Source of the DNA: a virus
Virus record (IMG/VR): IMGVR_UViG_3300044730_001822
Location: 1-64,000 of that record
Reading direction: 5' to 3' (one strand)
Length of the DNA: 64,000 nucleotides
Shown here: positions 1-64,000 of the stretch, piece by piece
How the letters are laid out: every line of letters starts with the position of its first letter
Numbering within the stretch: the first letter of the stretch is position 1
Position numbers and translations under genes: made by a program
Notes under the pieces: model-generated
Told to the model about the DNA's origin: nothing
Seen by the model: only the letters and a program-made list of their open reading frames with translations
The model's database searches: none

Positions 1-572
1 CGATTAGCACCGAATAAATTCAATCTTGGACCGCCTGCGACACCAAGTCCTTGAATACCAGCTTGCCAACCTGTCTGTGCGCCACCGGCTCCTGCAATTT
101 GTGTGACTATGTTACCTGTGCTGGAATCGTAAGCCGTGGCTTGATATTGAGCGCCGCCCGTTCCTCCATTATAAGCAATAGTAGCAAATGCATTAGCACC
201 AATGATACTGTTACCATTGGTGGTGGCAGTCCACGTTGTAAGATCGGTACTGTATCTTAGATTGCCGGTGCCAGTAGTTCCTGGGGTATTTGCGTAGAAA
301 GCGGCGGTTGCTGTTATTCCGTAATAATATGTTCCGTCGAATACCAAAGGTTGCATCAAAGGTTTGGTTCCAGTAGAACCTTCTCCATCCCAACTGGCTC
401 CATCGGCACTGACATAGATATTGCCATTTTGATCGCCTGTGATAAATCGCGATCCGTCAAACGACACGGTTCTCAGCGTGTTGGCATCCGCAATCGTGAT
501 TACTTGATCAGGCACCGACAGTGGTGCCGTTTCTATGCGCATTTGGTGGATTGTGGTACCGGAAATTATCAT
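1..572 (-). CDS. Adhesin-like beta-propeller protein, 3' end outside window
   Basis: The frame is open from an ATG at 572 down to the left edge, so the C-terminus is missing. The protein starts MIISGTTIHQMRIETAP and has repeated Trp/Gly-rich blades of the type RFITGDQNGNIYVSADGASW, DGTYYYGITA and LRYSTDLTTWT, as in BNR/sialidase-type beta-propellers. It is a paralogue of the next gene and shares 101 identical bases with it. I see no good Shine-Dalgarno. A surface-binding role at the fibre tip or on the virion is inferred from the fold type and from similar short N-termini on other adhesins here. Enzymatic sialidase activity is not supported. Confidence 0.7.
   Translation of the reverse strand, partial: MIISGTTIHQMRIETAPLSVPDQVITIADANTLRTVSFDGSRFITGDQNGNIYVSADGASWDGEGSTGTKPLMQPLVFDGTYYYGITATAAFYANTPGTTGTGNLRYSTDLTTWTATTNGNSIIGANAFATIAYNGGTGGAQYQATAYDSSTGNIVTQIAGAGGAQTGWQAGIQGLGVAGGPRLNLFGAN
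367..467. repeat. 101-bp perfect direct repeat, copy 1
   Basis: Identical, base for base, to 1474-1574. It encodes one propeller blade in both paralogous genes. The flanks diverge quickly, which suggests recent recombination or gene conversion between the two genes. Confidence 0.9.
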
Positions 573-590
573 TTTTTAGTAATAGTTATA

Positions 591-1673
591 TCAATAGCCG
601 TTTCTTATACACACATTGCCATTGGCACCCACAGCAACAAATTTTCCATCGCCATAGGCCAAGCTCCACCAGGCAAGACCGCCGTCTGCGGGTGCGATAT
701 TAGACCAAGTGTTGCCGTTGTTGTCACTGATCCAGATACCGTTGCAAGCAGTTTGAAAGAGGGGTCTAGTCAACATGGCCCAGGTATTGGTAGTATTGGA
801 AAAAGTCAACGACGTTGATAATCCTATTGAGTTGGGCCAGGATACATTTGCACGAGTCCAGGTAATACCGTCAGTGCTGGTTAAAATCACGTTAGCAGCA
901 AGTGCATCATATCCTTGAGGTGTGGCCATGAATATGCCGTTGCCGTAGGCAATGCTGGAATAATACTCGCGAAAGTTGCCTGTAAAAACTACATCACTGC
1001 TGGTAATGACATTGGCATTGGCCTGGGATATAATTTTGGTTCTAAATGTAACGTCAGATCCACCAGCTCCGCTGACATCATCGCATATTGTTACCCAACG
1101 ACCTGCTCCATAGATGTTTTTGCGTGGACCACCTGTGGAATCTCCAAGGTTAATGTCAGTGTAAACACCTTGCCAGGCATTGGCTCCTGCCAGCGTATTG
1201 ATCTGTGTCCGTATCACACTATAACCAGATTGAATGCCCAAGGCCTGATAAGGAATATTTCCCTGGCCTCCATTCCAGGATACTGTAATAAAATTATTGG
1301 CTGCAATATTGCTGTTACCGTTGTCGATGACTGTCCATGTGCTGAGATCAGTGCTGTATCTCGCGTTGCCTAGATCTGTATACCCAGGAAAAGGAGTAGG
1401 ATTAAAAATACCAGCAGCGGTGACAGCATAGTAGTAGGTACCGTCATATGTCAGAGGCTGTGACAAGGGCCGAGTTCCAGTAGAACCTTCTCCATCCCAA
1501 CTGGCTCCATCGGCACTGACATAGATATTGCCATTTTGATCGCCTGTGATAAATCGCGATCCGTCAAACGACACAGTTCTCAATGTAGCGGCGCCATCTA
1601 TGATTAGCGTTTGATCAGGCACCGTGGGGATGATTATCGCAATCTCTTGTAAATTGGTTCCGGAAATGTCCAT
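591..1673 (-). CDS. Adhesin-like beta-propeller protein
   Basis: 360 residues with successive blade-like repeats (VSADGASW, RYSTDLSTWTV, ILTSTDGITWTR, GIWISDNNGNTWSN, YGDGKFVAVGANGN), typical of BNR/YCF48-like propellers. The N-terminus MDISGTNLQEIAI resembles the short starts of other putative adhesins in this window. The start is ATG 1673; an AATAAATA element lies at 1692-1699, about 20 bases upstream. The gene ends 18 bases before its paralogue, so the pair is probably one transcript. Function is inferred: carbohydrate or surface binding as a fibre or head decoration. Similar blades are inserted into the tail sheath gene at 39654-43988. Confidence 0.75.
   Translation of the reverse strand: MDISGTNLQEIAIIIPTVPDQTLIIDGAATLRTVSFDGSRFITGDQNGNIYVSADGASWDGEGSTGTRPLSQPLTYDGTYYYAVTAAGIFNPTPFPGYTDLGNARYSTDLSTWTVIDNGNSNIAANNFITVSWNGGQGNIPYQALGIQSGYSVIRTQINTLAGANAWQGVYTDINLGDSTGGPRKNIYGAGRWVTICDDVSGAGGSDVTFRTKIISQANANVITSSDVVFTGNFREYYSSIAYGNGIFMATPQGYDALAANVILTSTDGITWTRANVSWPNSIGLSTSLTFSNTTNTWAMLTRPLFQTACNGIWISDNNGNTWSNIAPADGGLAWWSLAYGDGKFVAVGANGNVCIRNGY
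1474..1574. repeat. 101-bp perfect direct repeat, copy 2
   Basis: Second copy of the segment at 367-467. The first mismatch comes immediately after the shared ACGACAC. Confidence 0.9.
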
Positions 1674-1691
1674 GTTGTGTTCTTTCAGAGT

Positions 1692-1699
1692 TATTTATT
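1692..1699 (-). promoter_or_regulatory. Possible late promoter (AATAAATA)
   Basis: Reads AATAAATA on the minus strand, one substitution from the T4 late element TATAAATA, and lies 18 bases before the ATG at 1673. Confidence 0.4.
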
Positions 1700-1714
1700 G
1701 CGTAAAACGGCCAT

Positions 1715-1744
1715 AAAAAAACCGCGATCGAAATCGCGGTTTTT
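1715..1744 (-). terminator. Rho-independent terminator
   Basis: Stem ACCGCGAT (721-728) with ATCGCGGT (733-740), a 4-base loop, and A/T tracts on both sides. Read on the minus strand it ends in seven T. It lies just downstream of the 1767-2180 gene and separates it from the adhesin pair. Confidence 0.9.
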
Positions 1745-1766
1745 AGTTTGCTCCTGGGTCGTTGAA

Positions 1767-2180
1767 TTACGAAGCAGCCAGTTTGAAACCAACGTTTGTG
1801 GGTGTACCAACAACTTCGCCTGTGACGTTGGCAGCAGCCAATGCTTGTGCAGCATTGCCAAATGTGCCTGTGTCATACAGTGCTACTGAGAGGAAACCGC
1901 GTGTGTTGCCTGAACCTGCTACTGTGTCTACCTGATAGATAGCAACAGTTGTCAACTGCTGAATGCTCTGCAGAACGTTGCTGACAGCGCCGTTGACGCC
2001 CATGCCGCCTGCAGCATTAGCGCCTGCAACAGCAAACTGCCAAAAGTCCAGTTTAGGACCAGCGGGCTGAACTGTGTTGCCTGAGCCTGTGGAAATGTTG
2101 GTGCTGGAAACAGGACCGTTTTGTACGTCTAGTGCAAATACTGGTTGTGCATCACCATTGGTGCGTGTAAAAATTGCCAT
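1767..2180 (-). CDS. Small virion structural protein (putative)
   Basis: 137 residues, low in charge and rich in Ala/Gly/Thr/Val, starting MAIFTRTNGDAQPVFALDVQ. I do not recognise a defined family. Composition resembles the small structural proteins at 59489-59980 and 60079-60360. ATG 2180 is preceded by AAGGAG at good spacing, by a late promoter at 2222-2228, and the gene is closed by the terminator at 1715-1744, so it is a monocistronic, probably highly expressed late gene. A minor capsid or decoration role is an inference. Confidence 0.7.
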   Translation of the reverse strand: MAIFTRTNGDAQPVFALDVQNGPVSSTNISTGSGNTVQPAGPKLDFWQFAVAGANAAGGMGVNGAVSNVLQSIQQLTTVAIYQVDTVAGSGNTRGFLSVALYDTGTFGNAAQALAAANVTGEVVGTPTNVGFKLAAS

Positions 2181-2221
2181 GATAAATCTCCTTGAGTATG
2201 TGACCTTTTTGGGTCTGCAAG

Positions 2222-2228
2222 TATTTAG
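2222..2228 (-). promoter_or_regulatory. Late promoter CTAAATA
   Basis: GCTAAATAC on the minus strand, about 40 bases before ATG 2180. It matches the late motif described for T4-like cyanophages. Confidence 0.75.
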
Positions 2229-2255
2229 CTATCAGGAGAAAAAATGGTGTTTTGG

Positions 2256-3053
2256 TTAGGCCAAACGGCCCATCATGGTGCGATACCAGCCAGGCGTGCC
2301 TTCTTGGATGGCCGGTAACTCTATGCCCTTGGGCTCTAGGTCAGCACGGGCCTGGGCGAGTTTTGCATCACGTTTGGGATCGTTTTGCAGTGCTGTTACC
2401 ACTGCTTCTACACCTGAGAGATCTTTGGGCGTGGCGCCAGGATACAATATCAATTCTGCTATTTCTCCAGGGTCAGTTGTGATCATTTCGCCTGTGGCAC
2501 GATCTTTCAAGCCATACTGTCCAGACCAAGTATAGCCTTGCGGATATTTCTTGTTGGCGCTGGCCTTGCCCAGGCTGTTGAGTATGATGTGCTTGACAGC
2601 ATCTTTGTACTGTGTGTCAGCGGCAGCACGTTTGGCAAATCTTGCCCATTCAATATTGGGTTCAAACATAAAGTCTACCTGCACAAATCCCAACTGCGGC
2701 TTGCCGGCCACAGGAGCCATGAAACTCATGGTTTCATATTCGGTGGGTTTTTTATCTTTGGTGTTACCACCTGCTATCACTAGATCGGGATCCATTTCCT
2801 GGCTCACTGCCCAGTTTTTTAGTATGCCGTAGAGTCGGGATTTGGGTGTTTGAGTTTTATCCACGGCTAGATCTATATCACCAGACTCGGCACGCAGACC
2901 CGTGCTGCCCAGCATATTGTCCAACAAGGGTAATCCTGTGAGTTGTTCCAACCAAAGCACTGTGGGCTTGACATCAGTCTGCTTTATGGTCTTGGTCAAG
3001 ACTTCGCCAGTCTTGGGATTTTTGAATTGGTTGCCGCCTTCTGCGAGAATCAT
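2256..3053 (-). CDS. Nucleotidyltransferase-fold protein
   Basis: 265 residues. GSTGLRAESGDIDLAV (about 49-64) fits the pol-beta-type nucleotidyltransferase pattern GS-x(8)-DxD, and VQVDFMF supplies a third acidic residue, so the metal-binding triad looks complete. Substrate is unknown; nucleotidyl transfer to a protein, RNA or small molecule are all possible. The start ATG 3053 overlaps the stop of the upstream gene (ATGA), implying translational coupling with the head-targeted protein 3050-3847. The N-terminus MILAEGG contains LAE, which fits the gp21 cleavage rule, but it is too short to be called a targeting peptide. Confidence 0.7.
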   Translation of the reverse strand: MILAEGGNQFKNPKTGEVLTKTIKQTDVKPTVLWLEQLTGLPLLDNMLGSTGLRAESGDIDLAVDKTQTPKSRLYGILKNWAVSQEMDPDLVIAGGNTKDKKPTEYETMSFMAPVAGKPQLGFVQVDFMFEPNIEWARFAKRAAADTQYKDAVKHIILNSLGKASANKKYPQGYTWSGQYGLKDRATGEMITTDPGEIAELILYPGATPKDLSGVEAVVTALQNDPKRDAKLAQARADLEPKGIELPAIQEGTPGWYRTMMGRLA

Positions 3054-3847
3054 AGGCGTTGTAATGCTTGATTTAAAAATGCTTGCCAGGTCTGTGGCAC
3101 CGGTTTATCTCTGGCATCCAGCCACTGTCCTTGATCGGTAAGACTAAACACATTTTTACGATAACTGGCCAACGTAGGAGCATTGCCAGTAGCAGGTTTG
3201 ATATACAGGCCTTGACCAGCATCTATCCAACCACTTGATTGCTGAGCATCTGCCTGTGGCTGTGCTGCCTGTGGCTGTGCTGCTTGCGGTTGTGCTGCTT
3301 GCGGTTGTGCAGATTGTGCTGTCTGCGGCTGTTGTCCAGCCGGTTGTTGTCCGTTGGGACCAACCATTTGTTTAATTGCACCAAGCATTTTTTCTTGCCC
3401 GGGATCAAAACCCAATCCTTTAAAAGAACTAAATCTATTCCGGCTCTGTGGATCTTCTCTTGATCCAACAGCCTGTGTTCCCAGATCTTGGAACAGTTTT
3501 CTAACCTGACCTGCACTGTTGCGCATCTGCGAGATTTTATTGATCACCGCTTCGATACGCTGTTTTGACCCAGCATCATATCGATCTAGATCGTACTTCA
3601 ACATGGTATTTTCAACAAAATCTCTTAGATAATCTGCATAAGTTTCAGGAGGAATATCGTTGGCGCTTCTTACACCTAGACTGCGTGTGATCTGTGGCAC
3701 ACGATTGATCCATTGTTTCCAAGCAGCATCTGACAGCGTTTTGGTATCTGCCTGGCTGCGGCGATTGGCCATAAACTGTTGAACCCCGGCCGGCATCATA
3801 CGACTTAACAATCCAGCTTCGCTGATATATATTTCTTTAATTTTCAT
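3050..3847 (-). CDS. Putative head-targeted protein with QAAQP repeats
   Basis: 265 residues. The N-terminus MKIKEIYISEAG resembles the T4 capsid targeting sequence, with ISE as a potential gp21 cleavage site. A helical region follows, then a Gln/Ala/Pro linker made of four QAAQP-type units (about 185-205), then a C-terminal domain with SGWIDAGQGLYIKPATG. No enzyme motif was recognised. It overlaps the upstream 81-residue gene by 11 bases and its stop overlaps the nucleotidyltransferase start. Packaging into the head is inferred from the N-terminus only. Confidence 0.65.
   Translation of the reverse strand: MKIKEIYISEAGLLSRMMPAGVQQFMANRRSQADTKTLSDAAWKQWINRVPQITRSLGVRSANDIPPETYADYLRDFVENTMLKYDLDRYDAGSKQRIEAVINKISQMRNSAGQVRKLFQDLGTQAVGSREDPQSRNRFSSFKGLGFDPGQEKMLGAIKQMVGPNGQQPAGQQPQTAQSAQPQAAQPQAAQPQAAQPQADAQQSSGWIDAGQGLYIKPATGNAPTLASYRKNVFSLTDQGQWLDARDKPVPQTWQAFLNQALQRL
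3251..3310. repeat. 15-bp tandem repeat, four units
   Basis: Four near-identical 15-base units inside the 3050-3847 gene encode the QAAQP linker. Such arrays change copy number by slippage. Confidence 0.75.
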
Positions 3848-4082
3848 CTTGGCGCCTTATGGTTCTGCGGAAACGCTCGGGATCGCGGGTTCGGATGGCA
3901 TTGAGCAATTTGCGCTGTAGATTTTCCGCAGTTTCTGTGTCATAGGTACGATCTATCATTTCCAATAGATGTATGGCACTGTTGATGATGTTGCTGGCGC
4001 GGCTCTCCACAATATGGTGGCGATCGCGCTCCTGATACATTTCATCTAGTTCTTCTAATAAACTGCGAGTCTTGCGTTGCAT
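3837..4082 (-). CDS. Conserved-looking small basic/acidic helical protein
   Basis: 81 residues, highly charged and predicted helical (MQRKTRSLLEELDEMYQERD at the start, RTRDPERFRRTIRRQDEN at the end). No family recognised. ATG 4082 follows a CTAAATA late promoter at 4103-4109, and the gene overlaps the next one by 11 bases, so it heads a three-gene late operon with the head-targeted protein and the nucleotidyltransferase. Confidence 0.7.
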   Translation of the reverse strand: MQRKTRSLLEELDEMYQERDRHHIVESRASNIINSAIHLLEMIDRTYDTETAENLQRKLLNAIRTRDPERFRRTIRRQDEN

Positions 4083-4102
4083 AATTGGTTCCAGCGATGT
4101 AA

Positions 4103-4109
4103 TATTTAG
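4103..4109 (-). promoter_or_regulatory. Late promoter CTAAATA
   Basis: GCTAAATAT on the minus strand, 20 bases upstream of ATG 4082. Confidence 0.7.
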
Positions 4110-4116
4110 CGACCCG

Positions 4117-5526
4117 TTAGTTTTTATTTTGTTTAATTGCCCCTAACATGGCCTTTAATTTGGTGCTTTGCACGTCGGCTGTGACCTTGGGCACGTCGTC
4201 AGAATCTGTGTTTGAAGTCAATACCTTGCTGGTGCCTTTGATGCTGTCCAGGATATTCACCGTGGGTTTGCGGAATGAGTTGGCATCTTCTTGCTCACCG
4301 CAGTCGCGTATGCGCAGGGTTTCTATGTTGAATTCCAAATCAATTTTGGAACCCACGCCCGAACTGGAACGGGTTTTCATTAACTGTATCTGATATCTGC
4401 CTTTTTCTCGCATGCTTCTGCTGGTAAAGATACCAAACACATTGTCTGCAGTGTTGATCTTGGAAATACCCCCAGAAATGTGACTGTGATCAAATTCAAT
4501 TTCTTCCACTGCTGAACGATTCAACTGCGATGCTGTGACAAACAGCACATTTAATTCTCTGGCCAGATTACGCAATTCTTCTGACACATATTTGTCCTTT
4601 ACAAACAGATCATTGGGCGATACCTTGGCTGATACTGGCATCAGCAAATCCAAATAATCCACACACATGAAATCTATTTTGACACCGCGTTCAATTTCAA
4701 GATTTTTTACATAGGCCCGTATGTCGTTCACTGTGCTCTGCGCCGGCATATACTTGATCATGAAATTACCAGACTTTTTCTGCAGCAGGCCCAGTTTCAA
4801 TTCCACATCATCGATGTTGCGGAAGATCTCTTTGCTGGCTATGTCAGTCATCATGGAATCCAGTCGCATGGAGCACAGACCTTCTGACAGTTCCAGCGTG
4901 ATGTATACACCACTGAGTCCGGCCATGACCCAGTTGGCTGCTAGATTCTGCATGAACAGACTTTTGCCCGACCCTGATCCTCCAGCAAAGATCTGCAGTT
5001 CTCCGCGATTGAATCCACCGTAGAGTTTGCTGTCAAGCACAGGCCAGCCTGTGCTGAGTTGGCCGTTGTTGCTCTTGATGGCCATGAGTCGTTCACGCAC
5101 ATTGTGGAAATAGTCTGTGCCCAGTTCACGTGCTAGGCACACATTGATGGCGTCTTTGATGATCTTTTCCACAGGACCAAAGTTGCCCTTTTCCAGCATA
5201 TCTGCTGACTTCAATATGGCACGCTCTAGTTCTCTGTGCTGTGTGAACTTTTCAAATTCAGCCAAGAACCACTCTTGGGTCACAGTGGGCCTGGGTTCAA
5301 GATCTACTGAAGTCTTGGCTCTCACACTGTCCCTGTCGGGCACCACTTTGTATTTGTCAGCGTGTTCTTTGATGAATGCGGCTGCATCGCGTAGTCTGCG
5401 ATCAAAGTTTTCAGGGTTGAAAATGTTCTGCACACGAGCAAAGCACTCGTGGTCCTGCACAGCCATCTCTAAAAAAAGACGCTGCATATCAATGGTGAAT
5501 TCAATTACTGCTGATTCGTTTTTCAA
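4117..5526 (-). CDS. 41: Replicative DNA helicase, gp41 (DnaB family)
   Basis: 469 residues; the hexameric 5'-3' helicase of the phage replisome, working with primase gp61. An N-terminal helical domain is followed by a RecA-like core with Walker A GGSGSGKS (182-189), a Walker B-like FMCVDYLDLL, and the region ASQLNRSAVE typical of DnaB-type motif 3. The C-terminal tail is Asp/Ser/Thr-rich. The frame opens with TTG at 5526, preceded by GAGGAG at good spacing; no ATG lies near, so an unusual TTG start is preferred. The start lies 26 bases inside the gp61 gene, coupling the two. Confidence 0.9.
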   Translation of the reverse strand: MKNESAVIEFTIDMQRLFLEMAVQDHECFARVQNIFNPENFDRRLRDAAAFIKEHADKYKVVPDRDSVRAKTSVDLEPRPTVTQEWFLAEFEKFTQHRELERAILKSADMLEKGNFGPVEKIIKDAINVCLARELGTDYFHNVRERLMAIKSNNGQLSTGWPVLDSKLYGGFNRGELQIFAGGSGSGKSLFMQNLAANWVMAGLSGVYITLELSEGLCSMRLDSMMTDIASKEIFRNIDDVELKLGLLQKKSGNFMIKYMPAQSTVNDIRAYVKNLEIERGVKIDFMCVDYLDLLMPVSAKVSPNDLFVKDKYVSEELRNLARELNVLFVTASQLNRSAVEEIEFDHSHISGGISKINTADNVFGIFTSRSMREKGRYQIQLMKTRSSSGVGSKIDLEFNIETLRIRDCGEQEDANSFRKPTVNILDSIKGTSKVLTSNTDSDDVPKVTADVQSTKLKAMLGAIKQNKN

Positions 5527-6478
5527 TTTCTCTTCTCCTCAATTCGATTTTCAAACGACTGCGTTCTCGGCTGCGGAGTATAGAAACAAGGGTGGCGAGT
5601 CTGCCATGGCGGCATACAGCATCATTCACATCCTTGATGCTGGTGTCCCAAAGTGGCATACTGACTGTGAACCCTTGCTCCGCAGCACGTTCCGCAAGTT
5701 TCAAGCCAGCACTGTCTTGGTCTGGAATAATAATTATGTCTTTGTCAAGACTTTTAAGCATAGCTATTTGATCTTCGTTGAGATCATTGTGCATCAAGGC
5801 CACACCGCCGATGCTGAGCGCATCAAAGATGCCTTCGCACGCAATGACCACTTGATCTTGGGGCTGGACCGCATCTAGATTGAACACATAGCCTGGTTGC
5901 TGATTGCTGATGTACTTGGGCCGGCGATCGTCCAAGTATCTTGAAGTATGGCCCACTATGTGATCACGATATCTAAAAGGCACTATGATCCTGAAGGCTT
6001 CTCTGCCCTGTGCTTCAGGCGTGATCCATATGTCATCAATGTCAATGCCACGCGATTCACAGTAGAGTCTATAGGGCTCGTGGTCAGGATCCACAGGATC
6101 TATTTCCACTGCCAGTTCCGGCAGGCTCTGTTCTTCAAACTCAGGTAGCGGACGGCTACGGCGTTCCTGTGCGATTATGTCCTGTATGTCCCGCAGTTTG
6201 AGACTTTCCAACTGCTCACGTTTGATCTCTTCATCGGAGTATCCGGCCCAGGTCAGCAGGCGTTTGAGATTGTAACTAAAGGTCCTGCCCGGAGTGTAAG
6301 TGGTCTTGAAGCCGCAGTTGAAACAGTGATAGGTCCAGCCTGTGTCGTGTTCGATCACGCCACCGCGCCCCCGGCGATCGGGCTTGCCTTCGGTGTGCTC
6401 ACAGCAGATGGCATTGAAACTGCGCCAGCCGGACGCTGTGCGTTTTACTCTATTGATGCGGCCAAGTATATCTAGCAT
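5501..6478 (-). CDS. 61: DNA primase, gp61 (DnaG-like)
   Basis: 325 residues. An N-terminal zinc-binding region has a Cys/His group near ICCEH and a CFNC pair (about 53-56). A TOPRIM core follows, with VVIACEGIFDALSIGG carrying the catalytic Glu and IIIPDQDSAG carrying the paired Asp residues. This is the architecture of phage primases that lay RNA primers for lagging-strand synthesis. The gene overlaps gp41. The ATG at 6478 lies in a small hairpin (6477-6496), and no clear Shine-Dalgarno is visible. Confidence 0.9.
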   Translation of the reverse strand: MLDILGRINRVKRTASGWRSFNAICCEHTEGKPDRRGRGGVIEHDTGWTYHCFNCGFKTTYTPGRTFSYNLKRLLTWAGYSDEEIKREQLESLKLRDIQDIIAQERRSRPLPEFEEQSLPELAVEIDPVDPDHEPYRLYCESRGIDIDDIWITPEAQGREAFRIIVPFRYRDHIVGHTSRYLDDRRPKYISNQQPGYVFNLDAVQPQDQVVIACEGIFDALSIGGVALMHNDLNEDQIAMLKSLDKDIIIIPDQDSAGLKLAERAAEQGFTVSMPLWDTSIKDVNDAVCRHGRLATLVSILRSRERSRLKIELRRREIEKRISSN

Positions 6479-6496
6479 CCTGTTATTTTACAGGAT
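6477..6496. promoter_or_regulatory. Hairpin covering the gp61 start codon
   Basis: ATCCTGT (477-483) pairs with ACAGGAT (490-496) around a 6-base loop. The arm at 477-483 includes two bases of the gp61 start codon. A translational effect is an inference. Confidence 0.5.
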
Positions 6497-6509
6497 AAAA
6501 TGGTGAGTG

Positions 6510-8102
6510 TCAATCTCTGTAGAGTACTTGGGTTACCGAGTTGCCATAGATATTGGCAGCCACATTGGCATAGTAGGCCACATTTATGGGCACTGGTGGC
6601 AGTGCGAAACGGATGCGCACATAAGGATGATAGCCTTCGGCATTGAAATACTCTTTGCCATATTTGTTGTCGTAGTACTGCACATTGCCAATCTGATACC
6701 AATACACTGGCTGGCCATCATTTTCGTTGTTGGTAGGTTCCCAGGATCCCTGTAGTTGTACCACACCTGAGTAGTTGCGGAAGTCCACTTGGAAAGTGCT
6801 CTGTGGTGAACCGTTGCTTTGTATGATGCTGGTCCAGGCCACGGGACGATTCACACCATCAATGGCAGCGGTATTACCAGTGTTGGTCACAGGTATGGTG
6901 ATGTCTTCGCTGGCGGTAAATCTGGGAAACACTGAATCAACAATGTCCACTGAACCACGAGCAGTGGCTGCATCATCCACATAACCTGCTAGATACAGCG
7001 CATCGCCGCCCACTGTGGCCACTGCTGTGCCTTGTGACACAGTGTTGATGTTGCCGCCACCGGTGAGTTCAATGATGGGTGGCACCACATAGTTCTGTCC
7101 ACCGTTGCGTATGGTTATCACATCCAGTCTATTGGTTAGATTGCAAGTGGCCTGTGCTTGGCTGGTGGCACCACCACCGGTAACAGTGATAGCCGGTGCT
7201 CCGGTATAGCCACGACCAGCATTGGCCACTGTGATGCCTGTGAGCCTGCCTGCAAGATATGCCACTGCTGTGGCTGCAGTTTCAATATTGGCTGCACCTG
7301 GATTAAATGTCACAGTGGGTGGTGCATCATAAATGCCGGCATCCACTATGTTGATCTCTACTATGCTGTTGCCTGCGAATGTGATGGTGGCATTGGCTGT
7401 GTTGGCTGCTTGCAGGGCAGCGTTGGCGCCCAGACCTGGGCTGAACGTCACAGCAGTGTTGGCATCATCGGGATCATAGCCATCGCCCACATTGGTTATT
7501 TCCACCGATTCAACACCGTAGGTGATCTGTGCCAGGCCCAGGGCATTAAAACCTCCGCCCCCAGCGAATGTTACATTGGGAGTATGCGTGTATCCTGCTC
7601 CTGCATCCAATATCACGCACTGGTCTACTGCGCTAGTGATAGTGGCTGCTAGGCTAGCTCCGGTACCGGTGCCGTATACTGACACCGTGGGAGCCGAAGT
7701 ATAACCACGGCCACGGTCGGTGATACGCACTGATTTTATGATGCTGTTGCTGGCACGCTCTATGCTCCAGCTAGCGGGCTGTGCAGGAATAGCCACGGAT
7801 TCTGCAGCAGTGATTATGGCCCTGCAGGTACCCAAGCGGCTGTTGATGTTTTCCATCTGCTTGGCCAAGAGCAAATTCTCACCGTCGTTGGATATCAATC
7901 GCAGAGTAAAACTAAACAAGCTGATGTCCACTGGCTTTTGTTCTTGGTTAAGAAACTGAAAACTCAGGACGTTGTCTACACCTTTGTTGATGATAAGTTT
8001 CTTACTAAACACTGGACTCCACCTGTACGTTGTATTTAACTCTGTGTCAACAAGAAGAACGATGGATTTTTGGTCCACTAAATATGCTGAACTTGAGTAC
8101 AT
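6510..8102 (-). CDS. Virion structural protein with six GxGYxxxPTV repeats
   Basis: 530 residues. The N-terminal domain (about 1-110) contains LLVDTELNTTYRWSPVFSKK. The middle (about 125-350) has at least six repeats built around GRGYTSAPTVSVYGTG, GAGYTHTPNVTFAGGG, GRGYTGAPAITVTGGG and GQNYVVPPIIELTGGG, a beta-rich pattern seen in fibres and adhesins. The C-terminal domain is Tyr/Asn-rich. A CATAAATA element at 8110-8117 sits only 7 bases before ATG 8102. It is probably a tail or baseplate-associated protein; exact location unknown. Confidence 0.7.
   Translation of the reverse strand: MYSSSAYLVDQKSIVLLVDTELNTTYRWSPVFSKKLIINKGVDNVLSFQFLNQEQKPVDISLFSFTLRLISNDGENLLLAKQMENINSRLGTCRAIITAAESVAIPAQPASWSIERASNSIIKSVRITDRGRGYTSAPTVSVYGTGTGASLAATITSAVDQCVILDAGAGYTHTPNVTFAGGGGFNALGLAQITYGVESVEITNVGDGYDPDDANTAVTFSPGLGANAALQAANTANATITFAGNSIVEINIVDAGIYDAPPTVTFNPGAANIETAATAVAYLAGRLTGITVANAGRGYTGAPAITVTGGGATSQAQATCNLTNRLDVITIRNGGQNYVVPPIIELTGGGNINTVSQGTAVATVGGDALYLAGYVDDAATARGSVDIVDSVFPRFTASEDITIPVTNTGNTAAIDGVNRPVAWTSIIQSNGSPQSTFQVDFRNYSGVVQLQGSWEPTNNENDGQPVYWYQIGNVQYYDNKYGKEYFNAEGYHPYVRIRFALPPVPINVAYYANVAANIYGNSVTQVLYRD
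8078..8084 (+). promoter_or_regulatory. Late promoter CTAAATA
   Basis: ACTAAATATG on the plus strand, 30 bases upstream of ATG 8115 and inside the 5' end of the divergent gene. Confidence 0.6.
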
Positions 8103-8109
8103 AGTTATA

Positions 8110-8117
8110 TATTTATG
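8110..8117 (-). promoter_or_regulatory. Late promoter-like CATAAATA
   Basis: Near-match to T4 TATAAATA, 7 bases before ATG 8102. Transcription would start at or next to the start codon. Confidence 0.5.
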
Positions 8118-8492
8118 CCCAATGATTTCCAGAATCTGTTAAAAGAAAAGTACCCGTTTTTGACGCTGTTGCGCTATGCTGGCACGGAATACGTGGGCAT
8201 AGTACAAAACTCTGATGACATCATTACCACCCTGTACGACTATGGCAGTATCGCTGATGCAGATCTCAAGGGCAATTTTGTAGAACTGGCCAATGTGTGG
8301 TGGTGGGAAAGCAATCGCAGCATACCCATCAACATTTTCCTCAAACAGGACTGGGAAATATTCCGTCCGTTTCTCAAGACTTTTATCAACAAAGACATTG
8401 AAGTTTTACTGGGACCTGTGACCAGTCTTAATGACATAGCCCGTAAAAAGATCAAGCGTAAGTCAATTACCTTGGTCAAGCGTGTTGACTAG
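8115..8492 (+). CDS. Conserved hypothetical protein
   Basis: 125 residues, ending in a basic tail (RKKIKRKSITLVKRVD). The middle has an aromatic stretch VWWWESNRSIPINIFLKQDW. No enzymatic motif seen. It is a lone plus-strand gene, divergent from 6510-8102 and overlapping the 3' end of the DnaE-like gene by 30 bases tail to tail. It has a late promoter, so a virion or assembly role is possible. Function unknown. Confidence 0.7.
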   Translation: MPNDFQNLLKEKYPFLTLLRYAGTEYVGIVQNSDDIITTLYDYGSIADADLKGNFVELANVWWWESNRSIPINIFLKQDWEIFRPFLKTFINKDIEVLLGPVTSLNDIARKKIKRKSITLVKRVD

Positions 8493-9047
8493 ATTCATAT
8501 GCAGTGCCACCAAGTGTGCGTAGGCCACTGAGTGGCTGCGTTTGAAATAATATCCATCCTGCTCGGCCAACCAAATACGTTCTGCAACTTCACGCCAGGG
8601 CTTGCCCTGTAAATATCGCTTGGCTGGTCTGATCACAGCAATAAACATGGCCATGCGTGCTAGGGAATCAACAGGTTCGGGCATACGCTGCAGTTGATCC
8701 CAGGCATTGTTGATATGCACGATCTTTTGCACAAACTGCTGATCCTGCAATCGCTGCCAGGGAGGAGTGGTGGCCAACATCTGATCATAGTGCTGTTGAT
8801 CCCGGATCAGTTGATACACTGTGTTGTTCAGCAGATCGATCTTGAAGTAACCACGCTGTTCGGCCTGTTGGTAATCTATGCTGGCATAGCCATTTAGGGT
8901 GTCTCGGGGAATGTGGGTGACATACACACCAGAATTGTGTCGCACCAACTGATCGTTTTTGCGCTGGCTGGCTGCTGTGTGATCGATCAAGGCCAGCACT
9001 TGATCGCGATTGGCCAGGTCAATGTCAATGTCTGCGGCGATTTTCAT
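8463..9047 (-). CDS. Miniature DnaE-like (PolIII alpha palm) protein
   Basis: 194 residues. Segments align in order with the catalytic core of bacterial DnaE: DIDIDLANRDQVLALI (6-21) with the PDxDxDF...RDxVI motif; RHNSGVYVTH (36-45) with the KHAGGVVI segment; YFKIDLLNNT (67-76) with VKFDFLGLRT; DSLARMAMFIAVIRP (127-141) with the motif ending in LxRPGP; and GYYFKRSHSVAYA (165-177) with GYGFNKSHSAAYA. Two Asp in DIDID plus Asp71 correspond to the catalytic triad. DnaE is over 1000 residues, so PHP, thumb and most finger regions are absent. ATG 9047 overlaps the upstream stop (ATGA). It could be a repurposed polymerase, a regulator, or inactive. Confidence 0.65.
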   Translation of the reverse strand: MKIAADIDIDLANRDQVLALIDHTAASQRKNDQLVRHNSGVYVTHIPRDTLNGYASIDYQQAEQRGYFKIDLLNNTVYQLIRDQQHYDQMLATTPPWQRLQDQQFVQKIVHINNAWDQLQRMPEPVDSLARMAMFIAVIRPAKRYLQGKPWREVAERIWLAEQDGYYFKRSHSVAYAHLVALHMNLVNTLDQGN

Positions 9048-9730
9048 AGGCCCTGTTGCTGTAAATCGTGTTCGATCTTTAGTTGTGTGGCTGCGTAGTC
9101 ACGGAAACGCTGCGGCCAGTAGTCGGGATCAATCCAGGCATAAATGATTTCCTGCTGTTTTGAATCCAATCTCGACACAAACTCATGTCCTGAAGCACAG
9201 TTCAGCACAGTCCAGGCAGTGACACGTCCGGCTGTTATATCCTGCACGATGAGATTGGCATTGAGATATCTAAAGTAATCTCTGTAGTTGGCCAGGCTTG
9301 AATAACTCTGCATGGTTTCCGTGGCTCTGGTCACAGCATCGTTGGCATCTTCCCTGCGAGTGTGTGCAAGCAAAAATTCTTCGTAGATTTTGTCGCTGCT
9401 CCAATGATAGTCGATTTTGAGTCGGCGCTGTTCCGGAGCCAGCAGCCACCGCACATAGTGTGGAAAAGCGATCACCCGGCTGCTCACACAGTATCTGCCA
9501 AACTTGACCAGCACACGATACAAACTGTTGTTTTCAAAACTTTGCCACTCGTCTGCAACCTGCTGTCCCAGGCTGCGTTTGATGGCCATGTAGGCCTGCA
9601 GGCCCAGCAACACAGGTTTTTCTCCACGGCTGTTGAATCTGCGTTTGGGCTCACAGAGATGCGCCAGCAGTGTGGATTCCCTGCTGAACTCTCGATCGCA
9701 GTGCTGGCATTTATGTTTTGTCGTGTCCAA
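9044..9730 (-). CDS. Zinc-finger protein of the replication block
   Basis: 228 residues. The N-terminus has a single zinc-finger-like motif, CQHCDREFSRESTLLAHLC (8-26), close to C2H2/C2HC. The rest is helical and Arg/Tyr-rich with no enzyme motif recognised. A zinc finger suggests nucleic acid or protein contact. The frame opens with TTG 9730, inside the 3' end of the gp62-like gene. No ATG lies before the finger, so the TTG start is likely. It ends by ATGA overlap with the DnaE-like gene. Confidence 0.7.
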   Translation of the reverse strand: MDTTKHKCQHCDREFSRESTLLAHLCEPKRRFNSRGEKPVLLGLQAYMAIKRSLGQQVADEWQSFENNSLYRVLVKFGRYCVSSRVIAFPHYVRWLLAPEQRRLKIDYHWSSDKIYEEFLLAHTRREDANDAVTRATETMQSYSSLANYRDYFRYLNANLIVQDITAGRVTAWTVLNCASGHEFVSRLDSKQQEIIYAWIDPDYWPQRFRDYAATQLKIEHDLQQQGL

Positions 9731-10154
9731 GGTCTCTATGATATTGTTTGATATCTGCGTCTGTTACCAGTTGATCCAGTACTTCTGCGTCGGCTGTTTT
9801 GATTTCGGGAAACAGTTCTCGCAGGGTCTTGGTACGTCGGGTTTCCCGGGATTTTTTCACACGCGGCCAGGAATGCCGCTGTCGTCCCAGGCCCGGACTG
9901 GCTGCGATCAGCATATACCACTGCAGTTTGGGATGCCGGCTGAGAAGGAAAATATTTTTGTTGGCATAGTGATTGAGCAGTTGCACATATCCTGACTGTA
10001 TGTCTGGAGCAGCATCAACATAACTCATCCAGCGCAGAGCCATGTAGCCACTGAACTTTTTGCGGTCTTCTGCAGATAACTGATCATAGTAGTTGCGATC
10101 TCTGCGATCTATGGCAGCCAGCAAGTCCCACAAAAAATTATCGCGCTCGGCCAC
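9711..10154 (-). CDS. 62: Clamp-loader small subunit, gp62-like
   Basis: 147 residues. The pattern FLWDLLAAIDRRDRNYYDQL, then YMALRWMSYVD, then LLSRHPKLQWYMLIAASPG resembles gp62 of T4-like cyanophages, the non-ATPase subunit that loads the sliding clamp with gp44. The identification is from memory of the family pattern and is not certain. The start is GTG 10154, preceded by AAAGG and overlapping the upstream TAG. The gp44 and gp45 genes are not in this window. Confidence 0.6.
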   Translation of the reverse strand: MAERDNFLWDLLAAIDRRDRNYYDQLSAEDRKKFSGYMALRWMSYVDAAPDIQSGYVQLLNHYANKNIFLLSRHPKLQWYMLIAASPGLGRQRHSWPRVKKSRETRRTKTLRELFPEIKTADAEVLDQLVTDADIKQYHRDLGHDKT

Positions 10155-10654
10155 TACCAGGCCTTTCTATAGTCTACCACTTCGCAGTTGCGGCTGATGT
10201 CCTTGACAAAATACACGCATTCAGGATTGGGTTCATCATCCAGCGGAACACACAGCATCTGTCCGTTCTTTAGTTTGGGAGCATACCAAGTTATCTCATG
10301 ATACACATCAATGATCTGCGTGTCAAGGAAACTGGGACGGAACGATGTCAGTGGATTGAACTGGAATGCTTTGAACCCGCGATCATTCAAACTGGTCAAG
10401 GGCAACACTTCCAGGTCGCCCAGTTCGGGCTCGCCAATCAAGATCTTCCAGTCCAAGGGCATTTTCACACGATGCCGGCCCACTTGTAGTATCAAGGCAG
10501 GGCTGGTAAACGATTCCAAAAATATCAATGGTATGTAGTGATAGTCGGGCTCGTCAGGATTGCCGTTGTCAAACACTCCAAAACGCAGGTCGTCGATCTG
10601 CTCGGGCAAACTGTCTAGTTCATAACTGATGTTGTCTAGGGTCAAGATTTTCAT
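10154..10654 (-). CDS. Conserved hypothetical protein, first gene of replication operon
   Basis: 166 residues. The central segment LPLTSLNDRGFKAFQFNPLT and a C-terminal VPLDDEPNPECVYFVKD look like a conserved T4-like cyanophage protein of unknown function. Its promoter is almost consensus sigma70 (10661-10688) with only six bases between the -10 box and ATG 10654, so the mRNA should be leaderless. It leads a chain of overlapping genes: gp62-like, zinc-finger and DnaE-like. Confidence 0.7.
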   Translation of the reverse strand: MKILTLDNISYELDSLPEQIDDLRFGVFDNGNPDEPDYHYIPLIFLESFTSPALILQVGRHRVKMPLDWKILIGEPELGDLEVLPLTSLNDRGFKAFQFNPLTSFRPSFLDTQIIDVYHEITWYAPKLKNGQMLCVPLDDEPNPECVYFVKDISRNCEVVDYRKAW

Positions 10655-10660
10655 ATAACA

Positions 10661-10688
10661 ATTATACTTGAGATTGAGCAGATGTCAA
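10661..10688 (-). promoter_or_regulatory. Consensus sigma70-type promoter, leaderless
   Basis: TTGACA (10688-10683), 16-base spacer, TATAAT (10666-10661), then TGTTAT and the ATG at 10654. The expected transcript start falls on or beside the start codon. Confidence 0.85.
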
Positions 10689-10689
10689 C

Positions 10690-12153
10690 CTAACGATACT
10701 CCAATTTCTCTTGGGTGAATGGATATTCTGCTTCTCGATAAAAAGTTTTGCGTTTGGTCAAGTGTCGCTTGGCGAATCTGCAGGTTGAGGTTATGTCCCA
10801 GATCTGAACAAAGTCTTTGTCTTCTGCTTTACGAATGCCACGACCAATTGACTGGATAACACGCACAAAAGACTTGCCAGGCTCAACAAGCACCAGATTA
10901 AAAATACGGGGAATGTTAATACCAACTGAGGCCACACCGTAAGTAGCGACAATGATTTTGTCTGTTGTCTCCGATACTTCATCATAATGATCTTGCCTTT
11001 CTCCTGCTTTGGTAGCACCTGATATGAACACAGCACGGTCGCCCAGTCTATCTACTAAGGCACGACCTGCTGTGATACGATCCACTAGGATCAGCGTATT
11101 TCCGGTTCGATTTACTTCCTGTACAAGACTGGCGATAGCGTCCAGTCGATCTGCATCTTCCAGCAAAAACTTCAACTCGCTTTGATAGTTGGTATGTTCC
11201 TGATGATCTACCAACTGTACCACGTTCACATGGCACTGTGCCAGCACACCTTGCTGTTGCAATTCTGCGGCCGACAACTGTCCCACCACAGGACCTATGC
11301 TGACATGCAGTGCTTCGGATTCAAACTTTTCTTTGGGTATGGTACCTGTGAGGCCCCAACGTATGGGTATCTGGCTCATGACGCCGGTCAGTAGAGTCTT
11401 TAGTGCGTCAGCCTTGGCCATGTGTACTTCGTCCACTATCACACATACCACACCTTCTATGAACTCGCCGATGGTGACATCACCTATGTCGTTGCGTGTG
11501 TTCTTCAACAGATTGTTTAGGCTTTGCCAGGTACAGATTGTATGCGTCTTGTTATATTCCTTGCGATCTCCAAAGTACACACCTACATCCAATCCCAGAT
11601 TCACATAGTCTTTTTCTGTTTGTGTCACTAGACTTTTGTTGGGCACTATGACTATGGTGCGACCATGTGATTCGCACAGTTGGCTCAAGGCCGCGGTCAT
11701 GATAGTTTTTCCAGCGCCAGTGGCGATCTCCTGCAGGCACTGCGGATTGGTGATAAAATTGCGTATGATGGAGACCTGATAGTCTCTCAACACTATGGAC
11801 TCGCCTTGGGCAGGATGCCCGGCGGGCCATTGTCGATCAGCAAAAGTAGATTCTGTGATTTCTGGAAACTCAAAGTCGCGGCTGTATTCACGCAGATCTT
11901 CCAGTTCCACATCATAGCCTTCTTCATCCAGCACAGGCAATATTTGAGGCAATAGGTTCACATATGTGCTGCCGCCCAACTGGAAGAACGACACCTTGCC
12001 GTTCCAGCGTCCCATCCTCACCGCTGGCAAATACCTGGCATACGGCACTTCATACTCAAACAGGCGCATGAGCCTGCGTCGAGTTTCCAGTTCCAGGCCT
12101 TCGATTTTGACATTGACTTCGTCTTTGATGATTAAGGTGGCTGTGCCTACCAT
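10690..12153 (-). CDS. uvsW: UvsW-like DNA/RNA-DNA helicase
   Basis: 487 residues. The N-terminal substrate-binding region (1-115) includes YARYLPAVRMGRWNGKVSFF. A superfamily 2 helicase core follows: ATGAGKT (144-150), DEVH (241-244), LTGTIPKEK, and QSIGRGIRK near 430. T4 UvsW unwinds R-loops, reverses forks and helps move from origin- to recombination-dependent replication. ATG 12153 overlaps the upstream HARP-like gene by seven bases, suggesting a functional pair. Confidence 0.93.
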   Translation of the reverse strand: MVGTATLIIKDEVNVKIEGLELETRRRLMRLFEYEVPYARYLPAVRMGRWNGKVSFFQLGGSTYVNLLPQILPVLDEEGYDVELEDLREYSRDFEFPEITESTFADRQWPAGHPAQGESIVLRDYQVSIIRNFITNPQCLQEIATGAGKTIMTAALSQLCESHGRTIVIVPNKSLVTQTEKDYVNLGLDVGVYFGDRKEYNKTHTICTWQSLNNLLKNTRNDIGDVTIGEFIEGVVCVIVDEVHMAKADALKTLLTGVMSQIPIRWGLTGTIPKEKFESEALHVSIGPVVGQLSAAELQQQGVLAQCHVNVVQLVDHQEHTNYQSELKFLLEDADRLDAIASLVQEVNRTGNTLILVDRITAGRALVDRLGDRAVFISGATKAGERQDHYDEVSETTDKIIVATYGVASVGINIPRIFNLVLVEPGKSFVRVIQSIGRGIRKAEDKDFVQIWDITSTCRFAKRHLTKRKTFYREAEYPFTQEKLEYR

Positions 12154-13274
12154 GAGGTATTCCCGTCGAGATAGTCCTCGCGATGATATTGAGGATCGAT
12201 GTAATAGATGATTTTTCTAGCGATCTGTGCCGGCAGCGAACCAACGTCCCAGACCACAAGACCGCGACTTTTATTTATAACGATGTCCACTGAGTCAAAA
12301 TCAATGGCCTGATAGTTGTATTGATAATCGTCCATGAATTCCCATTCGGGGTTCCTAGATCTAGCACGGTAGTATGTGCTGACTCTGTTGGGCCATCGTT
12401 GTTGTATTGCTTGGCAAAGATCGTGATAGGCATCTTGTTCGTTGATCAGTTCAACGGCCACACTGTGTTGTTCATGCAGATGGATGTAATCCAATATGGC
12501 CTGATGATTTTGTTCGGACCAGGTCAGAGCCGTGGCCTGCTGTGAATTCAACATGGCGGGCACCACAGACTCGGCATCGCCGCAGAAATAACTGCGTAAA
12601 TCTTCATGGATCTCCACGCCGGCACGCACCAAGGTATTGAGCGTGGTCAAGGTCAAGGGCAGATGTTGAGGTATGGCTGCCATGAGATGTTGGTTGGCAC
12701 AGTTGATCATGATACTGCCATTGACCAGTCTGGCCTGAACTGTCCACTGATCAGCCTCTGACGCACTCAGCACAGGATCCAACAAGTCGTTGACCCGAGC
12801 GTCAATGTCATAGGCCGGAGTCCTGCTGCGACAAAACTCCAGCGTGGATCTGAGATTTTTGGCAGAAACAGGTATGATCCACTCTTTGGCATCCGGATCC
12901 CACACAGCATCGTCCACCAGATCTCGCGCTCTGCGATAGTCTGCCCAGGCATCCACTTGAGCGCGATTGTAGGGACTGCGCATGATTAGATGATCGTCTT
13001 GTAGGGTCAACTGTGCTCTTTCATGATCAGCTGTGGGAGGCAAGGGAATGACTGCCCAGGCCGCAGCCAACATGATATCGGGATCCAGGTTGGCCTGCTC
13101 AATCTGCTGGCGATATCGGTACACCAGTTTTTCCCACAGTTCGGCCTGCTTGGGCGTGACCGCGCGATTTTTGGCTATCCTGCGGTTGTAGACTTCGGTG
13201 ATGAATTGGCGGTCGTATCTGGCAAATTTGATGTTCTGCAACATCCAGTACCAGTAATTTTCACGAGATTTCAT
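12147..13274 (-). CDS. HARP-like domain protein upstream of UvsW
   Basis: 375 residues from ATG 13274. Residues about 92-150 (DDHLIMRSPYNRAQVDAW, then AVWDPDAKEWIIPVSAKN) follow the pattern of the HARP DNA-annealing domain: a short strand, 'PYN', helix, then W[DN]P..K.W.[IV]P. The rest is helical and not recognised, and no helicase core is present. Overlap with uvsW suggests it supplies an accessory DNA-remodelling activity; this is an inference. An upstream TTG (13292) is possible, but the promoter is placed to start transcription at the ATG. Confidence 0.6.
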   Translation of the reverse strand: MKSRENYWYWMLQNIKFARYDRQFITEVYNRRIAKNRAVTPKQAELWEKLVYRYRQQIEQANLDPDIMLAAAWAVIPLPPTADHERAQLTLQDDHLIMRSPYNRAQVDAWADYRRARDLVDDAVWDPDAKEWIIPVSAKNLRSTLEFCRSRTPAYDIDARVNDLLDPVLSASEADQWTVQARLVNGSIMINCANQHLMAAIPQHLPLTLTTLNTLVRAGVEIHEDLRSYFCGDAESVVPAMLNSQQATALTWSEQNHQAILDYIHLHEQHSVAVELINEQDAYHDLCQAIQQRWPNRVSTYYRARSRNPEWEFMDDYQYNYQAIDFDSVDIVINKSRGLVVWDVGSLPAQIARKIIYYIDPQYHREDYLDGNTSW

Positions 13275-13280
13275 AGTGCT

Positions 13281-13309
13281 ATTGTAACACAACTGTTAGG
13301 TTATTACAA
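13281..13309 (-). promoter_or_regulatory. Sigma70-type promoter, leaderless
   Basis: TTGTAA, 17-base spacer, TACAAT, then six bases (AGCACT) to ATG 13274. The -10 to ATG spacing equals that at 10661 and 47576. Confidence 0.55.
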
Positions 13310-13331
13310 ATAATGCCTAGCCAAAAACCCG

Positions 13332-13338
13332 CTAAATA
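13332..13338 (+). promoter_or_regulatory. Late promoter CTAAATA
   Basis: GCTAAATATG on the plus strand, 26 bases before ATG 13365. Confidence 0.7.
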
Positions 13339-13364
13339 TGCTATCTAGCCAAAAAAGGTTTTAA

Positions 13365-15398
13365 ATGATCATTACAAGTACTCGTGTGCGCGGTGGCAAA
13401 TACCGTGCCTTTGTCAGAACCGACCCTTATTTCAATCTTGTGACTTTGTTGTTGCCCGGTAACGGCGCCAACGGCGCTCAGAACAACACATTCCTGGACG
13501 CCAGCACCAATAACTTTGCCATCACAAGGAACGGCAATACCACGCAAGGTACATTTTCACCTTTTAGTCTTAGTGGGTGGAGCAACTACTTCGATGGCTC
13601 TGGTGATTATCTTGCTTTATCTGCAAACTCAGCATTTTTATTCACTGGTGATTTTACCATCGAGGCATGGGTAAACTTACCGGCTATTTCGGGCGGACCA
13701 TACACAATATTTGGCAGTGTCTACTCTGCATCTGTAACAATATTTGATTTCAGAGTTTTTAATAGTAATATACAAGTGTCACTGAATTCGGGCAGTGGCA
13801 CAAACCTAGGACTCGGTACTTTGTCTATCAATAGATGGGCACACATGGCTTTGGTCAGAAGCGGAAGTTCTATCAAATGTTATGTAGATGGAACACAGAC
13901 TGATACTACGTTGACCAATTCTAGTACCTTGGGATTTAACGATGTAGCAATGCGAGTTGGCGATTCGGGAACCGCAGGAAGTAATCCATTTAACGGATAT
14001 ATAAGCAATTTGCGAATCCTAAACGGCACTGCTCTGTATACCTCCAACTTTACGCCGCCGTCAAGTAATCTTACTGCTATTGCCAATACATCACTGTTGA
14101 CCTGCCAGAGCAATAGGTTTATAGACAATTCATCCAATGATTTTGCCTTGACAGTCAATGGGCAGACAAGGGTAACACCGTTCTCACCATTTCAGCCCGG
14201 TGCTCCTTACTTAACAGGTACCAACGGTGGTAGTCTATATTTGAGAGGCCCCGTCTCTACCGGCACTGACTATCTTAGTATAGCAAGTGACCCGGCTTTT
14301 CAATTTGGTAACAGTAATTTCACGGTAGAAACTTGGCTTTACCCAACTGCTGTCAATACTGTTGCAATTTATTCTAAAAGAGCCAACACTACTACCGCTT
14401 ACGGAAGCATTGTCTTCAATATCCAGAGTGATAGAAGCGTGCGTGTGCTTGGGACAGTTAATGGATCTTCGTGGGGAGTTAATTCGCAGGGTAACACTCT
14501 CATAAATGCAAATTGTTGGAATCATGTGGCTGTTACAAGAAATGGCACACTTTGGAATATTTGGGTCAACGGCAGGAACAGTGCTAACTCTGTATTGGCT
14601 GGAACAATACCAGATAACCCATCTAATGTCACTGTGGGCACGCAAGGCAATAACCAATCAATAAACAATACTCCAGTGTATTTTTCTGATTTGAGAGTGG
14701 TCAAAGGAACAGCAGTGTATACAACAAATTTTACACTACCCACTTCACCATTGACTGCCATTGCCAATACCAGTCTTTTATTAAATTCAACCAACGCTGG
14801 TATAAGGGACGCTGCTGCCGATAATGTTATTGAGACCATTGGTAATGTGCAGATATCAACTGTACAAAGCAAATTCGGTGGATCATCTATATCGTTTGAT
14901 GGTTCAGGTGATTATTTTATAGTTTCGTCAACAACTGCAAATCCACTGTTGGCATTTGGTACCGGTGATTTTACCATAGAATTTTGGATTCGATTTAATA
15001 CAACTGCTGGTGTAACTATCCTTGACTATAGACCGGAATCAAACGGGGCATATGCCACCATAATCACTGATGCCACGAATAAAATCATCTATTACTCTAA
15101 TTCAGCAAACAGAATTCTTGGTACTACGGCACTAGCCACAAACTCCTGGCATCATATTGCTGTTGTTCGCAGTAGCGGATCAACAAAACTGTATATCAAT
15201 GGAATCAATGAAGGATCTGCATTTGCAGATACACAGAATTATCTGTCAGGAGCAAATAGACCGGTTGTTGGAACCAGTGGGTTTCCGTTAGGAACTGGTT
15301 CGTTGAATGCTTATATCCAGGACCTACGCATCACGCAAAACCTGGCCCGTTACACAGCCGACTTTACCCCGCCTACCCAGGCTTTTCCAACACAGTAG
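13365..15398 (+). CDS. Tail-associated adhesin with three LamG/ConA-like domains
   Basis: 677 residues. Three copies of a concanavalin/LamG-type unit are visible: each has a YFDGSGDYL or SFDGSGDYF strand, FTIEAWVN / FTVETWLY / FTIEFWIR, W.H.A.VR..S..K.Y.DG, and an ending such as ISNLRILNGTALYTSNFTPP. Such domains bind glycans or proteins. The N-terminus MIITSTRVRGGKYRAF resembles those of the two downstream glycine-rich proteins and may dock on the fibre. The plus-strand location with a late promoter marks a separate host-recognition operon. Receptor unknown. Confidence 0.8.
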   Translation: MIITSTRVRGGKYRAFVRTDPYFNLVTLLLPGNGANGAQNNTFLDASTNNFAITRNGNTTQGTFSPFSLSGWSNYFDGSGDYLALSANSAFLFTGDFTIEAWVNLPAISGGPYTIFGSVYSASVTIFDFRVFNSNIQVSLNSGSGTNLGLGTLSINRWAHMALVRSGSSIKCYVDGTQTDTTLTNSSTLGFNDVAMRVGDSGTAGSNPFNGYISNLRILNGTALYTSNFTPPSSNLTAIANTSLLTCQSNRFIDNSSNDFALTVNGQTRVTPFSPFQPGAPYLTGTNGGSLYLRGPVSTGTDYLSIASDPAFQFGNSNFTVETWLYPTAVNTVAIYSKRANTTTAYGSIVFNIQSDRSVRVLGTVNGSSWGVNSQGNTLINANCWNHVAVTRNGTLWNIWVNGRNSANSVLAGTIPDNPSNVTVGTQGNNQSINNTPVYFSDLRVVKGTAVYTTNFTLPTSPLTAIANTSLLLNSTNAGIRDAAADNVIETIGNVQISTVQSKFGGSSISFDGSGDYFIVSSTTANPLLAFGTGDFTIEFWIRFNTTAGVTILDYRPESNGAYATIITDATNKIIYYSNSANRILGTTALATNSWHHIAVVRSSGSTKLYINGINEGSAFADTQNYLSGANRPVVGTSGFPLGTGSLNAYIQDLRITQNLARYTADFTPPTQAFPTQ

Positions 15399-15412
15399 GA
15401 TTTTAGGCACTA

Positions 15413-15419
15413 CTAAATA
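15413..15419 (+). promoter_or_regulatory. Late promoter CTAAATA
   Basis: ACTAAATATC on the plus strand, 25 bases before ATG 15445 in the 46-base gap between adhesin genes. Confidence 0.7.
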
Positions 15420-15444
15420 TCTGGACTATTGAAACTAACATAAA

Positions 15445-16272
15445 ATGCAAATAATTGGTACTAAAGTTTTTGGTGGTTCTACATTCATATGCGATCTCGA
15501 TATTTCGCTGGCAGTCCAATATCTGTTGGTAGCAGGTGGCGGTGGCGGGGCACAAGGAGATAACGGAGTACCCGGCGGTGGTGGTGGTGCCGGGGGAGCT
15601 GGCGGTTTTTTGTCGGGCTCAATCAATTTCACGCCAGGCGAAACATATACAGTTGTTATTGGCGCCGGCGGTGCAACAAATGTCAATGGTTCTAATTCCA
15701 GTCTAACAGGACCTCAGGTAACACGAACAGCCACGGGCGGTGGTCGTGGTGGTATTGCATTGGCTGCAGGACTTGCCGGAGGCTCAGGCGGTGGCGGAGG
15801 AGGTCGTGGACTTTCCGGCGGTACCGGCATTTCTGGTCAGGGCAACAACGGTGGCACAGGTGGTGCTTTTACCGGGGGCGGAGGCGGTGGTGGCGGAGCA
15901 GCAACCGCGGGATCATCGGGAGGTCCCACCAATGGCGGGGTCGGCGGCGATGGTAAAAATTGGCTTGGATTGGGAACATATTATGCTGGTGGTGGAGGTG
16001 GAGGTGGCGACAATGGTCCTGCATCAAATGCCGATGGCGGCCTGGGCGGACCCACCAAAGGCACAGCCGCATCTGCCAACAGTGGCAGTGGTGGTTGCGG
16101 CGGCAATAGCCCAAATGGAGAAAGTGGATATGCCGGCGGATCTGGTATAGTTATCATGAGATTTTTATCAACATTTGGCACCGCTGCCTCAACCACTGGG
16201 TCCGTGACTTTTTCCACAGATGGAACCTACAACACATATACCTTCACCGGTGGCGGCACCATAACTTTCTAA
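15445..16272 (+). CDS. Glycine-rich adhesin (gp38-type)
   Basis: 275 residues. A short N-terminal domain (MQIIGTKVFGGSTFICDLD) is followed by long glycine-rich runs (VAGGGGGAQGDNGVPGGGGG and similar) separated by short variable loops, and a C-terminal beta region ending GTYNTYTFTGGGTITF. Polyglycine-helix bundles with hypervariable loops are known from gp38-type distal adhesins of T-even phages. Receptor recognition is inferred from that resemblance. It is followed 19 bases later by a second, similar gene. Confidence 0.75.
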   Translation: MQIIGTKVFGGSTFICDLDISLAVQYLLVAGGGGGAQGDNGVPGGGGGAGGAGGFLSGSINFTPGETYTVVIGAGGATNVNGSNSSLTGPQVTRTATGGGRGGIALAAGLAGGSGGGGGGRGLSGGTGISGQGNNGGTGGAFTGGGGGGGGAATAGSSGGPTNGGVGGDGKNWLGLGTYYAGGGGGGGDNGPASNADGGLGGPTKGTAASANSGSGGCGGNSPNGESGYAGGSGIVIMRFLSTFGTAASTTGSVTFSTDGTYNTYTFTGGGTITF

Positions 16273-16291
16273 CCATGAGGAAAAACTAGGT

Positions 16292-17365
16292 ATGATAATC
16301 ACGGGATGGGATATCCGAGGCGCAAAAATTGTTACCAAAAGCACAGTGACTTTTGACTATATTGTGGTGGCCGGTGGCGGCGCTGGTGGAGAACGTGGTG
16401 GGGGCGGTGGAGGAGGTGGCGGCGTTGTTGCTGGTCAATTAAGCGTTAATGAAGGTACCATTGGTTTTGAAGTGGGCGGTGGTGGCACCCAGTCCACGCC
16501 GTCATACCCCGGAAACGGAGCACCGGGTTCTAATTCTAGAATAGTCACGCCTTTGGTTGCGTTTGGTTCAATTGATGCCATTGGTGGGGGCGGTGGCGGT
16601 GGTGGTGAGAAGACAAACAACTATGAAAATAGAACTTTACAGCCGGGTTTACCCGGCGGTTCCGGGGGTGGTGGGCGCGGTGGTGGGTTTAATCAAACTC
16701 CTCCGGTGGCCCCTGTACCCGGACCTATACCAGGCGGCACAGGAACACCTGGACAAGGATTTGCAGGCGGAGCATCGGACATAAGAGCAGTGGCTGTGCC
16801 AGTGCCAACTCCTGCGCCCAGTCCGTCATGGGGCGCACGCACACAGGGTTATCCCACGACCAGTGGCGGCGGTGGGGGGGGGGGGGGTGGCGTTGGTGGT
16901 GGAGGGCCAATTGGCGGTGGTGGCGCTGGTGGCATAGGCTATCTCTGGCCTATAACCAATAGTCGATATGCCGGCGGCGGCGGTGGTGGTTCCGGTTTTT
17001 ATGGTCCTGGTCCGGGGCCTAACCCCGGTGGAATCCCCGGACCAGGTGGTGCAGGGGGTGGTGGTAACGGAAGCGGGGCCTATAAGATGGGTCTCGAGGA
17101 CGGTACAGGGTCTGGTTCGCCGGGTACTGTCAACACCGGAGGAGGTGGCGGTGGTGCAGGCAACAGTTTTAATCCGGGTCCTTTCTTTGGTCCGGCGTCA
17201 GGGACCAATGGTCCCGGAGGCGCCGGTGGTTCGGGTGTAATAATAGTGCAATATCCTGGCGGAACAGCACGTGGTACATTCAACCCTGCAGTTCCTGTAA
17301 CTACCCTAAATCCCGGTTCATTTGTTCGGCACACTATCGCAGGCAGTACCAACTGGACACTGTAA
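16292..17365 (+). CDS. Glycine-rich adhesin with G14 tract
   Basis: 357 residues. The N-terminus MIITGWDIRGAKIVTK is followed by TFDYIVVAGGGAGG and many glycine runs broken by Pro-rich loops. It has the same architecture as 15445-16272. ATG 16292 has GAGG upstream. The coding sequence contains 14 consecutive G at 16874-16887; a one-base slip would put most of the C-terminal half out of frame. It converges on the AAA ATPase gene, with a terminator between. Confidence 0.75.
   Translation: MIITGWDIRGAKIVTKSTVTFDYIVVAGGGAGGERGGGGGGGGGVVAGQLSVNEGTIGFEVGGGGTQSTPSYPGNGAPGSNSRIVTPLVAFGSIDAIGGGGGGGGEKTNNYENRTLQPGLPGGSGGGGRGGGFNQTPPVAPVPGPIPGGTGTPGQGFAGGASDIRAVAVPVPTPAPSPSWGARTQGYPTTSGGGGGGGGGVGGGGPIGGGGAGGIGYLWPITNSRYAGGGGGGSGFYGPGPGPNPGGIPGPGGAGGGGNGSGAYKMGLEDGTGSGSPGTVNTGGGGGGAGNSFNPGPFFGPASGTNGPGGAGGSGVIIVQYPGGTARGTFNPAVPVTTLNPGSFVRHTIAGSTNWTL
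16874..16887 (+). repeat. Homopolymeric G14 tract in coding sequence
   Basis: Fourteen consecutive G inside the glycine-rich adhesin gene. Tracts of this length are prone to slippage. Confidence 0.9.
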
Positions 17366-17366
17366 T

Positions 17367-17395
17367 AAAAAAAGGACGGTAGTTGCCTACCGTCC
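17367..17395 (-). terminator. Rho-independent terminator
   Basis: GGACGGTAG (374-382) pairs with CTACCGTCC (387-395) across a 4-base loop. Read on the minus strand it runs into seven T. It terminates the AAA ATPase transcript. Confidence 0.85.
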
Positions 17396-17403
17396 CCAAA
17401 ATG

Positions 17404-17432
17404 CCACTGACCCAGGAGCGTGAAGTCAGTGG
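17404..17432. terminator. Second hairpin between convergent genes
   Basis: CCACTGAC (404-411) pairs with GTCAGTGG (425-432) around a 13-base loop. No T tract; it may support termination or protect the 3' end. Confidence 0.45.
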
Positions 17433-17438
17433 GTACTG

Positions 17439-18479
17439 CTAAAAACTGTTCTTCATCACAGTATTCTCTGCCAAGGCACGCCAGTTGGCAGGCGATACCT
17501 TGACCAAGTCTGCTACCTTCAAACACATACGCAGGCTCAACTCACGTAGGCGACTCTGGTTAGTGGCCATGAACGCAAAGATCTCTTCTGCGATGCCTGG
17601 CTCGAGATTGTACTCGGCAAACAGGCCACCTTCGGCATCACGATGCACCTGCTGGATGCGCAACATCTTGTCACGCTCGGTGTTGATGGTCAGGTCCAGG
17701 AAGTGGCACCGAGATTGCAGTGCTTCCAAGTGATCCTGCAGTTTCTTGCTCTTTAAGTTTTCAAACTTCAAGTTGGTGATAAAGATACAGGAACCTTTGA
17801 ACTCAAACTGGTCGGGCACACCCTCACGGCGCAACATTGACGAGTCTGAGTTCCAGCAGATCCTACGACGCTTGCCCGAGTCCAGCGCGGCCTTGAGAAT
17901 GTTCAAGGCAATGTCGTCCATGAGCACCGAGTCACAGTCGTCAAACACCAATACATTCTTGGGGTCCGAATTCTTGAACAAGGCACAGTAAAGTCCAATG
18001 GGAGTCATTGCGCCTTTGATGATTTCAAACTTGACCTTTTTGCCTGACAATTTGTCAAAGATGCCGGCCTTTTCCAACTGGTACTCAACGCCAAAACTCT
18101 TGCCCACTCCCGGAGGACCAGACACGATCATGGCACGCACATCGCCGGCAATACAGGCACGGGTCATTTCGTCCAGGATGCTGAATCGCGTGGCGATACG
18201 ATCCATGGCTTCTTGATCTGTTTCCTGCGGTGCTATCTGCAGTTCTGCTTTTTTAAATTGTACGGTTTCGCTCACTTTATCTCCGTTGACTACTTGCACG
18301 TCTGAAATTTTATTTACTTTGATTTTGATCTGTTCAGGAAAGCCCGGGAATTGGCCGCCGTTTTCTACCAAGACATTGCCACCCTTGGCAGTGGTTTGAA
18401 AGTCGCGAATCAAGGTAAACACCTGACCCGATACGTCGGTATTGCGATACTCACCTGCTAAAATACGAACTTGTGCCAT
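17439..18479 (-). CDS. AAA-type ATPase
   Basis: 346 residues. An N-terminal region (1-85) precedes an AAA core with Walker A GPPGVGKS (121-128), Walker B NVLVFDDCDSVL (about 175-186) and a sensor-1-like FITNLKFEN. T4-like cyanophages carry a similar AAA protein of unknown target. It has its own sigma70 promoter and an AAGGAG Shine-Dalgarno before ATG 18479, so expression is probably early. A role as chaperone-like remodeller or replication accessory cannot be decided. It is not a clear gp44. Confidence 0.8.
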   Translation of the reverse strand: MAQVRILAGEYRNTDVSGQVFTLIRDFQTTAKGGNVLVENGGQFPGFPEQIKIKVNKISDVQVVNGDKVSETVQFKKAELQIAPQETDQEAMDRIATRFSILDEMTRACIAGDVRAMIVSGPPGVGKSFGVEYQLEKAGIFDKLSGKKVKFEIIKGAMTPIGLYCALFKNSDPKNVLVFDDCDSVLMDDIALNILKAALDSGKRRRICWNSDSSMLRREGVPDQFEFKGSCIFITNLKFENLKSKKLQDHLEALQSRCHFLDLTINTERDKMLRIQQVHRDAEGGLFAEYNLEPGIAEEIFAFMATNQSRLRELSLRMCLKVADLVKVSPANWRALAENTVMKNSF

Positions 18480-18510
18480 ACTGCGCTCCTTGCTTTATTA
18501 TATTAAACTT

Positions 18511-18539
18511 ATTATAGCAAAATCTGATTTATTGGTCAA
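18511..18539 (-). promoter_or_regulatory. Consensus sigma70-type promoter
   Basis: TTGACC (18539-18534), 17-base spacer, TATAAT (18516-18511), about 25 bases of leader, then AAGGAG and ATG 18479. The surrounding 18480-18625 gap also holds an imperfect inverted repeat (18541-18562) and nothing else recognised. Confidence 0.85.
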
Positions 18540-18625
18540 ATGCCAGTATCCATACTGTGGCATAAAAACAACACCATAAATCACTGTATTTTTACTGCGT
18601 TTCTAGTATATTAGCACAGTGGCAT

Positions 18626-19411
18626 TTAATGGTCAACCGCAGGCTGTTGTGTGGTGCGGCGCTCAATGTCTGCTTCTTCGCACTGCTCACCATACTGTAT
18701 TTCGATTATCTTGAGCGGGTTTGACTCGTTGTTGATCAGTTGATGCCATTCGTTGCGAGAGATATGAAGGTATTGGTGCCGATCAAACACTCCGTTGAGC
18801 TCTACATCTGTGGTGGTGCTGTCTATGGTATCAACTGTGGCTGTACCTTCGGCCACCAACCAGAACTCACTGCGTCCTTGATGTCGTTGCATACTGAGTG
18901 CGGCACCAGGATCCACTGTAAGTTCTTTGACTTTGACTCCTGCGGCTTGGTGCAGCACACGATAGTATCCCCAGGGTCTAGTGGTCTTGGGTGCTTTCCA
19001 TTCTTCCAAGATCCAACTACTGGAATTGGCCTTGTTGTTGCCACCTATTTCAAACTGAAAATCAATGCCCGGCACACGCATCTCAGGAATGTTTTCTTGT
19101 GTGCGGTCTCCGCCGTTGCAGAATATGATGGTGTCGTTGGGATGACGACGTTTGATCTCTTCCAGAGCGGCACAGCAGCTGCCATCTGAGTCATCAAAGT
19201 ATGCCAGCACCTGATCCACGCATCGCAAGGCACGCACCAAGGCCACACGCTCGGGTAAAGGCATGAATGCTCGACCTTTTTTGCGCTGTAACCACTCATC
19301 TGAGTTCACAGCAACATACAATCGATCAGCCAGCATACGGGCTGCTTCAAAACTGGCCAGGTGACCCGAGTGTAGCGGGTCGTATCCTCCGGAACATACT
19401 GCGATTTTCAT
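18626..19411 (-). CDS. Cytidylyltransferase-cupin fusion (sugar-nucleotide enzyme)
   Basis: 261 residues from ATG 19411, which has GGAGG upstream and overlaps the uvsY-like stop (ATGA). The N-terminal domain (1-130) has CSGGYDPLHSGHL, the HxGH signature of HldE/TagD-type nucleotidyltransferases, and VNSDEWLQRKKGRAFMPL. The C-terminal domain (about 140-245) starts RPWGYYRVLHQ and contains SMQRHQGRSEFWLVAEGTA, the cupin of type II phosphomannose isomerases. It may modify LPS-type sugars or make a small molecule. It sits in the recombination operon, which is odd for such an enzyme. Confidence 0.8.
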   Translation of the reverse strand: MKIAVCSGGYDPLHSGHLASFEAARMLADRLYVAVNSDEWLQRKKGRAFMPLPERVALVRALRCVDQVLAYFDDSDGSCCAALEEIKRRHPNDTIIFCNGGDRTQENIPEMRVPGIDFQFEIGGNNKANSSSWILEEWKAPKTTRPWGYYRVLHQAAGVKVKELTVDPGAALSMQRHQGRSEFWLVAEGTATVDTIDSTTTDVELNGVFDRHQYLHISRNEWHQLINNESNPLKIIEIQYGEQCEEADIERRTTQQPAVDH

Positions 19412-19863
19412 AGCGTCACATCCTCCATACCGGCTGTTCTTAGTCTGGTGATGTGTCCCAGCATCCAACTCTTGCTGTCAAGTCCTTTCATGATTCCCAA
19501 CCAACGATTGCGCAACAGTGCTACTTCGTTGATGATAGTTTCATAATCGATCACTTCATCTTCACCATCTACATACTTTTCGGCGTCTCTACTACTTAAT
19601 GCGCGAGCATAGCCCTCGAGATATTTTTGAAAATGGCGTCTGCGTATCTTACGCAGTTGGATATTGAGATAGTTTAATACTGCTTCTACTTCCTGCAGTT
19701 GATTGAATCTATGCTCGGTGATACCTGGTAGATCTTTCACATTACGCTCTACCAGGCCACCGATGCCAACTTCACGCTTGGCTTCCAAGAGTTCAGATTC
19801 GTAGTGTGCAATAAAATCGGGTATGGACCCTATGTCTGCTACTACTCTGCTGTACCAACTCAT
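19408..19863 (-). CDS. uvsY: UvsY-like recombination mediator
   Basis: 151 residues, helical and basic in the middle (IQLRKIRRRHFQKYLEGYAR) and ending NRWLGIMKGLDSKSWMLGHI. This pattern and its place behind uvsX fit UvsY, which loads UvsX onto gp32-coated ssDNA. The similarity to T4 UvsY itself is weak, so the assignment relies on the cyanophage-type pattern and context. Its start follows directly on the preceding stop (TAAATG). Confidence 0.7.
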   Translation of the reverse strand: MSWYSRVVADIGSIPDFIAHYESELLEAKREVGIGGLVERNVKDLPGITEHRFNQLQEVEAVLNYLNIQLRKIRRRHFQKYLEGYARALSSRDAEKYVDGEDEVIDYETIINEVALLRNRWLGIMKGLDSKSWMLGHITRLRTAGMEDVTL

Positions 19864-20109
19864 TTACCAGCGCTCGTCTTCTTCCTCATACTCTTCCTCT
19901 TCTTCCTCTTCTTCAAGGTGCTCTTCAGCATACTGCTTGACAGCACGTTTGATATCGGAGTCTCCGCGGAAAGCATCACGGATGTCGTCAATCTCATAGT
20001 TGTTTTCAAACAGTGTTGCTACCACTGCTTCGGCAGCATCACGGCGATCCACGGGATTGATACTGGGTTTGACATTGTCCCAGATTTCGGCTATGATATC
20101 TAAGCTCAT
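19864..20109 (-). CDS. Small acidic protein between uvsX and uvsY
   Basis: 81 residues with an extreme acidic C-terminus (HLEEEEEEEEYEEEDERW). An N-terminal helical part has DIIAEIWDNVKPSINPVDRR. Function unknown. The acidic tail could mimic DNA or contact gp32/UvsY. ATG 20109 overlaps the uvsX stop (ATGA). Confidence 0.75.
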   Translation of the reverse strand: MSLDIIAEIWDNVKPSINPVDRRDAAEAVVATLFENNYEIDDIRDAFRGDSDIKRAVKQYAEEHLEEEEEEEEYEEEDERW

Positions 20110-21254
20110 TCTGTTTCAGGTTCCTTTTTCTTGCGTTTGATCAACGGCTCAGGATCCACAGACACAGTATCTTGGATCGGTTGTGACACTGGTTCAATGA
20201 CTGGCGTTTCTTGTACCGTTGACTTCTTACTTATAGACAAGGCAGAAAAATCCTTCATAACTTGATCCAAGCAACCTGCTTCGTTTGATTCCCAGGCTCT
20301 GCGGAACTGTTTGATAATTTCGCCATCTGTGGTAGTATATGCCAGCCTGTTGCCGTCCTTGACCAGCATCTGTTGTTTTTCAAACAAGTCTACTAGACCC
20401 GAATAAGGATTCATACCTGTTTCATAAGGAATCTTGACCTGTACTGATTCGAAGGGCTTGGCATAGCGTGTTTTCATCACCTTGCAGGCAGCACGGATAC
20501 CCAACACTTCTGAAACTTTGTTGCCATCCTCGTCCTCTTTGAGTTTGAGTTTTTTCATGGCTACCACGATACTTGACGCATAGATAAAGCCTTGACCACC
20601 TGAGATCTTGTCATCGGGGTCAAACATATCTTGGCTGGCATATGTATGGTTGGTGGCTACCAAGCCCACGTTGTGACTTCCAAACATATTCACGCAGTTA
20701 CGCACCAGGGCTGTGAGTGCTTTGGGTTTGCGACCCAAGTCACCTTTTAAGTCACCGGCTTCAAACTGGTTCACGTCTGTGGGCGTGAGCAACATACCCA
20801 ACGAGTCTATCACAAACAAAACTTTGGGCTTGTCATCGCCGGGCAAGGTCTTGTAGTCTGCCATGAAACTGGTAATGGTCTTGGCCACGTCATCGATCAT
20901 GGCCATGTTTAATTTCAGTAACTTAGATTCATCTGTGTCCACTCCCAGGGCCTTGAGCCAGTCCTCATCAAGGGCATTTTCTGTGTCTACCAACACCACA
21001 AAAATACCCTGTTGCTGTGCGTGGCGCACCAAGTTGCCTGAGCAGATATAACTCTTGCCTGCGCCTGACTCGCCAGCAAACACAGTGACCTTGCCCAAGG
21101 GTATGCCTTTGTGGAAATCGCCAGATACCAAGTAGTTCAGCGCAAAGTTTCCTGTACTGATCCAGTCTGTGGGATCATTGAAACCAATGCTGAGCCCTTC
21201 AATGCTTTTGGTAATGTCCTTGCGGAACTTGCTGATGTCAAAGGGCTTGCCCAT
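20106..21254 (-). CDS. uvsX: UvsX, RecA-like recombinase
   Basis: 382 residues. RecA core with Walker A GESGAGKS (61-68), Walker B VLFVIDSLGML (about 145-155), and a conserved TNHTY/ISGGQGFIYASS region. The C-terminal tail is charged (LIKRKKKEPETE). It performs strand exchange in recombination-dependent replication and repair. The operon promoter lies at 21505-21533. ATG 21254 overlaps the upstream stop by one base (TAATG). Confidence 0.95.
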   Translation of the reverse strand: MGKPFDISKFRKDITKSIEGLSIGFNDPTDWISTGNFALNYLVSGDFHKGIPLGKVTVFAGESGAGKSYICSGNLVRHAQQQGIFVVLVDTENALDEDWLKALGVDTDESKLLKLNMAMIDDVAKTITSFMADYKTLPGDDKPKVLFVIDSLGMLLTPTDVNQFEAGDLKGDLGRKPKALTALVRNCVNMFGSHNVGLVATNHTYASQDMFDPDDKISGGQGFIYASSIVVAMKKLKLKEDEDGNKVSEVLGIRAACKVMKTRYAKPFESVQVKIPYETGMNPYSGLVDLFEKQQMLVKDGNRLAYTTTDGEIIKQFRRAWESNEAGCLDQVMKDFSALSISKKSTVQETPVIEPVSQPIQDTVSVDPEPLIKRKKKEPETE

Positions 21255-21463
21255 TATTCGTCCCTCGTGATTTCTGTGGCTTCGTTGATCAGCGAGACCA
21301 ACTGTTCTTGGGTGTTACAAAGTATTTTTACACTGCGCCAATCTTCTTCAGAGTTGCGTCCGGAGATTTCAAACATAAAGCCGTTGTCATACATCTGTAC
21401 AGTAAAACTGTCAGATACTTTTGCCAATTTGTCAGAGATTTTAGATATAGATTTTTTTGCCAT
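21254..21463 (-). CDS. Small protein leading the uvsX operon
   Basis: 69 residues from ATG 21463, preceded by AAGGAT. Starts MAKKSISKISDKLAKVSDSF and contains DNGFMFEISGRNSEEDW. No family recognised. Position and one-base overlap with uvsX suggest a recombination accessory. A longer TTG-started frame exists but would begin inside the promoter. Confidence 0.65.
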   Translation of the reverse strand: MAKKSISKISDKLAKVSDSFTVQMYDNGFMFEISGRNSEEDWRSVKILCNTQEQLVSLINEATEITRDE

Positions 21464-21491
21464 TTTGTTGATCCTTGTTGGTAAAGGTGCA

Positions 21492-21520
21492 GGGGTACAG
21501 TACAAGTATACTGTGACCCC
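21492..21520. promoter_or_regulatory. Palindrome overlapping the uvsX operon promoter
   Basis: GGGGTACAGTA (492-502) and TACTGTGACCCC (509-520) form a near-perfect inverted repeat covering the -10 box and start region. It could be an operator or a 5' hairpin. Confidence 0.55.
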
Positions 21521-21533
21521 TGCTATCAGTCAA
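21505..21533 (-). promoter_or_regulatory. Sigma70-type promoter of the uvsX operon
   Basis: TTGACT (21533-21528), 17-base spacer, TATACT (21510-21505), with a leader of roughly 35 bases before ATG 21463. Confidence 0.85.
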
Positions 21534-21542
21534 GAGTCGTGA

Positions 21543-22532
21543 TTACTGCTTTTGCTGACGTGCGCGGATCATAGCCAGGATGTCCTGGGCATTTGAACCA
21601 GATGCCTGCGCGGGTTTGGCCACTGGCGCCGAAGCAGCGTCTTCATCCTCGTCAAAAGATGATGCTGCCTTGGCCGGGGCCGGGGTAGAAGTGGCGCTTG
21701 CTTCTTCTGGGGCAGATGGCGCCGGGGAACCAGCCGGAGCCGCCATACCACCAGGGCGGAAGTAAGCACCCCAACGGTCGGGATCATAAGGTTTGCCATC
21801 AACGCTGGCCTCAAACATATCCTTCATTACCTTCAACTCTACATCGGTTGGCTTCTTCGGTAAGAAACTGGAGAGGTCAAACAAACCGAATTTCTCAATC
21901 GCTTCAAGTTCGGCCTGCGTCAGTGACGTTTCCTTACGTGCCCATTTACTGGTGCTGTAATCTGCATAACCACCTTTTGAGGTCTTGGAAACACGGAAAT
22001 CCAAGCCACGCTCATAGTCGGTTGGCAGTTCTTCAATCTCGGGATCCATCAAGCTCGCTTTGATGATGGTAAAGATCTGCGGGCTGATGATGAAACGCCG
22101 GATGGGGTTTTCTGGAAGTTTGTCTTCTGCAAGTTCTGACTCGCGTACAAAGCCTTGGAAGATGTAACTACGTTTCTTCCAGTACTTACGACCCATTTCT
22201 TCCAGGCTAGGGTCTTTGAACCATCCACGTACTTCTGCGAGGATTGGGCACGAGTCGCCCCACATCTCCACGCAAGGTACTTGGACCACTGTGGGTTTAG
22301 AATCCATTTCTCCTTTGACGCCAGCGAAAGGCAATTTGATCATTGCTCGTTCGATCCAGAAGAATGTGTTCTTGGAGTTTGCGTCTGGGAGGAATCTGAG
22401 GACTGCGGATTTGCCTTCCTCTAAGTTCCAGTGTGCGAAAATTGAATTATCACCGCCACCGGATTGAGAACCTTGTGTACGATTCTCTTGCGCCTGCAGT
22501 TTGGCGCGAATTTCTGCCATTGATGTTGCCAT
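21543..22532 (-). CDS. 32: ssDNA-binding protein gp32
   Basis: 329 residues from ATG 22532, which has AAAGGA upstream. The N-terminal MATSMAEIRAKLQAQENRTQ supplies the basic cooperativity segment. The core includes SIFAHWNLEEGKSAVLRFLPD and a Cys pair in VPCVEMWGDSC (a reduced zinc site compared with T4). The C-terminal tail is Ala/Pro-rich and acidic (FDEDEDA), ending in a conserved-type DILAMIRARQQKQ. It coats ssDNA and recruits UvsX/UvsY and gp41-loading factors. An ATG at 22592 gives 20 extra residues without gp32-like character. Confidence 0.93.
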   Translation of the reverse strand: MATSMAEIRAKLQAQENRTQGSQSGGGDNSIFAHWNLEEGKSAVLRFLPDANSKNTFFWIERAMIKLPFAGVKGEMDSKPTVVQVPCVEMWGDSCPILAEVRGWFKDPSLEEMGRKYWKKRSYIFQGFVRESELAEDKLPENPIRRFIISPQIFTIIKASLMDPEIEELPTDYERGLDFRVSKTSKGGYADYSTSKWARKETSLTQAELEAIEKFGLFDLSSFLPKKPTDVELKVMKDMFEASVDGKPYDPDRWGAYFRPGGMAAPAGSPAPSAPEEASATSTPAPAKAASSFDEDEDAASAPVAKPAQASGSNAQDILAMIRARQQKQ

Positions 22533-22598
22533 TGTAGGTTTGTCCTTTCGTTGCCTAAGTTGGTCTATGTTTATGCCTAGATACACAAGCATTCTGCA

Positions 22599-22627
22599 AG
22601 TGTAACAATATTATTTAGTCAGGTCAA
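22599..22627 (-). promoter_or_regulatory. Sigma70-type promoter of gp32
   Basis: TTGACC (22627-22622), 17-base spacer, TACACT (22604-22599). A late CTAAATA element lies inside the spacer. Confidence 0.7.
22612..22618 (-). promoter_or_regulatory. Late promoter CTAAATA upstream of gp32
   Basis: ACTAAATAAT on the minus strand, embedded in the sigma70 spacer, about 80 bases before ATG 22532. Confidence 0.55.
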
Positions 22628-22664
22628 TGACAAAGTGTATTTTTTTGGTAGTTTTTTTGCCAGA

Positions 22665-22994
22665 TTAGGCAGAAGCGACTTTGCGTCGTTTGACAGGAGA
22701 TTTTTGATGCTCTAGCACAGCTAGTTTGACTTCTTGCTCGTGTACTTCTTCGTGTACTGTGGATAGTTCTCTTTTGATTTCGGAAACGTCTTGTTCGATG
22801 TTGATGACTTTTTCGTGTAGGATGCCTAGGATTTGATTCTGTGCTTCGTGTTCTTTGGTCACGTAATCCATATTGGCATTGACCTGATTGAACCAGTGCT
22901 TGAGCTGCCACCAGATTCCACCAAGAGAAAAGAAAAATATCAACAACCACCAGTCGCGGATAATGGTGTTCGCGAGAGTTACAAAATCTGTCAT
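22665..22994 (-). CDS. Small membrane protein with coiled coil
   Basis: 109 residues. One hydrophobic segment near the N-terminus (DWWLLIFFFSLGGIWWQL, about 14-31) is followed by a long charged helix (about 40-95) with heptad character and a basic tail (SPVKRRKVASA). The arrangement suggests an inner-membrane-anchored coiled coil. A role in lysis control or superinfection exclusion is possible but unsupported. Function unknown. Confidence 0.65.
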   Translation of the reverse strand: MTDFVTLANTIIRDWWLLIFFFSLGGIWWQLKHWFNQVNANMDYVTKEHEAQNQILGILHEKVINIEQDVSEIKRELSTVHEEVHEQEVKLAVLEHQKSPVKRRKVASA

Positions 22995-23075
22995 AACGGT
23001 TCACTTTCGATGCAGCACAATTATGACTCGATCATGCCAGCATGGGTTCGATTTTATTTATGTCAGGATAGAATT

Positions 23076-24467
23076 TTAAGGCTTGAAGCCAACAGAATTT
23101 GGCGGAACTTGGCGTTGTGTCGCGCCTGAAAGTTCTCGTTGTACTGCTGCAGGATCCGGTTGTGCGTCGGGCTCGCGAACCACGCTCTTGATCTTGGGTG
23201 CGCCACCTCTAGTGTCAATCTGTTGTGTGCGAGATATCTTTTGGGCTACTCGTGCTACCGATTCATGATCAGCACCTTGATTCTGCATCCACTTTAATAT
23301 AATGGGTCTGGCATCTGCTTCGGGATCAGATTCGGCAGCATCGCTCAACATATCAAACAGCACATCATCGCCCAGCAAGTCATACAGCTTGCCTGTGGCA
23401 TTTTGTGCATTGGCGCCCAGTTTCAAGGGCTGGCTCATGATTTGAATCAGTTGATCTTCGGCATCTTGGTCTTTGGGCAAGGACCAAGTACCTTCCAGCA
23501 AACTATCAGCCCAGGCTTCAAACTGGTCAGCTTCGGCCATGGTGCCCAGTATTGGTGCTACTTCTGCTACCATTTCTTGATTGGGTGCTTGGCAAAACAG
23601 TTCTTTGATGGCCTGTACCGTGCTCTCAGTCACAGCAACATCAGAGGATGAATCAAAATTACTCACGTGAGTTTGATAGCCTCGACGACCTGCCAGGCTC
23701 TTTAGACGTTTTCTCTGTTCTTGATAATGACGGCGTGCGGCTTCTACCAGTTCAATCTGTGGCGTGTTGGCCCAGTTGCCTGCAGATACTCTGCGCAGGA
23801 AATTGCCCATGACCGCACACTCTTTCACCATCTTGGTGATATTCTGTCCCACTGGATCCCAAGGATTGCCACCTTCGGCACAGTGGCGTGCCATGGCGCG
23901 ACCTCCTACCAAACTGGTAAAGGGCAGTTTGAATCTCTGTTCATCTGCAGTTTCTATAAAAAGTTCTTGTATGTGTCGAAATCTAGCATCACCTTCGTTG
24001 ATGTCACGGTTGTGACGTATTCTCAGTTTGGTCTTCTGTGGACCAGTGGTGCGGCTGATGTGTTTGCTGCCCCAATAGCGTCCTTCTGCCAGGTTGGCAG
24101 ACTCTGCACGTTTCAAACGATACGGCAGTTGGCTGGCATCTGATATTTTAAAGTCTGGGCTTTTGCGTCTTGCAAAGTTGCGTAATTCTTGCATGAAAGC
24201 AAACCAAGCATCTCTAGCGCCCGAATCGTTGTCCATGTGTTTGCCAATGGCATCTGTGACCAGCAATTCTATGCTGAGATCTGGACTTAAGATTATGACC
24301 ACGGAGCCATAGTTGGTGCCGTTGTGCTCAAAGTCAAAACTGAATATATCGCTGTCTTGTATGGCCGCGTCTTGATTTCCAGTGTTGTTGAGGCTTTTGA
24401 CATCAAAACCTTTGGCTGTGAGCAGGTTGTACAATTGTTGGGCTATGTTGTCTTTGGTTTGGGGCAT
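23076..24467 (-). CDS. Hypothetical protein, 463 residues
   Basis: No domain recognised. The middle contains a segment with GGRAMARHCAEGGNPWDPVG and a basic region RRHYQEQRKRLKSLAGRRGY; the C-terminus is Gln/Pro/Asp-rich. An AATAAATA element sits four bases before ATG 24467, so late, possibly leaderless, expression is likely. Its position next to gp17 hints at a virion or packaging role. Confidence 0.65.
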   Translation of the reverse strand: MPQTKDNIAQQLYNLLTAKGFDVKSLNNTGNQDAAIQDSDIFSFDFEHNGTNYGSVVIILSPDLSIELLVTDAIGKHMDNDSGARDAWFAFMQELRNFARRKSPDFKISDASQLPYRLKRAESANLAEGRYWGSKHISRTTGPQKTKLRIRHNRDINEGDARFRHIQELFIETADEQRFKLPFTSLVGGRAMARHCAEGGNPWDPVGQNITKMVKECAVMGNFLRRVSAGNWANTPQIELVEAARRHYQEQRKRLKSLAGRRGYQTHVSNFDSSSDVAVTESTVQAIKELFCQAPNQEMVAEVAPILGTMAEADQFEAWADSLLEGTWSLPKDQDAEDQLIQIMSQPLKLGANAQNATGKLYDLLGDDVLFDMLSDAAESDPEADARPIILKWMQNQGADHESVARVAQKISRTQQIDTRGGAPKIKSVVREPDAQPDPAAVQRELSGATQRQVPPNSVGFKP

Positions 24468-24471
24468 ATTG

Positions 24472-24479
24472 TATTTATT
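24472..24479 (-). promoter_or_regulatory. Late promoter-like AATAAATA
   Basis: One mismatch from TATAAATA, four bases before ATG 24467. Confidence 0.45.
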
Positions 24480-24483
24480 AAAA

Positions 24484-26028
24484 TCACATGATGGCTATAA
24501 AGGGCATGGGCTGTATTATTTCGTCGTGATCGCGCCAGTGCTGGCTTATTTCTGCGTCAAAACTCTGTATTACGTCCATGGCTCTTACACACAGTATGGT
24601 TGACATGACCAAATCGTCGGTATCGCCGGGTTTGGCCTTGTAACTGTTGCCCGAAGCCACAAACACTTTCAGTTCCGATATAAGAGGGCGGCTGTGTAGT
24701 TTCATACGCCGAGATTCCAGCAAGTGTTTGAGTTTGGCGCAGGCTGTGATTTTGGTGCTGTGCGTGGTATTGAATCCGCGGCGTTTTTTCCCAGGTTCGT
24801 GCATGAAACTGCCGGGTATGTTCTCTTCGCCAAAATCTCTAAGACTGATCAAGGCCGCCTCACCAATGGTGTTGTTTTCCACTGTGTAGTAAATGTTCTG
24901 CGGTTCCTTGGTGATGCCTTCGATGTATCTGCAGATTTCTGCTATGATCTTGACCTGATCGGGTATGACTGTTTTGTTATGGCGCCATTCTGCCACCTGG
25001 CTGGTGGTGTTGGCTTCAAACACCTGTATGGCAGCAGCATCACCACCGGTGCCCAGGCTGGGATCCAGTCCTATCACATATGTTTTGCCTTTTACAGGCT
25101 GTTGATACCAGCGAACCTGTCCGTGTTTGAACACAGGCTCTTGACCCTCCAGTTCAAACAGTGTGTTGGCATTGATCAGTGTTTCGTCGGCAATGACAAA
25201 TTCACACAAGATCTCTCTGCGGAATCGATCTTCGCCCAGTTGGCTGCGCATCTGTTCTTCGTACTCATCACCGCGCTCAGGATGCTCACGCCAATTTGCT
25301 TGATATGCCTTGAATCCGTTGACGCCAAGATCAGTCTGGTTGCCAAACTCGTCGACTGTTTTGTTAGCGCCCTTCCACAGCAGAGCAAACTGATCCTCAT
25401 CAGAGTTAGGGGTTGATGTTATAATGGCTTTACCACCTGTGCTCAGCGTGGGGGATATGGATGTCCAAAATTCCTGCGCGATACTGGGTCTCACGAATGC
25501 AAACTCGTCTGCGTACAGCAAGGAGATTGACATACCTCGGCCTGTGTTTTCTGTTGTGGTCTGTGCTACTATCCTACTGCCGTTGTCAAAATCTATGCTG
25601 CCTTTGTTGTAACTGGTAGCACCGGCACGGATATGATTGGGGCAGGCTTCGTAGGCAAAACGTATGCGCTGCATGATCTCCTGTGCGCCTAGATACTTGT
25701 GTGCTGCTATCAATATAGTTGAGTCTGGCACAAACATGGCATACCATAATAGATAACCTGCGGCCGAAGTGGATTTACCAGTCTGGCGAGGCATGAGGCT
25801 GATACTGAATCTATAGTTGTGATAGTTGTGGATCAGGCGTTGTTGATATTCCCAGGGATGATACTGTATCTTGCCTTTTACCGGATGCTGTATGTAAAAA
25901 AAGTTATCCATAAAGTAAAGATAACCATCCACAGGATCCATACAAGTGGCCAGTTCCGCCTGTTGATCCAATGACCAATGGCTGCGAACGTAAGGGCTCT
26001 TGATTATCTCTACTGTGTTTTTACTCAT
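24484..26028 (-). CDS. 17: Terminase large subunit gp17
   Basis: 514 residues from ATG 26028. The ATPase domain has Walker A MPRQTGKST (79-87), Walker B ISLLYADEFAF (about 166-176) and the coupling motif ITSTPN. The RNase H-like nuclease domain has VIGLDPSLGTGGDAAA, a central Glu in YYTVENNTIGEAA and a C-terminal DTDDLVMS. It translocates DNA into the prohead and cuts concatemers. A TTG-started extension to 26085 exists but would overlap the upstream gene. GTAAATA sits five bases before the ATG. Confidence 0.93.
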   Translation of the reverse strand: MSKNTVEIIKSPYVRSHWSLDQQAELATCMDPVDGYLYFMDNFFYIQHPVKGKIQYHPWEYQQRLIHNYHNYRFSISLMPRQTGKSTSAAGYLLWYAMFVPDSTILIAAHKYLGAQEIMQRIRFAYEACPNHIRAGATSYNKGSIDFDNGSRIVAQTTTENTGRGMSISLLYADEFAFVRPSIAQEFWTSISPTLSTGGKAIITSTPNSDEDQFALLWKGANKTVDEFGNQTDLGVNGFKAYQANWREHPERGDEYEEQMRSQLGEDRFRREILCEFVIADETLINANTLFELEGQEPVFKHGQVRWYQQPVKGKTYVIGLDPSLGTGGDAAAIQVFEANTTSQVAEWRHNKTVIPDQVKIIAEICRYIEGITKEPQNIYYTVENNTIGEAALISLRDFGEENIPGSFMHEPGKKRRGFNTTHSTKITACAKLKHLLESRRMKLHSRPLISELKVFVASGNSYKAKPGDTDDLVMSTILCVRAMDVIQSFDAEISQHWRDHDEIIQPMPFIAIM

Positions 26029-26033
26029 GTAGG

Positions 26034-26040
26034 TATTTAC
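26034..26040 (-). promoter_or_regulatory. Late promoter-like GTAAATA before gp17
   Basis: GTAAATA followed by CCTAC and the ATG at 26028. One base off CTAAATA. Confidence 0.45.
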
Positions 26041-26053
26041 TACCAAAGATCTA

Positions 26054-26590
26054 TCACTGCAAATAGATCTTTGACAGTTGTTCAATGGTGCTGTCGGTGG
26101 TGGCGTCGTCGTGCTTGATACCTATGCCGCCTTTGGCCTGCCATTTGGCTATTTTTTCACCGTGGTCATCTACCAACACATTGGGTCTGCCGCCCTTCAT
26201 GGCATACCGGTGTTTGTCTGAAGTGAATATTGCGTCTTGGCTGACACCTGGCGTGTGTTGATCTAACCAGCGGCGCTTGCCTGCTGTGCTGGCTTCGTGT
26301 CTCATGCGCAATGGTGCCGACAAGATTGTGTAAGGTATTTTGTGTTGATGTAACCATGACAAGAGTTTTGCACCACCGCGTAGCATGGGCAAGGTGGCAA
26401 AAAATTCTTCTACGAACTCGTCGCCTTTGTCAACCAGTTTCATGATGTTGGCTGTTTGTGCGGCCACATCGCCCATGTCTCGATAATTTTTGAATCCAAA
26501 CATCTTGGCCCACTGCAGGAAAAAGTCGGCCTGCACGCCGTCCATGTCAAGATACAGATGTGGTTTAGGCTGTAATTCGCTAGCTCTCAT
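26054..26590 (-). CDS. HAD-family phosphatase, 5'(3')-nucleotidase-like
   Basis: 178 residues. HAD motif I is LYLDMDGVQADF (13-24), motif II lies near TILSAP, and motif IV is VLVDDHGEKIAKW (about 138-150). The layout resembles 5'(3')-deoxyribonucleotidases. It could recycle nucleotides or act on a phosphorylated metabolite. The N-terminus MRASELQPKP looks like a worn version of the MRAREFI.E peptide but lacks the cleavage-site Glu. ATG 26590 overlaps the preceding stop (ATGA). Confidence 0.75.
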   Translation of the reverse strand: MRASELQPKPHLYLDMDGVQADFFLQWAKMFGFKNYRDMGDVAAQTANIMKLVDKGDEFVEEFFATLPMLRGGAKLLSWLHQHKIPYTILSAPLRMRHEASTAGKRRWLDQHTPGVSQDAIFTSDKHRYAMKGGRPNVLVDDHGEKIAKWQAKGGIGIKHDDATTDSTIEQLSKIYLQ

Positions 26591-26775
26591 TTGACTTCCT
26601 GTACATTGCCCACCAAGGCAGTATGACCAAACTGGTCACGAACCAAGCGTCGGGCAAGATTGGCATTGGGCGCAGTGATGGTGGTGTCTATCATCTGTGT
26701 ATGTCCCACTTGTTTGATTTTAACACGCACCCGAAACAGTTTCATGTTTTTTGGCAAGAACTCACTGGCTTTCAT
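26587..26775 (-). CDS. Small hypothetical protein (MKASEFLPKNM start)
   Basis: 62 residues from ATG 26775, which has AAGG upstream. Beta-rich and basic: KLFRVRVKIKQVGHTQMIDT. The start MKASEFLPK resembles the neighbouring head-protein N-termini without the xE cleavage site. It overlaps both neighbours. Function unknown. Confidence 0.6.
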   Translation of the reverse strand: MKASEFLPKNMKLFRVRVKIKQVGHTQMIDTTITAPNANLARRLVRDQFGHTALVGNVQEVK

Positions 26776-27031
26776 CGTAGTGCCTTTCGCCGGTGAGTGT
26801 GGGTTTGGCAAACCAAAGTTTGAACCACTCTTTGGTACCAGGCTTGATGTTGCGCTCGCGTTCAACGCGTCTTAGGTCTGCTGCTAAATCTGGTTTGACT
26901 GCCGAACAATCATTTCTGGGCGCTGGTTGATCCAGACCCGCTAGACGCTTGATGTCGGCCAGACTGGTATCAACCGGGGTAAGTTCTACTTTTTTTTGAA
27001 GTTTAGCAGCAGTGTAAGGATCAAACATCAT
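26762..27031 (-). CDS. Small hypothetical protein with IKRLAGL motif
   Basis: 89 residues, starting MMFDPYTAAKLQKKVELTPV. It contains SLADIKRLAGLDQ, echoed by the C-terminus of scaffold gp22 (VIELKRLAGL). CTAAATA sits only four bases before the first ATG, in the loop of a six-base-pair inverted repeat, so the mRNA should be leaderless. Function unknown; the shared motif could be a head-core contact. Confidence 0.6.
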   Translation of the reverse strand: MMFDPYTAAKLQKKVELTPVDTSLADIKRLAGLDQPAPRNDCSAVKPDLAADLRRVERERNIKPGTKEWFKLWFAKPTLTGERHYDESQ

Positions 27032-27034
27032 CCA

Positions 27035-27047
27035 GTATTTAGCACTG
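27035..27047. promoter_or_regulatory. Late promoter CTAAATA (27036-27042) in a small inverted repeat
   Basis: GCTAAATACTGG on the minus strand. Arms TCCAGT and ACTGGA flank the element, starting at 27031 and ending near 27049. Confidence 0.6.
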
Positions 27048-27049
27048 GA

Positions 27050-27697
27050 TTATTTGATATCCATTGGCCTTCTTTTGCGGAGGACAAAAGCATACTGGCT
27101 GTCTGTAAAATTTTCATCTGTATCTTTGACTTTATATTCTACAGTTAAAATTTGATTTTTTTCTAGATCAAATCCTGCTTTGAAAAACAGGGCGGCCCAC
27201 ATCTCGATGGTCAAGACGCTGTAAACACCTTTGCCCATTTCGTGTTTAGCCGGTTGTTGCGGGCAGGGTACTTCTATGTACAAAGGTGCTTTTAATTTCA
27301 AAATACGATTGTATTCCATTAGTGTAAAGAAAGGAAATACGCTGTGCTGTAAACACTGTCGAGCAAAGATAAAATCCACCGATTCGTCTTTGTTAGGCAA
27401 GAAACTGATATCTCGACGATCAAAATTTAACTGTCTTTCTTGTAGGCTACGCACAGTATTAAGATTGTAATCAAGGCTACAAATGTTTGTATAACCTTGC
27501 TTTTTCATTTCAATTTGGAAATAACCATATCCTGAACCCACATCCTTGATATCAGCATCTTTGGCAAGATTCAAGGGATTGACGAAGTTTTCAATCACTT
27601 GTGCAGTGAGTCTTTCGTCGCGATCGTTGGCTCGATGCTCTTCTAACTGCGTATAAATGAATTCGTTGTAAAATTTAAGTTTGATGGGTTCTAGCAT
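27050..27697 (-). CDS. SAM-dependent methyltransferase (class I)
   Basis: 215 residues. The SAM-binding motif I is DIKDVGSGYGYFQIEM (about 48-63), motif II is ICSLDYN with the acidic residue, and ESVDFIFARQCLQH resembles the motif IV region. The Methyltransf_11-like layout suggests a small-molecule substrate rather than DNA. It has its own CTAAATA element (27728-27734) and an inverted repeat over the start codon (27691-27719). Substrate unknown. Confidence 0.75.
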   Translation of the reverse strand: MLEPIKLKFYNEFIYTQLEEHRANDRDERLTAQVIENFVNPLNLAKDADIKDVGSGYGYFQIEMKKQGYTNICSLDYNLNTVRSLQERQLNFDRRDISFLPNKDESVDFIFARQCLQHSVFPFFTLMEYNRILKLKAPLYIEVPCPQQPAKHEMGKGVYSVLTIEMWAALFFKAGFDLEKNQILTVEYKVKDTDENFTDSQYAFVLRKRRPMDIK

Positions 27698-27719
27698 AGT
27701 GTTATTAGTTATGCGCTAG
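27691..27719. promoter_or_regulatory. Imperfect hairpin over methyltransferase start codon
   Basis: CTAGC-ATA (691-698) pairs with TAT-gc-GCTAG (710-719) with a two-base bulge. It includes the ATG at 27697. Confidence 0.4.
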
Positions 27720-27727
27720 ATTTAGGT

Positions 27728-27734
27728 TATTTAG
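27728..27734 (-). promoter_or_regulatory. Late promoter CTAAATA
   Basis: TCTAAATAAC on the minus strand, about 30 bases before ATG 27697, just after the amidotransferase stop. Confidence 0.65.
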
Positions 27735-27751
27735 ATTTTTTGGAGGATTTG

Positions 27752-28462
27752 CTAAGTGGCTACTTGACCTAACCAAGTACTGTAAACATGATCAGCTGTG
27801 GCCTGATGTTTTTCTATGTATAAATCTAGTCCTTGTACAATGTCTTGGCCGCTTTGCACTGATGTGTACCTTTCGCGGGCTTCGGCCCAATTGGGATCCT
27901 CATCCAGTGCCCAGGCCTGTGCTTTTGTCTCATCCATTTCAATATGGAACTGCATGGCCAGGTGTGGCCCAAAGCACCAGGCCTGATTGGGACAAGATGC
28001 ACTAGTGGCCAAACGTGTGGCACCTGTGGGCACTGCAAATGCTTCATAATGCCATTGCATGATCATGGCAGTGGGATTGGGTCCAAACCAATGATCAACC
28101 AGTGGATCAGACTCATATTCAATGGGCTGCCATCCTATCTCTGGTTGTGGACTGGCGGTAATTTCTGCGCCCAGTGCGCGACTCATCAGCTGTCCTCCCA
28201 GGCAGTGACCTATCACCGGACGATCTTTAAACACTGCCTGCAATACCAATATTTCTGCTTGACGATTTGACAACAAGGGATCATTGGCGCTCATGCCGCC
28301 GCCCATGATGGCCATGGCCGAATAAGGTTCTATGCTGGCCGGAAAGGCCTGATCGGATCCAGCATTGTAGTTTTCATAGGGAATATTGTGCTGTTTCAAC
28401 CAAGTCACAAGATATGCTGGCCACTCGGGAGTTTGATGTTGGAGTATTAGTACAGGTTTCAT
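27752..28462 (-). CDS. Class-I glutamine amidotransferase-like protein
   Basis: 236 residues from ATG 28462. The nucleophile elbow is IGHCLGGQLMSRALG (Cys about 86) and the C-terminal catalytic pair is in MQFHIEMDE (His and Glu), so the triad appears complete. It resembles stand-alone GMP-synthase-type GATases that use glutamine or hydrolyse gamma-glutamyl compounds. A synthetase partner is not evident nearby. Such a metabolic enzyme between the terminase subunits is unusual. It belongs to a chain of overlapping or closely spaced genes. Confidence 0.8.
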   Translation of the reverse strand: MKPVLILQHQTPEWPAYLVTWLKQHNIPYENYNAGSDQAFPASIEPYSAMAIMGGGMSANDPLLSNRQAEILVLQAVFKDRPVIGHCLGGQLMSRALGAEITASPQPEIGWQPIEYESDPLVDHWFGPNPTAMIMQWHYEAFAVPTGATRLATSASCPNQAWCFGPHLAMQFHIEMDETKAQAWALDEDPNWAEARERYTSVQSGQDIVQGLDLYIEKHQATADHVYSTWLGQVAT

Positions 28463-28475
28463 AGACAATGATAGA

Positions 28476-28874
28476 TCACTGCCCATATCCACGAAATGCT
28501 TTGACGGGACTTACCTTGTGTACGTGTTCGGCTTCGGTACTGCGATTGTCTGTGAGTTTTTTGACTTCGCCGGCACCCACCGACTTGGCTGCTGCGTTGA
28601 TAATTTTAAGATCTTCGTCAGTATAGGTTGCCAACAATGGATCTCCAGCAAAGGCACCTGCTGGTGGTGTGGGAAAGTCAGGAGCACCTGCCATGGCTAT
28701 ACCAAAGCGCCACTGTGTATAAGGACTGCCGCCTTGTTTGGTTTGGCTGATATCAGGCATGGAGATAGCGCCTTTGATAGCAGACTTGTGCGACTTGGGC
28801 AGTTTATCTGCATTGGCTGGCACATCGGCTGCGCTGCCAAACTTGGCTTCATTGACAAATTCTCGTGCTCTCAT
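28476..28874 (-). CDS. Putative head-targeted internal protein (MRAREFVNE)
   Basis: 132 residues. The N-terminus MRAREFVNEAKFG matches the T4 capsid-targeting pattern and offers VNE as a gp21-like cut. The middle contains YTQWRFGIAMAGA and YTDEDLKIINAAAK; the end is KVSPVKAFRGYGQ, shared with two neighbours. The start overlaps the upstream stop (TAATG). It is predicted to be carried in the head; the function after delivery is unknown. Confidence 0.7.
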   Translation of the reverse strand: MRAREFVNEAKFGSAADVPANADKLPKSHKSAIKGAISMPDISQTKQGGSPYTQWRFGIAMAGAPDFPTPPAGAFAGDPLLATYTDEDLKIINAAAKSVGAGEVKKLTDNRSTEAEHVHKVSPVKAFRGYGQ

Positions 28875-29749
28875 TATAAATCTTTCATATTCATATGGCC
28901 AAAGGGTGGATCAACGTGTGTGTTTTGCCACAGCGCACGATTGCTCAATATCTCAACCCACACATTGGTGTCGGGACGATTGAGCCGCCAAAAATCAAAC
29001 TCCATGTGACTACTGATAGGGCGACAATACAAAGTCCGCTCCTTGGGCACACACAGTTGCTGGCTTGTAGTCCTCATCTTCTTTCGTTGTGTGCTGGTTC
29101 TCATGATATTTAGTTGGGCATCATTTATGTATACTTGGCACATTCCGTCTACTAGATCTTCGGGTTTTTTAGCAGACTTGACCACTTGTTCGGCCAGCAG
29201 TAATCTGGTTTCACTGCTGAGTCGGCTGATAGTTTCGCTGGTGTTTGAAGGTTTCCATTGATACCCTGCGTCGGGCATCCATAGTCCGTGATTGCTTCTA
29301 GCCACAGTATTCTTCTTGGCAATTTTTTTCACGATAGATCTAAAAGGCCCTTTGCCGTCATCGTCAGTGGCTTCTATCAGATATAAATCATCCGCATTGA
29401 ACACTATGGTGCAGCCACCTAGTTGTCGTTTAACCAACAACTTCACAGCATCCAAGGGATCCTGATACAACAAAGCCTGTGCAATAATCCTGCCATCGGG
29501 ACTGGTATGTTCTGTGCCGGCTTCCACTTCGCTTTCGTCGTCGTAGACATCAAGACTGGTGTTTAGTATACTAAGCCCGGCACTGTTGATACCTTCTTTA
29601 TAGCCAGTGACACGATCGTGCATCATCATGCGATCCACACCTTGCTGTTCGCTTTCAATGAAATCTAATACAGGAGTGTAGTTGCGATCCCGATTCTTGG
29701 CGCCGGCCCATCCTATGCCAGGAAAGTATTTTGCAACTATGATGCACAT
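28874..29749 (-). CDS. Ntn-hydrolase (choloylglycine/acyltransferase-like)
   Basis: 291 residues. Met1 is followed by Cys2, which would become the N-terminal nucleophile, and KNRDRNY (18-24) supplies the Arg/Asp pair of the family. INSAGLSILNTS and ARSNHGLW follow the usual core order. Known members cleave linear amide bonds such as N-acyl-homoserine lactones, penicillins, bile salts and acylated peptides. It sits between two head-targeted genes with start-stop overlap but lacks the targeting peptide itself. Substrate unknown. Confidence 0.7.
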   Translation of the reverse strand: MCIIVAKYFPGIGWAGAKNRDRNYTPVLDFIESEQQGVDRMMMHDRVTGYKEGINSAGLSILNTSLDVYDDESEVEAGTEHTSPDGRIIAQALLYQDPLDAVKLLVKRQLGGCTIVFNADDLYLIEATDDDGKGPFRSIVKKIAKKNTVARSNHGLWMPDAGYQWKPSNTSETISRLSSETRLLLAEQVVKSAKKPEDLVDGMCQVYINDAQLNIMRTSTQRKKMRTTSQQLCVPKERTLYCRPISSHMEFDFWRLNRPDTNVWVEILSNRALWQNTHVDPPFGHMNMKDL

Positions 29750-29751
29750 GG

Positions 29752-30132
29752 TTACTGCCCGTAGCCCCGGAATGACTTTACTGGGCTGGTGCGATTGACG
29801 TAATCTGCTTCTAGACTGCCCTTTTCTATATACTCTTCGGGTTTCATGTCTAGCTTTTTCATGATGGCTATGAGTTTTTCACGATCGTATTCGGTGTATG
29901 CGCTGAACAAGGGCAAGTTACCAAAGAAACTGATGTCGTCTACTTTGTCAAGTTCTTTTGGGTCCATACCGGCCAATGAACACACGCGATAGAAGTCGTA
30001 GTATCTGCCCCAATACACATCGCCACCTCCGCCGGGACCCACCAATCCAGGATGCGCCATTTCAAACTCGTGGCGGGCGGCAGAACGCCGATTGTTCCTT
30101 TTGCCTTCGGTAATGAATTCGTGTGCTCTCAT
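29752..30132 (-). CDS. Putative head-targeted internal protein (MRAHEFITE)
   Basis: 126 residues. The N-terminus MRAHEFITEGKRNNRR carries ITE as a predicted gp21 site followed by a basic stretch. The middle has YWGRYYDFYRVCSLAGMDP; the C-terminus RTSPVKSFRGYGQ is almost the same as in 28476-28874. It overlaps the upstream nuclease-like gene (ATGA). Packaging is inferred from the N-terminus. Confidence 0.7.
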   Translation of the reverse strand: MRAHEFITEGKRNNRRSAARHEFEMAHPGLVGPGGGGDVYWGRYYDFYRVCSLAGMDPKELDKVDDISFFGNLPLFSAYTEYDREKLIAIMKKLDMKPEEYIEKGSLEADYVNRTSPVKSFRGYGQ

Positions 30133-31100
30133 ACTGTAACTTTTATCCTTGGCATCATCTCGCCCTCCGGAGCAAGTATGTATGGTTGATCTGATTTGAT
30201 GTTAGGCAATAATTCTTCGATCGAAGTAAAATATTGTGCTGTTCGTCTTGGCACGCTCATTATCAATAGACCATTGAATCCAGAATATGCCTGATAGTTG
30301 GCATATCCAACAGTGATAACAGCCTGTTTGATGTCTTGTGCTGAACCATTCATTAGGGCCCGAGCATACATACTATTGTCTACTTTGTTAAAAGTGGCCT
30401 GAGCAATAAGATCACATAATTTTTTCATCTGAGCTGGTTTTAGCCCAATTTTTTGTTTGAGATATTCACGTATCTGTAACCAAGCATTTACATTGACTCG
30501 CTGTGGTATATCAAATCCGCTGACATCCATGAGTGCTTCTCTTATGGCATTAAGGCTCATATTGGCTTTGCGCGGATTGATCCAACGTCCACCACTCTTC
30601 TGTTCAGTCTTGAGTTCTACAAAACCAACATCTTTTACCTCTAAATCTCCGCCGCCGGATTCTTGCCCGGTAAATCGTATGTCTGGACTCATGATGCTGA
30701 ATGCTAATTCTCCGGGACCAACACCTTGTTTAATAATTGGAACTAGATTGTTAAAAACACGTTGCGGGAAACCGGGAGTTACAAATTGATCATAACCAAC
30801 TTTGCTTTTACTAAACAAATTCTTGATATCAATAAAACCTTTGGAGTAATTGTCAGCAAAAGATAATTTTTCATCTACTGTGCCCTCAGTATTCAACACT
30901 ACTTGTGTAAGTATATCCAAGAATTTTTTTGCATCAACATCCTGTTTCATTGCTGTGTTTATTCTTCCAACAACATCGCTAGATTTGAGAGCATTGTAAA
31001 CTTTGTTAAGCAGAGATTCATCATTGGTTTGATTTATCAAATCAGTGACAACTGCTTTGAGTTTTTGTGCATCTTCTACAATAATTTCGTGTGCTTTCAT
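30129..31100 (-). CDS. Putative head-targeted PD-(D/E)XK nuclease
   Basis: 323 residues. The N-terminus MKAHEIIVEDAQK fits the capsid-targeting pattern with IVE as cut site. A helical region (about 15-125) precedes GVGPGELAFSI, then GGGDLEVKDVGFVELKTE (about 150-167): an upstream Glu, then GD and ELK spaced as in PD-(D/E)XK nucleases. The C-terminal part has RTAQYFTSIEELLP. It overlaps both neighbours in the cassette. A nuclease delivered with the DNA could attack host DNA or rival phage genomes; this is inference. A helicase or methylase partner is not fused. Confidence 0.65.
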   Translation of the reverse strand: MKAHEIIVEDAQKLKAVVTDLINQTNDESLLNKVYNALKSSDVVGRINTAMKQDVDAKKFLDILTQVVLNTEGTVDEKLSFADNYSKGFIDIKNLFSKSKVGYDQFVTPGFPQRVFNNLVPIIKQGVGPGELAFSIMSPDIRFTGQESGGGDLEVKDVGFVELKTEQKSGGRWINPRKANMSLNAIREALMDVSGFDIPQRVNVNAWLQIREYLKQKIGLKPAQMKKLCDLIAQATFNKVDNSMYARALMNGSAQDIKQAVITVGYANYQAYSGFNGLLIMSVPRRTAQYFTSIEELLPNIKSDQPYILAPEGEMMPRIKVTV

Positions 31101-31480
31101 TTCAACACACCTTTGACTGCTCTCACTGGACTTTTCTTTCCTGTGGTGGATGATTCTTCACTTGCTGCTGTTGATAATTGCGTTGCGCCGCCCACGTTCA
31201 TCATGGCCAAGGCTTTTTTCATCAACGCTACTTCGCTTTCATCGTAGGCAACAACAATCATACCATCACCCCAGGGAGACTCTTTATGGAATGTATCGCT
31301 GCCTTCTTTTTCCAGTGCTTCTTTAGCGCCAGCACCTGCTAGTGCTACGCCATAGCGATACTGCACGTATGAATTTTGATTAGGCAATCCCGGAATGATA
31401 AATGTGGATGGTAATGCGTCTGCTACGCCTGGTTGCAGACTGCCGTGAGCTTGCTCACTGATAAACTCACGGGCACGCAT
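31097..31480 (-). CDS. Putative head-targeted internal protein (MRAREFISE)
   Basis: 127 residues. The N-terminus MRAREFISEQAHG has ISE as predicted cut site. The middle VQYRYGVALAGAG and YDESEVALMKKALAMMN parallel the 132-residue neighbour, and it ends KKSPVRAVKGVLK, a variant of the SPVKAFRGYGQ tail. First of the chain of overlapping genes running down to 27752. Confidence 0.7.
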   Translation of the reverse strand: MRAREFISEQAHGSLQPGVADALPSTFIIPGLPNQNSYVQYRYGVALAGAGAKEALEKEGSDTFHKESPWGDGMIVVAYDESEVALMKKALAMMNVGGATQLSTAASEESSTTGKKSPVRAVKGVLK

Positions 31481-31481
31481 T

Positions 31482-31814
31482 TTAGATTATGGTTTGTCCA
31501 CCAATGACACCGGCCAATGCTGAACTGGCTGTGCCTAACTCTGTGGCTGTGTATCCACTGCCTACGACGGTAACTTTGTTTTGAGCGCCGCAGTAGACAT
31601 CGCGTGTGGTAGCAGCAGGAATCTGCATAGGAGTAGTATAAAGGTTTCCGGCGGGTGTGGTGTTGCCAATAACCACATTGGCATTGCCATAGATGCTGCC
31701 ATCCACCAGAGCCACTTGATACACTTGATAAGTTACCGCGGTATTGGTGCTGATGCGTAGTTTATCGGTATAAACTGTTGCGTTGCTGAGACTGGTATAG
31801 ACGTTGACTGCCAT
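31482..31814 (-). CDS. Small beta-rich virion protein (putative)
   Basis: 110 residues rich in Thr/Val/Ala/Asn, starting MAVNVYTSLSNATVYTDKLR, with one Cys. No family recognised. AAGGA precedes ATG 31814. Composition resembles small virion proteins elsewhere in the window. It has no targeting peptide. A decoration role is a guess. Confidence 0.6.
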   Translation of the reverse strand: MAVNVYTSLSNATVYTDKLRISTNTAVTYQVYQVALVDGSIYGNANVVIGNTTPAGNLYTTPMQIPAATTRDVYCGAQNKVTVVGSGYTATELGTASSALAGVIGGQTII

Positions 31815-31829
31815 TTTATTTTCCTTTGA

Positions 31830-32744
31830 TTACCACTTGCGGCACGACCAATAACGTGCCTTCCAGCGCGGTCCTGGATTGTCACAGTTGTGTCTTGCAC
31901 GGAAACTGCGGCGACGTGCTGGATTAGATTTTTTAATACGCATATTGGGATCGCCAAAGTTGACCTTGACAACATTTCCGTTGGGTTTTTTGACATAGAC
32001 CTTGAACTTTTTCACATCGCCTTGCATGGGCTTGCCCAAAGAAACTTTGCGTCCACGATATTCGGCTTCATCTAAGTCTGCTGCAGGTTTAGCGCGACCA
32101 TATAGATCAATTTCAAATTTTCCGCCACCTAGTTCAATCAGTTGATCCATGAGTTCGCTAGACAAAGATTTGTCGCCATTCTCTCTGGCTGCATTCAAAG
32201 CTGCTACTAGTTCGTTATATTTCTTTTTATCAACAATATGACTGGAGCCTTCGTCAACAGTGATATCTTCCTTTTGTATACCTGCCTGCGATAGACCTTT
32301 ACGTGCAAGATGTCTTGCTTTGTGTTTGATCACGTTTCCAAATTGATCTTTGTCCGATGTGTTTTGGTCCGGAGTAAAGGGAATATCTTTGGCCATGCGG
32401 CGGCGATCGATTTCTGCTTGCTGTGCTTCTATTTCTTTTTGAAGGCGATCAGCTTCATCGCCGTACTCTCGGGCAGCATCTGCCATGGAACGCCCTGATA
32501 GAGATTTGAATCTTGAATCAATTTTATCCAATGCAGATTTTGCTTCGGCAACATATCCATAGCCTTCCAGCAACTCAACACCACGATCATCTAACTCAAT
32601 GACAATGCCATCATTGACACACTCAGTAATGAAACCAGAAATCAACATTTCATCGCGAGCGATTTCAATTTCGAATACATCACCTACTGCTGGTTTGGTA
32701 ATGTAATCTTCGGCTTCGGTGAGATAATCTTTTAGACTGCGCAT
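31830..32744 (-). CDS. Putative head-targeted protein with Cys-containing C-terminal domain
   Basis: 304 residues. The N-terminus MRSLKDYLTEAEDY gives LTE as cleavage site; further [LV]xE-type sites occur (YVAEAK, DLDEAE). A charged coiled-coil-like middle (about 75-120) is followed by a C-terminal domain, about 245-304, with KVYVKKPNGNVVKVNFGDP and ARHNCDNPGPRWKARYWSC, a conserved-looking module seen in T4-like environmental phages. The two Cys and His suggest metal binding. ATG 32744 overlaps the preceding stop by one base. Confidence 0.7.
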   Translation of the reverse strand: MRSLKDYLTEAEDYITKPAVGDVFEIEIARDEMLISGFITECVNDGIVIELDDRGVELLEGYGYVAEAKSALDKIDSRFKSLSGRSMADAAREYGDEADRLQKEIEAQQAEIDRRRMAKDIPFTPDQNTSDKDQFGNVIKHKARHLARKGLSQAGIQKEDITVDEGSSHIVDKKKYNELVAALNAARENGDKSLSSELMDQLIELGGGKFEIDLYGRAKPAADLDEAEYRGRKVSLGKPMQGDVKKFKVYVKKPNGNVVKVNFGDPNMRIKKSNPARRRSFRARHNCDNPGPRWKARYWSCRKW

Positions 32745-35698
32745 TATCCTGCTTGTCCTTTGATCGTGGTAATATCATTGTCGCCTTTGTAACCTTTGGC
32801 ATACTGAAGTTTCATACCATTGAGACCGCCACTGAGACGATTCACCAACTCATCAACATCGCCATATTCTGTGGCGTCTGCTGTGTTGCCGGAATTTTCT
32901 TCAGTGACTGCTTCCTCGGCACAGGTGCCGGGATCATACTTTTGATACATCTCGCGGCCCATGCCAGCCATTTTCAGCAGTTCAACCAAACTCTGTGCAT
33001 CGTCTTGCGTGGCTGTGACTGTAACAGTATCGTCGCCGGTGCTGCTTTGATTAGTGCTGACATTGATGTCCTCTGCTACCATTTGTTGGAACTGGCTTTC
33101 GTAGGCTTCGTAGACGCCTTTGCCATAATAGCCGCCGGATTTGGATTCTTCTGACTCGTCAACTTTTTCATCTTTGTCGTCTTTGTCTTTGTCCTCGTCT
33201 TTTTCTTCGCTATCTTTTTTGTCGTCGTACTCGATGTCTTTCTTAACTTCTTCGCCATCTTCTTCTGCGTCATCGTCGCGCTTTTCGGCATCAGTGTCAT
33301 CGTGATCACGTTTGTCGTCGTACTCCACATCCTTGGCTACTTTTTTAGCAGCCTTTTCTGCTTTGTCGTCTTTTTCGGCATCTGACTCTTCCTTTACTGG
33401 CATACCAGCCAATGCTTTCATACGCTCCAATACAGCAATGGTTTCGTCGATTTCTTTGGTACTGAAATCCTGACCAAAGGCCTTGAAACTATCTTTGCCA
33501 GATTTTTCAGCTGCTGCATCCTGCTGTTTAAGATATTCGCCTTTGCTGACTTCGTCAAGATCGGTTTCTTTGCCTGAACCGCGAGGAATATGATTCATAG
33601 CCTGGTCTACAAAATCATCTATGCTGTCTTCGTCGCTTCCAAAAGGTTGTTGCCGTTTCAACCATTTGTTCAATATAGGGTCTTTGGCCCGGGATTCTTG
33701 GGGGTCGAAGGCCTGCATGTTGGGATCATACTGCAGATGTATCTCAGTGCCATTGAACATGACCTGTGCCTTCATCTCATCGTCGCCCAGCACATAGGTG
33801 TATCGGTTGCCTTTGTCGGTGACAAAGGTCTCGGTAGAAGCTTCTTTCACAGGTAATTCAAGTGCCATGTCTTTGGCTCGTTGTAGCACACGCTGACCAG
33901 GATCTTTGATATCTTTTTTGTAATCCTGTGTCATGGTTTTGGTCAATGTGGAATCGCCTGGCTGCTGCCAAGGAAGATCTTTACCAGAAAGAACACCTTC
34001 ATCCATCCCATCTGCCGACTCTTTAGGATAAGCAGTGCTGCCATATTTTACACTTGATGGCATGGGGTTAGAACCAGTCATGGCAGATTTCATTGTATCC
34101 CATACGCCTTCATCCATCCCATCTGCCGACTCTTTAGGATAAGCAGTGCTGCCATATTTTACACTTGATGGCATGGGGTTAGAACCAGTCATGGCAGATT
34201 TCATTGTATCCCATACGCCTTCATCCATCTCTGCGTTTTTCTTTTTCCATGCTGTGGCATAAGCGATGGATTTTTCTTGCGGTGTAAGTTTGCCATCTTT
34301 GGCATAGCCTTGTTTGATATGCTTGACCATGCGCTCATACTTGTCACCCGGGGGTGCTTTTTCTGTCATGGGAGCAGCAAAGGCAGCAACTTCTACGCCT
34401 TCAACCATAGCGCGGCACTTGGAAACGTTGCCTTGGAATGCAACACCAGGATAGGCTGCACGGATTTCGCGCTTCCAGGAAGGATATGATTCCACAATCA
34501 TCATGTTGGCTGCTTGGATACCTTCTTTGACTGTACGGCTAAATTTTTCGCCGCCTTTCATACCCCAGGTTGTGCCTTTGTGCTTGGGCAGTTTGTAAAG
34601 GCTGGCCTTGGGAGCTTTGCCGCCCCAAGGCAAACTTGCAGAAGTTTTTTCAGATTCTTTCTTCTTGGGACGACCACGACCACGTGGCTCATCTGATTCT
34701 TCGTCTTCGTCTTCGTCTTCCCAATTCACTTCCTTGGCTTTGTGTTTGATACCTTTGTCTGTTTTTGTGATGGTACCACCTTTGTGTGTTTTTTCTTGTT
34801 CGCCCAGTGTGACTCCGGCAGCATTGCGGCCGTCATCGCCTGTGTCGGGCATATTGACATTGGCCTCACCTAGAGGAGGATCATACGCACCCATTTCATC
34901 ATTGCTCTGTGGATCAGTGACCATGCCTGCTTCATCCATCTTGTCATAGCGTGTGCGAATCTTGGCCATGGTCTCTTTGCTGGCATGATTACGTCCGGCT
35001 TTTTGCAAAGCTTTCATGCCTTCTTCGCCATATTTTTTCTTGCCGAGATATGCTTGTAGTGCAGATTCATCCATGGCATCTTCGCCCACAGATTCTTTGG
35101 CACGTAGTTTGGCCAACACAGCACCAGCTACTCTTTCACCGGCTTCTTTGCTGCCATAACGCTCACCGGCCGACTTTGCAATTTTACTAAAATTCTTGCC
35201 AGGCTTGCCAATGTCTTTTCCGGCACTGGCCTTCTTGGCACTGTAACCAACTTCAGCCACAGGTGTGAGATTCAATCCACCTGAATAGTTTTCGTTCAGG
35301 ATAGATTTTGTCTTGTTGATGCTTTCTACCAAGCTGTCTGCTTGTGCAGCCATGGTACCACTGGGAGTAATCATGGCAATGCCAGCGTGCTTGAGAATGC
35401 TACGCAACTCTGGAGATTCTTTTACTTCTTTTTTATCAGCAGCGGCTTTCTTCATGGATTCTTTTTTGTTGCCATCTTTGTCAAGATCCAAGAAGTCTGG
35501 CTTGTCACCTTCCATGACTTCGCCTTCGGGGCACTCGCAGTGGCTTTCATACATACCGCATTCGTTGCAGGTCTCACCATGCACACCTTCGCTCACAGTC
35601 TTGAAACCATATGCTTGAGTGTTGTTGGCCGCATCACGATAGTGAGGGTCTTTTTCAGCAATGGCTTTGAGTTTGTCTAATACGTTGTAAATGTTCAT
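32744..35698 (-). CDS. Large charged prohead-core-like protein
   Basis: 984 residues, very rich in Lys/Glu/Asp. A Cys-rich knuckle lies near the N-terminus (CNECGMYESHCEC, about 42-54). The middle includes KLTPQEKSIAYATAWKKKN and a perfect duplication of 37 residues starting MDEGVWDTMKSAMTGSNPMP. A long acidic-basic low-complexity stretch (about 790-870) follows. Many [IL]xE sites would allow gp21 processing into peptides. It lies directly between two head-targeted genes. A prohead core or DNA-neutralising role is inferred; it has no recognised enzymatic motif. Confidence 0.65.
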   Translation of the reverse strand: MNIYNVLDKLKAIAEKDPHYRDAANNTQAYGFKTVSEGVHGETCNECGMYESHCECPEGEVMEGDKPDFLDLDKDGNKKESMKKAAADKKEVKESPELRSILKHAGIAMITPSGTMAAQADSLVESINKTKSILNENYSGGLNLTPVAEVGYSAKKASAGKDIGKPGKNFSKIAKSAGERYGSKEAGERVAGAVLAKLRAKESVGEDAMDESALQAYLGKKKYGEEGMKALQKAGRNHASKETMAKIRTRYDKMDEAGMVTDPQSNDEMGAYDPPLGEANVNMPDTGDDGRNAAGVTLGEQEKTHKGGTITKTDKGIKHKAKEVNWEDEDEDEESDEPRGRGRPKKKESEKTSASLPWGGKAPKASLYKLPKHKGTTWGMKGGEKFSRTVKEGIQAANMMIVESYPSWKREIRAAYPGVAFQGNVSKCRAMVEGVEVAAFAAPMTEKAPPGDKYERMVKHIKQGYAKDGKLTPQEKSIAYATAWKKKNAEMDEGVWDTMKSAMTGSNPMPSSVKYGSTAYPKESADGMDEGVWDTMKSAMTGSNPMPSSVKYGSTAYPKESADGMDEGVLSGKDLPWQQPGDSTLTKTMTQDYKKDIKDPGQRVLQRAKDMALELPVKEASTETFVTDKGNRYTYVLGDDEMKAQVMFNGTEIHLQYDPNMQAFDPQESRAKDPILNKWLKRQQPFGSDEDSIDDFVDQAMNHIPRGSGKETDLDEVSKGEYLKQQDAAAEKSGKDSFKAFGQDFSTKEIDETIAVLERMKALAGMPVKEESDAEKDDKAEKAAKKVAKDVEYDDKRDHDDTDAEKRDDDAEEDGEEVKKDIEYDDKKDSEEKDEDKDKDDKDEKVDESEESKSGGYYGKGVYEAYESQFQQMVAEDINVSTNQSSTGDDTVTVTATQDDAQSLVELLKMAGMGREMYQKYDPGTCAEEAVTEENSGNTADATEYGDVDELVNRLSGGLNGMKLQYAKGYKGDNDITTIKGQAG
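33996..34217. repeat. 111-bp perfect tandem duplication
   Basis: Two identical 111-base units (33996-34106 and 34107-34217), with identity continuing about 12 bases into a third unit. In frame, encoding 37 residues each. Confidence 0.9.
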
Positions 35699-35700
35699 GA

Positions 35701-36333
35701 TTATTTTCCTACGTTGATGGTCATATCGCCGGCACGCATTTTGGCGGGGCGGCTTACTCGACTGAAAGGACTGGTGTTGTCCTGTGGCAAGTCATTGGTG
35801 GTTTTTGCTTTGGGTGTTTTACCACCGGCTACTTCAAACTTTGCGCCATCTTTGGCTGCTTCTGCTGCCATGGCAGCATCTCTAGTGGCGTAGCGTTTGC
35901 TGAGTTCTTTTTGCTCGGCACTGGGTGCGCCTAGGTCTGTGGTCATTAACAAAGAATCTTTTTCGCTGGTTTTTTCTGTATCCAACTGTCCTTCAGCATC
36001 CTTTTCAATGCTGTCGTCCCACTTGCGATCCACTACCACGATGTTGGCAGTTGGCACACCGCACAGATGTACCTGCTGCTGGATCTCATCTAGGCTGGCA
36101 GGATACTTGAATGTAAAATCAATGATGTTGATTTCTGTGTTTTTCAAGCCAGGAAAATCCGAAGGTGTGGCCAGGATAGGCGTTTTTTTCGCTGTGCTCA
36201 TTGATACCACATCGTACTTGTCTAGGCGTTGCTTGATATCTGCCTGGCATTTGGAATCCAGTTCACCGGCAATTTTTATGCGGTAACTGAACTCCCTGGC
36301 ATCTTCTATTAAGTATTCTTTAAAACTTTTCAT
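35701..36333 (-). CDS. Putative head-targeted protein (MKSFKEYLIE)
   Basis: 210 residues. The N-terminus MKSFKEYLIEDAREF gives LIE as predicted cleavage site and is the closest here to T4 MKTYQEFIAEA. An alpha/beta domain follows (about 16-100) with SYRIKIAGELDSKCQADIKQ and HLCGVPTANIVVVDRKW, then a low-complexity tail ending AGDMTINVGK. AGGAA precedes ATG 36333 and CTAAATA lies at 36356-36362. It leads the cassette that runs toward gp17. Confidence 0.7.
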   Translation of the reverse strand: MKSFKEYLIEDAREFSYRIKIAGELDSKCQADIKQRLDKYDVVSMSTAKKTPILATPSDFPGLKNTEINIIDFTFKYPASLDEIQQQVHLCGVPTANIVVVDRKWDDSIEKDAEGQLDTEKTSEKDSLLMTTDLGAPSAEQKELSKRYATRDAAMAAEAAKDGAKFEVAGGKTPKAKTTNDLPQDNTSPFSRVSRPAKMRAGDMTINVGK

Positions 36334-36355
36334 AGGTCATTCCTAGTTTATGATT

Positions 36356-36362
36356 TATTTAG
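36356..36362 (-). promoter_or_regulatory. Late promoter CTAAATA
   Basis: GCTAAATAAAT on the minus strand, 22 bases before ATG 36333; start of the head-protein cassette. Confidence 0.75.
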
Positions 36363-36367
36363 CGTTT

Positions 36368-36871
36368 TTAATGTTTTACTTCGCCTTCTTTTAGTCTACG
36401 CATGAGTTCGTTGCGATCTAAAATCACGCCTTCTGCTGTGGGTATAGCAGTGGGGCTGCTGAGTGAATCTTCTGATTGCCGCAGTTGATCGCCTTTGAGT
36501 TTGGCGTGCTTGAGTTGCAGGTCAATTTGACGCAGTTTTTTGTTTACCTTGGCTGTTTTAGCAGTGATAGCGTGCCCCAGCATGGTGCCAGCCACAGCAA
36601 ATATCTCACTTGCGTATCTGCTGTCCACTTGCATACCCAGATTCATCAAATCTTCGTAACTTTCCTTGGCCAAGCCCACTAGTTCGTCAATTTCCGTGTC
36701 AGCTGCTTCCAGGCCCTTGACGGCAGGCAGGGCCGACTCTATGCGTTCTAAGTTGGCCAACGCTGTGGCAGTAACGGGCACATCTTCCGATTCTATCTGC
36801 ACAGCCGGAGTTTCCACCACAGTTTCTTCATCCTGCGGCAATTCAAACAATTCTTCTAATTTTTTGGTCAC
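36368..36871 (-). CDS. 16: Terminase small subunit gp16
   Basis: 167 residues from GTG 36871, preceded by AGGAGG and overlapping the gp4 stop (GTGA). Helical; the segment YEDLMNLGMQVDSRYASEIF followed by GHAITAKTAKVNKKLRQIDL matches the conserved core of gp16 in T4-like cyanophages. It recognises DNA and regulates gp17 during packaging. In T4, genes 16 and 17 are adjacent; here about 10 kb separates them. Confidence 0.8.
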   Translation of the reverse strand: MTKKLEELFELPQDEETVVETPAVQIESEDVPVTATALANLERIESALPAVKGLEAADTEIDELVGLAKESYEDLMNLGMQVDSRYASEIFAVAGTMLGHAITAKTAKVNKKLRQIDLQLKHAKLKGDQLRQSEDSLSSPTAIPTAEGVILDRNELMRRLKEGEVKH

Positions 36872-37302
36872 CTACGACCTCCTTGATAAAATATGTCTTC
36901 TTCTGTGACTACTCTAAAAGTCAAACCTTGTCTACGGCACCACTTGGTAGCAGCGTCCCACTTGGCATAGTTGATGGCCACGGTCATGCGTTCTCTGTTG
37001 CTGGCCTTGCTTTCAATGATGCTTTGCTTCTTGGGCTTGATTTCCACTACCTCAGTGCAGATTTGATTTTTCTTGTTAAGATACTGTACAAGAAAATCCG
37101 GAACATATATAGTCTGCTTGCCTGTCAATGGGTGCTGATAAGGAATGCGTATGCTTTCGCTGGCCCATTTAATTATGTTTTTGTTGTTGTCGCAGAAGTT
37201 CATAAAACTCAACTCCCATCCAGAACGATATCTGGGACGACCCAGGCCTACATACTTGTCGGGATTTTGGGGTACAAATTCCCCTTGAGCAAACTTGGAC
37301 AT
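36868..37302 (-). CDS. 4: Head completion protein gp4
   Basis: 144 residues. RPRYRSGWELSFMNFCD, KWASESIRIPYQHP and YVPDFLVQY...TEVVEIKPKKQ form a TnsA-like PD-(D/E)XK arrangement (PDF plus ExK), as in T4 gp4 (gp50/65), which completes filled heads before tail joining. It is adjacent to gp16 and downstream of tail-tube genes. Confidence 0.8.
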   Translation of the reverse strand: MSKFAQGEFVPQNPDKYVGLGRPRYRSGWELSFMNFCDNNKNIIKWASESIRIPYQHPLTGKQTIYVPDFLVQYLNKKNQICTEVVEIKPKKQSIIESKASNRERMTVAINYAKWDAATKWCRRQGLTFRVVTEEDIFYQGGRR

Positions 37303-37303
37303 T

Positions 37304-37693
37304 TCAATCTAGTATGGTCCTGGTCACGTAGTAGTTACTGCTGAACCTACGCACAGTACCCAATAGTGTGCTGGTGCTTTGGATTTGATTCAACCAATAG
37401 GCCATCAGTGTGTCAATAGTGATGCCTTCTCTGTTGTCAATTTGCTGTAACAGATCCTGAACCGTGATATTTTCACCGTTGCTTTGAAAATTACCTGCTA
37501 TTCTGAAAAGATTGTCTGTAAACACAGCCGCAGTTTCTTTATTAGAAGTGTTTTTTTCAAAGTACCCCAAGGTATAATCGTAGGTGCTTTGATCAACAGG
37601 ATATCCAAAGTCGCCATCATAGCCAGCATTGAACTGCTGATACACAGCACTGGTGCGATCTTTTACATTGTCTGGATTGTTCACCGAAGGCAT
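37304..37693 (-). CDS. Hypothetical virion protein between tube-like gene and gp4
   Basis: 130 residues from ATG 37693, starting MPSVNNPDNVKDRTSAVYQQ and ending FSSNYYVTRTILD. No family recognised. GTAAATA lies five bases before the ATG, so the mRNA may be leaderless. A longer frame reaching 37807 overlaps the upstream gene and has no support. Context suggests tail or head completion. Confidence 0.6.
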   Translation of the reverse strand: MPSVNNPDNVKDRTSAVYQQFNAGYDGDFGYPVDQSTYDYTLGYFEKNTSNKETAAVFTDNLFRIAGNFQSNGENITVQDLLQQIDNREGITIDTLMAYWLNQIQSTSTLLGTVRRFSSNYYVTRTILD

Positions 37694-37698
37694 ATGAA

Positions 37699-37705
37699 TA
37701 TTTAC
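37699..37705 (-). promoter_or_regulatory. Late promoter-like GTAAATA
   Basis: GTAAATA, five bases (TTCAT), then ATG 37693. Confidence 0.4.
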
Positions 37706-37730
37706 CTTGTGTATTTTACCAAACCAAGGA

Positions 37731-38912
37731 TTAGTTGCCGCCGCTGATTCTGGGTGTGTTGCTCTCGGGCACTTTACCAGAATTATTTCCCTTGGGTGGT
37801 GTGGCAAAATATCCTGTGCGATTACGATCTATCGCAGGAATTTGTGTCTTGATGGCTGTTTCTACACCTTGACTTAAAACTTGAGATGCAGTTTGATTTA
37901 CTTCTTGTTTGGCAATAGATTTAAGATTCTTACCTTTGAATGTCTGCGATGCTCTTACTGCAGTCAATGCTGCACCAATGGGATTGCCTGCGGCAAGATC
38001 GTTGAGTATGCCTTGCCCAGCATCCAACAAGCCGCCCTTGCCCAGTATTGTTGCGTTACCTCCGGGTCTGGTAATAGCACTGGTCACTTGATCATAATCC
38101 TCTGTGCGTCCAAAGAATGGCGGTGCACCGGCCTTGGTAGAGCCATTGAGTGCGCCAGAATAGTATTTGACCAACTCATATTTGATTGTCATGGTATTCT
38201 GCATTGGCTGACCACCAGCAGAATAGTCATAGGTGTCATGCGCAAATTCAGTGATCATGGGATTGATCAAGGTGTATGCACTATAGTTGTGTTGATTGAA
38301 TCCAAAGATTGTAATATCATTGAAGAAGTTGGGATTAGTAGCCACCCCTGGTTGTGTATTCAATGGCGAACCGCGGCCTTCGCCTACCAAACCAAAGTCG
38401 CCAGTTTGTCGTTCACCAACATAGATGTCACTGGCATTGTAACTAAAGCCGGCAAATGTAGGATCCGACCCCGGACTGCCATCGCTGGCCGGTATGCCAT
38501 TGTAACTGTATTGACTGTCCTTGATATAGTATTGATAATATGCATACCACATCTGGCGTACTAGATCACTGTTGTCATCGTGAAAAGTGATCTGTACAGG
38601 ATTGTAATTGATCTTGGTATTGGCATAGCGTTTGCGATTGTACTGATTGAGTTCTTCTACTTGGAATTGATAACTGGGCAGTTGCACACTTTTTACTGTT
38701 TTGCTGATAGTGCTGTTGGCTTCGCCTAGCAGTTGAAGTAGGCCTGGAATTTGCGTATTGATATTGAACACACAATGGAAAAGAAACTTGACCTTTGGCG
38801 CATATGCAAATGCGTTAGGTATGAATGTTTTGCTTGCGTGTTGATAGTCCTTGAGCTGAGGACCTGTGATCCCGCTCAAGAACCCTTTTATGAAGTCATT
38901 ACCGAAGGCCAT
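37731..38912 (-). CDS. Tail-tube-family protein, candidate tube initiator/cap (gp54/gp48-like)
   Basis: 393 residues from ATG 38912, which has AGGAGG upstream. The central part TVKSVQLPSYQFQVEELNQY, then RQMWYAYYQYY, and later MITEFAHDTYDYSAGGQPMQ followed by MTIKYELVKYYSG follow the tail-tube fold pattern shared by gp19 and gp54. The size is near that of T4 gp54/gp48. It lies directly behind gp19. Exact identity is uncertain. Confidence 0.6.
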   Translation of the reverse strand: MAFGNDFIKGFLSGITGPQLKDYQHASKTFIPNAFAYAPKVKFLFHCVFNINTQIPGLLQLLGEANSTISKTVKSVQLPSYQFQVEELNQYNRKRYANTKINYNPVQITFHDDNSDLVRQMWYAYYQYYIKDSQYSYNGIPASDGSPGSDPTFAGFSYNASDIYVGERQTGDFGLVGEGRGSPLNTQPGVATNPNFFNDITIFGFNQHNYSAYTLINPMITEFAHDTYDYSAGGQPMQNTMTIKYELVKYYSGALNGSTKAGAPPFFGRTEDYDQVTSAITRPGGNATILGKGGLLDAGQGILNDLAAGNPIGAALTAVRASQTFKGKNLKSIAKQEVNQTASQVLSQGVETAIKTQIPAIDRNRTGYFATPPKGNNSGKVPESNTPRISGGN

Positions 38913-38926
38913 CAAGCCCTCCTAGA

Positions 38927-39586
38927 TTAGCCGCCAGTTTGACCTGCGCCAGTGATTGAACCAAGAGCCCTGCTTACTGCTCCACCCAAGGCCTGTCCAA
39001 CTCCACCACCACTGGTAGGATCGGTACCCTGCAGTGCATTATCAAATCTAATGCTCAATGCGATTGTCACCGGCTCACTGGAACCATAGTTTAGATCATT
39101 GTAGTTGGCGCTGGCTAGATAGCAACCTAAAAGATTCCAGGTTTCTAATACCACTGGTTCGATAGCACCATTGCCACCGTCTAGCATTTCGCACTGCATG
39201 GAAAACTTGTAGTTTACACCTGCTGTGGCACTGGCTTGCTCATAGAAATCCAATTGTTTCTGTAATTGCTCACCCACCAACTTTGTCACAGAACCCGAAG
39301 CATCATCGCGAACGTTTAATGTTGTTGCTTCCCATGAATGTTTACCAGCTAGATAAATTTTGCTGTTGTAGATATCGATGGGAATTTCGTCAAACGACAC
39401 ACTGGGTCTAGCAAAATCAATAACCTGTTTGGTTAATTCTGTAGTTTCTGTGCTGACACCAAAGCCGTAGAGTAGTACGCGGAATCGGTACTTGAGCTTG
39501 GGCATCAACAGGCCTTGATTACCTTGACCTTCAATAGGTACTGTTAGGTTCTGCAAGCTCTGTACGGTCTGTGATGAAAGTGGCAT
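38927..39586 (-). CDS. 19: Tail tube protein gp19
   Basis: 219 residues. The sequence follows the T4-type tube protomer: KLKYRFRVLLYGFG, QVIDFARPSVSFDEIPIDIY, and a C-terminal strand PVTIALSIRFDNALQ. A Gly-rich tail ends the protein. It polymerises into the inner tube within the sheath. AGGAG precedes ATG 39586; CTAAATA is at 39608-39614. Confidence 0.88.
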   Translation of the reverse strand: MPLSSQTVQSLQNLTVPIEGQGNQGLLMPKLKYRFRVLLYGFGVSTETTELTKQVIDFARPSVSFDEIPIDIYNSKIYLAGKHSWEATTLNVRDDASGSVTKLVGEQLQKQLDFYEQASATAGVNYKFSMQCEMLDGGNGAIEPVVLETWNLLGCYLASANYNDLNYGSSEPVTIALSIRFDNALQGTDPTSGGGVGQALGGAVSRALGSITGAGQTGG

Positions 39587-39607
39587 TTCTGTTTCTCCTG
39601 TTACTGT

Positions 39608-39614
39608 TATTTAG
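39608..39614 (-). promoter_or_regulatory. Late promoter CTAAATA before gp19
   Basis: GCTAAATAAC on the minus strand, 21 bases before ATG 39586. Confidence 0.75.
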
Positions 39615-39631
39615 CCCTGGGTTGGGAAGCT

Positions 39632-39655
39632 AAAATAAGGGTCTCCCCTTATTTT
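39632..39655 (-). terminator. Terminator hairpin of the sheath gene
   Basis: AAAATAAGGG (632-641) pairs perfectly with CCCTTATTTT (646-655) around a 4-base loop; the stem overlaps the gp18 stop codon. Confidence 0.7.
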
Positions 39656-42600
39656 ACCCGGCTGTTATCTCTCCTGTGTTCTTGACACGGATTGGTATGT
39701 AGATAAATTCAACTGTTTTAACTGGCTCAACAGCAATATCAACCAGCAGTTCGTTGCGATCCACGCGGTCAGGTGGATTGTTTGATTCGTCGCACACTGC
39801 CAAGTAATCATAAAGACCACGTTTTGCTACCAAATCATTCAATATTGTTGTCACTGTGGCCAAGACCTGATTGCGTGTGAATGCATCATTGGGCTCAAAC
39901 AAGTAGGGTTGTACTGCTGTGGCCAACTGTGTACGAAGATAAACTATCAAACGTGCCACGTTCACACGATTCAGTGCCGATCCTACATTGTAACGTGTCT
40001 TCTGACCATAGGCAGTGATGCCTGTGCCGGGAATAAACGTAATAGGATTGATAGCGTTGTCATACAAGATGTCACGCAGGTCACGGCCCATGTTGGTCTG
40101 TGTAAACTCTCCAGTCTGACCATTGATATAACCAATACGTGCTGCGTTGTCTATGACACCGCGACGTGTACCAGCAGGAGCAAACCACGGATAGCTGGCT
40201 TCGTCTGAACGCACATATGTACGCAACATCATGTGGCTAGGCGGTTGTACCACCACAGCACCATTGACGTTATTGGTCTGGCAAGAAGGATAGTATGTGG
40301 CCACATAAGGATCACCTGTGGTTACATAATCTTCTGGCAGAACTTGTGCGCCGGCCAAATCGTTGGTAGCATAGGCCTGCAAGGGCTGGCTCAACGCTGG
40401 CAGTCTCATGGGTGTATCACCAATGATAAATGCTGTGTTGCTGCGATCATTGTTCAGCACCACCAAGTTCTGGATCAACTCTGGATACTGTGGACAGGCC
40501 AGCAAGTTGAAAATACGTGCATCTTCGCGAGCTTCTGAACTTACATCAATAGCAGCACGCAGAGCCTGTACAATCAAAGCACGCTGTGCTTTACGTCCGG
40601 CATACATAGCACCATTGTCACGAAGACCCGATGCTGTGACCCAGGTATATGAATACGTAGGCAAAGTCAGATCAGGATAGTTCTGTGATGTAAACAAGTT
40701 TGTGGTAAACTGTTTGACATTAAAGCCCGAACGACGCATATTCCAAAGTAGTATTCCTTCAGGATATAGATCAGGATCAGGTGCATCCAAATCCAAGTAG
40801 TCACTGTACAACAGGCTTTCGATAGTGGGTATGGGATCGTTTACCGGATCCACTGTGCCCGAACTAGCCCAACGTGCGTCAGCAAACGCAATACCGTTTT
40901 GACTGGTCTGATCAGCATTGTCAATCAACACCCACTGATAATCACCGGGTGCTACTTCTTCGTAACGTTTGATAATAGGATAGTTATCAAGATCGCTGGT
41001 ATCAATCCACAACTGTCCTACTTGATCAGTGATTTGTATTTCACTGTTATTCACTATCATGGTAGTGGGCTCTGTGGGACTGATGATAGGACCTGCATCA
41101 TTTAATCCTGTGCTGAGGTTGTAACCACGGATGTCTGCAGTTACATTATAATAACCTTTCCATTGTCCGCCATCTTTGATCATGATGTCAACTTGATCTG
41201 CAGCAGAGTAGTACCAGTACGTGCCATTGTCGGGCAAGCGATCTGGTGCTGTGGGCTGGAAGTAAACTTCAGTGCCAAGCGCCCAGGTGCTGCCGTCGAC
41301 CCAGTTACTGAGTTCAGTGACATCGCCATCTCCGCCTAACCCGGCTGAACCAAAATAATAGTTGGTTTTGGCATTGACCGTGACAGTGGTGGCCACACCA
41401 TCGTTGGCAACAAAGCCAGCAGTGGTTATAATTCCTGTACTGCCAGCACCATCCTGCAGCAGTATACTACCGCCGTATTCATGTGTTAGAATGATATAAC
41501 CCTGTGCGTTTACCTCGGCCGACACACCGTCTAAGTTAGCACTAAACACTGCGGTAACAAAATCTTCAGCAGCGGTTCCATTTACTTCAACCTCTACTGG
41601 TGTGGCATAACTGCTACTGCCTTTAATTGTTGCAGAAATCCAGAATGTGCTGGGCGAAGAAAATTCTATGTCGTTGCTGATACCTTGCGCATTCGTTGGG
41701 CCCGAAGCATATCTTTGGAACAACTTCATGCCAACCAGTCCATTAAACACTGTGTTGGTACTGGGAGTAACTACAAAATCATTGGAGTCATCAGCAGGGT
41801 GGATCTGAGCATATGTAGCACCGGCAGCAATATTTCTTCCGCCGCCCGAAGGATCTAATGCTGCATTGACAGCTGCATCACTGACATACAACGGACAACT
41901 TTGCTGTACAAATTGTAATAAAGTTGAACTCCATTTGCTGAGAGTGAGATTTGTTCCATTGTTCACTGCTGTGGTTTTATTCCAAACAGATCCCGAAGGA
42001 CGCTGTGTGACCAAAGTGCTGGTCCAACGAGGAGGATTGGTGTGTGGACCTGCCTGTGTCACAGGAACATTATAAGTACCGGCTGTGATACCCAGCACGG
42101 TGAGCAATGAACTATATCCTGAAATAGTGATAGTTCCCAGAGCACCACCTGTGGGCTGTGCTGTGGAGTCGCCATAGATATTAAGACGATTGTTTAATGC
42201 GGCTGCACTAATACCTGTGATGCCAGCCGCAACAATGGCCTGGGCCAGGACTGTGAGTGTACTACCTTGTGCGTTGGGTGTCCATAGAGAATCAGGATCA
42301 CCTACGACCAATCCACCAGAGTCTCCGACTATCACGGCACTGGAAGTATTGTATCCACCAGTGATTGCTGAAATACTGGTCAATCCCGAAGCTACACCAA
42401 CTCCCCAGGTCAAACCATCAGATGACAGATAAACCTGTCCCGAAGAAGAAATAGCAACAAACTGACCTGCGTTGTAGGTAACATCCACTAGATTAACTGT
42501 TGAAGGTACAGCAGATGTTGTGACTTCAGCAAAGGCACCAGAAGCTAAAATATTACCTGTACCGTTATAGCGTACAATAGTTCCGCCATTGCCAACTGCA

Positions 42601-43988
42601 ACTACCACGTTGCCGTTGTTAAGAGCACAGGCCACAGCATTAAGCCCATTGGTAAATCCAGATACCGAAACGTTGGCTGTGCCGGCAAATGCATTAGGTG
42701 TATACAGTATCCTACCACTGGAACCAACTGTGACATACTGGCTGGTGCTGCCTATACGAGTGACATCGTACAAGGTGGCAGATGTAGCACCATTGGCACC
42801 GGCTGCTGAAAAAGTTATGACGCTGTCACCAGTAGATGGTGCCTGATATATGATACCATTGTCACCTACTGCTACCCAAGCATTGCTGCCGTTGTAAGTA
42901 ATACCACGGAATGCACCACCGGCGCTGATACTGGCTCTCACTGCCCAGGCTGTGGCATTGGCACCACCTGTGATAATATTTGCCACACCAGATGTGGAAC
43001 CAGCACCAACTGCTGCATATGCTGTGCCATCTGTGGCCACTGCAAATAGATTTCCTAGATATCCGTTGGTATTGGCTGCAGTCCAAGTGCCGTTGACGTT
43101 GGCCGAATTCACATAGTAAACTTCGTTGAGCGCGGCATTGGCTTCGCTGGTAGTTCCCACAGCTACATAGGTATTACTACCTGCACCGTAAGCAACATCT
43201 GTAAAATCTGCTACCACACCTAGATCAACTGTGCTGCCGTTGATGGTCAAGTATCCGTTGAGCGAAGTATTGACTGCGCTGGATTGTATTGTGGGCCAAA
43301 CTGCTTGCCAATCAGTGGAACCAACTTCAACCCACTGATTATAATTGGAATCTGTGCTAGGTATGGTATTGCCTGCTTTGTAGTACAGCGGTAAATCTGT
43401 GTTGGTTGCAACTATGGCATAATCGCCTATCATACCAACAGTATTTGCTGGTGCAACATTGGCACTGGTTAGATCTGAATCGGTAATAACTGTAGGCGTT
43501 TTTAATGTAAATGCTCCGGTTCCTGATCCAGCAGTGCTGTTCCATTCAAAGACACCAAATGTGCTGGCATCTGTGTCCAACCAATAGGTGTTGTTGGATG
43601 GATCGCCCAAGGGACGACTTAGACTGGCCGTTAATGCTGCCAAGTCAATGTTTGCACGCATCATGAATGCGCGGTTGCTGACGCCTAGCACTGAGTAGGC
43701 AGCCAACAAGCCATATTCGTTGAGTTCATAACCGTTGATGGGCGTACCAGCGGTGGTTGTGTAGAAGAATGGATTACCAAATGTGGTGGCCATATCACGC
43801 TGGCTGGTAATTAAATATACCTTGCCTGCGTTGACTTCCAGCGTACCTGCTGCTATGCCTGTACCTGTGCCAGAAATTTTGTTCTGGGCTGATGCAAAAA
43901 GTATGAAAGGTACGGTACCTGCTGCTGCGGGTAAGTATTGACTTTCATCTATGACTGTGACTTCGACGCCCGGTGAAATTAATGCCAT
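39654..43988 (-). CDS. 18: Tail sheath protein gp18 with beta-propeller insertion
   Basis: 1444 residues, more than twice T4 gp18 (659). The N-terminus MALISPGVEVTVIDESQYLP and the C-terminal part (RVNVARLIVYLRTQLATAVQ, VEFIYIPIRVKNTGEITAG) are typical sheath. Residues about 258-570 (nt about 42275-43217) carry blades such as VAYGAGSNTYVAVG, ITYNGSNAWVAVGDNGIIYQ, VTYNAGQFVAISSSGQVYLS, like the propellers at 1-1673. The insertion splits a domain read as YLTINGSTVDLG and QGSTLTVLAQAIVAAGITG. A canonical TATAAATA lies at 44018-44025. The insertion would decorate the outside of the sheath. Confidence 0.9.
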   Translation of the reverse strand: MALISPGVEVTVIDESQYLPAAAGTVPFILFASAQNKISGTGTGIAAGTLEVNAGKVYLITSQRDMATTFGNPFFYTTTAGTPINGYELNEYGLLAAYSVLGVSNRAFMMRANIDLAALTASLSRPLGDPSNNTYWLDTDASTFGVFEWNSTAGSGTGAFTLKTPTVITDSDLTSANVAPANTVGMIGDYAIVATNTDLPLYYKAGNTIPSTDSNYNQWVEVGSTDWQAVWPTIQSSAVNTSLNGYLTINGSTVDLGVVADFTDVAYGAGSNTYVAVGTTSEANAALNEVYYVNSANVNGTWTAANTNGYLGNLFAVATDGTAYAAVGAGSTSGVANIITGGANATAWAVRASISAGGAFRGITYNGSNAWVAVGDNGIIYQAPSTGDSVITFSAAGANGATSATLYDVTRIGSTSQYVTVGSSGRILYTPNAFAGTANVSVSGFTNGLNAVACALNNGNVVVAVGNGGTIVRYNGTGNILASGAFAEVTTSAVPSTVNLVDVTYNAGQFVAISSSGQVYLSSDGLTWGVGVASGLTSISAITGGYNTSSAVIVGDSGGLVVGDPDSLWTPNAQGSTLTVLAQAIVAAGITGISAAALNNRLNIYGDSTAQPTGGALGTITISGYSSLLTVLGITAGTYNVPVTQAGPHTNPPRWTSTLVTQRPSGSVWNKTTAVNNGTNLTLSKWSSTLLQFVQQSCPLYVSDAAVNAALDPSGGGRNIAAGATYAQIHPADDSNDFVVTPSTNTVFNGLVGMKLFQRYASGPTNAQGISNDIEFSSPSTFWISATIKGSSSYATPVEVEVNGTAAEDFVTAVFSANLDGVSAEVNAQGYIILTHEYGGSILLQDGAGSTGIITTAGFVANDGVATTVTVNAKTNYYFGSAGLGGDGDVTELSNWVDGSTWALGTEVYFQPTAPDRLPDNGTYWYYSAADQVDIMIKDGGQWKGYYNVTADIRGYNLSTGLNDAGPIISPTEPTTMIVNNSEIQITDQVGQLWIDTSDLDNYPIIKRYEEVAPGDYQWVLIDNADQTSQNGIAFADARWASSGTVDPVNDPIPTIESLLYSDYLDLDAPDPDLYPEGILLWNMRRSGFNVKQFTTNLFTSQNYPDLTLPTYSYTWVTASGLRDNGAMYAGRKAQRALIVQALRAAIDVSSEAREDARIFNLLACPQYPELIQNLVVLNNDRSNTAFIIGDTPMRLPALSQPLQAYATNDLAGAQVLPEDYVTTGDPYVATYYPSCQTNNVNGAVVVQPPSHMMLRTYVRSDEASYPWFAPAGTRRGVIDNAARIGYINGQTGEFTQTNMGRDLRDILYDNAINPITFIPGTGITAYGQKTRYNVGSALNRVNVARLIVYLRTQLATAVQPYLFEPNDAFTRNQVLATVTTILNDLVAKRGLYDYLAVCDESNNPPDRVDRNELLVDIAVEPVKTVEFIYIPIRVKNTGEITAG

Positions 43989-44017
43989 GGTTTAGTTCCT
44001 TTATATCCAGTTGTAGA

Positions 44018-44025
44018 TATTTATA
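44018..44025 (-). promoter_or_regulatory. Canonical T4 late promoter TATAAATA before gp18
   Basis: Exact TATAAATA on the minus strand, 29 bases before ATG 43988; AAAGGA follows as Shine-Dalgarno. Confidence 0.85.
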
Positions 44026-44056
44026 AAGAACTGCGAAATCTGGCTGGTTATGGCGA

Positions 44057-44069
44057 CCTACTAAGTAGG
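44057..44069. promoter_or_regulatory. Small perfect palindrome between divergent genes
   Basis: CCTAC-TAA-GTAGG, between the gp18 promoter and the plus-strand gene at 44083. Possible protein-binding site. Confidence 0.3.
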
Positions 44070-44082
44070 TTTTGCTGTAAAT

Positions 44083-44427
44083 ATGTGTATGAGACCCTTG
44101 TGCAAAGCCTGCGAACGCAGGCCCAGAGCCATTGCTTACTATCGCAACGACAAGTGTGTGTATCGCAGCAGATGCACCGAATGTGAACGGCGGCACAAAA
44201 AAATTCCGCCACAGACACCACGCTGGTCTGCACAGGGCTACAAGTTGAAAAAAGCCTGTGACCTATGCGGGTTCCGTGCCAAAATAGCACGACAACTCAT
44301 GGTGTATCATTTGGATGGGAATTTGAACAACAGCCAATTGCATAATCTACGCACAGTGTGTCATAACTGTGCTGTAGAACTAAGCTGGGACAAGAGTGTC
44401 TGGCGCCGTGGTGACCACGTTGAGTAA
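44083..44427 (+). CDS. Zinc-binding HNH-like protein
   Basis: 114 residues. Three CxxC pairs (CKAC, CTEC, CDLC) and a fourth in CHNC; VYHLDGNLNNSQLHNLRTVC has the His-x-x-Gly-Asn...Asn-Leu pattern of HNH nucleases, with one of the usual two His replaced by Tyr. It may be an HNH endonuclease or a structural zinc protein. It is a lone plus-strand gene between gp18 and gp1, overlapping gp1 tail to tail by 48 bases. TGTAAATA at 44076-44083 leaves five bases before a second ATG (44089). Confidence 0.7.
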   Translation: MCMRPLCKACERRPRAIAYYRNDKCVYRSRCTECERRHKKIPPQTPRWSAQGYKLKKACDLCGFRAKIARQLMVYHLDGNLNNSQLHNLRTVCHNCAVELSWDKSVWRRGDHVE

Positions 44428-45054
44428 CGCATCAATCTGGCTGTACAACTCATCCAGGGAGTTGTTGTTGTCAATCACATGATCAAAATCACTGCCAATC
44501 CAGGATGTTTCGCTGGGATGGATTTTGTAATCTTCCATTTTGGACTTGCTCAGCGCCCAGCCAATGAATCTAGGGCCAGCATTGACTGCTTCGGCGTGTC
44601 TGTACCATTCGGGATCAGGACCACGTTTCACACGAATTACCAAACCGTTCTGTTGCTTGATGGCGGCAATTTCATTGGGAAATCTGCAGTCACTGATAAC
44701 GATGTCGTCCTGGGATTTTGATAGTTTGTTTTCCACAGCAGCGATCCAGATATCATCGTGGAAGGCTCGGCGGCACACTTCTGTGCCCCAATACTGTAGT
44801 ATCCAACGCGGTGTTAGATGCGGTATGCCCAGTCTTTCTGCCCACCAGGTGTCCACACATTCGCGCCATTCTCTGCTGCTTTTGCTACGTCCTTCCAGCA
44901 TTTCCCTGTCCCAGCCAAACACAGCGGCCACTGCGTCTTTGAGGCTGTTGGCAAAGGATTCTCTGCGGAATTGATGTATGTTCACTAGATAGTCAGCGAT
45001 GGTGTCTTTGCCTGAGCCGATAAGACCACAGACACCAATGATTCTTTTGGACAT
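44380..45054 (-). CDS. 1: Deoxynucleoside monophosphate kinase gp1
   Basis: 224 residues. P-loop IGVCGLIGSGKDT (5-17), then SFANSLKDAVAAVFGWDREM, VISDCRFPNEIAAI and a C-terminal FDHVIDNNNSLDELYSQIDA match the gp1 family of phage dNMP kinases, which feed dNTP synthesis. ATG 45054 overlaps the upstream stop (TAATG). Confidence 0.85.
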   Translation of the reverse strand: MSKRIIGVCGLIGSGKDTIADYLVNIHQFRRESFANSLKDAVAAVFGWDREMLEGRSKSSREWRECVDTWWAERLGIPHLTPRWILQYWGTEVCRRAFHDDIWIAAVENKLSKSQDDIVISDCRFPNEIAAIKQQNGLVIRVKRGPDPEWYRHAEAVNAGPRFIGWALSKSKMEDYKIHPSETSWIGSDFDHVIDNNNSLDELYSQIDALLNVVTTAPDTLVPA

Positions 45055-45245
45055 TATCGCCCCCTGCCGCTGGTTCTGCGTACTTTGGAGCCACCAAAAC
45101 CCCGGGAGTTTTTAGGTCCCTTCGGCGGAGGCGGTGCCTTGGGCTTTGGTGACATGACTGGCGTTGTTGTGTGATCCACAGCAACGTTGGCATTGGCTGA
45201 TATACCAATGCGTTCAAATAATTTAGGAATTTTTTTCTCTACCAC
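45054..45245 (-). CDS. Small Pro/Lys-rich protein
   Basis: 63 residues from GTG 45245, supported by GGGAGG six bases upstream. Contains SPKPKAPPPPKGPKNSRG and a basic GGSKVRRTSGRGR tail; probably disordered and possibly nucleic-acid-contacting. Function unknown. Confidence 0.6.
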   Translation of the reverse strand: MVEKKIPKLFERIGISANANVAVDHTTTPVMSPKPKAPPPPKGPKNSRGFGGSKVRRTSGRGR

Positions 45246-45324
45246 TGTTGCCTCCCTGCGTATATGTATTTTATAACATCTTTAGAGAGAGTGCAAATTT
45301 TTAGGCAAGAATATCTGAAGCAGT

Positions 45325-46083
45325 TTACCCTTGTACCCAGTAGTAAGGCTGGCTGCCATCCACGTACTTCTGTAGATCATCAATCAACTTGGCCATGTCT
45401 TCTTTGGCTTCGGCCTTGAGTTGTGCGCCATTCAGCGTGGTGCCACCGCCGGGTCCGGCAATGGAGTTGAATTTTTCACGAGCCTCGCCAATGATCTGTT
45501 TGCACACAGCATAGGTGTAGTCACGGATCCAAGGCAGTATGCGATAGTCGGTCAAGAGTTGTATTTCGGGACGCATCTGATCGCACCACAGCAGGATCAC
45601 TTCGCCTTCGCCCTTGGGATAGTTGATGATGTGCAGCACCTTGGTCACCGGATTGTAGGTGTAGTTGATGAATCCACCAAACATTCTAGCAGCCTGCTCT
45701 ACATATTGGGTATAAAAGTCGTAAGTGGCTAGACCGCCTGAATAGTTGAAATTCAGCAGGTATGTATTCATGATGGCACTGCTAAAGGGATCGAAACTTT
45801 GGCTGAAAGGACCTTGGGCAAAACCAATGGTACGGCGGAAGATCTGACGTACATTGTAGATCTCCTGCGGCAATGTGTAGTGTGTTAGATCGCTCTGCAG
45901 GGTGATAAAGTTATAGGCTTCTTCGTAGGCATTTTGAGCCCGTTGCCTGTAGGTCAATACTGCCTGTTCATAGGCCACTTCATAGTCCGGGGCGTTGAGT
46001 TCTACGTCAACCAAGTTGCCGCCCAGGCGGGTGTTTACATAGTCAAATACTTTGGATTTAAGATTGGTCAGTGTATCACTCAT
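45325..46083 (-). CDS. 13: Neck protein gp13-like
   Basis: 252 residues. MSDTLTNLKSKVFDYVNTRL, TYRQRAQNAYEEAYNFITL, PFSSAIMNTYLLNFNYSGGL and LTDYRILPWIRDYTYAVCK match the pattern of the conserved neck protein of T4-like cyanophages that I know as gp13. It joins head and tail together with gp14. The promoter CTAAATA lies in the loop of a perfect hairpin 18 bases upstream. Confidence 0.7.
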   Translation of the reverse strand: MSDTLTNLKSKVFDYVNTRLGGNLVDVELNAPDYEVAYEQAVLTYRQRAQNAYEEAYNFITLQSDLTHYTLPQEIYNVRQIFRRTIGFAQGPFSQSFDPFSSAIMNTYLLNFNYSGGLATYDFYTQYVEQAARMFGGFINYTYNPVTKVLHIINYPKGEGEVILLWCDQMRPEIQLLTDYRILPWIRDYTYAVCKQIIGEAREKFNSIAGPGGGTTLNGAQLKAEAKEDMAKLIDDLQKYVDGSQPYYWVQG

Positions 46084-46090
46084 AAGAAAA

Positions 46091-46116
46091 GCCCTGTGCT
46101 GTATTTAGCACAGGGC
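46091..46116 (-). promoter_or_regulatory. Hairpin terminator with late promoter CTAAATA in its loop side
   Basis: GCCCTGTGCT (091-100) pairs perfectly with AGCACAGGGC (107-116); on the minus strand TTTT follows. The CTAAATA element (46102-46108) spans the loop and the first stem bases. One site can end the 46137 transcript and start gp13. Confidence 0.8.
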
Positions 46117-46136
46117 CGGGTGCTGTGAGTGTTAGT

Positions 46137-47291
46137 TTACCAGACTTTTAGGATTATGAGATTTTCGTTGAAACGCCCGTTGAGTTTGATTTCAGTGGCT
46201 TTGATTTCCTTGAAGTATTTGCGAGCCCCGGGTTTGCCACCAGCAAACAAGGCTTTGAGTTGATCTGCTGGTTTGCGCAGAGTTTTGCTCACGCTGAGGT
46301 TGGCATCAAAACCAATGATGGTGTTGTTTTTCACAGTCATTGAACCCACGTGCGAGTCGGCCACATAGTGCTGTAGTTTGCGCTTGGTGGTATCATAGGT
46401 GTAGAACTCTGTGCAGTCTGCCAGTTTGGTAGCAGGCTCGGAAGTGAGTTTCAATTCTGGGAATGCCTGTAGATATTTCAGTTTGCGCACAATCTGATCG
46501 GGCGTTTGCTTTTTCTTGGCCCTGGGTTTGCGTTCTACCTTTTTGATCTGTACATAACTGTCGCAATCGGCCACTACCAACTCGCAGAACTTCAGCATCT
46601 GCTTGAGTTCGTTTTTGCCCCAGCGGCTATAGCCTTCAACCAACTGAGCATCCTTGCCTTCCAGGGCTTCTGTGAGTTCTGCAACTTTGCTGGCAAAAGG
46701 ATCGCGAACCTGACTGATGTGCGTGGGCTGAACATTCATGCCACGTATGATGGTCATGGGCTTGTGGTTGTTCAAATTCAGTTTTACTTCTCCCGCTGTG
46801 CAGAAATCATCATACATGGCTTCTAATTCGCCAGCGGCTTCTATGGCCTTGTCACGCAGTCTATCCTGGATATTGGGCTTGATCACATCATCATCTTTGA
46901 CTTCTTTCTTTACCTGTTCTTTCAATGCCTTGAGTCTAGTGATTTCTGCGCTGACGTGCAGTTGCTCGTGCTCACTGAGTTGTAGGCCCACAGTGGTCAT
47001 GCGAGCCAGCCAGCCTGTCACGTGCTTGAATTCGTAGTCGCTGACACCCTTGATGCGTTTGGCTTCTGTGCCGCGCCCGTTGCGTTCTAGATAATCCAGC
47101 AGGAATTCTTTGCTGTCTTTGCGTTGGAAATTGTAGTTGTACCAATTGATGGCGTGGAGCACAGCAGATGAACGTTTGTCGGCTTCGGGCTGAGTGCGCC
47201 AGTCTGGCTCAGGTCCTACATTTTTAAGATCACCGTCCCGTGGTTTCAGGAGTTTTATGGCTGTGGTTTTTGCTGTGCTGGTTCTGACCAT
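46137..47291 (-). CDS. Hypothetical protein, 384 residues
   Basis: Starts at ATG 47291 with GAGG seven bases upstream; a GTG at 47303 is less likely. Lys-rich; contains AINWYNYNFQRKDSKEFLLD, a charged helix around 110-135 and a basic KKVERKPRAKKKQ segment (about 255-267), then a beta-rich C-terminus with YDTTKRKLQHYVADSHVGSM. I do not recognise the family. The upstream small gene shares a sigma70 promoter, so expression may be early, unlike the surrounding virion genes. Confidence 0.65.
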   Translation of the reverse strand: MVRTSTAKTTAIKLLKPRDGDLKNVGPEPDWRTQPEADKRSSAVLHAINWYNYNFQRKDSKEFLLDYLERNGRGTEAKRIKGVSDYEFKHVTGWLARMTTVGLQLSEHEQLHVSAEITRLKALKEQVKKEVKDDDVIKPNIQDRLRDKAIEAAGELEAMYDDFCTAGEVKLNLNNHKPMTIIRGMNVQPTHISQVRDPFASKVAELTEALEGKDAQLVEGYSRWGKNELKQMLKFCELVVADCDSYVQIKKVERKPRAKKKQTPDQIVRKLKYLQAFPELKLTSEPATKLADCTEFYTYDTTKRKLQHYVADSHVGSMTVKNNTIIGFDANLSVSKTLRKPADQLKALFAGGKPGARKYFKEIKATEIKLNGRFNENLIILKVW

Positions 47292-47299
47292 GTATTGCC

Positions 47300-47569
47300 T
47301 CACTTTTTGCTTAATTTAGCCAAGAATATATGCTTTTCTAATTCTAACAGGTTTGTGTTTATTTGGTCAACCAATTCTTGATGTTTTGGTAAAACTCTGT
47401 GTAGCCTGCGCTGTTCCACTTCAATGTTGCTGAGTTCGGCGATCAAATGATCTATGGCTCTAATGATGCGATGCCCATCAGCGCCTTGCTCTAATCCGCG
47501 TAGATACTGTCGTAGCAGGGGTTCTACACTGTTCCAATCTTCTGCTTGTTTGATCACCAATTGTGTCAT
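47300..47569 (-). CDS. Small helical protein, early promoter
   Basis: 89 residues from ATG 47569: MTQLVIKQAEDWNSVEPLLR, with a predicted coiled coil (HLIAELSNIEVEQRRLHRVL). A sigma70 promoter leaves six bases between -10 box and ATG. It leads a two-gene operon with 46137-47291. Function unknown. Confidence 0.65.
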   Translation of the reverse strand: MTQLVIKQAEDWNSVEPLLRQYLRGLEQGADGHRIIRAIDHLIAELSNIEVEQRRLHRVLPKHQELVDQINTNLLELEKHIFLAKLSKK

Positions 47570-47575
47570 AGCACC

Positions 47576-47604
47576 ATAATACACTAAAAAGAATATTTGG
47601 TCAA
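47576..47604 (-). promoter_or_regulatory. Sigma70-type promoter, leaderless
   Basis: TTGACC (47604-47599), 17-base spacer, TATTAT (47581-47576), then GGTGCT and ATG 47569. Confidence 0.75.
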
Positions 47605-47626
47605 ATACTAGGCTACCAAAAAACCG

Positions 47627-47633
47627 CTAAATA
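47627..47633 (+). promoter_or_regulatory. Late promoter CTAAATA, leaderless
   Basis: GCTAAATA followed by CCTATT and ATG 47640; six-base spacing. Confidence 0.7.
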
Positions 47634-47639
47634 CCTATT

Positions 47640-48959
47640 ATGCCCAAACTCAGTCTTTACCGCGAGAATTTCACCAACGATTACAAATGGTTTGACCGCA
47701 GGATTTCGGAACAATTCACGGTGGGCTGTGCCACGGTATTGATACACAAGTATGTGGGACCTATCAATCAAGGCACCTCTAACGATGCTACGCAACCTGA
47801 TTATCTAAATCAAAGCGTTAACAACATCCAAGACCTGCTGTATCTAGAAAATCGAGATCGCAAGTATGATACCACGGTGTATAGACTGCGTATGCATCAT
47901 ACCATGCAGAACATAGATTTCGATCTCACACAGTTTGGTCTATTTCTAAACAACGACACATTGTTCTGCACAGTACACAAAACCGACTGTGTGAATACCC
48001 TGGGCCGACTGCTGATGTCGGGCGATGTGATTGAAATGCCTTATCTACGTGAGTTCTTCCCGCTAAACTACGACGAAGTACAGACCAGTCTCAAGAGATA
48101 TTATGTGGTGCAGGACACAGCCAATGCTGCCGAGGGATTCAGTCCCACTTGGTATCCACACCTGTGGCGAGTAAAGTGCGAGCCCTTGGTAGACAGCCAA
48201 GAGTTTGCTCAGATCCTGAATCAGCCCGAAGATCAAACCAACTACTTTGGACCTTGGGGCAACACTATCGCTTACTTTGAAGGAGATCGTGTTACCTTTG
48301 GCGACAAGAATTACATTGCCAAACAGGATGTGCCTACTGGTGTGGCACCCACCGGCAAAGACGACGATCCATATTGGGGGCTAGATCCCAACCAGACTTT
48401 CCGAGACATGATGTCTACTTACCAGAAGAACATAGACATCAACAATGCTATCCTGGCACAGGCCGAGGCCGAAGTACCGCTGTCGGGCTACGACACTGTA
48501 CCTTTCTATATCGTGCCTACCACCATTGACGGTGAACCTTTGGGTTCAAGTTACAATGCAGATCAAACTTTTGTGAACAGTTCGCAAACCGATATTGATG
48601 CTTCATCTCAAAGTATCACGCCCAGAGACAATGCTTGGACCATGGGCTATCTTACCGGTGACGGGCTGCCACCCAATGGTGCTCCTGTTACACCCGGCGT
48701 AGTATTTCCCCGCGATCCCAGAGAAGGCGATTTCTGTCTGCGCCTTGACTATATGCCCAACAGGCTGTTCCGTTTTGACGGCGCACACTGGGTCAAGTTT
48801 GAAGATCGTGTGAGAACCAATATCACGCCCAGTCATACCAACGACACCGAGCACTATGGATTTTACAACAATCCTGGTGACATCTCAACCACGGACCGTG
48901 GTGAGATTCCTCGCAAGCAATCATTATCTAAAGCACTGCGGCCCAAGGACGATAACTAA
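47640..48959 (+). CDS. Conserved virion structural protein, neck region
   Basis: 439 residues. MPKLSLYRENFTNDYKWFDR, VYRLRMHHTMQNIDFDLTQF, LMSGDVIEMPYLREFFPLNY and GFSPTWYPHLWRVKCEPL match a conserved structural protein of T4-like cyanophages. The 'GDVIEMP ... F' segment recalls T4 gp14 (GDLIYFP), so a neck role is plausible but unproven. It is followed six bases later by gp15. Confidence 0.7.
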   Translation: MPKLSLYRENFTNDYKWFDRRISEQFTVGCATVLIHKYVGPINQGTSNDATQPDYLNQSVNNIQDLLYLENRDRKYDTTVYRLRMHHTMQNIDFDLTQFGLFLNNDTLFCTVHKTDCVNTLGRLLMSGDVIEMPYLREFFPLNYDEVQTSLKRYYVVQDTANAAEGFSPTWYPHLWRVKCEPLVDSQEFAQILNQPEDQTNYFGPWGNTIAYFEGDRVTFGDKNYIAKQDVPTGVAPTGKDDDPYWGLDPNQTFRDMMSTYQKNIDINNAILAQAEAEVPLSGYDTVPFYIVPTTIDGEPLGSSYNADQTFVNSSQTDIDASSQSITPRDNAWTMGYLTGDGLPPNGAPVTPGVVFPRDPREGDFCLRLDYMPNRLFRFDGAHWVKFEDRVRTNITPSHTNDTEHYGFYNNPGDISTTDRGEIPRKQSLSKALRPKDDN

Positions 48960-48964
48960 TAGTC

Positions 48965-50380
48965 ATGGCCAACAATCTCGTACCTTACTTTTATGACGGG
49001 CAAATCCGCAGATTCATGCTGCAGATCGCTCGCGCATTCAGCAACTTCCAGTGTGAATATGGCAAGGACCAAGAAGGCAATCCCATATTGGTCAGGATTC
49101 CGTGTATGTACGGCAATGCTTCTAGACAGGCCGCTGACATCATAGCCAAGAACACACAAAACAACTTGCCTGCGGCACCACAGATTACCTTTTATATTTC
49201 TGCTGTGAAGTATGCCAGAGACCGTGTGCAGGATCCCACCTTCACTGGCAAGATCGCTGTGCGCCAAAGGACCTACGACGAAGTGACCAATACCTACGAG
49301 CGCACCCAAGGCAATGCGTTTATTGTAGAACGCATGATGCCGGTGCCATATGACATCACTGTGAATGTAGATTTTTGGACCAGCAACGAACAACAGAAAC
49401 AAAGCATTTTTGAACAGATTGGTACGCTGTTCAATCCTGCGATAGAAATACAAAGCACTGACAACTACATAGACTGGACCAGCCTCAGTACTTTAGAACA
49501 GACTGATTTACAGTGGAGCAGCCGCACAGTGCCCGTGGGACAAGGCAATCCCATAGACATCATGACCTTTACACTGAAACTGCCGGTGTGGATATCTCCG
49601 CCAGTGAAAGTCACCAAGTATGGTGTGATCCACAAGATCATTACCAACATATTTGACGAGTCGGGCGATGTTAACAATGCTCTCACTGGCGATGATATAT
49701 TGGCTGGAACTCGCGCTGTGGTCACTCCCATGGGTTATCAGATCCTGCTGTTAGAAGGTCAGATACAGTGCTTGCGCAGTAATGTGCCGCATCAACCGCC
49801 CAACGTTGAACTCAATGACCCGGTAGAAGATACAAGCAGTACACTGTTATGGCACAATGTGATCGACCTGTATGGCGCACTGCGTAATGGCATCAGCCAG
49901 ATACGCATCCAGAATCACGATCTAGAAACTGAAATAGTGGGTACCGTGGCTTATCATCCATCAGATGATCGTGTGATGTTGTTCTCTGTTCATGCAGATA
50001 CCTTACCTCCCAATACCTTACAGCCCATTAACGCTGTTATCAATCCACAGCGTTCGGGTCCAGGTTCAGGATTACCGTTGGCTGCCCCGGGGCAGCGTTA
50101 TTTGTTGACTGACAACATAGGCAGTGAGGACAACACAGAGCCAGCGCCGGCCTGGACCGAAAACGGCGTAGGTTTGATAGCTGCTGCCGATGACATCATT
50201 GAATACGATGGCCAGCGTTGGTTTATCTCTTTTGATGCCAGCGAAGTGCAACCTGGCCAGCAGATAGAGTTTGTGACCAATCTCAAGACCAAAGTACAAT
50301 ATAAATTTGATCAAGAAATAGGCTGGATCAAAAGTTATGAAGGTTTCTATCGCGGCGGCGATTGGAGCATTGTGCTTTGA
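48965..50380 (+). CDS. 15: Tail sheath stabiliser/completion protein gp15
   Basis: 471 residues, longer than T4 gp15 (272). The N-terminal half aligns by eye with T4: VPYFYDGQIRRFMLQIARAF with the FGYFYNSSFRRYATLMGDLF region, FSNFQCEYGK...VRIP, YDITVNVDFWTSNEQQKQSI, and IDIMTFTLKLPVWISPPV. It forms the terminator ring at the head-proximal tail end. The C-terminal extension is of unknown function and ends QFKYKF-like beta with GWIKSYEG. Confidence 0.8.
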   Translation: MANNLVPYFYDGQIRRFMLQIARAFSNFQCEYGKDQEGNPILVRIPCMYGNASRQAADIIAKNTQNNLPAAPQITFYISAVKYARDRVQDPTFTGKIAVRQRTYDEVTNTYERTQGNAFIVERMMPVPYDITVNVDFWTSNEQQKQSIFEQIGTLFNPAIEIQSTDNYIDWTSLSTLEQTDLQWSSRTVPVGQGNPIDIMTFTLKLPVWISPPVKVTKYGVIHKIITNIFDESGDVNNALTGDDILAGTRAVVTPMGYQILLLEGQIQCLRSNVPHQPPNVELNDPVEDTSSTLLWHNVIDLYGALRNGISQIRIQNHDLETEIVGTVAYHPSDDRVMLFSVHADTLPPNTLQPINAVINPQRSGPGSGLPLAAPGQRYLLTDNIGSEDNTEPAPAWTENGVGLIAAADDIIEYDGQRWFISFDASEVQPGQQIEFVTNLKTKVQYKFDQEIGWIKSYEGFYRGGDWSIVL

Positions 50381-50796
50381 AATCAGTTGATGCTGTTGGC
50401 ATCATGTTTTACAGTGCTGCCACACATAGATATCTTTACTTACTACGCAACGATCCCAAACATCCAGGTTCCTGGGGACTGCCCGGCGGTAAGATAGAAT
50501 CAGGTGAATCCATGCTGGATGCTGTGACAAGAGAATGCCAGGAAGAACTGGGTATGATTCCTGCATATCAAAAACTCATTCCCATTGAAAAGTTCACCAG
50601 CAACGACAACAATTTCAACTATCACACATTCTTTTGCGCCGTGGCAGAAGAATTTGTACCTACACTAAATCACGAACACATTGGCTATGCCTGGGTGGCC
50701 GCAGGTACAGTGCCCAAACCTCTGCATCCAGGTCTGTATGCCACATTCAAGATTGAAGAAATCCGAGACAAACTGGCAGTGATTGAACGCCACTGA
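50377..50796 (+). CDS. Nudix hydrolase
   Basis: 139 residues. Perfect Nudix box GKIESGESMLDAVTRECQEE followed by LG (GX5EX7REUXEEXGU). The likely start is TTG 50377, overlapping the gp15 stop (TTGA), with GGAG nine bases upstream; no ATG lies before the conserved first strand. Substrate could be a modified nucleotide, ADP-ribose or dinucleotide. It is coupled to a late structural gene, suggesting late expression. Confidence 0.88.
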   Translation: MKSVDAVGIMFYSAATHRYLYLLRNDPKHPGSWGLPGGKIESGESMLDAVTRECQEELGMIPAYQKLIPIEKFTSNDNNFNYHTFFCAVAEEFVPTLNHEHIGYAWVAAGTVPKPLHPGLYATFKIEEIRDKLAVIERH

Positions 50797-50805
50797 TTAA
50801 GTTAA

Positions 50806-50824
50806 AAATCGTAAATTACGATTT
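50806..50824. terminator. AT-rich hairpin between convergent genes
   Basis: AAATCGTA (806-813) pairs with TACGATTT (817-824) around AAT; it sits over the 3' end of 50816-51298. Weak as a terminator. Confidence 0.4.
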
Positions 50825-51298
50825 AATACCAATCAAGATGTGACTGATTCTGCTGGCCAACCAGGTATTTGAGTTGGTAGAGCCGTAGCCAGTGTTGATT
50901 GCGCTACGCACACTGGCATTCAATGCACTGGCATCGTAGACCACTAGCACTACTCTATTTTCACTTGCCACACCATTCAACGCATTTGCCAATGCAGTGA
51001 GTTGAGCAGGATCAATGTATGTATCGTACCAGTTGATACTAACAGTGGCACCACTGGGTGATAATACCGCCATTGTGTGTCCACGGTTTGCGGTATTTAC
51101 AATTTCAACATCATTGACTTGTACTACGGCGTTTTGATAACCGGGCACATCATATGTTGACGAATACGCATAAATCTTAGTGGGACCAACGTATTGTGTG
51201 GTTGATATTGCCACAGTTGTGCCAAATGCTTCATACCATGTGTATGGTGGGTACGTGGGCTGTACATTGTTCATGATCATCATCTGTGCGCTGCTCAT
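50816..51298 (-). CDS. Fibre-associated protein, ILEI/FAM3-like domain (tentative)
   Basis: 160 residues. RGHTMAVLSPSGATVSINWY, then LANALNGVASENRVVLVVYD and SRISHILIGIK resemble the ILEI/FAM3 alpha/beta module found at the ends of some phage fibres. It overlaps the LamG-like gene upstream (ATGA) and so belongs to the fibre operon. Receptor binding is inferred. Confidence 0.5.
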   Translation of the reverse strand: MSSAQMMIMNNVQPTYPPYTWYEAFGTTVAISTTQYVGPTKIYAYSSTYDVPGYQNAVVQVNDVEIVNTANRGHTMAVLSPSGATVSINWYDTYIDPAQLTALANALNGVASENRVVLVVYDASALNASVRSAINTGYGSTNSNTWLASRISHILIGIKS

Positions 51299-51984
51299 AC
51301 ACCAAACCTACCTTTCAAAGCATAGTAGTTTTGTCGGATTCGCTCAATGCTTAACTTTTGATTGTATAAAAACATATTGGCCACATAGCCCCAGGGTTGG
51401 CCGGCAAGATCATTGTTGCCCCAGCCCCAATGTGTGGTTCCTCCTGCCCCATATGCTATTGAACTTCCAACTTGTGAACCATTTATGTAAAATGTTTGAG
51501 ATGAATTGTCACCAACCACAGCATATTGAACCCAGATGCCAACCGAAGATGCGAGGTCGTATCCTGAACTTCTAAATTCGGTATCCCAATATCCCAGTGT
51601 ATTTGTTCCATTGGGGATGGTGATTGGTGTGTATTTGGGTGAATTTGTATAAAGCAATGTTCTAAATGATGCTGGATTGCCTGCTTCCAATCTAGCCCAG
51701 GTGATATATGTATATCCCGAGGTCGGTAATGTAGGACCAGTTCCATTTACAACAACTCTATTATTGCCTGTAGTACAGTCAAAACATTTAACACCACCCA
51801 GTACAGTGTATGTGGCACCAGTTAATGTATGTGTGTATCCGTTGCCTGACAGATCTGTGATTGCAGTTCCTGTGCCTGGATAACTGGCAGCATTGTCTGC
51901 ATCAATATATATTGCCAAATTGTTGGTGTATATAGTTGCATCATACACATCACTGCCAGTGAGTGTCACACCCGAAATAAACAT
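51295..51984 (-). CDS. LamG/ConA-like fibre accessory protein
   Basis: 229 residues from ATG 51984, which overlaps the long fibre stop (TAATG). MFISGVTLTGSDVYDATIYT is followed by LAIYIDADNAASYPGTGTAI, YTYITWARLEAGNPASFRTL, and QTFYINGSQVGSSI, the strand order of LamG-like lectin domains. The N-terminal M.ISG.T motif recurs on other adhesins of the window. A longer frame upstream is the shadow of the fibre gene. Confidence 0.72.
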   Translation of the reverse strand: MFISGVTLTGSDVYDATIYTNNLAIYIDADNAASYPGTGTAITDLSGNGYTHTLTGATYTVLGGVKCFDCTTGNNRVVVNGTGPTLPTSGYTYITWARLEAGNPASFRTLLYTNSPKYTPITIPNGTNTLGYWDTEFRSSGYDLASSVGIWVQYAVVGDNSSQTFYINGSQVGSSIAYGAGGTTHWGWGNNDLAGQPWGYVANMFLYNQKLSIERIRQNYYALKGRFGV

Positions 51985-54900
51985 TAGGCTATCCCTGTGC
52001 CGTTGATCATCCAAACATTGGCTGCCACATTCAACAATGAAGCCATGCCATAGGAAGAAACTGTTCTGTTGGCTGCCGTGCTGTTGCCTGCTAGATACAA
52101 ACTCACACCTGTGCCTTGTGCAATTGTGATATTGCCTGTGCCACGATTGACCACTGTTATGGCTGTGCCTATGGTCCAAGATACAGAAGAGTTGTTAGCG
52201 ATAGTCAATGTGTTGCCAGTACTCAACGTAGAATAGTAATGCTTGCCACCATCAGTGGCTGACAAAGTAGCATCGCCGGTAAATGCAACCTGTGGAATAT
52301 CTCTATAGCCAAGAGTATATCCTGCAGTATTGCCCGAAATATTGCCACCGATAATATTTAAATTGCCTGTGACATTACTGCTGTAACTGACTTCTTTGGT
52401 CCCATCGTTGTACTGTAATATGCCTGCATTACCCGATGTATTCCTAACAGGCGCTACCACAAACGAGTTGGCTGTGGTGTTGTTTAGATTGGCTCCTGTG
52501 CTGTTCAACACTATGGAATTGTTGGCTTGATTCGCACGACCTGCGCGGAAACCAATAGATATGGAATTTGTGCCTTGGCTGTTGCCACCGGCTTCTGCAC
52601 CAATGGCTATGGCACCTGCCAGTTGTGAATCTCTAGCAGCACCTATACCAATGGCCACTGTGTAGTAATCTTGCGCCACATTGCCTGCGTTCACGCCAAT
52701 GGCCACAGCAGTCTGGCTTTGTGTGGCACCGCCTGCGCCTGTGCCAAGAGCAATATAAGTGTTGGCTACACCTGTCCAGGCTGTGTTCTGATATGTGGCA
52801 TCACCAAATGTTATTCGATCTGTTACTGCAATATTACCAGCAGTGATATTGCCAGTAGCGGACAAATTGTTAACCGCGGTTGTGCCGTTGGCCAGTGTTG
52901 CGTTACCTGCGTTGTCAAACACATAGTTATAACTGCCGGCGATCAATGTGACATTGGGAGTGGTGCCTTGCACATTGCCAGTGATTGAAATGTTGCCTAT
53001 CAAGTTACCGGCAGTGATGTTGCCCGTGGTAACGATAGTATTTGACCCGTAGGCAGCCAAGAAGTTGGCCACATTGGCATTGCCATATGTGCCAGCTAAA
53101 TTAGACAGGATGTTTACACCATTGGAAAAGTTGATGTTGCCATTTTGAGGCAGAGTCAAATTGCCGTCAGTGGTAAAATTCCAAAGTTTGCTAGTAACAT
53201 TGGTTTGTGTTTCAATCTGGAATGATTTATCAACACCGGTTAAAAAGTTAACTGTGTTTGGACCTCTAGCATTTGATAATGTAACTCCTGTTGGGAATGT
53301 TGTGGTACCGGTGTTGCTAAATGTCCAGGTGTATCCAGACTTCACAATGTTACCTGCGATGTTGCCAGTGTAGGTTGGCAAGTAATCGGCCACATTGGCA
53401 TTGCCATAGGTAGCAGACAAACCTGTGAGTTGACTACCATTGCCAATGAAGTAATTGCCGGTCACATTGCCCACAGTGGTGATACCCACATTGGCTATCA
53501 AGTTGCCCGACGCAGTGATATTGCCTGTGGCGCTCACAGTAGAGATACTGCTGAAGCCGGACAAGGTGGGTGCCGGGCTGGCTCCTGTAGCGCGGATGCC
53601 TCCGGACACCACAAGATAGTCTGCCGATACATTGCCAGTGGCCGAAACCTGTGCGGTGCTAAACACACCGTCTTTGTCAAAGTCATAGATGGCTATGTTG
53701 CCGCCATTGGTGCCAGTGACAATACGCACGGTCTGCGTGTTCTGCAACGGCGTGTAGACAGCAGCTATGTTGCTGCTCATCAAGTTGGCAATGTCTTCTG
53801 CCCAGTATGATGTGACTGTGCCGTTGGCTCCAGATGCTATAAACGACAACGGTAGATTATCAGCAGGCTGTAATAAAGCACTTTCGGTGCCAAATACAAT
53901 AGTGTCGCCACTGAGAATCATATCACCTGCTAAAATCAAGTTTGCGTCTGCACCAAATGTCCAATTGTAGCCATGAGCCCCAATATTGACATTACCATCA
54001 CCAATTATATTAAAGTCCTCGGGTCCAGTTTGGTGCATAATAGTATTGGACCAGGTTAAATTATTGCCATTGATATCGATGTTGCCAGGAACGGATAAGT
54101 TACCATCGTTGCCAAAGGTCCAGGTCTGAGGTGTACCTGAGTTGGCTGTAAGCACAATATTGGCGTTTGATTGTATCAGTGGTGTATTGACCGCACCAAC
54201 GCTGATGCCAATGTTGGCGGTCAACGGTGCTTGATAATCTACATACAAAGCAAGTTGACTTGCACCTGTATATGCTGTGTAATCTAATTCTAAAGTGCTG
54301 GCATTGTAGTAGTTGCCAGTAACAAAATCATTGTAACTTAGGCTGGTGGCATTAGAAAAATACTGACTGCTGATCGTAGCATATCCATCAAGTACGCTGA
54401 TACCATTGGCATAGTTTATGTTACTGGTGTTACCAGGCAATGCCAGGTTGCCATCGTTGCCAAAGGTCCAAGTGTAGCCACCGCTGTGTATTCTTGCTTC
54501 TGGAGCATTACCATATTGCGCTGTAATCTCAAAATTGGTATTTTCTGGGCCAAGGAAGATGTTGGCTGTTGGTTGTTCCACATTGCCGCCAATGCCCGGC
54601 GCACGCAAATGAATGTGCCCAGGAGCAGTGGGATCCAATACCAACACTTGATCATTGACTGTGTCGTCAGGAGTGAGAGTCAGTGTGGTATAACCACCAC
54701 CATCACCAGAAGAATTTCCCATCCACTCTATGCGACCATCGTTGTTGGCAGTGACACCAACAATGTTGCCGGCCACCGACAGGGGAACGTTCTGTATCAG
54801 CACGTCCGTTGGCAGCACCACAAGATTGTTGAATCCACCGGCTCCGATGTTGACTCCATTGTTGGCCACTAGAGCACTGATGTTCTCAACGGCAAAATTT

Positions 54901-56540
54901 AGACTGTCAAGATTGGTTATGTTGCCTACCAATCCTTGCACGTTGCCCAAGAAATAGTTGGCTGTGGTGGTGTTGCCGGTGTTGTCAAAAATCAAGTTTG
55001 CGTAACCTGCTTTGAATACCAGGGCCTCGCTGCCAAACAGCACCGAACCATTGATCACTGGCGTGTATGCGGCCTGTGCCTGTGGCAAATACATCCAGCC
55101 ATAATTGTCATATGACCATGTGTAATTGCCACCGTCGGTGGTGATTTCCACAGCACCACCTGTGTTGGCGTTCATATTGACGTTGTTCACAGCAGTTTTG
55201 ATTGTGCTGCCGTTGACAAAATTGATATTGCCAGCACCAAGATTGCCTGCGTATGTGGGCAAGTAATTGGCCACATTGGCATTGCTGTATGAACTGCCAG
55301 CCGAGATGCCGGTTAAGAATGCACCGTTACCGATAAAATACTGACTGCTCACATTGCCCGAAACTGAAAGATTGCCGCCCGTGATGATTCCATTGGGCGA
55401 CTGAAAATGTCCATCGTTTTCAAATGAAAACTGATAGGCACTGACTCCTACCACATCATAGGTCTTGACTCGGATCTCTTTGGTCACGTCGTCAACTTCC
55501 ACGTGAACATCTTCGCCACCTAGATACAGATAGGAGTTGCTGGCATCCTGGATGCCGCCTGCACGGATGTGTATGTGTCCGGTGTTGTAGGGATCTATCA
55601 CCACATATCGATCTTCGGGCACTAGATTATCATCAGGAATCAACTTCAGCACGTTGAGATTGCTGCCGTTGATTTCCCAGCGCAGGCTTCCTGTGTTGCC
55701 AGCAGTTTCTGCCACCAGACTACCCGGCATGGTCAAATTACCTGCTGTGTCAAAGGTCCAGGCATTGGCTCCGTCGGTGGTGACCACAACATTTCCGTCA
55801 ATGGTGCCTATATCCACAGTGGAAGTGCCGTTGGCGATAAAGGATCCCAGAGCCGAAATTCCAGTAAGTTGTGATCCATTGCCTACAAAATAACCTGCAG
55901 AAACGTTGCCAGCACCCGTGAAGTCACCTTCAGTATCATATAGCCAATTACCACCTGCGGTTGAAACCTTGACATTGCCATTGGCCACTAGATTGTAAAT
56001 ATGCAGATTGGCTACATCAGCAGTGGCATCGTCGGGCACAGTGATGCCAACTAGCCCAGCAGTACCGCTGGGTCTAATGCTGACGCTGGTTTCGCTCGCA
56101 TTGTTGGCCAACTCAATGTTAGTTCCGTCTATGGCCACATTGGAAATTTGATCAGGAGTGCGTGCGAAATTTATTGGGGTGGTACCAATAATCACAGGAT
56201 TGGGAGTGGTCAGTGTCCAGGTGGTCTGCGCATATTCTGCGCCATCTGTTACAGACACAGTCAATCCCGAGTTCACTGCAGAACTCAATCCTGAATTGAT
56301 ATTGATCCAGTCTGGTGCAGGCACCAACAGTGTTTGCGCAGCATTGACCTGATAGATGCCGTTTTCGGTAGCATCAGTTTGCGCTGTGAGCAGCACACGG
56401 TCATAGGGATCTAAAACCACTGCGTCAATGACCAGTGCGCCAGGGCTGGCTAGATTGATGTTTGAGTCAGATAAAGCACGGACCGCCTGTTTCCAGTCGA
56501 TGTCGTAGACCTGATAAGCGCGGGGTTTTGTTGCTGGCAT
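51984..56540 (-). CDS. Long tail fibre protein with YadA-like head repeats
   Basis: 1518 residues. The N-terminal region (about 1-125: KPRAYQVYDIDWKQAVRALS, VLDPYDRVLLTAQTDATENG) is probably the attachment module. Next come many repeats of the type YFIGNGSQLTGLS / YGNANVADYLPTYTGN / YTWTFGNDGNLSLPGN, giving a long beta fibre. Near the C-terminus the runs TAVAIGVNAG, YTVAIGIGAARDSQLAGAIA and NSISIGFRAG match the heptad-type head repeats of trimeric autotransporters, then a C-terminal beta domain. CTAAATA lies in a perfect inverted repeat just upstream. Confidence 0.85.
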   Translation of the reverse strand: MPATKPRAYQVYDIDWKQAVRALSDSNINLASPGALVIDAVVLDPYDRVLLTAQTDATENGIYQVNAAQTLLVPAPDWININSGLSSAVNSGLTVSVTDGAEYAQTTWTLTTPNPVIIGTTPINFARTPDQISNVAIDGTNIELANNASETSVSIRPSGTAGLVGITVPDDATADVANLHIYNLVANGNVKVSTAGGNWLYDTEGDFTGAGNVSAGYFVGNGSQLTGISALGSFIANGTSTVDIGTIDGNVVVTTDGANAWTFDTAGNLTMPGSLVAETAGNTGSLRWEINGSNLNVLKLIPDDNLVPEDRYVVIDPYNTGHIHIRAGGIQDASNSYLYLGGEDVHVEVDDVTKEIRVKTYDVVGVSAYQFSFENDGHFQSPNGIITGGNLSVSGNVSSQYFIGNGAFLTGISAGSSYSNANVANYLPTYAGNLGAGNINFVNGSTIKTAVNNVNMNANTGGAVEITTDGGNYTWSYDNYGWMYLPQAQAAYTPVINGSVLFGSEALVFKAGYANLIFDNTGNTTTANYFLGNVQGLVGNITNLDSLNFAVENISALVANNGVNIGAGGFNNLVVLPTDVLIQNVPLSVAGNIVGVTANNDGRIEWMGNSSGDGGGYTTLTLTPDDTVNDQVLVLDPTAPGHIHLRAPGIGGNVEQPTANIFLGPENTNFEITAQYGNAPEARIHSGGYTWTFGNDGNLALPGNTSNINYANGISVLDGYATISSQYFSNATSLSYNDFVTGNYYNASTLELDYTAYTGASQLALYVDYQAPLTANIGISVGAVNTPLIQSNANIVLTANSGTPQTWTFGNDGNLSVPGNIDINGNNLTWSNTIMHQTGPEDFNIIGDGNVNIGAHGYNWTFGADANLILAGDMILSGDTIVFGTESALLQPADNLPLSFIASGANGTVTSYWAEDIANLMSSNIAAVYTPLQNTQTVRIVTGTNGGNIAIYDFDKDGVFSTAQVSATGNVSADYLVVSGGIRATGASPAPTLSGFSSISTVSATGNITASGNLIANVGITTVGNVTGNYFIGNGSQLTGLSATYGNANVADYLPTYTGNIAGNIVKSGYTWTFSNTGTTTFPTGVTLSNARGPNTVNFLTGVDKSFQIETQTNVTSKLWNFTTDGNLTLPQNGNINFSNGVNILSNLAGTYGNANVANFLAAYGSNTIVTTGNITAGNLIGNISITGNVQGTTPNVTLIAGSYNYVFDNAGNATLANGTTAVNNLSATGNITAGNIAVTDRITFGDATYQNTAWTGVANTYIALGTGAGGATQSQTAVAIGVNAGNVAQDYYTVAIGIGAARDSQLAGAIAIGAEAGGNSQGTNSISIGFRAGRANQANNSIVLNSTGANLNNTTANSFVVAPVRNTSGNAGILQYNDGTKEVSYSSNVTGNLNIIGGNISGNTAGYTLGYRDIPQVAFTGDATLSATDGGKHYYSTLSTGNTLTIANNSSVSWTIGTAITVVNRGTGNITIAQGTGVSLYLAGNSTAANRTVSSYGMASLLNVAANVWMINGTGIA

Positions 56541-56542
56541 AA

Positions 56543-56578
56543 GCTGTTTCCAATTTATAACTATTTAGCGGAAACAGC
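56543..56578 (-). promoter_or_regulatory. Late promoter CTAAATA (56562-56568) inside an inverted repeat
   Basis: GCTGTTTCC (543-551) pairs with GGAAACAGC (570-578); the 18-base loop carries CTAAATA, 21 bases before ATG 56540. Confidence 0.75.
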
Positions 56579-56595
56579 GGTTGGTACAGGGTGTG

Positions 56596-57330
56596 CTACT
56601 TAAATGACGGTCCTGTGATCCAGGCCACAAGGCTGTATCTAGTGCCCTTGGTCACGGGTGTGACCCTGTGTAAAACATAACTGGGAAATACCGTGACAAA
56701 TCCCTGCTCTTTGTTGGGCACAGTGGGCTCTTTGCCGTAGTACAGTTCCAGGTCTCCGCCAACATAATCCTTTGGATCAGACAACTGCAATGTAAAACTC
56801 AGTTTCCTGGTCCAGGTATTGAGTCCGCGATCTATGTGCTGATCATATTTGCCCCCGGGAGCATCATAGCGTGTGAACTGGAATCCTTCGATAAATCCAA
56901 ACAAGTCAAACTTGAAAAATTTTGAATTCAAATCTACTATGACATCTGTGACCCGACGGAAAATCCAATGGCTGTCATCACAGGGCATGAGCCAAGAATT
57001 TTTGCTGTCGCGGATGTTGGGTGCAACATCATTGCCTCGAATGCGACTATTGTCAACAATTCTCGCGTTGCCTATTTCAATGATTTTGCGACATTCATCA
57101 GGTGTAAATGCACCTTGGAAGTAGGCCCAATCTTCCACATGATCCAGTTGGAAAGGCCATACCGTTGATGATTGGTCAATCTTTACAACAGACGCAGACT
57201 GCGACGCTGTTTTTTTTGTTGAAACTTTGGCTGCTGTTTTGGTTTTTGCAGACTTGGCCACAGGTTTTTTTACTGCAACCTGTGCTGATTTGAATTCTTG
57301 TGTTGTGGAAGTTTTAGCGTTCTTAGACAT
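56596..57330 (-). CDS. 2-oxoglutarate/Fe(II)-dependent oxygenase
   Basis: 244 residues. A Lys/Ala/Thr-rich N-terminus (1-45) is followed by a prolyl-hydroxylase-like double-stranded beta helix: YDQHIDRG gives the HxD pair, VFPSYVLHRVTPVTKGTRYS gives the distal His and the Arg for 2-oxoglutarate. Cyanophages commonly carry such enzymes, of uncertain target. Placement among fibre genes suggests modification of virion proteins, but this is inference. A 12-bp hairpin covers the start codon. Confidence 0.85.
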   Translation of the reverse strand: MSKNAKTSTTQEFKSAQVAVKKPVAKSAKTKTAAKVSTKKTASQSASVVKIDQSSTVWPFQLDHVEDWAYFQGAFTPDECRKIIEIGNARIVDNSRIRGNDVAPNIRDSKNSWLMPCDDSHWIFRRVTDVIVDLNSKFFKFDLFGFIEGFQFTRYDAPGGKYDQHIDRGLNTWTRKLSFTLQLSDPKDYVGGDLELYYGKEPTVPNKEQGFVTVFPSYVLHRVTPVTKGTRYSLVAWITGPSFK

Positions 57331-57355
57331 AACTTTAGTTATCTATGTCTAAGAA
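57320..57355. promoter_or_regulatory. 12-bp perfect inverted repeat over oxygenase start
   Basis: TTCTTAGACATA (320-331) pairs with TATGTCTAAGAA (344-355); the arm includes the ATG (57330-57328) and first codons. Confidence 0.7.
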
Positions 57356-57368
57356 CCGCTGAAAAAAA

Positions 57369-57764
57369 TTATGGATTCTCTTCTGGGACTACAACTACCC
57401 AACTCACTGTAGATTCATCCCAGTCATACTCTTGTCCGTCGGTGGGTTCAGGAATTGGTGGCTTCCACTGACCAGTAAAATCATCCACTATCCAACTGGG
57501 ATAAGGATCCGGCTTTGGTGGAATGAACGCATCTCTGGCAGCATCATAGGAATAGCCAATACCTGCATAATTTTTACGCAGAGCCTTGGACTGATCCGCA
57601 GATGGAGTGTTGGAATTGGGCTCATAGTGTACGCCTGCTTTGGTATTGTAACTGGTCTGGATCCACTGTGCTGGGTCGCCCACTGCACCAGAATCAATAA
57701 AATCCTGCTCGGCTACAATTACTTGCGTAACTTTGCCGCCTTCTACTTTGGCAAAATGTGACAT
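57369..57764 (-). CDS. Conserved fibre-region protein (MSHFAKVEGG)
   Basis: 131 residues. MSHFAKVEGGKVTQVIVAEQ, LRKNYAGIGYSYDAARDAF and YPSWIVDDFTGQWKPPIPEP are a pattern I associate with a protein widespread among T4-like cyanophages, without known function. AAAGGA precedes ATG 57764. It lies between two fibre-type genes, so a fibre or chaperone role is possible. Confidence 0.75.
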   Translation of the reverse strand: MSHFAKVEGGKVTQVIVAEQDFIDSGAVGDPAQWIQTSYNTKAGVHYEPNSNTPSADQSKALRKNYAGIGYSYDAARDAFIPPKPDPYPSWIVDDFTGQWKPPIPEPTDGQEYDWDESTVSWVVVVPEENP

Positions 57765-57783
57765 AAATCTATCCTTTTAAAAA

Positions 57784-59391
57784 TTATGTTGGCCATGCCA
57801 ACAAGTTATAACTGACTCCACCAATGGTAATAGTCACGGTCTTGACAGTAGCCGGGGCTGCATTTGCTGCGCCGCTGATAGTAATACTGGCATAGTCCAG
57901 CGTGTTACCATTTACCACAACAAGATTACCATTGTAAGTGTTGGCATCTTCGGGTACTACTTTATCAATGCTACCAATGGCCAGTATACCTGCATTCGCG
58001 CCAATGTCGCCCGTGAGATTAATATTACCGTTGACTTCTAGTTGATATTCTTCGTAGGCATTTCCAACGCCGGTATTTATAATCAGTGGAACACCACATT
58101 GAATATTACTGGTATTGTTGGCTAAATCTACAATATAATTGAATTCGTTTAGGCCTTCGGTGGCGTTGCCACCGTTGTATTGGAATGCACCAACGTTGCC
58201 TGCAGGCGTAGCAGTGATGTTGCCAAACAATAAAGCACCGTTGCCGCTGGTCAAAAGTGCTTGACCAGCATCTCCTCCGTAGATCATGACATTGCCAGCA
58301 TCGCCAAGATTGGCCGAAGATGCCACTGTTATAGCATTGGGGTTGAAGTTTCCAGTGTAAGTGGGCAAGTAGTTGGCTACATTGGCATTACTATAGTTAA
58401 GATTAGACAGTTGACTGCCGTCGCCAACAAAATAGTTGGCAGTTATGTTGCCCAACAAAGTAACTTGGGCAGTGGCCACATCAAAGGTAAATTGGCTATC
58501 TGAATCAGCATTGCCATCGTTGTTGAATATAACACCAGAATTTGGTCCAGGCACTATGAGATTGCCAATGACATTGCCTAGTATGTTACCGTATAGATTG
58601 CCAATGACATTGCCTGCTGAGATATTGGCCTGAGTAGTGATATTGCCCAGGCCAATTGATAAGTTAATGGTAGTGTTACTTTCTAGATATGTTTTGACAT
58701 TGGTATTATCATAGCCACCGTTGGCTGTGCGGATATTGCCAAAAAAGTATCCGCCATTGCTGCCGCTGGATATAGACCAAATATTGCCGCTGACATTTAG
58801 TCTTCCTGTGATGTCAACGTTGCTGCCAAACAAAGCCTGTCCAGCCACATTTGAGTCGCCGCCTATGTTGGCATAACCACCGACAGTGATATTTCCAGCA
58901 AGACCGGCGCTGCCGTTTGAAACTATGTTTTGCACTCTGATATTACCAGCCCAGAGGTTGCCGTAGTCGACCACTGATACTATGTCGTTGCTGATGGTGT
59001 TGTTAGATGCTATGATAAGATTGCCAGTGGAATTGTCCCAACCAAAAAATGCATTACCACGATTGGTTTGATAGTACTCAAGATAAAGACCACGGTCTCT
59101 ACCATCATCTACAGTCAAAGGCTGGCCATTGGGGCCTGTGCCTGCAATAATAATGGGATCTTCAACCACCAGTGTGTTGGCGTTGATATAACTGATGTTG
59201 CCTTGCACCCGAAGATTACCTTCAATGATAGAATCTCCCAAAGTCAATGTATTACCGTAGAAATTGACTTGTGTGCTGTAAATTTCAGTGTTGGCATTAC
59301 CCCTGCGGACATTACCAACTATAGATTGATATATCTCCGAAGATCCAGTGAATATGGTATAGGTGCCCGAAGTGCGTTTTGATGATGGCAT
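57784..59391 (-). CDS. Tail fibre-like protein
   Basis: 535 residues. The N-terminal region (MPSSKRTSGTYTIFTGSSEI, then LGDSIIEGNLRVQGNISYIN) is followed by beta repeats shared with the long fibre: YFVGDGSQLSNLNYSNANVA, LPTYTGNF. A C-terminal beta domain ends VTITIGGVSYNLLAWPT. Probably a proximal or short fibre. CTAAATA lies at 59413-59419, 21 bases before ATG 59391. Confidence 0.78.
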   Translation of the reverse strand: MPSSKRTSGTYTIFTGSSEIYQSIVGNVRRGNANTEIYSTQVNFYGNTLTLGDSIIEGNLRVQGNISYINANTLVVEDPIIIAGTGPNGQPLTVDDGRDRGLYLEYYQTNRGNAFFGWDNSTGNLIIASNNTISNDIVSVVDYGNLWAGNIRVQNIVSNGSAGLAGNITVGGYANIGGDSNVAGQALFGSNVDITGRLNVSGNIWSISSGSNGGYFFGNIRTANGGYDNTNVKTYLESNTTINLSIGLGNITTQANISAGNVIGNLYGNILGNVIGNLIVPGPNSGVIFNNDGNADSDSQFTFDVATAQVTLLGNITANYFVGDGSQLSNLNYSNANVANYLPTYTGNFNPNAITVASSANLGDAGNVMIYGGDAGQALLTSGNGALLFGNITATPAGNVGAFQYNGGNATEGLNEFNYIVDLANNTSNIQCGVPLIINTGVGNAYEEYQLEVNGNINLTGDIGANAGILAIGSIDKVVPEDANTYNGNLVVVNGNTLDYASITISGAANAAPATVKTVTITIGGVSYNLLAWPT

Positions 59392-59412
59392 TCTTTATTA
59401 TCCAGTTTGTAT

Positions 59413-59419
59413 TATTTAG
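59413..59419 (-). promoter_or_regulatory. Late promoter CTAAATA
   Basis: ACTAAATAAT on the minus strand, 21 bases before ATG 59391. Confidence 0.75.
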
Positions 59420-59433
59420 TGGTTTTGCAAATG

Positions 59434-59466
59434 TAAAAAATCCCCGTATCTTGCGATGCCGGGGAT
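59434..59466 (-). terminator. Rho-independent terminator
   Basis: ATCCCCG pairs with CGGGGAT across a 13-base loop; on the minus strand six T follow. It ends the 59489-59980 transcript. Confidence 0.75.
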
Positions 59467-59488
59467 CCGTTGCAATACAACCGGTGAT

Positions 59489-59980
59489 TTAGGTGCTGGG
59501 GATCTGAACGATGTCAAATCTACCGCTGGTACCCGAACCGTCGGGCTGTACACTAGCGTTGGCTGTAGAAAATGTCAGATAGTGACCAACGTTGCTGAAA
59601 TCCACACCATAGTTGTTTTGGATATACTGCATGGTAACATTGGCAGCAGCAGCATCTGTGGCCACAATGGCCATTTGATTTTCTGTCAACGCAGCAACAT
59701 CATCGGTGTTGACCAGCACACAGATGTTGGCAAAGGCCTGCGTGGTATCTGTGGTCAGCGTGACCAGGAACTTGCGCTTGCCTTTTTGGCGGATGATGTA
59801 GGCTTCACCTGCGCCTGCACCGGGTACGTTAGCGATAACATTGGCAGCGATATACAGTGTGTTGCTGACCACTGTATTACCACCAACCACACCAACGTTG
59901 GGCGTGGATGTAGGATAACCAATGTCTACCTGCACGGATTGAGCAGTGTTATATTTTGCGATTTTGAGTGGGCGTCCCAT
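59489..59980 (-). CDS. Small virion structural protein
   Basis: 163 residues, beta-rich: MGRPLKIAKYNTAQSVQVDI, VGGNTVVSNTLYIAANVIAN, IIRQKGKRKFLVTL. AAGGAG precedes ATG 59980, a CTAAATA late promoter lies at 60056-60062 and a terminator follows, so it is monocistronic and probably abundant. Position between fibres and capsid genes suggests a capsid or tail decoration. No family name available. Confidence 0.7.
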   Translation of the reverse strand: MGRPLKIAKYNTAQSVQVDIGYPTSTPNVGVVGGNTVVSNTLYIAANVIANVPGAGAGEAYIIRQKGKRKFLVTLTTDTTQAFANICVLVNTDDVAALTENQMAIVATDAAAANVTMQYIQNNYGVDFSNVGHYLTFSTANASVQPDGSGTSGRFDIVQIPST

Positions 59981-60055
59981 TTATTTCTCCTTGTTTAGAT
60001 TGGGCTGACGTTCTAGGTCATACGCAGGGACCTGCATAAGTCTTGAGCGACTAGA

Positions 60056-60062
60056 TATTTAG
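60056..60062 (-). promoter_or_regulatory. Late promoter CTAAATA
   Basis: GCTAAATATC on the minus strand, with about 70 bases of leader before ATG 59980; the leader has a small AGGTC/GACCT hairpin. Confidence 0.7.
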
Positions 60063-60078
60063 CGTCTGAGCAAGGAAT

Positions 60079-60360
60079 CTAAGGTGTGACCACAGTCATT
60101 TGCTGGGTCACAGGATCATAGTACAGTGGATAGGATCCTGCAGGAACCACATTGCCTGCGGACACAGCAATGCCGCTGGCAACCAAGGTCAACTGGCCCA
60201 GGCTGTTGCCTATGTAAAGATTGGTAGTGCCTTGTGCTACTACCAGTTCTCCGGGTCTGGCATTGCCATCGTAGTCCACGATAGATACCTGTGCATTGTC
60301 TTTCATGACAGCGCGGGTGATACCTGTTATATCACTGTAAGGAGGTGGTGAATTAGCCAT
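60079..60360 (-). CDS. Small virion protein (putative)
   Basis: 93 residues: MANSPPPYSDITGITRAVMK, LVVAQGTTNLYIGNSLGQLT. No family recognised; short beta-rich protein. AATAAATA at 60368-60375 is seven bases before ATG 60360, giving a possibly leaderless late mRNA. Confidence 0.65.
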   Translation of the reverse strand: MANSPPPYSDITGITRAVMKDNAQVSIVDYDGNARPGELVVAQGTTNLYIGNSLGQLTLVASGIAVSAGNVVPAGSYPLYYDPVTQQMTVVTP

Positions 60361-60367
60361 AGTGTTG

Positions 60368-60375
60368 TATTTATT
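60368..60375 (-). promoter_or_regulatory. Late promoter-like AATAAATA
   Basis: Followed by CAACACT and ATG 60360. Confidence 0.45.
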
Positions 60376-60383
60376 AGATCAAC

Positions 60384-60403
60384 AAAAAGCCCCTTGCGGG
60401 GCT
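60384..60403 (-). terminator. Rho-independent terminator
   Basis: AGCCCC (388-393), loop TTGC, GGGGCT (398-403); five T follow on the minus strand, right behind the 60407 gene. Confidence 0.85.
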
Positions 60404-60406
60404 CTT

Positions 60407-60628
60407 TTACTGCTGGCTTACAAACCGGTTGAGTTTTTCAGCTTCTGCTATCACTGTGTCGGTTGTGGGAAAATCCGGCAGTGCAGGAAAGTGGGCAGAC
60501 TTGTCGCTTTCAAATCGGCTGTGGAATTCCTGGATCAGTGCATCGCGGCGCTGGAAGATGGGTGTTACCAATACTTCGTTGGCCAGCTTGAGTAGTTCGA
60601 GACGAATCTCGTAAGGTGTTTTGCTCAT
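60407..60628 (-). CDS. Small conserved-looking protein downstream of gp23
   Basis: 73 residues from ATG 60628, with AAGGAG upstream: MSKTPYEIRLELLKLANEVL, then FQRRDALIQEFHSRFESDKS. Helical, function unknown; a similar small gene often lies near gp23 in T4-like cyanophages. It is flanked by terminators, with a CTAAGTA element at 60675-60681. Confidence 0.65.
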   Translation of the reverse strand: MSKTPYEIRLELLKLANEVLVTPIFQRRDALIQEFHSRFESDKSAHFPALPDFPTTDTVIAEAEKLNRFVSQQ

Positions 60629-60674
60629 GGTAGACTCCTTTCTGTGTGATGTGTATGTGCTACACGAGCAACAA

Positions 60675-60681
60675 TACTTAG
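60675..60681 (-). promoter_or_regulatory. Late promoter variant CTAAGTA
   Basis: GCTAAGTATT on the minus strand, one base off CTAAATA, 46 bases before ATG 60628. Confidence 0.45.
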
Positions 60682-60701
60682 CGGTAGATTTTGTAGTCAA
60701 C

Positions 60702-60723
60702 AAAAAAGCACCTTGCGGTGCTT
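60702..60723 (-). terminator. Rho-independent terminator after gp23
   Basis: AAGCACC (706-712), loop TTGC, GGTGCTT (717-723); T tract follows on the minus strand. Confidence 0.85.
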
Positions 60724-60766
60724 CTTTGTCCTTCCCATCCCTGAGAAGTAAACTTTGATTCTCTGA

Positions 60767-61960
60767 TTAGGAGAAAGAAAGATTCTGAACAGCGATCTCG
60801 CCAACATAGTCGCCTGCGTTGCCGAAGGACGATGCTGTGTTCGTGAGTTCGATATACCCGTAACGAGTCATAAACGAAACGACTGGCTCGAATGTGCTGG
60901 GATCCAGAACAACACCGCTTGACATCAAAGGAATGTATGGGCAGTAGAATGCTGGAGCATCAGCTTCGCTGGAGCCTTTGTAGCCAACCAGAACTGGTGT
61001 TGAGTCGTTAGCATAGCTATCAACATAAACACGCATAGCACTGTTGAGTGTACCAACAAACTTGGTGTTTGTGGGTGCTTCAAATGTGCCTTCTGTTGTG
61101 CGAGCAAAAGCAGAAGTTGTTGCGCTCTGGAGCACTGTCAAGGAAGCGGGCGAAACTACAGCGTAGTTGCCTGCACCACGACGTGTGCGCTGAGCGATCA
61201 GGTTAGCAACACGATTGATCAGAACTGCCAGTGCGGCGTGCTCATCACCAACGTAGGTTGCTGTACCAGAAACGGTAGCCTGGTTGTATGTGAACTCTGT
61301 TGCAGCCAATGAACGCAGGCTCAGCAGGATCTCTTGGTCGATTTCAGTTGTGATCTCTTGTGCGAGAGCAGCCATGATTTCGGCCTCGACATCGATACCG
61401 TGCATTGCTTGTGCGTCTTGTGCAGCTTCAAATGTCCAACGAGCCTGGAGCTTACGTGTCTTGGCTTCAACGGCCTGCTTCAGGATTTGAACGGAAATCT
61501 TACGACCGCCGTCGCCTTCTAAAGCTGCTGTGTTTGAACCAGTGTAAGTGCTCTGAGTTGCGCTTGTGCTTGCACCAGCAGAGTATGCTGTTGCAATCAA
61601 GAACGGGCTCAGTGCTTCCTGGCCAGCTGTGACAGATGTCTGTGCAGCTGATGTGTCTGTCATGCTTTGTGCATAACGAACACGCAGAGTGTGGATCTGA
61701 CCAACGGGGCCAGTCATGGGCTGTACACCAACGAGTTCGTTGGCAATAACAGTTGGCATAACACGGCGGATCACTGGAAGGATCACACGATTCAGTGTAG
61801 CGATATTACCGCTAACTGTGGTACCTGCAGATGACTCTTTCAGGTACTTGCGAGTGTTTTCTAAAACTACACCCATTGTGCTGCGACGGGAACCATTGAG
61901 TCCTTCTAGTAGGGCTTCTTTGGTCTCGTCCCAACGGCTTTCTAACAGTTCTTGTGACAT
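60767..61960 (-). CDS. 23: Major capsid protein gp23
   Basis: 397 residues; HK97-fold precursor. MSQELLESRWDETKEALLEG is the scaffold-interacting propeptide; NTRKYLKESSAGTTVSG provides the predicted gp21 cut after LKE (about residue 42). ILPVIRRVMPTVIANELVGV and PVGQIHTLRVRYAQ are highly characteristic of T4-type gp23. AGGAGAG precedes ATG 61960. It follows gp22 as in T4. Confidence 0.96.
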   Translation of the reverse strand: MSQELLESRWDETKEALLEGLNGSRRSTMGVVLENTRKYLKESSAGTTVSGNIATLNRVILPVIRRVMPTVIANELVGVQPMTGPVGQIHTLRVRYAQSMTDTSAAQTSVTAGQEALSPFLIATAYSAGASTSATQSTYTGSNTAALEGDGGRKISVQILKQAVEAKTRKLQARWTFEAAQDAQAMHGIDVEAEIMAALAQEITTEIDQEILLSLRSLAATEFTYNQATVSGTATYVGDEHAALAVLINRVANLIAQRTRRGAGNYAVVSPASLTVLQSATTSAFARTTEGTFEAPTNTKFVGTLNSAMRVYVDSYANDSTPVLVGYKGSSEADAPAFYCPYIPLMSSGVVLDPSTFEPVVSFMTRYGYIELTNTASSFGNAGDYVGEIAVQNLSFS

Positions 61961-61987
61961 GATTCTCTCCTGTTTCTTGTCGTAAGA

Positions 61988-63088
61988 TTAAAGCCCTGCC
62001 AGTCTCTTGAGCTCAATGACGTTTGATGCGTCATCAGACTTGGGTTTGACGGCAGATTTATCACCAGTGACTTCTTTGTGTACGCTTTCGGTAATGGTCT
62101 GTTTTGCAACAGCCACTTTCCGAGCGGCGTTCTCAAGAACTGCTGGTAGATACTTTTCAAAAGCAGTGCGAAGACGAGGTGTTTGCACGCTTTCTAGTAA
62201 GTTACGCATGATTTCTGCTTTTTCCTCGTTTAAAGGATTAAGCAATTCATCCATAGTGCGGCTACGCTCTGTGGACTCCTTGATCATACGAACTTCACGT
62301 TCCTTGTTCTCAACCAATACTTTGGCAGCATTAGTTGATTCAATGGCTTCGGCCAATTTCTGTTCTTTGTCAGCAATCACAGCCCGGAGCTTGCGTACTT
62401 CGGCATTCTCATTGAGATGAGTGCCTGCAAACTCTGTGACATATGCTTCAAAGATACGACGACCAAAATTGTTCTCGCGAGCAATTTTAACGTCTTCTTT
62501 GAGCTGAGTAAGTTCAGAACGTAGATGTTCAGCAACACGCTGACCTAACTTGGCAGCAGATTCTTTTACAAACTGCTGTTTCAATGCTGTGAGTTGCTTC
62601 TTGGCTTCAGACACAAGTTTGACTTTGGTGTTAACCACGTCACGCTTGTCCTGGGCAAATTCAGTAATCTCACGAGCCAAAGCTTCAATCACAAACTTTT
62701 CCAAACGGTCCACGCTCTCGGTGTGAGTGCGACGGTCCGAACGTAGTTCTTTGATTTCCTCAGCAAGTTTACCAACCATGAAGTTGTTGAACTTCTCGGC
62801 TGATTCTTTCATCTTGACTTGGAAACGCACACGGTCTTCATTGAGACCACGGCGCTCTTCTTGGAACTCTTGTAATTCGGCTTGGAGGCCTTCGGTTACC
62901 ATGCGATCTAGGGCTTCGACCATAACTGACTTGTCATGCTCATAGCGTTGTGCAAATTCCTCGCGGAGTTCTGCACGCACCTGCTCACGAGCTTCATTTA
63001 GTTTGGCCTCAAATGCTTCTGTGATGGCTTCACCAGTTGACTCGTTGATCAGTTGGCTATCTAGCAATGGTTTGATTGCGTCTAGCAT
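61988..63088 (-). CDS. 22: Prohead scaffold/core protein gp22
   Basis: 366 residues, almost entirely charged coiled coil with many [IL]xE sites for gp21 digestion. Starts MLDAIKPLLDSQLINESTGE; ends DASNVIELKRLAGL, a tail echoed in 26762-27031. It assembles the core and is degraded during maturation. AGGAG precedes ATG 63088. Between gp21 and gp23, as in T4. Confidence 0.9.
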   Translation of the reverse strand: MLDAIKPLLDSQLINESTGEAITEAFEAKLNEAREQVRAELREEFAQRYEHDKSVMVEALDRMVTEGLQAELQEFQEERRGLNEDRVRFQVKMKESAEKFNNFMVGKLAEEIKELRSDRRTHTESVDRLEKFVIEALAREITEFAQDKRDVVNTKVKLVSEAKKQLTALKQQFVKESAAKLGQRVAEHLRSELTQLKEDVKIARENNFGRRIFEAYVTEFAGTHLNENAEVRKLRAVIADKEQKLAEAIESTNAAKVLVENKEREVRMIKESTERSRTMDELLNPLNEEKAEIMRNLLESVQTPRLRTAFEKYLPAVLENAARKVAVAKQTITESVHKEVTGDKSAVKPKSDDASNVIELKRLAGL

Positions 63089-63097
63089 TACGATCTC

Positions 63098-63748
63098 CTA
63101 AATCTTCAGATCCTTGATGAACTTTACAATCTCGTTCTTCAAGTGTTTCTGTGCAAGTGTGTCACCGCCCACAGCATTCTTGCTCATATCAAACATTCTA
63201 TGTCCGTATCTCATGTTCATGAGGCTTTCATACACTGTTCGAGGATAAGCGTTTGGTGCTGATGGCTGTGCCACGATGTCGACAGTGACGATTTCAAAGT
63301 CACTGACACGTCCGGTCGCGTCATCAACATTACCTGATCCGCGACTCGAAACTCCTAATTTCACACCCGACTGCAGCATTGTATCAACTAACTTGCCCAT
63401 GGGTGTGGGTAACAACTTCAGTTTACCTATGCCGTTGGGGCCATCCATCCACATTTTCTGGATCATATGGCTCACACGGTCTAGATTAATTTTTAAATCT
63501 TCTGGATGATCTACTTCACCGCATACAGAGAAACCACCGTTGATCTGCTCATTGAGCTGATCCACTGCTGATCTGATCTGTTGCACTGGGTATACTCGTC
63601 CGTTGGCGTTTTTAACGTCACCCTGGATAAAGATGCCTTCCATGAAAGTGGAAGGCTCTTTACCTGGAGCTTCTTCTCGGCTCTCAACTACGATCTTAGC
63701 AGCATCGTAACTGAGAACTTCTTGTAAGTGACGGTTCCCTTTAAACAT
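63098..63748 (-). CDS. 21: Prohead maturation protease gp21
   Basis: 216 residues. NANGRVYPVQQIRSAVDQL, GEVDHPEDLKINLDRVSHM (catalytic His in DHP), and VKLGVSSRGSGNVDDATG (catalytic Ser) fit the U9/S78-like prohead protease family. T4 gp21 cuts after [IL]xE in capsid, scaffold and internal proteins. Weak Shine-Dalgarno at ATG 63748; five bases separate it from the upstream gene. Confidence 0.92.
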   Translation of the reverse strand: MFKGNRHLQEVLSYDAAKIVVESREEAPGKEPSTFMEGIFIQGDVKNANGRVYPVQQIRSAVDQLNEQINGGFSVCGEVDHPEDLKINLDRVSHMIQKMWMDGPNGIGKLKLLPTPMGKLVDTMLQSGVKLGVSSRGSGNVDDATGRVSDFEIVTVDIVAQPSAPNAYPRTVYESLMNMRYGHRMFDMSKNAVGGDTLAQKHLKNEIVKFIKDLKI

Positions 63749-63753
63749 CTAAA

Positions 63754-64000
63754 TTAACTCTTGATTGCCTTCAAAGGACTCTTGGTATTAACACCCGAAG
63801 CCTGGCTCAGCGTGGGCTTGGTAGCAGGTTTCATGGGAGCCATGTTTTTGCCAGCAGTGTTCTGCAGGCCAGACTCAATGTCAGGTGCTTTTTGTGTTGT
63901 TGGTGCCTTGGTACCATCGGGATTCTCGGCAGTAAACTTGCTGGAAGCAGGTTTGGCCACCGAACCAGTTACACTGGCGCCGGCATTGTTAGCGTTTGGG
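63754..64000 (-). CDS. Head-region protein, 5' end outside window
   Basis: The frame is open to the right edge: codons upstream of a GTG at 63960 read PNANNAGASVTGS without a stop, and there is no Shine-Dalgarno at that GTG, so the true start probably lies beyond 64000. The visible 82 residues are Ala/Pro/Lys/Thr-rich and disordered, ending VNTKSPLKAIKS, similar to the SPVKAFRGYGQ tails of the head-targeted proteins. Position before gp21 suggests a prohead core or portal-proximal component. Confidence 0.55.
   Translation of the reverse strand, partial: PNANNAGASVTGSVAKPASSKFTAENPDGTKAPTTQKAPDIESGLQNTAGKNMAPMKPATKPTLSQASGVNTKSPLKAIKS

What the first reader, a model, noticed from the sequence alone, without database searches (positions are those of the whole stretch)
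26054..36333. Cassette of probable head-packaged proteins inserted between the two terminase genes
Five of the genes here (35701, 31830, 31097, 30129, 29752) and 28476 encode N-termini of one pattern: M[KR]-x(2-3)-E/Y-[FYI]-[IVL]-x-E within the first 10 residues. T4 internal proteins use MKTYQEFIAEA as a capsid targeting sequence, removed by gp21 after [IL]xE, and gp21 is present in this window. The downstream domains are unrelated to each other, as expected for a delivery tag on varied cargo. Genes overlap by ATGA or TAATG and include enzymes (Ntn-hydrolase, amidotransferase, methyltransferase, HAD phosphatase). gp16 and gp17, adjacent in T4, are pushed about 10 kb apart by this block. The delivery claim is inference.
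Basis: partly seen in the sequence, partly recalled or inferred. Interest (0 to 1): 0.85.

Follow-up and report, generated by a model that had tools for sequence, protein, structure and literature searches.

The report
Phage proteins tagged for head packaging
A large group of uncultured T4-like phages appears to carry a short removable N-terminal "address tag" on many different proteins, so that they are loaded into the virus head, trimmed by the head protease and probably injected into the host cell together with the DNA.

Summary
The six N-termini are real (MKSFKEYLIE, MRSLKDYLTE, MRAREFISE, MKAHEIIVE, MRAHEFITE, MRAREFVNE) and not chance: 6 of 13 block genes against 1 of 93 elsewhere in the phage (Fisher 7e-6). 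They resemble the capsid targeting sequence of T4 internal proteins (MKTYQEFIAE). Two details are wrong: three of the six (31097, 29752, 28476) are paralogues, not unrelated cargo; and the gp16-gp17 gap is a clade trait with a conserved core, not a one-off insertion. In loci that hold gp17, tagged genes number 163 upstream, 11 downstream, 0 antisense. A pattern scan of IMG/VR found the tag on about 35 other proteins, including an ADP-ribosyltransferase, GNATs, GH19 lysins and kinase-like proteins. In a nuclease-like family the leader changes length and sequence, yet [ILVF]xE stays at the domain border, as expected for prohead-protease cleavage. gp21 active-site residues are conserved. Relatives of two such families are virion proteins by MS in cultured phage PA5oct. 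Packaging, cleavage and injection themselves are not shown; the untagged enzymes of the block have no support as head proteins, and tagged endolysins are a puzzle. Most likely a new, expanded variant of the T4 internal-protein system.

The parts
35701..36333 (-). Core tagged protein, 210 aa, MKSFKEYLIE|D (tag codons 36333-36304); orthologue of PA5oct gp282 virion protein
   Evidence: PHROG 14802 virion structural protein 3.8e-8; PA5oct gp282 ESI-MS/MS matches at 3.8e-15; orthologue tags MKTFAKYLAE, MNTLAKYLAE, MKKFHQYLAE, MKNFQQYLTE, MKTLQDYLTE
32744..35698 (-). 984-aa core protein, no N-terminal tag, many [ILVF]xE sites; PA5oct gp281 occupies the same place
   Evidence: second in the genome after scaffold gp22 for [ILVF]xE enrichment, z 3.1, 23 sites against 13.3 expected; positional counterpart PA5oct gp281 is MS-detected, no sequence match claimed
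31830..32744 (-). Tagged protein, 304 aa, MRSLKDYLTE|A (tag codons 32744-32715)
   Evidence: orthologues MKSFQEYLAE and MKNFRDYLSE
31482..31814 (-). Untagged conserved neighbour, 110 aa, unknown
   Evidence: conserved in the same place in relatives
31097..31480 (-). Tagged 127-aa protein, MRAREFISE|Q (tag codons 31480-31454), member of the new ~125-aa family
   Evidence: no PHROG for any of 80 family members; no match above chance in 50,697 cultured-phage records
30129..31100 (-). Tagged nuclease-like protein, 323 aa, MKAHEIIVE|D (tag codons 31100-31074); invariant E131, GGGD152, E162-x-K164
   Evidence: alignment of 8 divergent members; model has pLDDT under 50 only at residues 1-9 and 124-129
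29752..30132 (-). Tagged 126-aa paralogue, MRAHEFITE|G (tag codons 30132-30106)
28874..29749 (-).
   Evidence: no Pfam, no PDB relative
28476..28874 (-). Tagged 132-aa paralogue, MRAREFVNE|A (tag codons 28874-28848)
27752..28462 (-). Untagged class-I glutamine amidotransferase domain
   Evidence: Pfam PF00117 1.3e-8
27050..27697 (-). Untagged methyltransferase, with a relative in 52 of the loci searched
   Evidence: Pfam PF08241 3.1e-9
26587..26775 (-). Small ORF with tag-like start MKASEFLPKN lacking the Glu
26054..26590 (-). NT5C/HAD phosphatase with tag-like start MRASELQPK lacking the Glu; sister phages have MRAKEFVRRED plus an extra N-terminal region
   Evidence: Pfam PF06941 5.3e-10
24484..26085 (-). 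gp17 large terminase
   Evidence: PHROG 36964 5e-117
36368..36871 (-). gp16 small terminase (by synteny and homology to the PA5oct and Phosso counterparts)
63098..63748 (-). gp21 prohead protease with conserved His81 and Ser134/135
   Evidence: PHROG 207 3e-57; PDB 5jbl 1.1e-13; alignment with T4 gp21
61988..63088 (-). gp22-position scaffold protein, QLINE|S near the N-terminus, richest gene in [ILVF]xE
   Evidence: PHROG 10922 5.5e-81, an unnamed family; z 4.7; scaffold role by position between gp21 and gp23
60767..61960 (-). gp23 major capsid protein, candidate processing site YLKE42|SSAG
   Evidence: PHROG 138 5.7e-98
3050..3847 (-). Second tagged locus, 265 aa, MKIKEIYISE|A (tag codons 3847-3818)
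   Evidence: only other strict hit in the genome; relatives L108 and L189 carry MRASEFIGE and MRANEFINE proteins in the matching place

Best explanation
The N-terminal 9-10 residues of 35701, 31830, 31097, 30129, 29752 and 28476 (and probably 3050-3847) are a removable capsid-targeting propeptide of the T4 internal-protein type. Steps: (1) the genes lie in the head operon around gp16/gp17 (shown: position and strand); (2) the tag binds the scaffold core and draws the protein into the prohead (inferred from T4); (3) gp21 cuts after [ILVF]xE, freeing the mature protein (inferred; supported by conservation of the site and of the gp21 active site); (4) the protein stays with the DNA and is ejected into the host cell (inferred from T4). 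35701 and 31830, with 32744, look like core head components. The ~125-aa paralogues and the nuclease-like 30129 look like variable cargo that would act on the host or its defences. The same tag is found on about 35 other cargoes in uncultured phages.
For: Tag far above chance. T4 genetics: the first 10 residues of IPIII suffice, targeting depends mainly on residues 4 and 7, processing on 8 and 10 (PMC9026906); 35701 and 31830 fit these positions, and MRAxEFIxE keeps the EFIxE core of MKTYQEFIAE. Positive control: the 10-mer pattern hits T4 at only three places, two of them ipII and ipIII. Of 202 members of the ~125-aa family 8 lack the regex tag: four are contig edges, two keep a shifted site (VLSE, QLME), two are odd frames. 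Position 8 is free while 7 is aliphatic and 9 is Glu, with synonymous codon variation. In the nuclease-like family the leader varies in length and sequence but ends in [ILVF]xE at the domain border in all 8, and the model is disordered at residues 1-9. The tag sits on about 35 other cargoes in a scan made without regard to cargo, with 32 matches and 0 reversed-pattern controls in 9 long records. Tagged ORFs near gp17: 163 upstream, 11 downstream, 0 antisense. gp21 is present in 7 of 8 tagged records of 150 kb or more. PA5oct gp282 (35701 orthologue) and gp279 (4e-25 to tagged L232) are virion proteins by MS. One tagged cargo is an ADP-ribosyltransferase, as T4 Alt is.
Against: No virion proteomics was found for a phage bearing the MRAxEFIxE tag. 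In PA5oct, MS-detected proteins are not enriched for N-terminal [ILV]xE, and its gp282 lacks LxE (MKSFRDYYDAS). Five of 36 tagged non-family cargoes are GH19 endolysin-like, an odd cargo for injection. Ten tagged records of 43-151 kb showed no gp21, perhaps because they are fragments. The tag is one residue shorter than the T4 CTS in most cargoes. The untagged enzymes in the block have no such evidence.
Confidence: 0.75

Rival explanations
1. The tagged proteins are structural or scaffolding parts of the head that are trimmed during maturation but are not effectors and do nothing in the new host.
For: 35701 and its relatives are conserved core virion proteins; 32744 and 31830 are rich in [ILVF]xE like the scaffold gp22; the ~125-aa family has no recognisable enzyme domain.
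Against: Tags occur on enzymes: ADP-ribosyltransferase, GNAT, GH19 and a ParB-like protein, and on kinase-like and HExxH-containing proteins by eye; the nuclease-like 30129 is patchily present.
Confidence: 0.3
2. The tag directs proteins to another place, for example tail or baseplate, membrane, or a regulated proteolysis pathway, and the resemblance to the T4 CTS is convergent.
For: GH19 endolysin-type cargo; some tagged genes lie outside the head block; tag one residue shorter than in T4.
Against: Core EFIxE as in T4 IPs, [ILVF]xE kept when the leader changes, gp21 co-occurrence, position in the gp16-gp17 block.
Confidence: 0.15
3. The shared N-terminus reflects only common descent or recombination of a 5' end that works as a translation-initiation cassette, without a role for the encoded residues.
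For: Three of six window cases are paralogues; the ATG-AGA-GC start is frequent.
Against: Synonymous codons vary at E, F, I and A while the residues stay; positions 4 and 8 are free; shifted sites restore [IL]xE; leaders unrelated in sequence keep [ILVF]xE.
Confidence: 0.05

Closest known systems
T4 internal proteins IPI, IPII, IPIII with capsid targeting sequence (Tequatrovirus)
   Same: Short N-terminal leader ending in [ILV]xE, divergent mature domains, gp21-type protease and gp22-type scaffold in the same genome
   Different: Leader mostly 9 residues (MRAxEFIxE); genes sit between gp16 and gp17, whereas T4 ipII/ipIII sit next to gene e; many more cargo families; no sequence relation of the mature parts to T4 IPs was found
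T4 Alt ADP-ribosyltransferase
   Same: One tagged cargo in another contig (L180) has an ADP-ribosyltransferase domain
   Different: Not in this window; tag differs from Alt's MELITELFDE; homology to Alt itself was not tested
PA5oct (Wroclawvirus) gp282, gp281 and gp279 virion proteins
   Same: Same gene order gp4-gp16-gp282-gp281-gp17-gp279; gp282 is the 35701 orthologue; gp279 is homologous to tagged L232, L233 and L183 proteins; all three MS-detected
   Different: PA5oct has no MRAxEFIxE-type match in its genome and only 2.3 kb between gp16 and gp17
P1 Dar antirestriction head proteins (DarB capsid-targeting N-terminus)
   Same: An N-terminal signal sends defence-countering proteins into the head for delivery (PMC9024508)
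   Different: Unrelated phage and signal (residues 6-10 implicated, first 30 sufficient); no separate T4-type scaffold there

Membership tests
T4-type CTS internal proteins | N-terminal leader of about 10 residues with aromatic or aliphatic targeting positions and [ILV]xE at its end | tested here: met
   6 window genes; positions per PMC9026906
T4-type CTS internal proteins | Prohead protease gp21 with intact active site in the same phage | tested here: met
T4-type CTS internal proteins | Leader conserved while mature domains diverge | tested here: met
   36 tagged proteins share only the tag residues; those residues were fixed by the search pattern itself, so the informative part is the cargo diversity
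T4-type CTS internal proteins | Leader cut after Glu by gp21 | not testable with these tools
   indirect support only: site kept in divergent leaders
T4-type CTS internal proteins | Present inside the head | not testable with these tools
   indirect: PA5oct gp282 and gp279 relatives MS-detected
T4-type CTS internal proteins | Ejected into the host | not testable with these tools
   none here
T4-type CTS internal proteins | N-terminal [ILV]xE enriched among virion proteins of a cultured relative (PA5oct); a side test, not a defining feature | tested here: not met
   7/76 MS-detected against 25/311 other ORFs, p 0.44; the MS set includes many tail proteins and enzymes
T4 internal proteins by homology of the mature domain | Sequence match of the mature part to known internal proteins | tested here: not met
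   no PHROG or Pfam match for the ~125-aa family; 35701 only weakly matches phrog_2667 internal head protein at its N-terminus, E 0.078
PD-(D/E)xK nuclease (30129) | E...D...ExK constellation on an alpha-beta-beta-beta core | tested here: inconclusive
   residues invariant in 8 members, predicted helix then three strands, but no PDB fold match and only a weak, non-significant PD-(D/E)XK hit in BFVD

The most novel reading that the evidence does not exclude
A whole lineage of uncultured T4-like phages uses one sequence-readable address tag (MRAxEFIxE and kin) as a general head-loading code for dozens of effector families, so that virion-delivered effectors can be listed directly from metagenomes; the ~125-aa tagged family, not found in cultured phages, is a previously undescribed class of injected protein.
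Probability: 0.55. Interest if true: 0.8.

Novelty: new variant of a known kind. Interest (0 to 1): 0.62.

Why it matters
T4 delivers a few internal proteins, and which proteins other phages inject is mostly unknown. If the tag is what it looks like, a nine-residue pattern identifies head-packaged, probably injected proteins across a large uncultured group of phages. That turns 'which phage proteins enter the cell with the DNA' into a sequence search with simple bench tests, and yields candidate anti-defence and host-takeover enzymes with a ready-made localisation hypothesis.

Tried and rejected
Cultured relatives of the ~125-aa family: none above chance (the Ruegeria V10 match at E 4 was treated as chance). 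Enrichment of N-terminal [ILV]xE in PA5oct MS proteins: not found. Fold search of the 30129 model against PDB: nothing significant. The model of the ~125-aa family is low confidence (pLDDT 71.5, pTM 0.38), so it was not used for a fold search. The C-terminal SPVKxFKGY motif as a second general tag: not found outside the family in the loci at hand. A DNA-level role of the start region: disfavoured by synonymous variation. Defence-system library hits for block proteins are weak and partial and were not used. Literature searches for this tag and for CTS in uncultured phages found no description in the open library.

Full report
What was checked. All six genes and N-termini named in the finding are present on the - strand at the stated coordinates with ATG starts. 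The window is part of a 133,426-base virus record of a T4-like phage: gp17, gp16, head-closure gp4, sheath, tubes, gp21, gp22-position scaffold and gp23 are recognisable. The closest cultured relatives by gp17 are PA5oct-like Pseudomonas phages (52%), Sinorhizobium phage Phosso and Agrobacterium phage Atu_ph07.

Is the pattern more than chance? With a strict rule (M[KR], then [FYILVM][ILV]xE ending by residue 11), 6 of 13 genes called in the block match against 1 of 93 elsewhere (3050-3847, MKIKEIYISE); Fisher p 6.6e-6; random N-termini of the same composition match at 0.0016 per gene. Three of the six are paralogues, so the independent count is four families; that is still well above the 0.2 matches expected in the whole genome.

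Corrections to the observation. 31097, 29752 and 28476 belong to one family of about 125 residues with a conserved core and an SPVKxF[KR]GY-type C-terminus. The gap between gp16 and gp17 is not peculiar to this phage. In PA5oct it is 2.3 kb and holds gp282 (35701 orthologue) and gp281, both detected by ESI-MS/MS; in contigs L076, L078, L085, L179 and L181 it is 6.6-10.4 kb and holds one to six tagged genes. The block is therefore a clade trait with a conserved core and a variable part. In T4 itself genes 16 and 17 overlap.

The tag across relatives. In IMG/VR contigs found through gp17 the ~125-aa genes stand upstream of gp17, often in tandem. Over all loci with gp17, tagged ORFs number 163 upstream on the same strand (0.31 per kb), 11 downstream (0.02 per kb) and none antisense; some loci overlap, so the counts are not fully independent. 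Of 202 family members only 8 lack the tag by regex: four are cut by contig ends, two have a shifted site that restores [IL]xE (MRAREFVSAVLSE, MRASEFISAQLME) and two are odd frames. None of 80 members matches any PHROG, and no relative was found in 50,697 cultured phage records above chance.

The tag on other cargo. Pfam finds GH19 chitinase/lysozyme (5), GNAT (2), an ADP-ribosyltransferase (1, E 9.5e-13), a ParB-like protein, LysM and unknown domains. By eye there are also kinase-like and HExxH proteins. In nine long records a general form of the pattern matches 32 times, with 0 matches for the reversed control; PA5oct, Phosso and Atu_ph07 have none. Seven of the eight tag-bearing records of 150 kb or more contain a gp21-type protease.

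Evidence for cleavage. T4 genetics (PMC9026906) places targeting mainly in residues 4 and 7 and processing in 8 and 10 of MKTYQEFIAE, which was read here from the T4 record. 35701 (MKSFKEYLIE) and 31830 (MRSLKDYLTE) fit position by position; the MRAxEFIxE form keeps EFIxE. In 165 family tags P3 is I/V/L/M, P2 is free and P1 is Glu (the last is enforced by the selection regex, and the unfiltered census is). Codons vary synonymously, so the constraint is on protein. In the nuclease-like 30129 family eight divergent members have leaders of 7-20 residues that do not align, yet each ends in [ILVF]xE just before the conserved domain: IVE|D, VIE|D, VTE|D, LTE|S, LVE|D, ITE|A, LFE|D, LFE|A. The predicted structure of 30129 is disordered at residues 1-9 and helical from residue 11. 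gp21 keeps the His and Ser that read Ala in the T4 gp21 chain of PDB 5jbl. gp23 has YLKE42|S and gp22 QLINE|S. By density of [ILVF]xE, gp22 ranks first and 32744 second in the genome.

Evidence for virion location. PHROG 14802 (virion structural protein) matches 35701. PA5oct gp282 and gp279 are MS-detected; gp279 is homologous to tagged proteins L232, L233 and L183 (3.5e-25, 1.4e-23, 5e-14). This is evidence from relatives, not from a tagged protein in a virion.

Evidence against. In PA5oct, N-terminal [ILV]xE is not enriched among MS-detected proteins, and its gp282 has no LxE. GH19 endolysin-like cargo is unexpected for an injected protein. Ten tagged records of 43-151 kb showed no phrog_207 or phrog_138 match; they may be fragments, and the control note says that absence is not shown. 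Two of them carry T4-type tail-tube genes.

30129. The invariant E131, GGGD152 and E162-x-K164 on a predicted helix-strand-strand-strand unit suggest a PD-(D/E)xK nuclease, but no solved structure matches and only uncharacterised phage proteins match strongly in BFVD. This is a hypothesis.

Conclusion. The tagged genes are best read as CTS-bearing internal head proteins that work like those of T4, expanded in an uncultured lineage. Shown: tag, conservation, positions, protease, cargo diversity, relatives in virions. Inferred: scaffold binding, cleavage, ejection, function in the host. The untagged enzymes of the block are not covered by this conclusion.

Noticed in passing
window 26054-26590 and 26587-26775: Two gp17-proximal genes start MRASELQPK and MKASEFLPKN, like the tag but without the terminal Glu; in sister contigs L085/L086 the NT5C gene starts MRAKEFVRRED and carries about 150 extra N-terminal residues. 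They may be decayed or uncleaved tags.
   Followed up: partly
window 3050-3847: Second tagged gene (MKIKEIYISE) next to 2256-3053, whose homologue PA5oct gp253 lies in a run of MS-detected structural genes; relatives have MRASEFIGE/MRANEFINE proteins in the same place.
   Followed up: partly
window 32744-35698: The 984-aa protein contains a tandem duplicate of about 37 residues (MDEGVWDTMKSAMTGSNPMPSSVKYGSTAYPKESADG); the open frame of the close relative in L085 is shorter (941 against 1015).
   Followed up: no
L104:2992-3612: Tagged GH19 protein in which the tag is followed at once by a Tat-like signal (DRRGFLGALGAGAMAAAGVPAQA; weak Pfam TAT_signal match), as if cleavage would expose an export signal.
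   Followed up: no
L004 (Atu_ph07) 14397-15212: The annotated start of FDI40_gp113 appears too far downstream; the open frame upstream begins MKTLQDYLTES, restoring the tag.
   Followed up: no
L245 (T4 NC_000866 18966-19130): T4 gene 61.1 (unknown, 54 aa) starts MKTFKEFIKE, the only T4 match to the 10-mer tag pattern besides ipII and ipIII; a possible unrecognised internal protein.
   Followed up: no
L183, L230 and L233: Single phage regions with three to four neighbouring tagged genes of different kinds.
   Followed up: partly
~125-aa family, e.g. window 28476-28874: Besides the tag, a C-terminal S-P-[VI]-K-x-F-[KR]-G-Y motif is strongly conserved; it was not seen outside the family.
   Followed up: partly
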